Shown here: positions 1 to 34,468 of the stretch, in pieces
How positions within the stretch are numbered: position 1 is the stretch's first letter
Layout: every line of letters starts with the position of its first letter
Origin: Clostridia bacterium
GTDB lineage: Bacteria; Bacillota_A; Clostridia; Christensenellales; Aristaeellaceae
Direction: 5' to 3'
Length of the DNA: 34,468 nucleotides
Assembly: GCA_017517815.1 (NCBI GenBank)
Contig: JAFWYA010000100.1
Coordinates: forward strand, 1-34,468
Program-made: the position numbers and the translations under genes
The notes under the pieces: generated by a model
Database searches by the model: none
What the model was told of the DNA's origin: nothing
The model's input: only the letters and a program-made list of their open reading frames with translations

Positions 1-3
1 GAG

Positions 4-38
4 AAAAAAGGCCGGACAGGGACAATCCCTATCCAGCC
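4..38 (-). terminator. Rho-independent terminator (minus strand)
   Basis: The minus strand has a 13-bp stem (10-22 with 26-38, two G-U pairs) with a 3-nt loop, followed by six U. Only minus-strand transcription gives the U tract. The nearest upstream minus-strand gene is tRNA-Trp, which already has its own terminator at 129-170, so this is probably a backup site. Confidence 0.75.
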
Positions 39-128
39 AAATGACGCCGTACACTCGATTTCTTGCGCCACGAGGGGCGCTTTTGTCGTTATAACCCTAT
101 ATTTTGACGCTTTATCAGTCTATAAGTG
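39..128. other. Short intergenic stretch, no gene seen
   Basis: I see no ORF with a ribosome binding site and no RNA gene here. A small GC hairpin (65-69 with 76-80) followed by TTTT on the plus strand could be a weak terminator for something outside the window. Confidence 0.4.
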
Positions 129-170
129 CAAAAATAATCACTCATGCTTTGTATCAAAACATGAGTGATT
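129..170 (-). terminator. Terminator of tRNA-Trp
   Basis: There is a perfect 11-bp stem (136-146 with 160-170) and a 13-nt loop, followed by ATTTTTG on the minus strand. It begins 4 nt after the CCA end of the tRNA. Confidence 0.85.
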
Positions 171-173
171 AGG

Positions 174-247
174 TGGCAGGGGCAGAAGGATTCGAACCCT
201 CAACAAAGGTTTTGGAGACCCACGTGTTACCATTACACCATGCCCCT
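174..247 (-). tRNA. trpT: tRNA-Trp (CCA)
   Basis: This 74-nt sequence folds as a tRNA. It has a 7-bp acceptor stem (AGGGGCA/TGCCCCT), a GTGT/ACAC D stem, the anticodon loop CTCCAAA with anticodon CCA at 213-215, a T arm with loop TTCGAAT, discriminator G and an encoded CCA tail. CCA reads UGG, so it is the tryptophan tRNA. The anticodon stem TGGGT/ACCTT has a U-U mismatch at the 27-43 position and a G-U next to it; the other stems pair. It has its own promoter and terminator and is not in an array. Confidence 0.95.
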
Positions 248-260
248 AAGCACAAAACGG

Positions 261-289
261 ATTATAACGCACTTTGGGGGCTTTGTCAA
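261..289 (-). promoter_or_regulatory. Consensus sigma-A promoter of tRNA-Trp
   Basis: On the minus strand, TTGACA (284-289) and TATAAT (261-266) are separated by 17 nt, a perfect match at both boxes. Transcription would begin only a few bases upstream of the mature tRNA 5' end at 247. Confidence 0.9.
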
Positions 290-300
290 TCATTTTATGA

Positions 301-339
301 AAGAAAAATCGAATCAAGCCGAAAGGCTTCCTTTTCGGC
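301..339 (-). terminator. Possible terminator overlapping the ygjV-like stop codon
   Basis: On the minus strand a 7-bp stem (318-324 with 333-339) ends just before the stop codon and is followed by a T-rich run (301-307). It is weak and partly within the coding region. Confidence 0.35.
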
Positions 340-832
340 AGCGCAGAATGCCGATCACAGCCGAGAGGATCGCCACGGATTCGTAAACGATCCCGCCGAC
401 TGACAGCACAAATACATCATAAATCAGTACCATAGGCGAGGTGATCAGGATGCTTTTGCGGATATTCTGCGGTTTGGCAAATGACAGGCAGTACGTGTTG
501 ATGACCAGTCCCAATACCACAAATATGGAATACCAGCCCTGCCAGGACAAAAGTCCCACCACGCCCATCAGCACCGAAAAGAAGGTCGGGCATTTTTTGC
601 CGGAAAACAGAGGCTTGTCCTTGTAGTAGTAGGCAAGGTTTCGCACAATGCCCAGCAGATTCAGCATCAGCCCTGAGGTCGCGCCAATCAAATAATAATG
701 AATGCAAAACGCAATCGTCGTAGCCGTCTGCACTGCCAGCAGCTGCCGCTGGGTGCGCATCTGAAAAGACACGAATCCCAGCGCGACAGCAATCAGCCCC
801 ATCAGCTGACCCAAAAGCATCGTCCAGTTCAA
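314..832 (-). CDS. YgjV-family inner membrane protein
   Basis: This is a 172-aa, very hydrophobic protein with about five to six predicted membrane segments (roughly 5-22, 28-50, 54-70, 84-118 and 128-160). The N-terminal pattern GLIAVALGFVSFQMRTQRQLL and the following IHYYLIGATSG resemble the YgjV (Imp-YgjV) family of small bacterial inner membrane proteins; their function is not established. The start is TTG at 830-832, chosen because AAAGGCGGAG lies 4 nt upstream; an internal ATG four codons later is too far from that site. It follows the amidohydrolase gene (848-1591) with a 15-nt gap, so the two are probably co-transcribed. Confidence 0.75.
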   Translation of the reverse strand: MNWTMLLGQLMGLIAVALGFVSFQMRTQRQLLAVQTATTIAFCIHYYLIGATSGLMLNLLGIVRNLAYYYKDKPLFSGKKCPTFFSVLMGVVGLLSWQGWYSIFVVLGLVINTYCLSFAKPQNIRKSILITSPMVLIYDVFVLSVGGIVYESVAILSAVIGILRCRKGSLSA

Positions 833-847
833 AACGCTCCGCCTTTC

Positions 848-1591
848 TTATGCCTTAGCCTGCAGGTACTTCCCGGCAGCGGCCACAAAGCTGTCAAACA
901 GCACGCTGGAATGCACGTCACGGTCAAAGAACAGTTCGGGATGCCACTGCACGCCCATGCAGAACGGCAGTTCTGTATGTTCAATAGCCTCGATCACACC
1001 GTCCTGGGCATAGGCGCACACACGCATACCGGGCGCAGGCACCCATACAGCCTCATGGTGGAAGGAATTGACGCGGAAACAAAGGTCCTTTTCGATCGCA
1101 TGCAGCATGGTGCCCTCCACAGCCGTCACGCTGTGGGTCTGATGATAGCCGCGCGCCGTCTGGCTGTGCAGAATGGGCGGCTGGCCGTCAGCTGTGCGGA
1201 ACTGGCTGGGCAGATCCTGCCACAGCTTACCGCCGAGGGCGACATTCAGGCTCTGAATACCGCGGCAAATGCCAAAGATGGGCATTTTGCGTGCAACCGC
1301 CGCATGAACCAGCCGCATCTCAAATGCATCGCGCGGCGGGTTGACCTCGCCCAACGCCTGCACGGGTGCTTCGCCGTACAGTGCAGGGTCCACGTCGTTA
1401 CCGCCTGCCAGCAGAATGCCGTCCATCCGGTCCAGGCAGCTTTCCAGCGCTTCACCTTCCATATCATAGGAAAGCATGACGGGAATGGCGCCGCTGTTGC
1501 GAAGCGCACGCATATAGGAACGCGGAACAGAATGGCTGTCTTCGTCTTTATTGATACTGCCAGCAATACCGATCATAGGATACAGATTCAT
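848..1591 (-). CDS. Class I glutamine amidotransferase-like hydrolase (peptidase C26, PuuD type)
   Basis: The 247-aa protein belongs to the gamma-glutamyl hydrolase / gamma-glutamyl-GABA hydrolase family, cytoplasmic enzymes that cleave gamma-glutamyl amide bonds. The nucleophile elbow FGICRGIQ places the catalytic Cys at 109, and VQWHPE gives His217 and Glu219, completing the triad. LAGGNDVDP (61-69) is the usual oxyanion-side motif. I start at ATG 1589-1591 (MNLYPMIGIAGS) because family members begin just before the PxIGI strand; an in-frame ATG 22 codons upstream would add an unlikely extension. The Shine-Dalgarno is weak. No polyamine genes adjoin it, so the substrate is unknown. Confidence 0.82.
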   Translation of the reverse strand: MNLYPMIGIAGSINKDEDSHSVPRSYMRALRNSGAIPVMLSYDMEGEALESCLDRMDGILLAGGNDVDPALYGEAPVQALGEVNPPRDAFEMRLVHAAVARKMPIFGICRGIQSLNVALGGKLWQDLPSQFRTADGQPPILHSQTARGYHQTHSVTAVEGTMLHAIEKDLCFRVNSFHHEAVWVPAPGMRVCAYAQDGVIEAIEHTELPFCMGVQWHPELFFDRDVHSSVLFDSFVAAAGKYLQAKA

Positions 1592-1680
1592 GGTCTTTTG
1601 TGCCTGCCTTTCGAAAAAAGTCGAAAATATAGAGTAGTCATTTCGTGCCGCATCCACCGCTTTCCTGCCGCACCAACCAA

Positions 1681-1720
1681 AAAAGGCACAAAAGAGACGG
1701 CTGCAAACCGCAGCCGTCTC
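1681..1720 (-). terminator. Terminator of the SASP gene pair
   Basis: On the minus strand a perfect 11-bp stem (1694-1704 with 1710-1720), a 5-nt loop and then TTTT and further T-rich sequence. It begins 14 nt after the stop of the second SASP gene. Confidence 0.88.
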
Positions 1721-1734
1721 CTCATTTTCAGCTG

Positions 1735-1968
1735 TTACTGCTGCGTGCCGTTGCTCATGGCGCGCTCAGCGTTTTCGATCAGCCGCTTGACCATATAGCC
1801 GCCGATGTAGCCCGCCTGACGGCTGGGCAGATCGCCGTTATAGCCCTGCTTGAGGTTGATGCCAAGCTCGCTGGCGATCTCATACTTCATGTTGTTGAGC
1901 GCCTGCTTGGCTTCGGGCACCATGGCGCGGTTGCTGGAGGAAGTGCTGTTCTGCTGATTCTGATACAT
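1735..1968 (-). CDS. Small acid-soluble spore protein, alpha/beta type (copy 2)
   Basis: This 77-aa protein binds and protects DNA in the dormant spore. The N-terminus is Q/N/S-rich and low complexity. It is followed by the family core PEAKQALNNMKYEIASELGI, which includes the germination-protease cleavage region (YEIASE), and the C-terminal motif GYIGGYMVKRLIE. Its ribosome binding site is GAGGTGAAGG just ahead of the ATG at 1966-1968. It lies 24 nt downstream of a near-identical paralogue (1993-2226), clearly a tandem duplication, and shares its terminator. The two differ mainly in the N-terminal tail and in NGDLPSRQAGYI versus NGDLTARENGYV. Confidence 0.95.
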   Translation of the reverse strand: MYQNQQNSTSSSNRAMVPEAKQALNNMKYEIASELGINLKQGYNGDLPSRQAGYIGGYMVKRLIENAERAMSNGTQQ

Positions 1969-1992
1969 ATTTCCTTCACCTCATCAAAAATC

Positions 1993-2226
1993 TTACTGCT
2001 GGCCGCTCATCTGACGTTCGGCCTGCTCAATCAGTCGCTTGACCATATAGCCGCCCACATAACCGTTTTCCCTGGCAGTCAGGTCGCCGTTGTAGCCCTG
2101 CTTGAGGTTGATGCCAAGTTCACGGGCGATCTCATATTTCATGTTGTTGAGCGCCTGCTTTGCCTCGGGCACCTCAGGACGGCTGGAGCTGCTGTTGCCG
2201 CCAGACTGACCCTGCTGATTCTGCAT
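1993..2226 (-). CDS. Small acid-soluble spore protein, alpha/beta type (copy 1)
   Basis: This is a 77-aa DNA-binding spore protein with the same core as its neighbour: PEAKQALNNMKYEIARELGI, the germination-protease region, and GYVGGYMVKRLIEQAE at the C-terminus. The N-terminal 18 residues are a flexible Q/G/S tail. The start ATG at 2224-2226 has a strong GAGGAGGTG site 8 nt upstream. It is the first gene of a two-gene transcript read away from the divergent rplJ-rplL operon. A forespore-type promoter candidate lies upstream. The pair is direct evidence that the organism makes, or descended from makers of, endospores. Confidence 0.95.
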   Translation of the reverse strand: MQNQQGQSGGNSSSSRPEVPEAKQALNNMKYEIARELGINLKQGYNGDLTARENGYVGGYMVKRLIEQAERQMSGQQ

Positions 2227-2258
2227 GCGTCGTTCACCTCCTCAACTGGATTCAACGC

Positions 2259-2286
2259 TATTGTGAGTCTGCCGGGGCAAAAATAC
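2259..2286 (-). promoter_or_regulatory. Candidate sigma-G-like forespore promoter for the SASP genes
   Basis: On the minus strand, GTATT (2282-2286) and CACAATA (2259-2265) resemble the forespore sigma -35 and the CATnnTA -10. The 16-nt spacer and one -10 mismatch make this tentative. No good sigma-A promoter is seen here, as expected for SASP genes. Confidence 0.35.
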
Positions 2287-2334
2287 GCTGCCAAATGTTT
2301 TCTTGGAAAGTTTGAAAAAACACACCAAAAGTGC

Positions 2335-2362
2335 TTGACAAAACAAAGAATATGGATATAAT
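2335..2362 (+). promoter_or_regulatory. Sigma-A promoter of rplJ-rplL
   Basis: TTGACA (2335-2340) and TATAAT (2357-2362) are separated by 16 nt, a perfect match at both boxes. Strong expression is expected for ribosomal stalk proteins. Confidence 0.9.
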
Positions 2363-2369
2363 AATACAC

Positions 2370-2504
2370 GATTCTTTGGAAACCTATGCCGAAGACAGCG
2401 GGTCGGGTGCGAAAGCAGCCTTAAAACGTTCCCGCCGAGGTGTAAGGCGGGAGAAATCTCCCCTGCGACTAGTTCGCCCTTGCGCCTGCAAGGGTTTTCT
2501 TTTT
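2370..2504 (+). ncRNA. Ribosomal protein L10 leader with attenuator terminator
   Basis: The 5' UTR carries features of the Firmicutes L10 leader: CCGAAGACAGCGGGT, then CGCCGAGGTGTAAGGCGGG, a purine-rich junction, and a 3' intrinsic terminator. The terminator stem CCCTTGC/GCAAGGG (2477-2483 with 2488-2494) is followed by TTTTCTTTTT and lies about 40 nt before the rplJ start. In this family, excess L10 (with L7/L12) binds the leader and favours termination, giving feedback control. Confidence 0.85.
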
Positions 2505-2541
2505 GGAATCGCAGATTTTCAAGAAGGAGGTGCAACCCCCA

Positions 2542-3054
2542 ATGAGCAAGAATCTCGAGCTGAAAAAGCAGGTCGTTAGCGACATCGTGAAGAAGTTTCA
2601 GGATGCGCAGAGCGTGATGATCGTCAACTACAACGGCCTGACCGTGGAACAGGTGACTGGTCTGCGCGCCCAGTTCCGTGCCAACGGCGTTGACTACTGC
2701 GTTCTGAAGAACACTCTGGTGCGTCGTGCTCTGGCCGAGCTGAACATCGAGGGCCTGGACGAGGTGCTGAACGGCCCCTCTGCGTTCGCCTTTGGCATGA
2801 ACGATCCCGTGAGCCCCGCGAAGATCATCAACGACTTCGTTACCAAGAACAAGACTGAAGCCATCTCCATCAAGGCCGGCCTGCTGGGCCGTGACGTGAT
2901 GTCCATGGATCAGATCAAGGCGCTGGCCGAAATGCCCAGCCGCGAAGTGCTGCTGGCCCGCTTGGTTGGCAGCCTGCAGAGCAGCATCGCTGGCTTCGTG
3001 CGCGTTCTGGACGCTATCGCGAAGAAGGATTCCGAAGCTGCCCCCGAAGCCTGA
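2542..3054 (+). CDS. rplJ: 50S ribosomal protein L10
   Basis: The 170-aa stalk-base protein binds 23S rRNA and anchors L7/L12 dimers through its C-terminal helix. Family features are the N-terminal ELKKQVVSDIVKKFQDAQS, the core FRANGVDYCVLKNTLVRRAL and the LIDA-like tail (residues about 135-160). The start is ATG 2542, with AAGGAGGTG 9 nt upstream; an upstream in-frame ATG at 2503 would lie inside the leader terminator and is rejected. Regulation is by the L10 leader. rplL follows after 62 nt. rplK-rplA are not upstream: the SASP genes occupy that side on the opposite strand. Confidence 0.97.
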   Translation: MSKNLELKKQVVSDIVKKFQDAQSVMIVNYNGLTVEQVTGLRAQFRANGVDYCVLKNTLVRRALAELNIEGLDEVLNGPSAFAFGMNDPVSPAKIINDFVTKNKTEAISIKAGLLGRDVMSMDQIKALAEMPSREVLLARLVGSLQSSIAGFVRVLDAIAKKDSEAAPEA

Positions 3055-3116
3055 TGCGCTTCAAACCTACTTATCTTAAAAAAATTGCTATCTGATTTGA
3101 ATGGAGGTTATTCACA

Positions 3117-3488
3117 ATGACTCACGCTGAAATCATTGAGATGATTGAGAAGATGACCGTTCTGGAACTGAACGATCTGGTTAAGGCCCTGGAAGAGCAC
3201 TTTGGCGTTTCCGCCGCTGCCGCTGTCGTCGCCGTTCCTGGCGCTGGCGCTGCTGCCGCTGCTGCTGAAGAAGAGAAGACCGAGTTCGACGCCATCCTGA
3301 AGGATGCCGGCTCCGAGAAGATCAAGGTCATCAAGGTCATCCGCGAGCTGACCGGCCTGGGCCTGAAGGAAGCCAAGGACTTCGTGGAATCCGCTCCCAA
3401 GACCATCAAGGAAGCCGCTTCCAAGGAAGACTGCGAAAAGATCAAGGCCAAGCTGGCCGAAGTCGGCGCCACCGTCGAAATCAAGTAA
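3117..3488 (+). CDS. rplL: 50S ribosomal protein L7/L12
   Basis: This 123-aa stalk protein recruits translational GTPases to the ribosome. It has an N-terminal dimerisation domain (about 1-33), an Ala/Gly-rich hinge (about 34-56) and the C-terminal factor-binding domain containing [21 protein letters not shown]. The ribosome binding site GGAGGT lies just upstream of the ATG. A strong terminator follows 17 nt after the stop, so the transcript ends here; rpoB, the usual next gene, is absent. Confidence 0.98.
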
Positions 3489-3505
3489 TTTCGATTACTG
3501 CGCTA

Positions 3506-3538
3506 AAGGAACTCCGTGCAAACGGAGTTCCTTTTTTT
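3506..3538 (+). terminator. Terminator of the rplJ-rplL operon
   Basis: A perfect 10-bp stem (3508-3517 with 3522-3531), GCAA tetraloop and a run of seven T. Confidence 0.92.
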
Positions 3539-3544
3539 ATGTTG

Positions 3545-3581
3545 CAAAAGGCGCTGATGCCAAACGGATCAGCGCCTTTTG
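3545..3581. terminator. Bidirectional terminator hairpin
   Basis: A perfect 14-bp stem (3545-3558 with 3568-3581) whose ends are AAAA/TTTT, with more T on the plus strand. It lies between the convergent rplL and the small minus-strand gene and can serve the latter. Confidence 0.75.
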
Positions 3582-3779
3582 TTATTTTTTCTTTTTGGGC
3601 GGGCGGCTTGCCGCCAGTTCTTCATTTTCCCATGCCGGTTTCTGCTGATGGATGGCATACAGCTCAGCATAATCTTTGCCTTCTTCCGGTGACTGAACAG
3701 CCGCAGGCGTCAGTCCTGTACATTCTGTTGCACTGACCAGGTCCTCTGTTTCCATAACGGGCAGCGTTTTCTTTTCCAT
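3582..3779 (-). CDS. Small acidic protein with Lys-rich tail, function unknown
   Basis: I do not recognise this 65-aa protein. It has a charged N-terminus (MEKKTLPVMETEDL), a central ECTGLTP segment, a DYAELYAIHQQ segment that could form a helix, and ends in PPKKKK. There is no membrane segment or signal peptide. It is likely real: AAAGGAGG lies 7 nt before the ATG and a strong terminator hairpin follows the stop directly. The leader contains a perfect inverted repeat GGTTG-CGC-CAACC (3812-3824). I found no clear sigma-A promoter on this strand, so expression may be stage-specific. Confidence 0.6.
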   Translation of the reverse strand: MEKKTLPVMETEDLVSATECTGLTPAAVQSPEEGKDYAELYAIHQQKPAWENEELAASRPPKKKK

Positions 3780-3864
3780 ATTGCAGCCTCCTTTTCTTTA
3801 TTCACGATGCAGGTTGCGCCAACCCCAATATCTGCATACAGTCAAACATTTCCACTGCATTTCT

Positions 3865-3893
3865 TTGACTTTCCAGACCGGATGCATTATAAT
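3865..3893 (+). promoter_or_regulatory. Sigma-A promoter of the sortase gene
   Basis: TTGACT (3865-3870) and TATAAT (3888-3893) are separated by 17 nt, placing transcription start about 20 nt before the sortase TTG codon. Confidence 0.85.
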
Positions 3894-3922
3894 GCACATA
3901 TCACTCTAAAGAGGCGATTTTG

Positions 3923-4963
3923 TTGAAGGTCAACCGTCCCACGCAGCGCATCGGGTTTTACCCCGAAGCCAACGAACCCCAGCCGCCGCGCCGGCAGCCC
4001 CCCAAGCGCAGAAAACTGTCCCCGCAGGCCATGATGCGGCTTGTGATGATGGGTGTTTGCCTGTGTGTATTCATCACATGTTCAGTGCTGCTCATTCGTT
4101 ATTTCAGCAGCATTGCCGCTTCGCGCAAAGCCTCACGTGAGCTGGAAGCCGTTTATTCCGCTGCTCTGGAACAAACGGCAGAACCCACTGCCTCTCCCAC
4201 CGCCGAGCCCACGCAGGCTCCGGTTGTAACGGCAAAGCCCAAAGCCACGGCTGCTCCTGCTGTTCGCAGCACACCTGCACCGTCCGCAGCAGAGCTTTGG
4301 CCCAGCACCTATGCCAATAACCCCACACTGCGCGTATCGTCTGTGTTTTATGAGCTGCAGAGGCAAAACAAGGATATCATCGGCTGGCTCAAAATTGACG
4401 GCGTGGTAGAAGAACCCGTGCTGCAGCGCGACAATTCCTATTATTTGACGCATAACGCATTGGGTCAGCGCAGTGTGACCGGCGCATTGTTCCTTGATGA
4501 AACCTGCGAATTGAAAAAGGTGCCCACCCAGATGGTCATTCACGGCCACAACATGAAGGAAGGCGCAATGTTCGGCTCGCTGAAAAAGTACAAGGTCAAG
4601 GACGCAAGCTATTACCGCGATCATCCCTTCATCGACTTCAACACCATCTACGAAAACGGCCGCTATGTTATTTTCGCCGTATGCGAAGTGGACATTCGTG
4701 CCGGAAGGCCGGATTATCTTCCCTTCTGGCATGACGTTCGTTTCAGCAGTGCAACGGCTTTTGAAGAATATGTAAGTGACGCACGCGCCCTGTCGCATTA
4801 CCGCTGCAATGTGGACGTTTCTCCCGGCGACCGCCTGCTGACGCTGTCCACCTGTACCGGCACGGATGACAACAAGCGTCTGCTGGTCATGGCCCGCAAG
4901 CTGCGTGACGACGAAAACGAGCTCGAGCTCAAAATTTCCATTCTCAGCACATCCGATCGCTGA
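3923..4963 (+). CDS. srtB: Class B sortase
   Basis: This membrane-anchored cysteine transpeptidase attaches cell-surface proteins (NPQTN-like signals in SrtB systems) to peptidoglycan. From a TTG start it has 346 residues: a basic, proline-rich cytoplasmic N-terminus, one membrane segment (about 38-60), an extracellular Thr/Pro/Ala-rich linker (about 78-120) and the catalytic domain. Catalytic residues are visible: His209 in HGHNMKEGAMFGSL, Cys311 in TLSTC and Arg319. NKDIIGWLKIDG and YYLTHN are class B hallmarks. Two adjacent TTG codons (3920, 3923) could start it; 3923 has the better spacing (8 nt) from AAAGAGG. No sorting-signal substrate lies nearby, so its target is unknown. Confidence 0.9.
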   Translation: MKVNRPTQRIGFYPEANEPQPPRRQPPKRRKLSPQAMMRLVMMGVCLCVFITCSVLLIRYFSSIAASRKASRELEAVYSAALEQTAEPTASPTAEPTQAPVVTAKPKATAAPAVRSTPAPSAAELWPSTYANNPTLRVSSVFYELQRQNKDIIGWLKIDGVVEEPVLQRDNSYYLTHNALGQRSVTGALFLDETCELKKVPTQMVIHGHNMKEGAMFGSLKKYKVKDASYYRDHPFIDFNTIYENGRYVIFAVCEVDIRAGRPDYLPFWHDVRFSSATAFEEYVSDARALSHYRCNVDVSPGDRLLTLSTCTGTDDNKRLLVMARKLRDDENELELKISILSTSDR

Positions 4964-4970
4964 TTTTCCT

Positions 4971-5010
4971 CGCGTCTGCTCCTGATTGGGGTGGACGCGT
5001 TTCCATTTTA
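4971..5010 (+). terminator. Terminator of the sortase gene
   Basis: A 12-bp stem with three G-U pairs (4971-4982 with 4988-4999) and a 5-nt loop, followed by TTTCCATTTT. Confidence 0.6.
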
Positions 5011-5018
5011 GTTTTTAT

Positions 5019-5047
5019 TTGATAAACTGTTTGTAGTGTGCTATAAT
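5019..5047 (+). promoter_or_regulatory. Sigma-A promoter of the CNNM/HAD operon
   Basis: TTGATA (5019-5024) and TATAAT (5042-5047), 17-nt spacer. Confidence 0.85.
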
Positions 5048-5091
5048 AAACAATCATGCGGTTTGAACCGCGCATTTAAGGAGGGCTTTCC

Positions 5092-6453
5092 TTGGACGAC
5101 CCCATAGGCAGTCAGCTGCTGATTCAGCTGGTACTTATTCTTGTTAATGCGTTCTTTGCTTCTACCGAGACAGCAGTCGTGTCTCTGAACGAAAACCGTA
5201 TACGCAAACAGGTGGAAGACGGCGACAACGCCGCTGTTGTTATGCTTAAAATGATCGAATCGCCCACGCGTTTCCTGTCCACCATTCAGGTGTGTATTAC
5301 GCTGAGCGGTTTTCTTGCCAGTGCGTTTGCTGCTGACAACTTTGCCTCCAAGCTGGCGGATGTAATTGTTGCAGCTGGTTTCACGCTGCTTTCCCCTGCG
5401 CTTCTCAATACCATCTGCGTGGTCCTGATCACACTGGTGCTGAGCTATTTCATGATTGTCTTGGGCGAGCTGGTGCCCAAACGCATCGCGCTGCACAATG
5501 CCGAGCGCGTGGCGCGTTTTACCTGCAGCATTATCAATACAGTGGCTGCCATTTTCTCTCCTCTGGTATGGCTGCTGACCGTCAGCACCAACGGCGTGCT
5601 GCGTCTTTTGCGTATCAATCCCGATGAAAACACCGAAGAGGTCACTGAAGAGGAAATCCGCATGATGGTGGACATCGGCAGTGAAAGCGGTGCAATCGAG
5701 CAGGATGAACGCACCATGATCGAAAATATTTTCGAGTTCAATAATACCACCGCAGCCGATGTGATGGTGCACCGCATTGACGTGGTTGCACTGCCCATCG
5801 ATGCAGATGATGAACAAATCATCCAGACGATCCGCGAAAGCGGCAAGAGTCGTTTCCCGGTTTATCAGGGTGATATCGACAATGTGGTCGGCATCCTCAA
5901 TCTGCGTGATTTTCTGCTCAACAAGCAGCTGAAAACGCCCAAAACCACACGCCAACTGCTGCGCAAACCCTATCTGGTGCCCGAGACCATTGCTGCCGAT
6001 ACTCTTTTCAGCAACATGCAAAAGCAGAAGGTGCATATGGCCATCGTGGTGGATGAATATGGCGGCATGAGCGGCATCGTCACCATGGAGGATCTGCTGG
6101 AAGAAATCGTGGGCAACATCTACGATGAATTCGACAATCCTGCCGAAGATCAGGAGCTTGAAGTGCTGGGCGAAAACCTATGGCGCGTCAACGGCACGGC
6201 TGAGCTGGAAATGCTTTCTGAAACGCTGGATGTGGAGCTTCCCCTTGAAGAGGAATTCGACACGCTCAGCGGTCTGGTATTCAGCGCTTTCCCCCGCATT
6301 CCCGAGGATGGCAGCACGCCGGAAGTCACTCTGTACGGGCTGCACATTCAGGTAGAAAGCATTTGCGATCATCGCGTGGAAAAGGCGCTGGTCAGCAAGG
6401 TTGCCACTGAGGAAGCAGAAAAACCCGAGGACGAAGACAGGAGTGACGACTGA
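5092..6453 (+). CDS. CNNM/CBS/CorC-type membrane protein (hemolysin C family)
   Basis: The 453-aa protein has the three-part architecture of the HlyC/CorC family: a DUF21/CNNM membrane domain (about 5-185, with [18 protein letters not shown] near the start and [17 protein letters not shown] at 125-140), a tandem CBS pair (about 205-325, [13 protein letters not shown] then [27 protein letters not shown]) and a C-terminal CorC_HlyC domain (about 340-425), ending in a very acidic tail. Members are implicated in Mg2+/Co2+ transport or homeostasis; the exact substrate here is inferred. The TTG start at 5092 has AAGGAGGG 8 nt upstream. Its stop overlaps the next start (TGATG), so the two genes are translationally coupled. 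Confidence 0.9.
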
Positions 6454-7076
6454 TGAAAACCATCCGTCATTTATTCTGGGACTTTGACGGCACACTGTAC
6501 CAGTCCTACCCCAAAATGCTGAAATCTTCGATGCAGGCGCTCAGTGATATGAATCTGCATTTTTCTCAGGAGGAAGTGCTGAAACTCATCAAGATCAATG
6601 TGAGCTACGTCCTTCGTGTATGTGCTCAGCGCAGTGGTGCGGATGCAGATCAGCTGATTGCCCGTTTCTATGTTCACCACCATCAGGAAAAGGATTTTCC
6701 ACCCTTCGAGGGGATGGAAGATTGCCTGAGAACCCTGCACGCAGCCGGAGTGAAGCATTATCTGTACACGCACCGCGACATGAGCGCCGTGCGCCAGCTT
6801 CAGCAGGACGGTCTGTGGGAGCTGTTCAGCGATGCCGTCACCAAGGAGGATCCTTTTCCGCGTAAGCCCGAGCCTGACGCGCTGCTGGCGCTGATGGCAC
6901 GCAATGGTCTTTCCCCGAAAGAATGCGCCATGGTAGGCGACCGCGATGTGGATATTGAAGCTGGAAGAAACGCAGGCATGAGGGGTATTCTGTTTGATCC
7001 GGAAGGGTATTACCCAGGCTGCTCGTGCGATCTTCAAATTGATTCTCTTGCTCAGCTACCCGAAAAGCTGCTGTAA
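6453..7076 (+). CDS. HAD-superfamily phosphatase (phosphoglycolate phosphatase-like)
   Basis: This 207-aa cytoplasmic HAD hydrolase has all four motifs: DFDGTLYQS (nucleophile Asp10, Asp12), YTHRD (motif II Thr), RKPEPDALL (motif III Lys) and VGDRDVDIEAGRNAGM (motif IV). The cap lies between about 18 and 85 (helical, C1 type). The family covers phosphoglycolate, pyrophosphate and sugar phosphatases; the substrate cannot be read from sequence. The ATG overlaps the upstream TGA by one base. A bidirectional terminator follows. Confidence 0.85.
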   Translation: MKTIRHLFWDFDGTLYQSYPKMLKSSMQALSDMNLHFSQEEVLKLIKINVSYVLRVCAQRSGADADQLIARFYVHHHQEKDFPPFEGMEDCLRTLHAAGVKHYLYTHRDMSAVRQLQQDGLWELFSDAVTKEDPFPRKPEPDALLALMARNGLSPKECAMVGDRDVDIEAGRNAGMRGILFDPEGYYPGCSCDLQIDSLAQLPEKLL

Positions 7077-7081
7077 ACTGC

Positions 7082-7134
7082 AAAAAGCAACGCCCTGCGA
7101 AATATTCCGCAGGGCGTTGCTTTTGGGTTTTTAG
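7082..7134. terminator. Bidirectional terminator between convergent genes
   Basis: A perfect 17-bp stem (7083-7099 with 7108-7124) with AAAA/TTTT ends and an 8-nt loop. T-rich sequence follows on the plus strand. It serves the HAD gene (plus) and the MFS gene (minus). Confidence 0.88.
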
Positions 7135-8363
7135 TTGTTCTTGGCTTCCTGAGGCATGCGGGTCTTTACGGTTACGTTGAGTACAGCAAACACCACAAGC
7201 AGCAGAATGGTTACGAAAATCGCGCTCATGCCGCCGGTAAAGCCAAACCTTTCCGCCAGGCTGCCTACAATGGTGGGCATAAGGATGGCGCCAGTGGAGC
7301 CAATGCACAGCAGCATGCTGGTGGCCATGGGATAGGTGTTGGTAAAGATAGCACTGTCAGAGTAGATCATGGGGCAGATACCGGCCATGCACAGCCCCAG
7401 ACCCGCCACAGCCACCGTAACCATGGGAATGGAACCACTCATCAGCATCAGGCCAAAGAAGATTGCCACGCCAAAACTGGAAACCATCATCATCATCTTT
7501 TGCGAAATTTTGGTGGAGAGCGCCGCGCAGATCAGACGGCCCGTGAGCATCACGACCCACATCAGGGTGGCCATGGTCTGGCTGTAGGCAGTGATGGCAT
7601 TGGTCAGTTCCTGACCTGTCTTGCCGAAACCAGCCAGAATACTCTCCTTGTTCTGAATGTAAGTCACCAGCCAGCCGTTGATGGCATATTCAGAGCACAG
7701 GTAGCAGAACATCATCATCGCCAGAATCAGGAAAGACGGGTTTTTCAGAAACACAAACGTGCTGTTGGTCTTATCCTTGCGGCTGGGGCGGTCGTCCTCA
7801 AGCTGCATGCGGCTGAGGTTGAACAGGCTGATGCAGCCCATAACAACCACCACCGATAATCCTGCGCGGAAGCCGCCCAGACGGCTGGCCACCAGGTAGA
7901 GCATGGGGGTAAGGATAGCGCCGATGGCAAAGGATGAATGCAGCAGATTCGTTGCAATAGGGCTGCCGCCGGACAGCATGTTCGCACGCTGATTGGCAAA
8001 GTTCGTCACAGCGCCGCGGCCCAGGCCAGTACCCACAAACGCAAGGAACATCCATACAGGATTGCCGCTGATGCACATCATGGCAAAGCCGATAAATGCC
8101 AGCGACGACAGCAGGATTACCGAACGCTTGCGGCCCAGATACAGCGGGAGCAGACCGACAATAAAGCCCGAGATAAGGTTGCCAATGGAATGTGCCGACA
8201 GAAACAGGCCGCTCACCGTATCGCTCAGGCCGTATGCAGCTTTCATGTCCGGCAGGGCAGAACCCTGCGTAAGCGCCACCGCGCCATTGCAGAAGAACGC
8301 AAAGAAGCAGGTGTACAGCAGCCTGCGTCCGCGGGGATCAAGCTTTTTGATAAATGAAAACAT
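7131..8363 (-). CDS. Major facilitator superfamily transporter
   Basis: The 410-aa integral membrane protein has about 12 hydrophobic segments in two halves, separated by a charged loop around 195-207 (EDDRPSRKDKTN). The MFS signature loop between segments 2 and 3 reads LPLYLGRKRSVIL. It would move a small solute by ion-coupled or facilitated transport; the organisation resembles sugar or nucleoside MFS carriers but no substrate can be assigned. The ATG at 8361-8363 has AAAGGAG about 11 nt upstream. It is divergently transcribed from a cupin gene across a 154-bp region, and the two may be co-regulated. Confidence 0.82.
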   Translation of the reverse strand: MFSFIKKLDPRGRRLLYTCFFAFFCNGAVALTQGSALPDMKAAYGLSDTVSGLFLSAHSIGNLISGFIVGLLPLYLGRKRSVILLSSLAFIGFAMMCISGNPVWMFLAFVGTGLGRGAVTNFANQRANMLSGGSPIATNLLHSSFAIGAILTPMLYLVASRLGGFRAGLSVVVVMGCISLFNLSRMQLEDDRPSRKDKTNSTFVFLKNPSFLILAMMMFCYLCSEYAINGWLVTYIQNKESILAGFGKTGQELTNAITAYSQTMATLMWVVMLTGRLICAALSTKISQKMMMMVSSFGVAIFFGLMLMSGSIPMVTVAVAGLGLCMAGICPMIYSDSAIFTNTYPMATSMLLCIGSTGAILMPTIVGSLAERFGFTGGMSAIFVTILLLVVFAVLNVTVKTRMPQEAKNN

Positions 8364-8408
8364 AAACAGATGGTCTCCTTTTCAGGGTGTGTGATGGCAT
8401 ACTGTATG

Positions 8409-8437
8409 ATTATATCACATTTGCCATATACAGGCCA
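8409..8437 (-). promoter_or_regulatory. Extended -10 promoter of the MFS gene
   Basis: On the minus strand TGATATAAT (8409-8417) is an extended -10 element; the -35 (8432-8437, TGGCCT) is poor. Confidence 0.55.
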
Positions 8438-8453
8438 TAGGCAGTTTTGCGTA

Positions 8454-8482
8454 TTGTTTGCCTGCTGTGTTTATGTTATCAT
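8454..8482 (+). promoter_or_regulatory. Probable promoter of the cupin gene
   Basis: TTGTTT (8454-8459) and TATCAT (8477-8482), 17-nt spacer; each box has one or two mismatches. Confidence 0.5.
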
Positions 8483-8517
8483 CACATCAGCAATATGCTT
8501 CAAAGGAGTGTACTATT

Positions 8518-8847
8518 ATGAATGCAAACGTCGTTTTCAATGCAGATATTCCTCTCTGTGATCTGGGCGGCGGCGTCAGCCGCAAGGTACTGGCATACAA
8601 TGATCAGATGATGATCGTCGAAGTCCATTTCCAGGGCGGAGGCGTGGGCGCAGTGCATACCCATCCCCATGTGCAGAGCACTTATGTGCAAAGCGGCCGT
8701 TTCCGCTTCACCATCGAAGGCGAATCCGTTGAGGTTGCGCAGGGAGATACGATTGCCTTTCCGTCAAACGTGGAGCACGGTACCCTCTGCCTGGAAGAAG
8801 GCGTGCTGCTGGATATTTTCAACCCTATGCGCAAAGACTTTGTGTAA
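8518..8847 (+). CDS. Single-domain cupin protein
   Basis: This 109-aa cytoplasmic cupin barrel has the first cupin motif GVGAVHTHPHVQSTYVQSG (His47, His49, His51 as likely metal ligands) and the second motif around GDTIAFPSNVEHG. Such small cupins bind a metal and may be isomerases, dioxygenases or ligand-binding proteins; the reaction is unknown. The start is ATG 8518 with AAAGGAG 9 nt upstream; an upstream in-frame ATG at 8458 lies inside the promoter and is rejected. It is divergent from the MFS gene and ends at a strong bidirectional terminator. Confidence 0.85.
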   Translation: MNANVVFNADIPLCDLGGGVSRKVLAYNDQMMIVEVHFQGGGVGAVHTHPHVQSTYVQSGRFRFTIEGESVEVAQGDTIAFPSNVEHGTLCLEEGVLLDIFNPMRKDFV

Positions 8848-8886
8848 AGCAAAGGCCCGGTCTCACGACCGGGCCTTTGCTTTGTT
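8848..8886. terminator. Bidirectional terminator (cupin / PfkB kinase)
   Basis: A perfect 15-bp stem (8848-8862 with 8867-8881), TCAC loop and a short T tract on each strand. It lies between convergent genes and slightly overlaps the kinase stop codon. Confidence 0.88.
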
Positions 8887-9757
8887 ATTCAACTTCAGAA
8901 GCCAGCGGGATGGAATCTGCCGCGCCCATACGGCCAACCGCGATGGAAGAAGCCTTTGCCGCACGTGCCATGCGTGCGGCGATCGGCGTATCGGCAGCCA
9001 GACCCGCCACAAAGTAGCCTGTAAACGTGTCGCCTGCAGCCGTGGTATCCACAGCCTTTACCTTGAATGCAGGCTGGAAAACGATCTCATCCCCTTGCAT
9101 GCAGTACGCACCGCTTGCGCCAAGTGTAAGCACTACGCCCGCAGAAGGATACTGCTTCTTCAGCGAAGCGAGGATCTTTTCAGGCTCCGTTTCGCCAGTC
9201 AGCGCCTCGCCCTCGATTTCGTTGAGCAAAAACCAACTGACGCACTCAAGCGGGTAGGTTTTGATCAGTTCATTCACTGGCGAAGGATTGAAGATCACGC
9301 TCAGGCCTTTCTGCGCAGCCTTCTGCATCATCAGAGGAGAATTGTACAGTTCGTTCTGTAGAATCAGCGCGTCGCCGGGGCCAAAATCCTGCAGCATGTG
9401 GTCAACGTCCGCCTCCGTGGGGCGCATATTCACGTCGCCGAAAACAATGATGCTGTTCTGACCGTCTTTATTGACCTGAATAAACGTATGCGCGCTGGGG
9501 CCCTCCGCCCTGCGGACAAAAGTGGTATTTACGCCGTTTTTCTCCAAGGCATCCAGCAGCATGCCGCCATCCTCGCCCACGATGCCCGCATGATAGACTT
9601 CGCCGCCTGCCTTTGCAATGGCGATGGACTGGTTGAGACCCTTGCCGCCGCAGAACACATTGCGTTCAGACGCCAGCAGTGTTTCACCCGGACGCACGGT
9701 ATGATCGACACTGTATACATTGTCGATGTTCATGGAACCGTAATTCAAAATTTTCAT
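8885..9757 (-). CDS. PfkB-family carbohydrate kinase (ribokinase-like)
   Basis: The 290-aa cytoplasmic kinase phosphorylates a sugar or nucleoside with ATP. The N-terminal half has the substrate-side motif GGKGLNQ (37-43); the C-terminal signature DTTAAGDTFTGYF contains the anion hole and catalytic base Asp243. NPSPV and FLLNEIEGEALTG are typical of the ribokinase branch, so ribose is the best guess, but no ribose transporter or other pentose gene lies adjacent. The ATG at 9755-9757 has a GGGGG-type Shine-Dalgarno about 9 nt upstream. Its own promoter (9789-9818) starts immediately after the stop of the upstream M56-like gene. Confidence 0.88.
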   Translation of the reverse strand: MKILNYGSMNIDNVYSVDHTVRPGETLLASERNVFCGGKGLNQSIAIAKAGGEVYHAGIVGEDGGMLLDALEKNGVNTTFVRRAEGPSAHTFIQVNKDGQNSIIVFGDVNMRPTEADVDHMLQDFGPGDALILQNELYNSPLMMQKAAQKGLSVIFNPSPVNELIKTYPLECVSWFLLNEIEGEALTGETEPEKILASLKKQYPSAGVVLTLGASGAYCMQGDEIVFQPAFKVKAVDTTAAGDTFTGYFVAGLAADTPIAARMARAAKASSIAVGRMGAADSIPLASEVE

Positions 9758-9788
9758 TTTTCAGGCCCCCGTTTTTCGAAGATGGTTT

Positions 9789-9818
9789 ATTTTATCATCC
9801 TGACGGTTGCACTGTCAA
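9789..9818 (-). promoter_or_regulatory. Promoter of the PfkB kinase gene
   Basis: On the minus strand TTGACA (9813-9818) directly abuts the TGA stop of the preceding gene; the -10 is TAAAAT (9789-9794) with an 18-nt spacer and an upstream TG (extended -10). Confidence 0.7.
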
Positions 9819-11663
9819 TCACAGTTCCAGTTTCAAAAGGGTGGTTTCATACCAGTCGTTAAGCGCTTCGCTCCACAGGCTGCTGTCGCCGTAATTGGCT
9901 TCAAACGCAGCTTTCATTGCCTGCGCGGGCGTATACTTACCCGCAATGATGTGTTGCTGCGCCTCCTCGCTCAGCATCAGGCCATACAGGCTGTCCAGTG
10001 CCATTTCCACAAAAGCCTTTCTGTCTTCTTCAGCCCAGCGTTTCAGCTGCACTTTGCCGCTTACCTCGTCACAGAAGCTGCGCATAGGCCCTTCAGGCGC
10101 GCGAATATGCGTTTGGGTATAGGGCGATATTGCTGTGCTGTGCATATCATCCAGCCCGAAGGCGTATTTCCACTGCGGTTTGTCAGGATGGAAGTAAATG
10201 CAATAACTCTTCCCCTCTATTTCGTGCAGGGCAAAGCAGAAGTTTTCTGCATCAGCAACGGTGTAGCTGTACACTTCTGTCAGGTAGCCGCTTGCAAAAT
10301 CCGCAGCATCGGCAAGGGGCGTGCCTGGCCGAATGTCATTCCATGGCGTAGCATTCACCTCTGTATTCTGCAGGAGCGAAAGGAAGGCGCTTTTTTCCAT
10401 TGCCTGTGCCTTTTGTCTGGCTTCAGCAAGTGCACTGTACTTTTGGGAAAATCCTGTACGTTGAAAACGAGATACATAGGCTTCCTCCTCAAGGCACAAA
10501 TAAAAGCGTCCAATTTCACAACTGACATTCACATATCTCCTGCTTTCGACGATCTCATCCCAGTGGATCGTCAGCTTGCCTGTTTCCTCGCCCGGCAGGA
10601 CATATCGGGCATAATCGCGCACATATTGGAACAGCGGTTCACGCGCAGTTTTGTCCGTTTTATAGGACGGATTGGCCGCCACGCCGTTGGAATAAATCTC
10701 AACGAAGTGATCCTCAACCAGCCACAGTCTGCCATCATCACCGAACACCATGGTGAAATCTCCACCCGGCATATCCGCCTGCTGCGGCTTTGTGGTCACC
10801 TGCCAAAGGCCTGCCTCTTCAGCATGAAAAGCATCCCATGTGAGCATATCAAAGGAATCGTAGTATCCCAGCGATTGCGAACGCAAATACGGTGCCGAAG
10901 ACAGCACTTCCATCGCATAGTCGACGGCTTCTGCCTCATCTGCAATTGTCCGAACGGTGACACTGTCACCGCTCAGTTCAGGCACAACCGGCTTTTCAAG
11001 TTTTGGCAGACATTCCGCCGTACAGAAGGCGCAAATCGTTCCCATAACCGCTACGCACAACGCTGCATTTCGCAGCCATCGTACGGGCTGATGTTCTTCT
11101 CCGCGCTCCTTGAGCAGTTGTTGCCTGTCCTTGCGGCACATTTGCACGCTCAGCCACACCAGAGGATTGAACCAGTGCACAGCGCAGCAGACCGTTTCGA
11201 GCCATTCCCAGCAACCCTTGGGCTTTTTGCGCCATATAAGCACAATCAATGTCACAATAGCTGCAATTGCATACGCCAACAAAATCCATCTGGCAGTATT
11301 TCCATAGCTGGTCTGAAAACCAAATTCACGAACGACCCTTCCAGCTGCTCTGCCCGGCGCACCCAAGTGGTCCAGCAGGTCAGCCAGATTATACATCGCA
11401 TCATTGACGCGCACACGCACCTGATCCGCGATGGGACGCACGCCAACATTGTCCGACCATGCGGGCCTTAGCCCATTCATCAGGGGATTGGGCAGCGCAA
11501 GCGGCACAAGCAGCCGCAGCGCAATCATGACCCACGCAGCACACAAAAGCCCGCTGCCCACATGCCCGCGCAGAAAACGCCGTACGATCATCAGAACCAT
11601 CATCATCACGCTGCCTGTCAGCGCAGCTTCGATCAGAAAATTGAATACCGTTGCAGCCCTCAT
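9819..11663 (-). CDS. M56/BlaR1-like membrane protein lacking the protease motif
   Basis: This 614-aa protein has the membrane layout of M56 (BlaR1/MecR1) sensors: segments at about 8-30, 38-58 (AAWVMIALRLLVPLALPNPL, an M56 hallmark) and 120-140, then HWFNPLVWL, which in the family follows the zinc-protease site. Here the HExxH block expected before HWFNPLVWL is absent: after the third segment the chain runs straight through KPKGCWEWLETVCCA into HWFNPLVWL, and the downstream ExxCDE-type ligand is replaced (CRKDRQQLLKERG). A further segment (about 200-220) leads to an extracellular domain of about 390 residues that I do not recognise. The start ATG 11661-11663 has GGGAGGG 7 nt upstream. No BlaI-type repressor adjoins. 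It is probably a non-proteolytic derivative. Confidence 0.65.
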   Translation of the reverse strand: MRAATVFNFLIEAALTGSVMMMVLMIVRRFLRGHVGSGLLCAAWVMIALRLLVPLALPNPLMNGLRPAWSDNVGVRPIADQVRVRVNDAMYNLADLLDHLGAPGRAAGRVVREFGFQTSYGNTARWILLAYAIAAIVTLIVLIWRKKPKGCWEWLETVCCAVHWFNPLVWLSVQMCRKDRQQLLKERGEEHQPVRWLRNAALCVAVMGTICAFCTAECLPKLEKPVVPELSGDSVTVRTIADEAEAVDYAMEVLSSAPYLRSQSLGYYDSFDMLTWDAFHAEEAGLWQVTTKPQQADMPGGDFTMVFGDDGRLWLVEDHFVEIYSNGVAANPSYKTDKTAREPLFQYVRDYARYVLPGEETGKLTIHWDEIVESRRYVNVSCEIGRFYLCLEEEAYVSRFQRTGFSQKYSALAEARQKAQAMEKSAFLSLLQNTEVNATPWNDIRPGTPLADAADFASGYLTEVYSYTVADAENFCFALHEIEGKSYCIYFHPDKPQWKYAFGLDDMHSTAISPYTQTHIRAPEGPMRSFCDEVSGKVQLKRWAEEDRKAFVEMALDSLYGLMLSEEAQQHIIAGKYTPAQAMKAAFEANYGDSSLWSEALNDWYETTLLKLEL

Positions 11664-11747
11664 TTGTATTCCCTCCCGGTAATGTTTTCCACCCATCCAA
11701 CGGAGGTTGAAATCCTTTTATTGCTTCATATCTGTAACAGTTGTGTC

Positions 11748-11776
11748 TTTACAATCCGCCAAAACTATGGTAATAT
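11748..11776 (+). promoter_or_regulatory. Promoter of the T-box/ileS transcript
   Basis: TTTACA (11748-11753) and TAATAT (11771-11776) with a 17-nt spacer and an extended TGG. An overlapping TATAAT at 11774-11779 is an alternative -10 but with a 20-nt spacer. Confidence 0.6.
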
Positions 11777-11782
11777 AATTGA

Positions 11783-12034
11783 TAGCGGCTATGATGAGGA
11801 CGGATGCCCGTCAAGCGCAGCAAAGCGAGCCTGGGAATGGTGTAAGCCAGGTGCTGCAGCTGGTGCGTCAGATCACCTCGGAGCCACCCGCCTGATGGCA
11901 TTTTGCCGTAAGCCGGGTCGGGCGCTCCCGTGACAGAGCAGCCAACGAGTGGGCAGCCTTCGGCTGTCAAAATGGGTGGTACCGCGGAAAATGCGTTTTT
12001 TCCGTCCCGTTTCCAAAAAACGGGGCGGTTTTTT
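11783..12034 (+). ncRNA. T-box riboswitch (tRNA-Ile sensing)
   Basis: The leader upstream of ileS has the conserved T-box GGGTGGTACCGCGG (11974-11987), whose GGN bulge pairs with the uncharged tRNA acceptor end. It is followed by a strong terminator (11-bp stem 12002-12012 with 12018-12028, then six T). In the stem I region, ATC at 11872-11874 in CAGATCACC is the likely specifier, matching an isoleucine codon and the downstream gene. Uncharged tRNA-Ile would stabilise the antiterminator and allow ileS expression. Confidence 0.9.
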
Positions 12035-12074
12035 CTTGCCCCGACCGTCAACAACCAAAGGAGGAACCCCTGAA

Positions 12075-15000
12075 ATGTATCGCAAAGTACCTACAGACAT
12101 GAACTTTGTAGAGCGCGAAAAAGCGGTGCTCGACTTCTGGAAGAAGGAAGACATCATCAAAAAGAGCTTCCATCACCGCGACGGCGCCGAGCGCTTCACT
12201 TTCTTCGACGGCCCGCCCACGGCCAACGGCCGCCCCCACATCGGTCATATTGAGACCCGCGCCATCAAGGACCTGATCCCGCGTTTCCAGTCCATGAAGG
12301 GTAAAGACGTGCTGCGCAAGGCCGGCTGGGACACTCATGGTCTGCCTGTTGAGCTCGAAGTCGAAAAGATCCTGGGCCTTGACGGCAAGCCCCAGATCGA
12401 AGCCTACGGCATCGAGCCCTTCATCAAGGAGTGCAAGAAGAGCGTATGGAAGTACCAGCACGAATGGGAGGAAATGTCCGACCGCGTTGGCTTCTGGGCT
12501 GATATGGAAAACCCCTACATCACCTACAAGGACGACTATATCGAGTCTGAATGGTGGAGCCTGAAGAAGATTTATGAAAAGGGCCTTCTCTATCTGGGCC
12601 ACAAGATCGCGCCCTACTGCCCCCGCTGCGGCACTGCGCTGTCCAGCCACGAAGTGGCTCAGGGCTACAAGAATGTGAAGGAAACTTCTGCCTTCGTGCG
12701 CTTCCCCGTCAAGGGTGAGGAAAACACCTACCTGCTGGCCTGGACCACCACCCCGTGGACCCTGCCCAGCAACCTGGGCCTGTGCGTCAACCCGCGCGAC
12801 ACCTACGCGCGCTTCAACGTTGACGGCCAGACCATCATCATGGCCAAGGCGCTCATCTCCGCCGTCTATCCCGACAAGGAAGTCGAGATCGTTGCTGAAA
12901 TGCCCGGCGCTGAGCTGCGCGGCATGGAATACGTTCCCCTGTTCGACTTTGCCGTTGGCAAGCTCGACAAGCCCGCCTGGTACGTGGTGTGCGACGATTA
13001 CGTCACTATGACTGACGGTACCGGCATCGTTCATATCGCCCCCGCCTTTGGTGAGGATGACAACCGCGTCTGCCGCGAAAACGACCTGCCCTTCGTCAAC
13101 TTTGTGGATACCCAGGGCTGCATGACCGCCGACACCAAGTGGCCCGGCGTGTTCGTCAAGGACTGTGACAAGCTGATCCTCGACGACCTGAAGGAGCGCG
13201 GGCTGCTGTTTGCCGCTGTTCCCTTCGCTCATGATTATCCCTTCTGCTGGCGCTGCAACCATCCCCTGCTGTACTATCCCCGTCCCACCTGGTACATCAA
13301 GATGACCGCCGTGCGCGACCAGCTGGTGGCCAATAACCGCACCATCAACTGGATGCCCGACAACATCAAGGAAGGTCGTATGGGCACCTGGCTGGAGAAC
13401 GTACATGACTGGGGTCTCAGCCGTGAACGCTACTGGGGCACTCCCCTGCCCATCTGGCGCTGCGAGGACGGCCACATCCATGTGATCGGCTCCAAGCAGG
13501 AACTGCGCGAAATGGCCACCACCGAAGTGGGTGAGATCGAGCTGCACCGTCCCTACGTGGATGAGATCCAGATCACCTGCCCCGAATGCGGCAAGCCTAT
13601 GACCCGCGTAACCGACGTCATCGACTGCTGGTACGACTCCGGCTCCATGCCCTTCGCCCAGTGGCACTACCCCTTCGAAAACAAGGACATCTTTGAAAAG
13701 CGCTTCCCCGCCAACTTCATCTCCGAAGCCATCGACCAGACCCGCGGCTGGTTCTACACGCTGGAAGCCATTTCGACCCTGCTGTTCGAACGTGCTCCGT
13801 TTGAAAACTGCATCGTCATGGGCCACGTGCAGGATGCTGAAGGCCGCAAGATGAGCAAGCACATCGGCAACGTTGTTGATCCGTGGAGCGTGCTCAACAA
13901 ACAGGGTGCCGATGCCGTTCGCTGGTATTTCTACACCGCCGGCGCTCCGTGGCTGCCCAGCCGCTTCAGCGACGAGGCTGTCAACGAGGGTCAGCGCAAG
14001 TTCATGGCGACCCTGCAGAACACCTATGCGTTCTTCGTCATGTACGCCAACATCGACAACTTTGACCCCAAGGATCACCCCATCAAGAATGTGAAGCTCA
14101 CTCTGATGGACAAGTGGATCCTCAGCCGTCTGAACCAGCTCATCAAGCAGGTCGACGAGGATCTGTCCAACTTCCGCATTCCCGAACCCGCCAACGCCAT
14201 CACCAAGTTTGTGGATGATCTGAGCAACTGGTACGTCCGCCGCGGCCGTGAGCGTTTCTGGGGCAAGGGCATGGACGACACCAAGGAAGCCGCCTTTGTG
14301 ACCCTGTACACGGTGCTTACGACGCTTGCCAAGGTCATCGCTCCCTTCGTGCCCTTCATGGCGGAGGACATCTACCAGAACCTGGTGCGCAGCGTAGACG
14401 AAACCGCTCCTGAGAGCGTGCATCTGTGCGACTTCCCCACCGCCGACGAGTCTCTCATCGACGAGGATCTCAACACCCAGATGAACGCCCTGCTCGAGGT
14501 CATCAGCCTTGGCCGCGCCGTTCGCGCCGCTGCCAACCTGAAGGTGCGTCAGCCCCTGCAGACCCTGTATGTCAAGGGCACCAGCTTTGACGAGCAGTTC
14601 GGCGAGCTGGCCAAGGACGAGCTGAACGTGAAGGCCGTTGTATTCACTGACGACGCCCGCGCCTTCACTACCTACAACCTCAAGCCCCAGATGCGCACCC
14701 TCGGCCCGAAGTACGGCAAGCTTCTAGGCAAGATCGGCGCAGCGCTGAAGACCATGGACGGCAACGACGTGGTGGATACCTTCAGCCGCGGCGAAAATTA
14801 CACCTTCATGGTGGACGACACCGAAGTGGTGCTGTCCAAGGATGACGTTCTCACCGAAGCCACCCAGAAGCCCGGCTTTGCCGCGCAGGTAGATGGCGAC
14901 GTGACCGTTGTGTTCGACTGCAACCTCACCCCCGAACTGGTCGCCGAAGGCTATCAGCGCGAGATGGTGAGCAAGCTGCAGAACATGCGCAAGGATGCCG

Positions 15001-15200
15001 ACTTTGAAGTCAGCGACCGCATCGCCGTGACCTATGAGGCCGACGACGAGCTGGCCGCCGCCCTCGAGGCGGGCCGCGACTTCATCATGACCAGCGTGCT
15101 GGCCGTAAGCATGGAACGCGCTGCCGCCCCTGAAGGCGTGGAAGCCAAGAAGTGGGATCTCAACGGCAAGAAGGCTGTCATGAGCGTGCGCAAGGCATAA
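12075..15200 (+). CDS. ileS: Isoleucyl-tRNA synthetase (type 2-like)
   Basis: The 1041-aa cytoplasmic class Ia synthetase charges tRNA-Ile. The ATP-binding signatures are HIGH (His55-His58, in GRPHIGHIETR) and KMSKH (592-596). The editing (CP1) domain lies between about 190 and 390, with the TWTTTPWTLPSN-type entry (here AWTTTPWTLPSN), and the anticodon-binding region follows about 690. The length above 1000, the KMSKH variant and NWMPDNIKEGRMGTWLENV point to the longer, eukaryote-like type 2 enzyme rather than the ~930-aa type 1. Type 2 IleRS are known for reduced sensitivity to mupirocin; that is inference here. The ATG at 12075 has AAAGGAGG 10 nt upstream; the longer in-frame ORF beginning at 11949 would run through the T-box. 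Confidence 0.96.
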   Translation: MYRKVPTDMNFVEREKAVLDFWKKEDIIKKSFHHRDGAERFTFFDGPPTANGRPHIGHIETRAIKDLIPRFQSMKGKDVLRKAGWDTHGLPVELEVEKILGLDGKPQIEAYGIEPFIKECKKSVWKYQHEWEEMSDRVGFWADMENPYITYKDDYIESEWWSLKKIYEKGLLYLGHKIAPYCPRCGTALSSHEVAQGYKNVKETSAFVRFPVKGEENTYLLAWTTTPWTLPSNLGLCVNPRDTYARFNVDGQTIIMAKALISAVYPDKEVEIVAEMPGAELRGMEYVPLFDFAVGKLDKPAWYVVCDDYVTMTDGTGIVHIAPAFGEDDNRVCRENDLPFVNFVDTQGCMTADTKWPGVFVKDCDKLILDDLKERGLLFAAVPFAHDYPFCWRCNHPLLYYPRPTWYIKMTAVRDQLVANNRTINWMPDNIKEGRMGTWLENVHDWGLSRERYWGTPLPIWRCEDGHIHVIGSKQELREMATTEVGEIELHRPYVDEIQITCPECGKPMTRVTDVIDCWYDSGSMPFAQWHYPFENKDIFEKRFPANFISEAIDQTRGWFYTLEAISTLLFERAPFENCIVMGHVQDAEGRKMSKHIGNVVDPWSVLNKQGADAVRWYFYTAGAPWLPSRFSDEAVNEGQRKFMATLQNTYAFFVMYANIDNFDPKDHPIKNVKLTLMDKWILSRLNQLIKQVDEDLSNFRIPEPANAITKFVDDLSNWYVRRGRERFWGKGMDDTKEAAFVTLYTVLTTLAKVIAPFVPFMAEDIYQNLVRSVDETAPESVHLCDFPTADESLIDEDLNTQMNALLEVISLGRAVRAAANLKVRQPLQTLYVKGTSFDEQFGELAKDELNVKAVVFTDDARAFTTYNLKPQMRTLGPKYGKLLGKIGAALKTMDGNDVVDTFSRGENYTFMVDDTEVVLSKDDVLTEATQKPGFAAQVDGDVTVVFDCNLTPELVAEGYQREMVSKLQNMRKDADFEVSDRIAVTYEADDELAAALEAGRDFIMTSVLAVSMERAAAPEGVEAKKWDLNGKKAVMSVRKA

Positions 15201-15207
15201 AGACGAT

Positions 15208-15283
15208 GGAGGGGCCCTGCCCCTCCACCCCGCCAGGGATTTCATCCCTGGGCCCATTACCGGCTGTGCTTTTGCACAGCCGG
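15208..15283 (+). repeat. Three consecutive hairpins between ileS and the methyltransferase gene
   Basis: Three perfect hairpins fit into 76 bp: GGAGGGGC/GCCCCTCC (15208-15215, 15219-15226), CCAGGGA/TCCCTGG (15233-15239, 15245-15251) and a 10-bp stem CCGGCTGTGC/GCACAGCCGG with TTTT loop (15260-15269, 15274-15283). None is followed by a U tract, so they are not ordinary terminators. They could slow RNA decay or belong to an intergenic repeat family. Confidence 0.6.
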
Positions 15284-15308
15284 AAAGCTGATTTATAGGA
15301 GAAATCAC

Positions 15309-16173
15309 ATGTATCTTTGCGATCAATGGCGCGATTATGAAGTGCTGGATACCGGCGACGGCGAAAAGCTGGAGCGCTGGGGCAATATCATCCTGCGCAG
15401 GCCCGACCCGCAGGTCATCTGGCCCAAGGCCGATCCTTCCCTGTGGAAGAAGGCGCAGGCTACCTACGAACGCAGCGAAAGCGGCGGCGGTCACTGGGAG
15501 TTCCGTGAAAAGCTGCCCGAACGCTGGACGATCGATCTGGGCAACCTGAAGTTTTACGTCAAGCCCACCGGCTTCAAGCACACGGGTCTGTTCCCCGAGC
15601 AGGCGGCCAACTGGGCCTTCATGCAGGAGCGCATCCGTTCTGCCGGCGCATGGAACCATCCTCCGCGCATCCTGAACCTGTTTGCCTACACCGGCGGCGC
15701 GACCATGGCCTGTGCTGCTGCAGGCGCGCATGTCACCCATGTAGACGCTGCCAAGGGCATGGTGCTGTGGGCCAAGGAAAACCGCGAGCTGACCGGTCTG
15801 CCTGAGGACAGCACCCGTTTCATCATCGAGGATGCCAAGGCCTTTGTGCGCCGCGAGATCCGCCGCGGCAACAAGTACGACGGCATCCTGATGGATCCGC
15901 CCAGCTACGGCCGCGGCCCCAACGGCGAGGTATGGAAGCTGGAAAACGAGCTGTATCCGCTGGTGGAGCTTTGCTCCGAAGTGATGAGCGACACGCCGCT
16001 ATTCTTCCTGATCAACGGCTACACCACCGGTTTCTGCGCAAGCGTGCTTCGCAACATTGCCGAACGCTGCCTGTGCCCCAAATTTGGCGGCAGGGCCGAG
16101 GCGGACGAGCTGTGCCTGAAGGTGACCAGCGGCGGCGTGCTGCCCTGCGGCACTACGGCAAGGTGGCTGCCCG

Positions 16174-16181
<8 letters not shown>
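15309..16181 (+). CDS. RlmI-like SAM-dependent methyltransferase
   Basis: The 290-aa protein is a class I methyltransferase of the Methyltrans_SAM (RlmI/RlmK-like) group, which mostly modify rRNA. Motif I is LNLFAYTGGATMA (about 122-134), an acidic residue follows in VTHVDAAKGM, and DPPSYGRG (196-203) is the motif IV catalytic-side signature. The N-terminal PUA domain of full-length RlmI is missing; instead about 80 residues form a small beta domain. I see no SCS-type catalytic cysteine, so m5C activity is not certain. The ATG has AGGAG 7 nt upstream. It overlaps the next gene by 8 nt and heads an RNA-modification operon, probably read on from ileS. Confidence 0.8.
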
Positions 16182-18011
<1,830 letters not shown>

Positions 18012-18024
18012 GGAGGCGGCAGCA

Positions 18025-18417
18025 TTGTTCGACCGCATTGAAGTGGCTGCAGGCGTCGTAAAAAACGCCGAAGGCCGTTACCTCATCTGCCGGCGCAAGG
18101 GTGAACTGGAAGGCAAATGGGAGTTCCCCGGTGGAAAACGCGAGCGCAGCGAGACCTTTCAACAGTGCTTGGAGCGCGAGCTGATGGAGGAGCTGGAGCT
18201 GCCCGTGACTGCCGGAGAATCGCTGGGCTCAGTGCTTCGCCGCGATGGAGACCGCACCATCTGGCTGGTTTTCGTCAGCGCTGAAGTTAGCGGCAACGCA
18301 TCGCTTTGCCTGCATGTGCACGGTGACGCCACGTGGGTACTGCCTGAAGAGATGGAAAACTACGAATTCTGTCCTGCAGACAAGGCCTTTATCAAACAGT
18401 ATCTTCTGGCTGAATAA
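18025..18417 (+). CDS. Nudix hydrolase, MutT-like (8-oxo-dGTP diphosphatase type)
   Basis: The 130-aa Nudix protein carries GGKRERSETFQQCLERELMEEL, the Nudix box G37-x5-E43-x7-R51E52-x2-E55E56; the usual terminal Gly is replaced by Glu. The preceding CRRKGELEGKWEFPGG matches MutT-type nucleotide sanitisers that hydrolyse oxidised dGTP, and the length fits. Diadenosine or other nucleoside diphosphate substrates cannot be excluded. The TTG start at 18025 has AGGAGG 8 nt upstream, and that site overlaps the tgt stop. It is the last gene of the RNA-modification operon. Confidence 0.85.
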   Translation: MFDRIEVAAGVVKNAEGRYLICRRKGELEGKWEFPGGKRERSETFQQCLERELMEELELPVTAGESLGSVLRRDGDRTIWLVFVSAEVSGNASLCLHVHGDATWVLPEEMENYEFCPADKAFIKQYLLAE

Positions 18418-18433
18418 TCTTTTTTCGGCGCAT

Positions 18434-18467
18434 AAAAGCCCCTGATGCATTTGCATCAGGGGCTTTT
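18434..18467. terminator. Bidirectional terminator between convergent operons
   Basis: A perfect 16-bp stem (18434-18449 with 18452-18467) with AAAA/TTTT ends and a 2-nt apparent loop. Confidence 0.88.
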
Positions 18468-18472
18468 GATCT

Positions 18473-20218
18473 TTAATCCCATTCAAGATATGCACCTTTC
18501 ATGGGAGAAGCTGCGTGCTCGCTGAACATGCGCAGCACACCGGAACGATACTTAACCGATTTGGGCTTCCACGCTCTGCGGCGCTGTTCCAGAATCACAT
18601 TGATTTCCTCCGCAGACCTGCGTTCGCCTTTCACGCCCACAATGGCCAGCACGCGGCCGGGAATGTCGATCTCAATCAAGTCATCCTGCTCTACCAATGC
18701 AATAGGGCCGCCAGCCTGTGCCTCCGGGCTGCAATGGCCGATGACCGGGCCGGTAGATGCACCGGAGAAACGGCCGTCGGTGATCAGCGCAATAGATCGG
18801 CCCAATTCCCTGTCAGAGCTGATGGCCTCGCTGGTGTAAAACATTTCCGGCATGCCGCTGCCCTTGGGGCCTTCATAGCGGATGAATACCGCATCGCCTG
18901 CCTGCACCTCGTGATGAAGCACAGCATGCAGACATTCTTCCTCGCTGTCGAAGGGACGGGCGCGCAGGACGGCATGGAACATTTCCTTCGGGCACGCAGT
19001 GTGCTTGATCACCGCGCCCTGCGGCGCCAGATTGCCGCGAAGAATGGCAATGCTGCCGTCTGTGCCAATAGGATTTTCATAAGGACGGATGATATCCTGT
19101 CTCGTCAGGTTAAGGCCGTACTTTTGATTAGCCTCTTCCAGCCATTTCTGACAGCGCTCATAGAAACCGTTCTGACGAAGTTCCCGAAGGTTTTCGCCCA
19201 GTGTTTTGCCAGTGACGGTCATCACGTCCAGATGCAGCACTTCTTTGATCTCTTCCATCACAGCCGGTACGCCGCCTGCATAATAGAAGAACTCTGCAGG
19301 CCAGCGTCCTGCCGGACGAATATCCAGCAGATAATGCGCGCCCCGGTGCAGACGGTCAAAAGTATCGCCGTCGATCTCCAGTCCGAATTCATGGGCAATG
19401 GCAGGCAGATGCAGCAGGCAGTTGGTGCTGCCGGAGATGGCCGCATGCACCATAATGGCGTTTTCAAAGCTCTTCATGGTCACGATCTGATCGGGCTTTA
19501 TGCCTTCACAGGCCAGTTCCACAATGCGTCTGCCGGCCTGATAGGCATATTCCTCCAGATCCGGACTGGCAGCAGGCAGCAACGCACTGCCGGGCAGCGC
19601 CAACCCCAGCGCCTCCGCCATGATCTGCATGGTGGAGGCCGTGCCGATAAAGCTGCATGCGCCGCAGCCTGGGCAGGCATTCTGCTTGGCCCACTGCAGC
19701 GTTGCTTCGTCAATTTCGCCGCGCTCATAGCGTGCGCTGTACATGCCCAGCTGTTCCAGCGTAAGCAGTTTGGGGCCTGCGCTCATCACACCGCCGGATA
19801 CTACGATGGCCGGTATATTCACCCTTGCCAGTCCCATCAGCTGTGCAGGCATACCCTTATCGCAGCTTGCGACATAAACACCTCCGTCAAATGGCGTAGC
19901 ATTGGCATGGATCTCGATCATTCCGGCGATCATCTCGCGACTGGCCAGACTGTAGTTGATACCGTCCGTACCCTGGCTTTCGCCGTCGCAGATATCCGTG
20001 CAGAAATAACGTGCGCCAAAGCCGCCTGCATCGCTTACACCGCGGCGTACAGCTGCCACCAGCTGATCCAGATGGCCGCTGCCAGGGTGACTGTCGCCAA
20101 AGGTGCTTTCGATCAGGATCTGTGGTTTGGACAGGTCCTCGGGCTTCCAGCCTGTGCCGATCCGCAGCGGATCCATCTCCGGCGCAAGTTTGCGCATTTT
20201 CTGGCTGATTCTTTCCAT
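18473..20218 (-). CDS. IlvD/Edd-family dehydratase
   Basis: The 581-aa iron-sulfur enzyme dehydrates a 2,3-dihydroxy acid or aldonic acid to a 2-keto acid. Visible features are SCDKGMPAQ (cluster ligand Cys119, with Lys121 at the Mg-binding carbamylated-lysine position), CPGCGACSFIGTASTMQ (Cys182-Cys188) and the C-terminal DGRFSGASTGPVIGH. The position that carries the third Cys in [2Fe-2S] DHADs reads STFGDSHPGSGHLD here. Together with the absence of other ilv genes this leaves open a sugar-acid dehydratase rather than branched-chain IlvD. The start ATG 20216-20218 has GGAGGAA 6 nt upstream. A strong terminator sits directly before that site. Confidence 0.8.
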   Translation of the reverse strand: MERISQKMRKLAPEMDPLRIGTGWKPEDLSKPQILIESTFGDSHPGSGHLDQLVAAVRRGVSDAGGFGARYFCTDICDGESQGTDGINYSLASREMIAGMIEIHANATPFDGGVYVASCDKGMPAQLMGLARVNIPAIVVSGGVMSAGPKLLTLEQLGMYSARYERGEIDEATLQWAKQNACPGCGACSFIGTASTMQIMAEALGLALPGSALLPAASPDLEEYAYQAGRRIVELACEGIKPDQIVTMKSFENAIMVHAAISGSTNCLLHLPAIAHEFGLEIDGDTFDRLHRGAHYLLDIRPAGRWPAEFFYYAGGVPAVMEEIKEVLHLDVMTVTGKTLGENLRELRQNGFYERCQKWLEEANQKYGLNLTRQDIIRPYENPIGTDGSIAILRGNLAPQGAVIKHTACPKEMFHAVLRARPFDSEEECLHAVLHHEVQAGDAVFIRYEGPKGSGMPEMFYTSEAISSDRELGRSIALITDGRFSGASTGPVIGHCSPEAQAGGPIALVEQDDLIEIDIPGRVLAIVGVKGERRSAEEINVILEQRRRAWKPKSVKYRSGVLRMFSEHAASPMKGAYLEWD

Positions 20219-20234
20219 ATCCGGTTCCTCCATA

Positions 20235-20264
20235 GAAAAAAGCGAGAGCACACAGCTCTCGCTT
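20235..20264 (-). terminator. Terminator between the dimethylargininase-like gene and the dehydratase
   Basis: On the minus strand, a perfect 10-bp stem (20255-20264 with 20240-20249), 5-nt loop and a run of six U partly in the stem. It ends only a few bases before the dehydratase ribosome binding site. Confidence 0.85.
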
Positions 20265-20273
20265 ACTGCTTTT

Positions 20274-21044
20274 TTAGAAGCGCAGGCTCAGGCAGCTCAG
20301 ACCGCCGTCGATCTTGCGGAATTCGGAAGTATCCACCAGCAACACCGGATAGCCCAGGCTTTCAACAGCCGCCTTCACAGCGGGGAAATTCGCAGGAACG
20401 ATGACTGTGCCGTTGACCCAGATGCAGTTAGCCGCATAGGCTTCCTCTTCCGGGATGATGGTTTTATTGTACTGGGCAAAGCAGGGCTTGTCAATAAATT
20501 CGCCGGAAACAAGCATGTTGTTGTTTTCCAGATAATTGACGCCGGTCTTGAGGTGCAGCACCTTTTCCAGCGAAACAGCCTCGCACTTGAAGCCATAGTT
20601 TTCCAAGATGGCCTTGAACTGTGCAATGCCCTCTTCATTGGTACGGGCGGAAGCGCCTACATAGAAGGTGTCGCCCACCATCATCACGTCGCCGCCTTCC
20701 AGCGTGCCGGGATTCTGGATGAAGTGGATATTCTCCTTGGCAAAGAACTTTTCAAGCACAGGCACGATGGCAGCGGTCTCGCCGTTGCGGGTGGCAGCGC
20801 CGGGATTGGTGACGATGGCGCACTTGCGGGTGAGCACAGCCACATCCTCCACAAAGCAGGAGTCGGGATAGTCGTTGTCGGCAGGCAGTACAGTCACTTC
20901 TACGCCGCACTTCTTAAGCGCTTCAATATAGGCGGCATGCTGCTCGAGGGCCTTTTCATAAATGGGCTTGCCCAATTCGGGGGCGGAGGTGATGCCGTCG
21001 CACACAGAGGGACAGGGCGTTTTGACGATTACATTCTTAAACAT
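20274..21044 (-). CDS. Dimethylarginine dimethylaminohydrolase-like amidinohydrolase
   Basis: The 256-aa protein has the guanidine-modifying (pentein) fold of DDAH. It hydrolyses N-methylated arginine to citrulline plus methylamine, or a related guanidino compound. Catalytic features are PDSCFVEDVAV (substrate carboxylates, about 60-70), EGGDV (116-120), His164 in LHLKTGVNYL and the nucleophile Cys251 in DGGLSCLSLRF, five residues from the end. The length matches DDAH and is much shorter than arginine deiminase. It is the last gene of an importer operon (binding protein, permease, ATPase), 20 nt after the ATPase stop, so its substrate is probably imported by that system. Confidence 0.85.
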   Translation of the reverse strand: MFKNVIVKTPCPSVCDGITSAPELGKPIYEKALEQHAAYIEALKKCGVEVTVLPADNDYPDSCFVEDVAVLTRKCAIVTNPGAATRNGETAAIVPVLEKFFAKENIHFIQNPGTLEGGDVMMVGDTFYVGASARTNEEGIAQFKAILENYGFKCEAVSLEKVLHLKTGVNYLENNNMLVSGEFIDKPCFAQYNKTIIPEEEAYAANCIWVNGTVIVPANFPAVKAAVESLGYPVLLVDTSEFRKIDGGLSCLSLRF

Positions 21045-21064
21045 ATCTATCTTCCTCGCAATTC

Positions 21065-21787
21065 TTAAAGTACCTTGGACAGGAATTCCTTCAGGCGCGG
21101 ATGCTGGGGATTACCGAAGAACTCGGCAGGCGTATTCTGCTCCTTGATTTCGCCCTCATCCATAAACAGGATGCGCGTGCCCACCTCGCGGGCAAAGCTC
21201 ATTTCATGGGTAACGATCACCATGGTCATGCCACTGTCCGCCAGCTGACGGATCAGCTCCAGCACCTCGCCGACCATTTCAGGATCAAGCGCGGAGGTGG
21301 GTTCATCAAACAGCATGACCTTCGGTTCCATGGCCAGTGCGCGCACGATGGCCACGCGCTGCTTTTGACCGCCCGAGAGCATCGCCGGATAGGTGTTGGC
21401 CTTATCTGCCAGGCCGATGCGCTCCAGCAGCGCCATCGCCTTCTTGTTTGCCTCTTCCTTGGTCTGCAGCTTATGATAAACAGGCGCAAGGGTGATGTTT
21501 TCCAGAATGGTCTTGTGCGGGAACAGGTTGAAATGCTGGAACACCATGCCCATGCGGCAGCGCATTTTATCCAGATTGGTATCCGCAGCCATCAGGTCGG
21601 TGCCTTCAAAAATAACGGTGCCTTCGGTAGGTTCTTCCAGCAGGTTGAGGCAGCGCAGAAGCGTACTCTTGCCCGAACCAGATGCGCCGATGAGCACCAC
21701 GCGCTCGCCTTCATGAATGGTTTCATTGATGCCGCGCAGCACTTCCAGCTTGCCGAAATTCTTGTGCAGATTCTTAATGTCGATCAC
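21065..21787 (-). CDS. Polar amino-acid ABC transporter ATP-binding protein
   Basis: This 240-aa ATPase is the motor subunit of a GlnQ/ArtP-type importer. Walker A is GASGSGKS (34-41), the signature LSGGQKQR begins at 137, Walker B is [12 protein letters not shown] (157-168), and the switch His is in [13 protein letters not shown]. Length and sequence are typical of the polar amino-acid subfamily. Its start overlaps the permease stop by 14 nt (21774-21787), and the amidinohydrolase gene follows after 20 nt, making a tight operon. Confidence 0.93.
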
Positions 21788-22505
21788 TCTGAGCCAGCCT
21801 CCTTTCCAGACGTTTTACAGCAGCGGACAACCCCGCCACCAGCAAATAATACACCACAGCCACCGACACCAGCGGGAAATAGGGCGACAGCGTACGGCTG
21901 CGCACCAGATCGCTGGCACGGGTAAGGTCGACCACGGAGATCAGACCGACGATGGAGGTTTCTTTCAGAACGGCGATGCCTTCGTTGCAAAGGGCAGGCA
22001 GGATGTTCTTGATGGCCTGCGGAAGAATGATCAGCCGCATGGCAGCAATCTGGCTGAGGCCTACGGAACGGCCTGCTTCCATCTGACCGATGTCAACGGA
22101 GTTGATGCCGCCGCGGATAACTTCGCTTACGTAAGCGCCGGAGTTGACGCCGAATGCCACGCAGCACACCACGATCTTGTTGGGGAAGCCGGCCATGATA
22201 ATAAATGCCATGATCGTCAGCTGAATGGCCAGAGGCGTGCCGCGCATGATGGACACATAGGCAGCCAGCACTTTGTCCAGTGCAAGGATCACATATCTGC
22301 CAATGGTCTTTTTCTTCTTTTTCTTTTCGCTTTCCGCCAGATAATGCACCACGGAAACCACGACACCGATGGCAATGCCGATGAGGGCCGCTACAACGGT
22401 GATCAGCAGGGTGTTTTTGAAACCATTCCAAAAAACAATCCAGCGGTTGTCTCTGATGAATGTTCTGTTGAACTCCATCACAAGGTTTTGCCAAAACTGC
22501 TCCAT
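21774..22505 (-). CDS. Polar amino-acid ABC transporter permease
   Basis: The 243-aa HisM/GlnP-type membrane subunit has about five membrane segments, with a very basic cytoplasmic loop [14 protein letters not shown] at 59-72. The EAA motif that contacts the ATPase is near the usual place: [34 protein letters not shown] is also typical of the family. Only one permease gene is present, so the transporter probably works as a homodimer. The ATG at 22503-22505 has AAAGGAG upstream; a stable hairpin lies between it and the binding-protein gene. Confidence 0.92.
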
Positions 22506-22528
22506 TATTTGCTCCTTTGTTTAACAGC

Positions 22529-22566
22529 CGCGCGCGGCAAAGGATGGATCCCCCTTTGCCGCGTGC
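22529..22566 (-). promoter_or_regulatory. Stable intercistronic hairpin without a U tract
   Basis: On the minus strand a 15-bp stem with a single A-C mismatch (22529-22543 with 22552-22566 approximately) lies between the binding-protein and permease genes. Lacking U residues, it is more likely an RNA-stabilising or partial-attenuation element that raises binding-protein levels than a terminator. Confidence 0.6.
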
Positions 22567-22588
22567 GTTATTCAATTGCTATAGATCA

Positions 22589-23407
22589 TCAGTTGAGGGC
22601 GGAAGCCAGCTCGGTGTGCTTGACCATCCACTCGTCAAACAGGCCTTCTTCGATCGCGGGGGCGATGATTTCGTTGACCTTGGCGACCAGGGCGTCCTCG
22701 CCCTTCTTCATGGCGATGCCCAGCTCTTCAATGGTAGCGGAACCATCCGCATAGGTCAGGGCGAAGCACTTCAGACCGCCGTTGACGGCAACCAGGTTCT
22801 CAGCCAAAGCGGTGTCGCATACGATGGCGCCCAGTTCGCCGTTCTTCAGGGCCAGAGCTGCGTCGGTGAGGAACTTGTACTGCTTGGCCTCGGCACCGGT
22901 GCCGGCCAGCACGCCCATCATGCACTCGTCGCTGACAAGGAAGTCGCCGGTGGTGCCCAGATGCACGCCAATGCCCATGCCGGCCAGATCTTCGATGGTC
23001 TTGACAGTCTCATTGTCCTCTGGAACGATGATGTACTGCTGCGCCACGGTATAGGGAATGCTGAATGCGAGGGTTTCCTTGCGCTCCTCGGTGATGGTCA
23101 TGGCGGACAGGGACATATCAGCCTCGTCCTGCATCAGGTAGGTGGAGATAGAGTCGAAAGCCACGTTGATAATTTCAAGCTCAACACCCAGCTTCTCGGC
23201 GATGTACTGGGCCATTTCAATATCGGAACCGGTCACCTCGCCGTTGGCGCCGATATATTCAAAGGGGGCCCATGCGGCGTCGGTCGCAACGACCAGCTTG
23301 CCGGCGTCGAGAATTTCCTTCAGCTTGCCGGTGGCTTCCTCAGCACAGGCAAAAGCGGACATCATGCACATCATCAGGGCCAGAACGATTGCGAAAACCT
23401 TCTTCAT
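22589..23407 (-). CDS. Amino-acid ABC transporter substrate-binding protein
   Basis: The 272-aa extracellular receptor belongs to the SBP family 3 (polar amino acids). It has a signal peptide MKKVFAIVLALMMCMM followed by SAFACA, with likely cleavage after ACA; a classical lipobox is not clear, so membrane anchoring is uncertain. The mature part begins LKEILDAGKLVVATDAAWAPFEY and contains GSDIEMAQYIAEKLGV and FSIPYT, the usual lobe I signatures. The start is ATG 23405-23407, with AGGAGG 9 nt upstream; the longer in-frame ORF from 23458 runs back into the promoter. It is the first and probably most expressed gene of the importer operon. Confidence 0.92.
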   Translation of the reverse strand: MKKVFAIVLALMMCMMSAFACAEEATGKLKEILDAGKLVVATDAAWAPFEYIGANGEVTGSDIEMAQYIAEKLGVELEIINVAFDSISTYLMQDEADMSLSAMTITEERKETLAFSIPYTVAQQYIIVPEDNETVKTIEDLAGMGIGVHLGTTGDFLVSDECMMGVLAGTGAEAKQYKFLTDAALALKNGELGAIVCDTALAENLVAVNGGLKCFALTYADGSATIEELGIAMKKGEDALVAKVNEIIAPAIEEGLFDEWMVKHTELASALN

Positions 23408-23446
23408 AACGGGTAACCTCCTCAAATCTGTCGTTTGAATAAATAT

Positions 23447-23475
23447 ACTATACACCATGTATAATTATTCGTCAA
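23447..23475 (-). promoter_or_regulatory. Promoter of the importer/amidinohydrolase operon with ARG-box-like operator
   Basis: On the minus strand TTGACG (23470-23475) and TATAGT (23447-23452) are 17 nt apart. The spacer contains CGAATAATTATACAT (23457-23471), close to the ArgR/AhrC ARG box (TGAATAATTATTCA-like). A perfect dyad TATACA-tgg-TGTATA (23449-23463) overlaps the -10. Both suggest repressor control, plausibly by arginine. Confidence 0.75.
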
Positions 23476-23773
23476 GAGCTTTTTCAAAAATTTTTAAAAA
23501 ATATCCGTTCCAATAGTGAAACAAGCGGTAACATATGCATTTTTGACAAAAAAAGCGCGTAATTCACCTTCAAATGCAGACTTTATGCAAAATCTGCGGA
23601 AAAATATACGTTTTCTTATCATCTATGGCACATTTTCAGCCATCGTATACAACACTGACGCCGTGCATAATCATCCTGTATTCATACAAACAACCATCAA
23701 AACGTTTTCGTACATATCAGGGATAACAGCGTTCATCGCTGTATCCTTTGCTCGCATCACGTCTGCACCCATT
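23476..23773. other. AT-rich intergenic region, no gene supported
   Basis: This stretch between the divergent importer and nagB promoters is AT-rich. It contains open frames but none with a ribosome binding site or recognisable protein. I see no RNA gene or repeat. Confidence 0.5.
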
Positions 23774-23811
23774 TGTCAACATTCCTGAAAATATGCTGTT
23801 TTTCGTTGACA
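23774..23811 (+). promoter_or_regulatory. Spaced inverted repeat at the nagB promoter
   Basis: TGTCAAC (23774-23780) and GTTGACA (23805-23811) form a perfect 7-bp inverted repeat 24 nt apart; the right arm includes the -35 box. It could be an operator pair, though a -35 resemblance by chance is possible. Confidence 0.35.
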
Positions 23812-23834
23812 CCTGCTGTGCACGGTGCTATACT
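23806..23834 (+). promoter_or_regulatory. Sigma-A promoter of nagB
   Basis: TTGACA (23806-23811) and TATACT (23829-23834), 17-nt spacer. Confidence 0.88.
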
Positions 23835-23912
23835 TTTTACAGGATGTATTACGCGCAAATCGTTGTGCAACAAGCATTCGTACAAGCATATATCATTCAG
23901 GAGGGGTTTCAC

Positions 23913-24638
23913 ATGCAGATCCATGTTTTCGAAAATGCTGCCCAGGTCGGACAGGCCGCCGCTACCTTGATCGCCGCTCAGGTCATCTCCAAGCCCGATT
24001 CCGTTCTGGGTCTGGCCACCGGTTCCACCCCCATCCCCACCTATCAGGAACTGGCTCGTCTGAACAAGGCTGGCGTGGTTGATTTTGCCAAGGTTCGTTC
24101 CTTCAATCTGGACGAGTACTGCAACCTGCCCGAGGATCATGAGCAGAGCTACCACAGCTTCATGAAGGAAAACCTGTTCAACCATATCAACATCGACATC
24201 AACAGCACCCGCGTGCCGGACGGCAACGCTGCCGACCCCGTGGCCGAGGGCGTAAACTATGACGCTGCCATCGTCGCTGCCGGCGGTATCGACGTGCAGA
24301 TCCTGGGCATCGGCCGCAACGGTCACATCGGCTTCAACGAGCCCGGTGAATCCTTCATCTACGGCTGCCATGTGGTCAACCTTACCCAGAGCACCATCGA
24401 AGCCAACCGCCGTTTCTTCGAAAGCGAAGCCGACGTTCCGCGTCAGGCTATCAGTCTGGGCGTTGGCAGCATCATGAACGCCCGCAAGATCCTGCTGCTG
24501 GCCACCGGCGCCGACAAGGCTGACGCCATCTATGCCAGTGTTTACGGCGACATCAATCCCCAATGCCAGGCCAGCATCCTGCGCAGCCATCCCGACGTGA
24601 TCTTCCTGCTGGACAAGGCTGCTGCCAGCAAGCTGTAA
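23913..24638 (+). CDS. nagB: Glucosamine-6-phosphate deaminase
   Basis: The 241-aa cytoplasmic enzyme converts glucosamine-6-phosphate to fructose-6-phosphate and ammonia, the last committed step of amino-sugar catabolism. Signatures are LGLATGSTP (phosphate loop, 32-40), FNLDEYCNLP with the catalytic Asp67, and GIGRNGHIGFNEP with the ring-opening His138. The RNGH form is the one common in Gram-positive NagB, where E. coli has NDGH. The length matches the short Gram-positive type. The ATG at 23913 has AGGAGGGG upstream; the in-frame ORF reaching back to 23748 crosses the promoter and is rejected. It is monocistronic (promoter and terminator present). nagA is not in the window. Confidence 0.96.
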   Translation: MQIHVFENAAQVGQAAATLIAAQVISKPDSVLGLATGSTPIPTYQELARLNKAGVVDFAKVRSFNLDEYCNLPEDHEQSYHSFMKENLFNHINIDINSTRVPDGNAADPVAEGVNYDAAIVAAGGIDVQILGIGRNGHIGFNEPGESFIYGCHVVNLTQSTIEANRRFFESEADVPRQAISLGVGSIMNARKILLLATGADKADAIYASVYGDINPQCQASILRSHPDVIFLLDKAAASKL

Positions 24639-24650
24639 TTCAATCCCTGC

Positions 24651-24680
24651 GTCCTGCCCTTGCGGCAGGACTTTCTTTTT
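24651..24680 (+). terminator. Terminator of nagB
   Basis: A perfect 8-bp stem GTCCTGCC/GGCAGGAC (24651-24658 with 24664-24671), 5-nt loop, followed by TTTCTTTTT. Confidence 0.88.
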
Positions 24681-24704
24681 GCCTCAGAACAAATTCGACG
24701 CTCG

Positions 24705-24717
24705 GCGATTTTATCGC
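24705..24717 (+). promoter_or_regulatory. Inverted repeat, candidate operator of the isomerase/ROK/RpiR operon
   Basis: GCGAT-TTT-ATCGC is a perfect 13-bp dyad 9 nt upstream of the -35 box. It could bind the RpiR-type regulator encoded by the third gene of the operon; this is inferred from position only. Confidence 0.35.
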
Positions 24718-24726
24718 GAACTATTC

Positions 24727-24755
24727 TTGACTATCAGGGCGTAAAATGGTAAGAT
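24727..24755 (+). promoter_or_regulatory. Promoter of the isomerase/ROK/RpiR operon
   Basis: TTGACT (24727-24732) and TAAGAT (24750-24755), 17-nt spacer with a TGG extended -10. Confidence 0.7.
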
Positions 24756-24821
24756 AAACCCAAACCCCAACTGCCTATATTAAGGAAACAATCCCATATT
24801 AAAAGGAAAGAGGAGATACAC

Positions 24822-26249
24822 ATGATTTCCACTCTGCGCAAACCGAAAATGGGTCTTCTGCTTCTCGCTCCCGAACGTTTTGTCCCCCTGGGCGTCGGCA
24901 CTGCCCGCGGCTCCTATCTGGAGCGCAAGCAGGCTGAAGCTGCCTGGATGAAGGCCGATTGTGAAAAGATGGCTGACGTCAGCTTCCCCGGCATCGTTTT
25001 CAACACGGAAGACGCCAAGCGTGCGGTGGACATGTTCACCCATGACAAGGTCGACTACGTACTGGCCATTTACCTGAGCTGGGCTGAAGACTACGCCTGG
25101 ATTCGTTTCCTGCGCGACATGCCCCCGGTTCCCGTCCTGTTTGCTCACCGCATGCGTGACGAGATCAACCTCAGCGATACGCATGACGACGACGAGTTCA
25201 CCGAGTACCTGTGCTGCGGCGGTCTGGTCGGCGCTCAGGAAGCCAGCGGCGACAACGTTCAGTACAACCGTGACATGTTCGAGACCTATCTGGGCACCTG
25301 GAGCCAGATCATGGAACGCGCCGCCATCTTTGGCAACGCTGCCCGTGCCCGCACCATCCTGCGCGACTCCAAGGTAGGTCTGCTGGCCTGCTACAACGAG
25401 GCCATGTGGTCCACCTATGTGCATCCCTACGATGTGTTCCGCAAGGTTGGCCCTGAGCTGCACTTCCTGTCCATCGCCGAGCTGTGCGACGAAATCGACC
25501 TCATCCCGCGTGAAGAGGCCGAGGCCATGATGAACGACATCGCTTCCCGCTACGAAGTCAAGCCCGACGTGGACCCTGAGAAGTTCCTCGCCAGCGTCCA
25601 CGCCACTATGGCCATGGAACGTATGGCCAAGAAGCACAATATCGACCTGCTGGTGCTCAACGACATCGATACCATGCTGTTTAAGAAGGTCGGCCTGCGC
25701 CCCGGCTTCTACCCCACCCCTGAGTGCGGCGATCTGGTGATCGTGCCCGAAGGCGACATCGGCGGCGGCATCGCCACCTACGTGCTGCGCCTGCTGTCCG
25801 GCAGCGTGGTCAACTTCATCGAGCCTTTCCACATTGACCTGCCCAACGAGAATTTCGCTGCCGGTCATGCGGGTCCCAACGACTACACCGACGAGGGCAA
25901 GACCATCGTCAGCCGCGACGTGCGCTTCGCCAAGAGCCAGTGGAAGCATGCCGGCGCCCCCTTTGCCTGGCACGTGTTCCCCGAAGGCCGCAAGACGATG
26001 CTTCACTGCTCTCAGCACAACGGCCAGTTCCTGATGGCCGCCACCCTGCTTGACTGCCTGCCCTGCGAGCCCTTCCTGGCCACCTACAGCCACGGCCTGT
26101 TCCGTCCTGTGGGCCAGACCTCTCCCGAACTGTTCAGCAAGCTCCTCAAGATCGGCGTCACGCAGCACTACGGCCTGTGCCCCGGCGACCAGCTGGCCGC
26201 TCTGAAGGACCTGGCCATGATGCTGGGCTTCGACTATCACGAGGTCTGA
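24822..26249 (+). CDS. L-fucose/L-arabinose isomerase-family protein
   Basis: The 475-aa cytoplasmic protein resembles the fucose/arabinose isomerase superfamily, metal-dependent aldose-ketose isomerases. The N-terminal half has two Rossmann-like lobes (KMGLLLLAPERF; a VDYVLAIYLSWAEDYAW segment; VPVLFAHRMRD), and the C-terminal part holds candidate metal ligands in PEGDIGGG (Glu310, Asp312) and later His residues around EPFHID, GHAGPND and LHCSQHNGQF. I cannot tell which sugar it uses, and it may not be an isomerase. It is followed after 1 nt by a ROK kinase and then an RpiR regulator, so it probably acts on the same sugar as the kinase. A purine-rich AAAGAGGAG lies upstream of the ATG. Confidence 0.72.
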   Translation: MISTLRKPKMGLLLLAPERFVPLGVGTARGSYLERKQAEAAWMKADCEKMADVSFPGIVFNTEDAKRAVDMFTHDKVDYVLAIYLSWAEDYAWIRFLRDMPPVPVLFAHRMRDEINLSDTHDDDEFTEYLCCGGLVGAQEASGDNVQYNRDMFETYLGTWSQIMERAAIFGNAARARTILRDSKVGLLACYNEAMWSTYVHPYDVFRKVGPELHFLSIAELCDEIDLIPREEAEAMMNDIASRYEVKPDVDPEKFLASVHATMAMERMAKKHNIDLLVLNDIDTMLFKKVGLRPGFYPTPECGDLVIVPEGDIGGGIATYVLRLLSGSVVNFIEPFHIDLPNENFAAGHAGPNDYTDEGKTIVSRDVRFAKSQWKHAGAPFAWHVFPEGRKTMLHCSQHNGQFLMAATLLDCLPCEPFLATYSHGLFRPVGQTSPELFSKLLKIGVTQHYGLCPGDQLAALKDLAMMLGFDYHEV

Positions 26250-26250
26250 T

Positions 26251-27108
26251 ATGAGTGAAGTGATTCTTGCGCTGGACTGCGGCGGCTCCAGCATCAAAGC
26301 TGCTGTCATCCGCGATAAAGACATCCTTGAAACCCGGCTGTTCCCCTTTGAGGGGGACGGTCGGGAGGATCTGCTGGGCGCGTTCCGCGCTGCCGCCGAA
26401 TGGGGCGCTTCCTGGAATGCCACCCGCATTGGTGCCGCCTGCCCCGGCCCCTTTGACTTCAATGAAGGCGCCAGCCGTATGGTACACAAATGGCAGGGCA
26501 TCAAGGACGTGCCGCTTGCGCCCGTGCTCAACGAGGCGCTTCCCGGCGTGCCCGTGCGCTTCCTTCACGACTCCACCGCCTACATGCTGGGCGAAGCGTG
26601 GGACGGTGCAGGCGAATCCATGCAGTCTCCCGCAGGCGTAATGCTGGGCACCGGCTTTGGTTATGCTCTCATGCAGGATCGCCTTGTACTGCTGGACGAA
26701 ACGCAGACTCCGCTTGTCCGCCTGTGGAATGCCCCGTTCAAGGGCGGCATTGTTGAAGACTTTGTCAGCACGCGCGCCATCCGCAAACGCTATACCGACG
26801 CTACCGGCAAGGAGGCTGACGTAAAGCAGATCGCTGATCTGGCTCATGCCGGCGACGAAACCGCCATCGAGGTCTTCCGCGAGACCGGCCGGCTGCTTGG
26901 TGAAATTCTCACGCAGTATCTGCCCGAGTGGGCCGACGGCGTGGTTCTTGGCGGACGCATCGCCCTTTCAGGCGATCTGTTCCTGCCCTATGCCAACACC
27001 CCCGTGCCGGTCGTTGCTGCAAAGCATGTGGACGACGCGGCGCTTCGCGGTATCGCTGCCTACTGCATGCGCGAACGCGACCAGCTCGTAAGGGAGGTTC
27101 ATTCATGA
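26251..27108 (+). CDS. ROK-family sugar kinase-like protein
   Basis: The 285-aa protein has the ASKHA/ROK nucleotide-binding start VILALDCGGSSIKAAV (phosphate-1 loop, about 4-19) and AACPGPFDFNEGAS; GVMLGTGFGYALM is the second nucleotide loop. The CxCGxxGCxE zinc motif of typical ROK kinases and repressors is missing; in its place is FKGGIVEDFVSTRAI. There is no N-terminal helix-turn-helix, so it is an enzyme rather than a ROK repressor. A role as MurNAc, GlcNAc or other sugar kinase is possible. It sits 1 nt after the isomerase-like gene and overlaps the regulator start by 4 nt (ATGA). Confidence 0.78.
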   Translation: MSEVILALDCGGSSIKAAVIRDKDILETRLFPFEGDGREDLLGAFRAAAEWGASWNATRIGAACPGPFDFNEGASRMVHKWQGIKDVPLAPVLNEALPGVPVRFLHDSTAYMLGEAWDGAGESMQSPAGVMLGTGFGYALMQDRLVLLDETQTPLVRLWNAPFKGGIVEDFVSTRAIRKRYTDATGKEADVKQIADLAHAGDETAIEVFRETGRLLGEILTQYLPEWADGVVLGGRIALSGDLFLPYANTPVPVVAAKHVDDAALRGIAAYCMRERDQLVREVHS

Positions 27109-27956
27109 GTACCTTCACCCGGCTGCGTGAAGGCACGTTTTCCGCCACTGAACGGCGCATTGCGGATTACATCCTCAAAAACGCCGAGCACATGTCGGAG
27201 ACCACCATATCCACCGTAGCTGAAGAATGCCATACCAGCAAATCCATGGTGGTACAGCTGTGCAAAACAGCAGGCTTTACAGGCTACAAGGATCTGTGCA
27301 GCCAGCTTCTGGTAGAGCAGGCCCTTAGCGGACAACGTGGCGAGATGGAAATGTACGAGGATATCCACCCCGGCCTTTCCATCAAGGAAATCGCACAGAT
27401 CACCATCCGCGGAGAGATCCGCTCTTTGGAGGACACGACCGAGCTCATCAATTACGATGCGCTTGAAAAGGCCGTTTCCCTTTTGAAGAACGCAGACTGT
27501 ATCTACCTTTTTGGCGTAGGCAACAGCGCCATCATTGCGCTGGATATGCACTACAAGCTTAGCCGCATCGGACTGCACAGCCGCTTTGCGCAGGACGTAC
27601 ATGTTCAGTTGATGGAAACTGCCGCCATGTCTGACAAGAGCGTGGCGTTGGTTTTCAGTTTCAACGGCCGCACTCGCGACATGATCGAGGCGTGCGAGCT
27701 GTGCCGTGAACGCGGCGCGCGTATTGTATCCATCACAAGGCATGGCCGCAACCCCATCAGCGATCTGAGCGACGTCGCCCTGCATGTAGCCAGCAACGAG
27801 TCTCTGCAGCGCGCTGCAGCCATGTCCTCGCGCTTGAGCACCATGAGCATGGTGGATGTGTTGTTCACCTGCCTGTGCAGCCAGATCGCCGACAGCATTG
27901 CACCGCTCATTCGCCGCAGCGCTGCCATCGCCAAAAAAAGAAGAAAGTCCTCCTGA
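27105..27956 (+). CDS. RpiR-family transcriptional regulator (HTH + SIS)
   Basis: The 283-aa regulator has the RpiR N-terminal helix-turn-helix (about 1-77; ATERRIADYILKNAEHMSE, TISTVAEECHTSKSMVVQLCKTAGFTGY as shorter blocks) and a C-terminal sugar-phosphate-binding SIS domain (about 105-245; YLFGVGNSAIIALD, VFSFNGRTRDMIE). RpiR proteins such as MurR sense sugar phosphates including MurNAc-6-phosphate, so this is a candidate regulator of both its own operon and the downstream salvage genes. The start ATG 27105 has GGAGG 7 nt upstream and overlaps the kinase stop; a longer in-frame ORF begins inside the kinase gene and is rejected. The C-terminus is very basic (KKRRKSS). Confidence 0.88.
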   Translation: MSTFTRLREGTFSATERRIADYILKNAEHMSETTISTVAEECHTSKSMVVQLCKTAGFTGYKDLCSQLLVEQALSGQRGEMEMYEDIHPGLSIKEIAQITIRGEIRSLEDTTELINYDALEKAVSLLKNADCIYLFGVGNSAIIALDMHYKLSRIGLHSRFAQDVHVQLMETAAMSDKSVALVFSFNGRTRDMIEACELCRERGARIVSITRHGRNPISDLSDVALHVASNESLQRAAAMSSRLSTMSMVDVLFTCLCSQIADSIAPLIRRSAAIAKKRRKSS

Positions 27957-27963
27957 CTTTTTC

Positions 27964-27996
27964 ACCGCCTTCATCCTTTGGAAGGCGGTTTTCTTT
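27964..27996 (+). terminator. Terminator of the isomerase/ROK/RpiR operon
   Basis: A perfect 9-bp stem (27964-27972 with 27981-27989), 8-nt loop and TTTTCTTT. Confidence 0.85.
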
Positions 27997-28078
27997 CCCT
28001 TTTCTACAGAATGATTTTATCCCAAAAGTGCAAGATCTCACCTTTGCTGCGCTCAAGGAGCAGAATCGCTGTACTGAT

Positions 28079-28186
28079 CTGGCCAACGATCATTTTGATC
28101 GTAATAACACTGCACAAATTGCGGCGGAGCTTTATCCGCGCGTAGCTGCTTTTGCTGAAATGAGCCGCAAGGATCACCTGTACGAA
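28079..28186 (+). pseudogene. Degenerate fragment resembling the NamZ (DUF1343) C-terminus
   Basis: Read in frame, this 108-nt stretch encodes residues that align with the last about 38 residues of the intact NamZ downstream: NNTAQIAAELYPRVAAFAE against KTTAQLVEEHKPGVAAFTE, then RKDHLYE against KKYHLYK. The frame has no start codon with a ribosome binding site, no upstream NamZ sequence, and no stop at the homologous place. It looks like the tail of a lost paralogue or a partial duplication left in the leader of the intact gene; the promoter of that gene overlaps its 3' end. Confidence 0.65.
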
Positions 28187-28207
28187 CAAACAAAACTATG
28201 CTATAAT
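28179..28207 (+). promoter_or_regulatory. Extended -10 promoter of namZ
   Basis: TGCTATAAT (28199-28207) is a strong extended -10. The -35 (28179-28184, TGTACG) is poor and falls at the end of the NamZ-like fragment. Confidence 0.6.
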
Positions 28208-28262
28208 CGTAACAACATCCAAAAATCCATACCCTTCATCATATGAAAGCGAGGTTTTTCCA

Positions 28263-29429
28263 ATGAAAGCTCATATCCTCAGCGGCATCGACCGTATCGA
28301 TACCGTTGCCCATCTGCTGGAAGGCAAGCGCGTTGGCCTCATGACCAACCCTACCGGTATCGACCACAATCTCAAAAGCACCATTGACATCATCGCCGAG
28401 CGCTTCAACCTGACCGCTTTGTTTGCTGTTGAGCACGGCATCCGCGGCGATATTCAGGCCGGCGCCAAGGTTGACAATACCGTCGATCCTGCCACTGGCG
28501 TGACCGTTTACAGCGCTTACGGCAAGAACGCCCATTTCAACGATGAAATGCTGGATGCCTTCGACGTGCTGGTGTTTGATATTCAGGACGTCGGCGCCCG
28601 CTTTTATACCTACATTTACTCCATGGGCTATGCCATGGAGGCCTGCAACCGTTCCAGCAAGAGCATGATCGTGCTGGATCGCATCAACCCCATCGGCGGT
28701 CTGCGTACTTGCGGCACCATTCAGGATCCTGCGTTCAAGTCCTTCGTAGGCGACTACGAACTGCCCAGCCGCTATGCCCTCACCTGCGGCGAGGTTGCCC
28801 TGTATGTGAAGGATTACCTCAAGCTGGATCTGGACCTGACCGTGGTTCCCGTCGAAGGCTGGTCCCGCGACATGTATCTGGACGATACCGACCTGCCCTG
28901 GGTGGCTCCCTCCCCCAACCTGGCCACGCTGGACGCTGCCTTTACCTACATCGGCACCTGTATTTTTGAAGGCACCAACATTTCCGAAGGCCGCGGCACC
29001 ACTCTGCCCTTCCAGGTGGTTGGCGCTCCCTTCCTGGACAGCGCCAAGCTGGAAGCTGCCATGGCTGCTTACAACCTGCCCGGCGTGCATTTCCGCCGCA
29101 CGTCCTTCTGCCCCACCTTCAGCAAGCATGCGGGTGAAATGTGCCACGGCGTGCAGATGCATGTGACTGATCGTGAAAACTGCGACCTGTTCGAAGCCGG
29201 CATGATCCTGCTGGACGAGATCCGCAAGCAGGCTGGCGACAAGTTTGAAATTCTCTGCCATGTGCTGGAGATGGAAGGCGAAACCAAGCGCTTCTATCAC
29301 ATGGACCGTCTGCTTGGCAGCGACGACTATCGTCTCGGCAAGAAGACCACCGCTCAGCTTGTTGAAGAGCACAAGCCCGGCGTGGCCGCTTTTACCGAAG
29401 CCAGCAAAAAATACCATCTGTACAAATAA
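28263..29429 (+). CDS. namZ: DUF1343 protein, NamZ-type exo-beta-N-acetylmuramidase
   Basis: The 388-aa protein belongs to DUF1343 (PF07075), whose characterised member, B. subtilis NamZ, removes MurNAc from the non-reducing end of peptidoglycan chains. Family motifs: GKRVGLMTNPTGID (23-36), the VEHGIRGDIQAG loop with Glu57, VFDIQDVGARFYTYI, and FEGTNISEGRGTTLPF. The length is that of the mature enzyme, but there is no signal peptide (MKAHILSGIDRIDTV), so it acts in the cytoplasm, unlike the secreted B. subtilis protein. GAGG lies a short distance before the ATG. The next gene, a tandem GNAT, follows 12 nt after the stop; together they form one operon. Confidence 0.88.
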   Translation: MKAHILSGIDRIDTVAHLLEGKRVGLMTNPTGIDHNLKSTIDIIAERFNLTALFAVEHGIRGDIQAGAKVDNTVDPATGVTVYSAYGKNAHFNDEMLDAFDVLVFDIQDVGARFYTYIYSMGYAMEACNRSSKSMIVLDRINPIGGLRTCGTIQDPAFKSFVGDYELPSRYALTCGEVALYVKDYLKLDLDLTVVPVEGWSRDMYLDDTDLPWVAPSPNLATLDAAFTYIGTCIFEGTNISEGRGTTLPFQVVGAPFLDSAKLEAAMAAYNLPGVHFRRTSFCPTFSKHAGEMCHGVQMHVTDRENCDLFEAGMILLDEIRKQAGDKFEILCHVLEMEGETKRFYHMDRLLGSDDYRLGKKTTAQLVEEHKPGVAAFTEASKKYHLYK

Positions 29430-29441
29430 GGAGGCAGCCGC

Positions 29442-30521
29442 ATGAACTGGCAGATTGCTCCCCTTTGCCCTGCAGACGCCAAAGAGGCACTGGCGCTGCT
29501 CAAAACGCTTTCTGACAACCATGAAGTGCTCTACAAGCCGCTGGAAGAGTCAGACTTCCTCAGCCGCTTTTTCGGCGAAAACCGCTGGGGATTTACCGCA
29601 CGCACGGATGACGGAAAGCTGATCGGTTGGATCCACGGCGCAGCCAAAACCAGCTTCCTGGAAGGCGAGACCCACGAAAACACTCCGCTGTACCTGACCA
29701 TGCTGCTGGTGGATGCCGCCTGGCGCAGGCAGGGCGTTGGATCTGCCCTGCTGGAGGCCCTGAAAAAAGCCGGCGTGGAAGCCGGTAAAAAGGCCATGGC
29801 TGTTTCCGGCGACAACCCGGTGCACCTCACCTGGCTCATTCCCGGTGCAGGCGGACATGACCACAACAATGCTCCCGGTGTGGACGAGGACGGCATGGGC
29901 TTTGCTTTCTTCCAGAAGCACGGCTTTAAGGACGACTTCCATGAGATCTCCCTGTACATGAACCTCAAGGATTACAAGTGGGATCCCAAGCTGGATGAAA
30001 TGATTGCCAAACTCAACGCCGAAGGCATTCATGTCGGCCGGTGGCAGATGGGCATGGGCGAGGAATGCGACGGCATGTGCGACCGCGTGGGCAGCGAATA
30101 CTGGCGCAACTCCATCAAGCGTGAGCTGAAGGCATGGCATTCAGGCCAGCCCAACGACGATCCCGAGTTCTGGCCTGATGGTGTAAAACCTGCCGGCCCG
30201 CGTCCTATTCTGGCTGCTGTGAAGGATGAGCACATCATCGGCTTTACAGGCCCGGTCGACCTGCAGAAGAGCGGACGCGGCTGGTTCACCGGCATCTGCG
30301 CTGATCCCGAATGGGGCGGACGCGGCATTGGCACTGTGCTCTTTAACATGCTGATGCAGGAATTTGTGGACGAAGGCGCAGCGTTCAGCTCACTGTTCAC
30401 CGGCCTTCATAACCACGCGCAGAAAATCTACATGCGTGCCGGCATGCATGTGACTGCAAGATTTGCGGTCATGTCCTGCGTGCTGGACGGCGGCGAAGCG
30501 TACGAGAAGCGCTACTTCTGA
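29442..30521 (+). CDS. Tandem-GNAT acetyltransferase, candidate glucosaminide N-acetyltransferase (GlmA-like)
   Basis: The 359-aa protein has two GNAT folds in a row (about 1-175 and 215-359). Each has an acetyl-CoA pyrophosphate loop: [11 protein letters not shown] (94-104) and [11 protein letters not shown] (291-301). The C. acetobutylicum enzyme GlmA, known to N-acetylate glucosamine and non-acetylated peptidoglycan ends, is also a two-GNAT protein, and this gene sits in a muropeptide salvage cluster. I therefore infer the same job: re-acetylating GlcN so that NagZ can act. A muramic acid or unrelated amine substrate cannot be excluded. The ribosome binding site AAGGAGG lies upstream of the ATG; a terminator follows the stop. 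Confidence 0.7.
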
Positions 30522-30526
30522 CCATC

Positions 30527-30570
30527 AAACGGCTGCAGCTGATGAAAAGGCTGCAGCCGTTTTTGGCTTT
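30527..30570 (+). terminator. Terminator of the namZ-GNAT operon
   Basis: A perfect 12-bp stem (30527-30538 with 30551-30562), 12-nt loop, followed by TTTTT and more T-rich sequence that leads directly into the murQ promoter. Confidence 0.8.
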
Positions 30571-30572
30571 TC

Positions 30573-30601
30573 TTGACATTGTACCATCCAGCCATTATAC
30601 T
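30573..30601 (+). promoter_or_regulatory. Sigma-A promoter of murQ-anmK-nagZ
   Basis: TTGACA (30573-30578) and TATACT (30596-30601), 17-nt spacer. It sits right behind the upstream terminator, separating this operon from namZ. Confidence 0.88.
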
Positions 30602-30649
30602 GAATATAATTGTGTGCATTTCCTCAAAAAAAGAAAAGGAGCGAGCGCC

Positions 30650-31549
30650 ATGCCGAACCTTTCCCATCTGCAGACTGAACAGCGCAACCCTGCATCCATG
30701 CATATCGATCGCATGGAAACACTGGATATGCTTCGCGTCATCAATCAGGAAGATCATCACGTTGCCGAAGCAGTTGAAAAAGAACTGCCCAACATAGCAA
30801 AGGCCGTCGAGCTGATTTACGCCCAGCTGAAAAACGGCGGGCGGCTTATCTATTGCGGCGCAGGCACATCCGGCAGACTGGGTGTGCTTGATGCCTCCGA
30901 ATGTCCGCCTACCTACGGCGTGGATCCCGGCATGGTGATCGGACTGATCGCAGGCGGAGAAAAAGCTGTGACTTCTGCAGCAGAAGGCGCGGAGGATCGT
31001 GCCGACTGGGGTGCTGACGACCTGAAGCACATCGGTTTTTGCGCAAAGGATATTCTGGTAGGCATTGCTGCCAGCGGCCGTACCCCATATGCCATCGGTG
31101 CGATGGATCACGCCCGCTCGCTCGGCGCTCCCGTCATAGCTGTTGTGTGCTGTCAGAACAGCGAAATGTCTCGTCATGCTGACGTGACCATTGCACCCGT
31201 TACAGGCCCCGAGGTCGTGACGGGCTCTTCCCGCATGAAGGCTGGAACAGCACAGAAAATGGTGCTCAACATGCTTTCCACCGCCACCATGATCAAGCTG
31301 GGCAAGGTGTACGGCAACCTGATGGTCGACCTCAAACCCACCAACGAAAAGCTGGTACAGCGCGCCATCCGTATCGTTTCCTCCGCCACAGGCGTCGACG
31401 AGCAGCAGGCTCGCAGCGCGCTTGAAGCCGGCGGCATGCACTGCAAAACCGCCATCGTAATGCTTTTGATGAACCTTACTGCCGACGAGGCCCGCAAGGC
31501 GCTTGATGCGGCGGATGACCGCATTGCCGGTGTGACAAAGGAGGACTGA
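30650..31549 (+). CDS. murQ: N-acetylmuramic acid 6-phosphate etherase
   Basis: The 299-aa cytoplasmic SIS-fold lyase removes D-lactate from MurNAc-6-phosphate, giving GlcNAc-6-phosphate. Signatures are [23 protein letters not shown], with the catalytic Glu84, and a second catalytic Glu115 in [24 protein letters not shown] and the C-terminal [15 protein letters not shown] are also characteristic. The length is standard (about 300). The ATG at 30650 has AAAGGAG 8 nt upstream; an in-frame upstream ORF would begin before the promoter. The kinase anmK follows after 3 nt, so substrate formation and cleavage are encoded together. Confidence 0.97.
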
Positions 31550-31552
31550 CGG

Positions 31553-32737
31553 GTGGAAAAGCTGAAACAGCTATGGACAAAGCCCAGCCGATTGGTGATC
31601 GGTATGATGAGCGGCACCAGTGCTGACGGCGTTGATGCTGCGCTGTGCCGTATTCATGGCAGCGGGCTGGATACCCGTGTGGAGCTCGTTTCCTTTTTGT
31701 ACGTTCCGTTTGAAGACCGCGTGCGTGAGCGCATCCTTGCGCTGGCTGGCGGCAGCGAGGGCGGCTCGCACGAACTGCTGATGCTGAGTGTTCTGCTTGG
31801 TAAGCTTTATACCGATGCCTGTCTGGCACTGTGCAAACAGGCAGGCATCTCTCCTGAAGAAGTCGATCTGGTGGGCACGCACGGCCAGACGCTGTGGCAT
31901 GTGCCTGTCGCAGAAGACTATCTGGGCTATTCCCTTCGCGGTACGCTGCAGATGGGCGAGCCTTCGTTTATCAACGAGGCTCTGGGCTGCCCGGTCATCA
32001 GCGACTTCCGTGTGCGTGACATGGCTGCCGGCGGTCTCGGCGCGCCGCTGGTGCCCTATTCCGAATTTCTGCTTTACCGCAGCAATGACCTGAATGTTGG
32101 ACTGCAGAACATCGGTGGCATCGGCAATCTGACTGTGCTGCCCAAAAGCGGCGAACTGACAGATACCTTTGCCTTTGACACTGGCCCCGGCAACATGGTG
32201 ATGGATGCCATTGTCAGCCGCATGACCGGCGGCGCACAGCGATGGGATGAAGGCGGAAAGCTGGCATCTGCCGGTCAGGTAAACGGAGAACTGCTCGCCT
32301 TCCTGCTGGATGATCCTTATCTGCGCCGCAAAGCGCCCAAAACCACCGGGCGAGAAGTCTATGGTGAAAGCTACGTCAATGCACTCATCGCCAAAGGCGA
32401 ATCCCTTGGCATGAGCATGCTTGACATGCTGACCACCGCCACGCGCTTTACAGCTGAGTGTATCCGCATTGCGGCGGATGAAACCAGTTCTATCCGTCCC
32501 GACAGGCTGATCGTAGGCGGAGGCGGTGCACAAAATGCAACGCTGATGCGCATGATCGCCGATCTTTTGCCCGGCGTACAGGTAATGCGCAACGAAGAGC
32601 TGGGCTTTGACGGCGACGCGAAGGAAGCCGTGGCCTTCGCCATTCTGGCCAACGAATATGTGTTTGGCCGCTGCGGCAACGTGACCAGTGCAACCAATGC
32701 CAGCCATCCTGTTGTGCTTGGCAAGATGAGCCTGTAA
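31553..32737 (+). CDS. anmK: Anhydro-N-acetylmuramic acid kinase
   Basis: The 394-aa cytoplasmic kinase hydrolyses the 1,6-anhydro ring and phosphorylates, converting anhydroMurNAc and ATP to MurNAc-6-phosphate, the MurQ substrate. ASKHA motifs are visible: IGMMSGTSADGVDAAL at the N-terminus, NIGGIGNLTVLP, FDTGPGNMVMDAI and KEAVAFAILANE. The catalytic Asp is expected within VISDFRVRDMAAGG. The start is GTG at 31553 with AGGAGG 8 nt upstream. anmK implies that anhydro-muropeptides reach the cytoplasm, so lytic transglycosylase products or an outside source must be imported; no transporter is in this cluster. Confidence 0.96.
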   Translation: MEKLKQLWTKPSRLVIGMMSGTSADGVDAALCRIHGSGLDTRVELVSFLYVPFEDRVRERILALAGGSEGGSHELLMLSVLLGKLYTDACLALCKQAGISPEEVDLVGTHGQTLWHVPVAEDYLGYSLRGTLQMGEPSFINEALGCPVISDFRVRDMAAGGLGAPLVPYSEFLLYRSNDLNVGLQNIGGIGNLTVLPKSGELTDTFAFDTGPGNMVMDAIVSRMTGGAQRWDEGGKLASAGQVNGELLAFLLDDPYLRRKAPKTTGREVYGESYVNALIAKGESLGMSMLDMLTTATRFTAECIRIAADETSSIRPDRLIVGGGGAQNATLMRMIADLLPGVQVMRNEELGFDGDAKEAVAFAILANEYVFGRCGNVTSATNASHPVVLGKMSL

Positions 32738-32750
32738 GGAGGTTTTTCCC

Positions 32751-34295
32751 ATGAATGAACAGCTGATGCACCTTGTTGGCCAGCGTATGCTGGTGGGTTT
32801 CCCCGGTACCGTCATTCCCGACTCTCTGCGTGAAGTCGTGCGCAAATACAAAGTCGGCAACTTTATTCTCTTCAGTGAAAACGTCGTTGATCGCGCTCAG
32901 GCACGTGACCTGTGCGACCAGCTGCAAAAGCTCTCGCTGGAAGAAACTGGTCTGCCCGCCCTGATCGCAGCTGACCAGGAGGGCGGCATCGTCAACCGCC
33001 TGCCCAAGGACTGCGCCGTTGCGCCTACGGCCCTTGCCGTTGCCGCCACACAGAATCCCGGCAATGCGTATGTTGCCGGCAAGATCACCGGTACAGAACT
33101 GCGCGCGCTGGGTATCAATTTTGATCTTGCACCCGTGCTGGATATCAACTCCAACCCGCAGAATCCCGTCATCGGCGCACGCAGCTACGGCGACACGCCT
33201 GAAAAGGTCTGCGAATACGCTCTGCCCATGATCCACGGCCTGAACGATGCGGGTGTTTTCAGCTGTGCCAAGCATTTCCCCGGCCATGGCGACACGGCGG
33301 TCGACTCTCATCTGGGCCTGCCCCGCGTGGACAAGAGTCTGGAAGAACTGGAACAGTGTGAACTGGTTCCCTTCCGTGCTGCTGCACGTGCTGGTGTAAG
33401 CGCCGTGATGACCACGCACATTCTCTTCCCGCAGCTGGATGATTCCGGCGTGCCCGCCACCATGTCCCGTCCCATTATTACGGGTATTCTGCGTGAAAAG
33501 CTGGGCTTTGAAGGGCTGGTCACCACCGACTGCATGATGATGCAGGCCATTGCCACCTTCTATGGCACCGTCAAGGGCTGCGTGGCCGCCGCCAACGCAG
33601 GTGTCGACATGATGTGCATCTCCCATGATCCCGTGCTTGCGGGCGAAGTATGCGAAGCACTGTACAAGGCCCTGGAAAACGGTGATCTTGACGAAGGCGA
33701 ATTCCGCGCTTCTGTGGGCCGTATCCGCAAATGTAAGGATCAGCTGGCGGAAATGCCCGAACCCGCCTTTGAACTGGCCGGTTGTGAGGCCTTCCACAAC
33801 ACCATCAACGCCATGCGCGCTGCAGGCGTTACCCACATGGGCGCGCCTGTCCCTGCTTTAGGCGACAAGCCTTATTTCACTGGCTGCTATCCCTTCCAGC
33901 CCACACTGGCGTCCAGCCCGGTCAACCGTTCGCTGTGCTTTGCCGACTGGATGTGCAATCAGCTGGGCGGCACCTGCCTGACCACTTCCATTGACCCGGA
34001 CGATGATGAAATTGCAAAGTCCGTCAGTGCTGCTGAGGGCTGCAGCTGCATCGTGCTGGGCACCTACAACGGCCATATCAAGCGCGGACAGATGAAGCTT
34101 CTCAAGGCGCTGGCTGCACTGGGTAAGCCCATGGTAGTGGCTGCGCTGCGCAATCCCTATGACCTGGCCGAATTGCCCGAGGGGGTATGCGGTCTGCAGG
34201 CATACGAATACAATCTCAGCAGTCTGCGCAATGTTGCGAATGTGCTTACGGGCAAGCTGATTCCTACCGGCAAACTGGACCTGAAACTTTCATAA
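32751..34295 (+). CDS. nagZ: Beta-N-acetylhexosaminidase, GH3 (NagZ-like, two-domain)
   Basis: The 514-aa glycoside hydrolase family 3 enzyme cleaves terminal GlcNAc from GlcNAc-MurNAc muropeptides. The N-terminal TIM barrel contains KHFPGHGDTAVDSHLGLP (174-191; the Asp185/His187 acid-base dyad of NagZ) and the nucleophile Asp260 in GLVTTDCMMMQA. A C-terminal alpha/beta domain (about 350-514) follows, as in Gram-positive NagZ such as B. subtilis YbbD. There is no signal peptide, so it is cytoplasmic, whereas YbbD is secreted. AAGGAGG lies before the ATG. It is the third gene of murQ-anmK-nagZ, 13 nt after anmK. The terminator downstream appears broken by an IS insertion. Confidence 0.93.
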   Translation: MNEQLMHLVGQRMLVGFPGTVIPDSLREVVRKYKVGNFILFSENVVDRAQARDLCDQLQKLSLEETGLPALIAADQEGGIVNRLPKDCAVAPTALAVAATQNPGNAYVAGKITGTELRALGINFDLAPVLDINSNPQNPVIGARSYGDTPEKVCEYALPMIHGLNDAGVFSCAKHFPGHGDTAVDSHLGLPRVDKSLEELEQCELVPFRAAARAGVSAVMTTHILFPQLDDSGVPATMSRPIITGILREKLGFEGLVTTDCMMMQAIATFYGTVKGCVAAANAGVDMMCISHDPVLAGEVCEALYKALENGDLDEGEFRASVGRIRKCKDQLAEMPEPAFELAGCEAFHNTINAMRAAGVTHMGAPVPALGDKPYFTGCYPFQPTLASSPVNRSLCFADWMCNQLGGTCLTTSIDPDDDEIAKSVSAAEGCSCIVLGTYNGHIKRGQMKLLKALAALGKPMVVAALRNPYDLAELPEGVCGLQAYEYNLSSLRNVANVLTGKLIPTGKLDLKLS

Positions 34296-34307
34296 AAAAA
34301 GTATGAC

Positions 34308-34329
34308 AAAAGCCGCATCGGTTGCGATG
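34308..34329 (+). terminator. Interrupted nagZ terminator (left arm only)
   Basis: AAAAGCCGCATCG (34308-34320), loop GTTG and CGATG (34325-34329) form the upper half of a typical terminator, but the expected CGGCTTTT does not follow. The IS sequence begins at this point. Confidence 0.55.
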
Positions 34330-34361
34330 AAGTAGTCAATAGTTAGTAGACAGAAAATAAC

Positions 34362-34468
34362 CTAAGCCACCAGTTCTGTTCGAAACAGGACTGGTGTTTT
34401 TCCGTTCAATTTCCGAACGGGACGTTCATTGTTGAAATAGTAGATGGCTTGCGCAACGATCGCGCGCA
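34362..34468 (-). CDS. IS3-family-type transposase, C-terminal fragment at window edge
   Basis: Only the last 35 codons are in the window, ending in TAG at 34362-34364. The minus-strand frame reads IYYFNNERPVRKLNGKTPV and then LFRTELVA. YFNNERP followed by a KTPVxFR motif is the characteristic end of the integrase-core (OrfB) transposase of IS3-type elements. The gene runs off the right end; whether it is intact cannot be seen. Its last codons contain a 13-bp inverted repeat (34368-34380 with 34384-34396) followed by TTTTT on the plus strand, which may stop transcription entering from nagZ. Confidence 0.75.
   Translation of the reverse strand, partial: RAIVAQAIYYFNNERPVRKLNGKTPVLFRTELVA
34368..34401 (+). 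terminator. Terminator-like hairpin inside the transposase 3' end
   Basis: A 13-bp stem with one G-U pair (34368-34380 with 34384-34396) and CGA loop, followed by TTTTT on the plus strand. It could replace the broken nagZ terminator and block read-through into the IS. Confidence 0.65.

Follow-up and report, generated by a model that had tools for sequence, protein, structure and literature searches.

Five adjacent genes of an uncultured, gut-type Clostridia bacterium raise the question of whether glycan fragments of peptidoglycan can be dismantled inside the cell, and, if so, how they are imported and how free N-acetylmuramic acid (MurNAc) is phosphorylated. The genes lie in tandem at positions 28263-34295 of the window, i.e., the whole stretch of 34,468 nucleotides that was analyzed. 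The first-pass annotation had described them as a cytoplasmic salvage locus consisting of two operons. We consider it likely that the five genes serve the salvage of glycan fragments from peptidoglycan, as a variant of the known Gram-positive muropeptide salvage that probably takes place in the cytoplasm. The single parts are known enzymes, and their arrangement is new. The genes and the signals between them are the following.

28263..29429, + strand: NamZ-family exo-beta-N-acetylmuramidase, without signal peptide (PF07075, 1e-78; PF20732, 8e-47; PDB 4k05, 9e-78)
29442..30521, + strand: tandem GNAT with the GlmA/RmNag-type fold, putative GlcN/glucosaminide N-acetyltransferase
30527..30562, + strand: terminator-like hairpin closing the NamZ-GNAT unit (14-pair stem, 8-base loop, T-rich tail)
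30573..30601, + strand: sigma-70-like promoter of the MurQ-AnmK-NagZ unit (TTGACA-N17-TATACT, 11/12)
30650..31549, + strand: MurQ, MurNAc-6-phosphate etherase (TIGR00274, 419 against 302 bits; PDB 4s12, 4e-94)
31553..32737, + strand: AnmK, anhydroMurNAc kinase family, GTG start (PF03702, 322 bits; NF007148, 428 against 387 bits)
32751..34295, + strand: NagZ, GH3 beta-N-acetylglucosaminidase, without signal peptide (narrowly above the beta-N-acetylhexosaminidase cut-off of NF003740, 209.5 against 207 bits)
34368..34396, + strand: terminator-like hairpin 3' of NagZ (13-pair stem, TTTTT next)

The coordinates agree with the earlier reading, and the gene identities are borne out by matches to Pfam, NCBIfam and TIGRFAM models. 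The NamZ_N (PF07075, residues 24-223) and NamZ_C (PF20732, residues 228-387) domains together span the full length of NamZ, and its predicted activity is the release of MurNAc from non-reducing ends. In NagZ, the Asp-His dyad and the Asp nucleophile (D185, H187 and D260) are aligned to D190, H192 and D268 of RmNag. MurQ most likely starts at 30650 and not at the first ATG (30542), because the SD sequence AAGGAGCG is located there and the model match begins at residue 43 of the longer ORF. The proposed division into two operons is supported by the hairpin and the promoter that separate GNAT from MurQ; single sites of these kinds are not proof, since the scanned region has 18 terminator-like and 9 promoter-like sites and its shuffles still yield 10.5 and 5.0, respectively.

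The absence of signal peptides from NamZ and NagZ, also claimed previously, was confirmed with a crude hydrophobicity index that is positive for 21 of 23 binding proteins: it detected none in the window or in relatives (0 of 38 NamZ and 0 of 23 NagZ proteins). An overlooked upstream start can be dismissed for both genes, as the stretch from the preceding in-frame stop codon to the assigned start contains no ATG, GTG or TTG. Judged by their N-termini, which are not signal-like, the two enzymes do not belong with the secreted hydrolases of the Bacillus subtilis type.

The ybbC gene of B. subtilis is one that we take to be namZ. In the B. subtilis cluster murQ-murR-murP-amiE-nagZ-ybbC, as described in the part of PMC5061867 used here, NagZ, MurQ, an RpiR/MurR-type regulator and ybbC are linked, similarly to our locus; the hydrolases act outside the cell, namely AmiE and NagZ according to the same text and NagZ and NamZ according to an excerpt of PMC13204101. 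B. subtilis imports MurNAc via MurP (PTS), whereas the window cluster has no PTS gene and its relatives have an ABC importer; the window enzymes further differ in the lack of signal peptides and in the addition of AnmK and the tandem GNAT. Clostridium acetobutylicum reportedly has a GlmA/NagZ/MurK salvage, said to be the subject of work by Reith and Mayer in 2011, and MurK is presumably a member of the BadF-type kinase family. The window shares with it the fold of the tandem GNAT (5kf1-5kga), and relatives share a BadF-type kinase beside nagZ or murQ; unlike C. acetobutylicum, the window joins NamZ, AnmK and MurQ in one stretch, and the GNAT active-site Asp is not conserved by offset. The MurNAc pathway of Tannerella forsythia includes NamZ, MurK and MurQ, as outlined in an excerpt of PMC10465942, and MurT, according to a separate abstract. 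What it has in common with our locus is that NamZ enzymes are accompanied by MurQ and a kinase for MurNAc; T. forsythia is a Gram-negative MurNAc auxotroph with a dedicated MurT transporter, and that excerpt does not mention a GNAT.

The cluster was said to contain no transporter, amidase or nagA, and this held. Tblastn of the window at E 1e-4 gave no matches for the following proteins of relatives: (i) sugar-ABC permeases and binding proteins, (ii) AmiE-like proteins, and (iii) BadF kinases, PIG-L and ManA-like proteins. In the window ORFs that were submitted to Pfam, no nagA was recognized. Between 21065 and 23458, the minus strand encodes an ABC transporter for polar amino acids (SBP_bac_3 type); it was rejected as the muropeptide importer for want of support, being divergent and of the amino-acid type. 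The relatives are uncultured Clostridia, some of them named Christensenella; genes at their loci come from a codon-score caller that set some starts wrongly. A comparison with related genomes had been suggested, and it recovered a linked transporter: in close relatives, a carbohydrate ABC importer is located downstream of NamZ-GNAT and has a motif in common with the murQ operon; it is a candidate answer to the import question. None of the 73 GNAT loci whose neighbors were called has the order GNAT-MurQ, which may be a lineage peculiarity or an assembly join. At E 1e-20, three of the eight near genomes (G001, G002 and G008) have no MurQ match, and six have no AnmK match; all that G001 and G002 offer in place of MurQ is a divergent MurQ-like protein of 589 aa. 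As a route for free MurNAc, the ROK-family kinase at 26251 had been considered; we find it a poor candidate, because a BadF-family kinase adjoins murQ or nagZ in four of the five near genomes with murQ, and G004, which has both a BadF-family kinase and a ROK gene in its salvage units, rules out ROK as the first choice. NagA scores over its cut-off in all eight near genomes searched, and NagB is encoded in the window.

23913..24638, + strand: NagB, glucosamine-6-phosphate deaminase (TIGR00502, 266 against 237 bits; ORF from 23748, matched by the model from its residue 56)

NagB, which was missing from the earlier gene list, starts at about 23913 and has its own promoter at 23806-23834.

The pathway that we propose would proceed as follows: (i) short glycans would be imported, probably by a CUT1-type ABC importer, (ii) they would be trimmed from the non-reducing end, with MurNAc removed by NamZ, (iii) the GlmA-type tandem GNAT would re-acetylate GlcN ends or free GlcN, which would then be accepted by the next enzymes, and GlcNAc would be removed by NagZ, (iv) anhydroMurNAc would be converted to MurNAc-6P by AnmK, and free MurNAc would be phosphorylated by a MurK-type kinase encoded elsewhere, (v) MurQ would remove the lactyl group to form GlcNAc-6P, and (vi) NagA, also encoded elsewhere, and NagB would yield fructose-6P. 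All substrates, including that of the importer, and the order of the steps are predictions, and the importer and the MurNAc kinase are themselves presumed to be present in this organism. Points against the pathway are the lack of importer, amidase and MurK-type kinase matches in the window, the gaps in MurQ and AnmK among near genomes, the patchy occurrence of the shared motif, the non-acidic residues of the GNAT, and GNAT loci or genomes without salvage partners. A more specific version is tentative and, in our judgment, doubtful: NamZ and the tandem GNAT would form a cytosolic couple for N-deacetylated, lysozyme-resistant glycans that are imported intact by the CUT1 system, stripped sugar by sugar together with NagZ, and controlled through a single RpiR operator. 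No precedent for CUT1 ABC import of peptidoglycan glycans was found in the literature searched. If the pathway is correct, NamZ acts inside and no longer outside the cells of a group of gut Clostridia that are uncultured. For peptidoglycan sugars in these bacteria, candidates can now be named for the ABC importer, the kinase, the regulator and the operator; feeding of gut bacteria on deacetylated, lysozyme-resistant peptidoglycan becomes testable.

The same set of enzymes could instead recycle products of the cell's own wall turnover and not the peptidoglycan of other bacteria, a possibility of real weight that we nevertheless judge to fall short of likely. Gram-positive models recycle MurNAc via MurQ in stationary phase, according to the part of PMC5061867 used here. 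The presence of nagB in the window and of nagA in near genomes fits such recycling as well. AnmK uses the anhydro products that lytic transglycosylases release, which are typical of Gram-negative walls and phages. Its presence in the window, as well as in two of the eight near genomes, argues against own-wall recycling, as do RpiR and the sugar ABC importer, which look like components of inducible uptake.

Within the salvage module, the GlmA-like label of the tandem GNAT stands at the level of the fold and is less certain at the active site. The two best matches of the predicted fold in a fold search are both solved glucosamine N-acetyltransferases; identity to the C. acetobutylicum enzyme is about 17% in structural alignment. 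The invariant tyrosine Y330 lies in the C-domain and corresponds to Y842 of RmNag, and its N-domain counterpart is not a tyrosine (F157). Counting back from the tyrosine, D287 of C. acetobutylicum falls on T320 and D834 of RmNag on L322 by offset, neither of them acidic. Because the acidic residue of both solved enzymes is missing at the expected offsets, the GlcN specificity of this protein is only suggested. In the part of PMC4680927 used here, RmNag of Rhizomucor miehei unites a GH3 beta-N-acetylglucosaminidase and a tandem GNAT in one fusion protein. The window resembles it in the pairing of a GH3 hexosaminidase with a tandem GNAT of the type that acetylates GlcN (putatively so in the window), in the tyrosine confined to the C-domain, and in a loop that is inserted in the N-domain behind its fifth strand (for the window, by our reading); RmNag is a fungal fusion discussed there with chitin metabolism, whereas the window has separate genes and a MurNAc pathway. 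A single-sequence search of PDB returned mostly generic GNATs, the C. acetobutylicum enzyme (5kga, 5kf1) reaching no better than E 0.14 and 4zm6 0.48; a profile placed YpeA first (1e-8), followed by the C. acetobutylicum enzyme (7e-8, N-domain) and 4zm6 (0.001), and the C-domain alone recovered neither of the latter two. The PDB sequence searches thus left the type of GNAT unsettled, and the fold search was clearer.

Acetylation of another amine (muramic acid, a peptide or another small molecule) is unlikely in view of these two fold matches and of the co-occurrence with NamZ, which is present in 77 of the 82 GNAT carriers among 300 genomes of one family (MurQ in 68), with Fisher values that take no account of shared ancestry. 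The five carriers without NamZ possibly have incomplete assemblies. At 25 of the 73 GNAT loci, none of NamZ, NagZ, MurQ, MurK-like and AmiE-like proteins is encoded within 6.5 kb. Pairing of GNAT with PIG-L is absent in six own-clade relatives whose contig continues past GNAT; in G001 and G002, the GNAT that is paired with PIG-L is an additional and more remote copy (L133 and L047, respectively).

Regulation of the salvage module is predicted from the unit upstream of namZ.

24687..24731, + strand: two-box candidate operator, GAACAAATTC ... GAACTATTC, immediately next to the -35 box of fucI-rok-rpiR
24822..26249, + strand: L-fucose/L-arabinose-isomerase-like protein, encoded at the head of the rpiR unit (79-80% identical in L129/L130)
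26251..27108, + strand: ROK-family kinase (PF00480, 4e-19)
27105..27956, + strand: RpiR/MurR-family SIS-domain regulator (HTH_6, 2.6e-15; SIS, 2.3e-22)
27964..27989, + strand: terminator-like hairpin 3' of rpiR

The regulator scores below the MurR equivalog cut-off (NF012026, 110 against 408 bits) and was therefore assigned to the RpiR family, as MurR-like in role only. Through the candidate operator before its own operon, RpiR would control the salvage genes of close relatives and, probably, some of those in the window. A weight matrix built from 4/8 sites separated sites from shuffles poorly; hence, the strict pattern alone was used, and it matched once in the window and never in 100 shuffles. 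Across the 300 genomes it has seven matches, all in three relatives (G003, G004 and G006), where it likewise abuts the -35 box and where the rpiR-namZ-gnat, importer and murQ units carry the motif; exceptions are murQ of G003, whose promoter is without it, and the importer of G006, where the strict form is missing. The pattern is absent from G001, G002, G005, G007 and G008, nearest relatives included, and the only window match precedes fucI-rok-rpiR, the namZ and murQ promoters being without it. When the search was widened to 396 genomes of the order, G003 and G004 came up once more, one match in G617 was new, and the reversed control gave one match in G593; the G617 match was taken as chance, as no salvage homologue lies beside it.

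It is quite unlikely that the RpiR unit (FucI-like, ROK and, in relatives, a weakly ManA-like protein) serves an unrelated neutral sugar with NamZ-GNAT as a passenger. The FucI-like protein has no Pfam match, and 2 of its 120 listed homologues are named L-arabinose or L-fucose isomerase; since the family is widespread, also outside the salvage context (e.g., in Sphaerochaeta), the regulon may serve another sugar too. The best match of the ROK kinase is a glucokinase, a motif search did not find the CxCGxxGCxE zinc motif in it, and 306 bp with the hairpin part rpiR from namZ in the window. Against a passenger role, the rpiR-namZ gap is 3-52 bp in all five relatives with that order, the same motif also precedes murQ, which lies on a different contig in G004 and on the opposite strand in G006, and at loci L007 and L022 the genes for FucI, ROK and the ManA-like protein are still grouped with NamZ, though in a different arrangement.

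Finally, action of the AnmK-family kinase on another 1,6-anhydro sugar, e.g., levoglucosan, is very improbable: its PDB score is higher for levoglucosan kinase (231 bits) than for bacterial AnmK (188 bits), but it clears one NCBIfam AnmK model, NF007148 (the other 13 listed are not cleared), and its gene is flanked by murQ and nagZ in both the window and G004 and adjoins murQ in G003.

The genes for NamZ, a tandem GNAT protein of the GlmA-type fold, MurQ, AnmK and GH3-family NagZ lie in the window where the first-pass annotation had placed them, and the candidate unit boundaries fall as follows:

23806, forward, promoter-like site 5' of nagB
about 23913-24638, forward, NagB, upstream of the five genes
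24651, forward, terminator-like hairpin 3' of nagB
24727, forward, promoter-like site 5' of fucI
forward, fucI, L-fucose/arabinose-isomerase-like protein, upstream of the five genes
26251-27108, forward, ROK kinase (rok), upstream of the five genes
forward, RpiR regulator (rpiR), upstream of the five genes
27964, forward, terminator-like hairpin 3' of rpiR
30527, forward, terminator-like hairpin 3' of GNAT
30573, forward, promoter-like site 5' of murQ
34368, forward, terminator-like hairpin 3' of nagZ

These sites delimit the units nagB, fucI-rok-rpiR, namZ-gnat and murQ-anmK-nagZ, and thus agree with the two operons proposed for the five genes. The boundaries are argued from site position rather than number, since shuffled sequences also give many such sites (18 terminator-like sites in the scanned region vs a shuffle mean of 10.5; 9 promoter-like sites vs 5.0). 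The promoter scan returned no namZ promoter; an extended -10 element, TGCTATAAT at 28199-28207, was spotted by eye as a candidate. The MurQ start should be 30650. The gap between rpiR and namZ, only 3-52 bp long in five relatives, here contains what is left of a NamZ C-terminus (28100-28186): blastx against a small NamZ protein set (E 2e-5) gives 29 aa that share 52% identity with the NamZ encoded in the window. This suggests that a former namZ copy was lost or replaced at the locus. Neither the ROK kinase nor any of five relatives has the zinc motif (CxCGxxGC) that ROK proteins usually carry. For the AnmK-family kinase (31553-32737), solved levoglucosan kinases outscore solved bacterial AnmK. 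The minus strand at 18473-23458 holds a divergent amino-acid ABC transporter (SBP_bac_3, permease, ATPase), a DDAH/arginine-deiminase-like protein and an IlvD/Edd dehydratase.

Both hydrolases had been described as lacking signal peptides, and no overlooked start was found: ATG, GTG and TTG are absent upstream of namZ back to the in-frame stop 34 codons away, and across the 8 codons upstream of nagZ. By a simple hydrophobicity index, used instead of SignalP, signal-like N-termini were found in 0 of 38 NamZ and 0 of 23 NagZ proteins of relatives; the same index called 14/16 and 7/7 control binding proteins signal-like. AmiE and NagZ of B. subtilis are described as secreted (PMC5061867), and NagZ and NamZ of Gram-positives as extracellular (PMC13204101).

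Every enzyme of the set falls in an already described family. The set differs from that of B. subtilis, which has secreted hydrolases and a PTS, on both counts, and compared with the GlmA-NagZ-MurK scheme of C. acetobutylicum it has NamZ, AnmK and MurQ in addition. The arrangement was not found among the literature titles and abstract openings listed, a coverage without most subscription journals. In the proposed pathway, (i) NamZ probably leaves GlcNAc or GlcN exposed at non-reducing ends, (ii) free GlcN or GlcN ends are probably acetylated by the GNAT protein, (iii) NagZ would probably remove GlcNAc, (iv) MurNAc-6P probably arises from anhydroMurNAc via AnmK or through a MurK-type kinase, and (v) MurQ, NagA and NagB would probably carry the sugar through to fructose-6P. 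An amidase would be needed for peptide removal.

Among eight near genomes (G001-G008), MurQ was matched in five and AnmK in two. In G004 the genes are split between two contigs, one with fucI, a gene of weak ManA likeness (a homologue matched TIGR00218 at 22.5 vs 116 bits), rok, rpiR, namZ, gnat, a second small GNAT gene (211 aa), two permease genes and one for a binding protein, the other with murQ-anmK-nagZ-badF. On a single G006 contig, rpiR-namZ-gnat-permeases-binding protein is convergent with murQ-nagZ-badF. The BadF kinase (Pfam BcrAD_BadFG, with weak NagK resemblance in NCBIfam, 80.6 vs 370 bits) adjoins murQ or nagZ in 4/5 MurQ-bearing near genomes (G004-G007, not G003); C. acetobutylicum MurK belongs to the same BadF-type family. 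NagA scored over its cut-off in 8/8 near genomes, at sites distant from the window-type namZ-gnat genes, by a model that also matches 14/14 control genomes (over cut-off in 7); one copy in G001 and G002 lies about 4 kb from a second, more distant GNAT copy.

Two RAACWARTY-type boxes, 31-32 bp apart, precede fucI or rpiR in the window and in G003, G004 and G006, the second directly preceding the -35 box; in the window this second box departs from the type at one position. The pattern GTCAAN{1,2}ANTNGTTN{23,24}AAYTWGTT was derived from this set of four together with two murQ promoters (G004, G006), without the importer sites of G003 and G004. Its 7 matches in 300 genomes are all intergenic, all in G003, G004 and G006, and sit 5' of fucI/rpiR (3), the ABC importer (2) and murQ (2); a reversed control pattern gave 0 matches in the same 300. 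The window has one match (24688-24731; 0 in 100 shuffles). Across 396 genomes of the order, the pattern gained one match, which has no salvage genes as neighbours; the control pattern also gave one. At the G006 importer the motif is present only in a diverged form. The pattern is absent from the window's namZ and murQ promoters, the G003 murQ promoter and the five remaining near genomes; co-regulation by the motif is thus supported in relatives, and only partial carry-over in the window strain.

The 300 genomes were drawn from the family of G004, and their assemblies are incomplete. GNAT (E<=1e-30) was present in 82, NamZ (E<=1e-40) in 109 and MurQ (E<=1e-40) in 109; ancestry ignored, GNAT co-occurs with NamZ in 77 genomes (p 6e-39) and with MurQ in 68 (p 8e-25). 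One GNAT genome lacks both, and 32 NamZ genomes lack GNAT. A GNAT profile search gave at least 78 loci, all on contigs titled Clostridia, Clostridiales, Christensenella(ceae), Candidatus Avichristensenella, Bacillota or plain bacterium. Neighbours were counted at the 73 loci with a GNAT called by a codon-score gene caller, some on short contigs. NamZ is immediately upstream in 27/73 and within 6.5 kb in 36, and NagZ within 6.5 kb in 20. The first-pass annotation, which saw no transporter in the cluster, had proposed seeking a linked one in relatives; CUT1-type permeases lie within 6.5 kb in 27/73. At least one of NamZ, NagZ, MurQ, MurK-like and AmiE-like proteins occurs at this distance in 48 loci, and none in 25. 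A 589-aa MurQ-like protein adjoins NagZ in two relatives (L133:5215-6984, L134:6485-8254), with about 250 extra residues between its SIS-type and C-terminal parts (layout from L133 only).

A PIG-L-like gene lies 3' of GNAT in 44/73 loci. In the window's own clade (L001, L002, L020, L003, L004, L070, L038; support 0.94), NamZ is found in 7/7 loci and an adjoining PIG-L in 0/6 with a contig continuing beyond GNAT (L038 ends inside it). The PIG-L-like protein (L069:1456-2148 and 47 other loci) carries AHTGD in 47/48 sequences. Canonical PIG-L enzymes carry AHxDD; here Gly appears to take the place of their usual catalytic Asp. In 9 loci a beta-lactamase-fold protein (PF00144), of which no homologue was found in the window, is encoded no more than 6 kb from GNAT; it may be AmiE-like, AmiE having this fold. 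Two further NamZ-bearing loci have a gene between FucI-like and ROK genes: L007:12318-13757 encodes a GH39-like protein (domain scan in L007 only), and L022:5325-6764 is of equal length.
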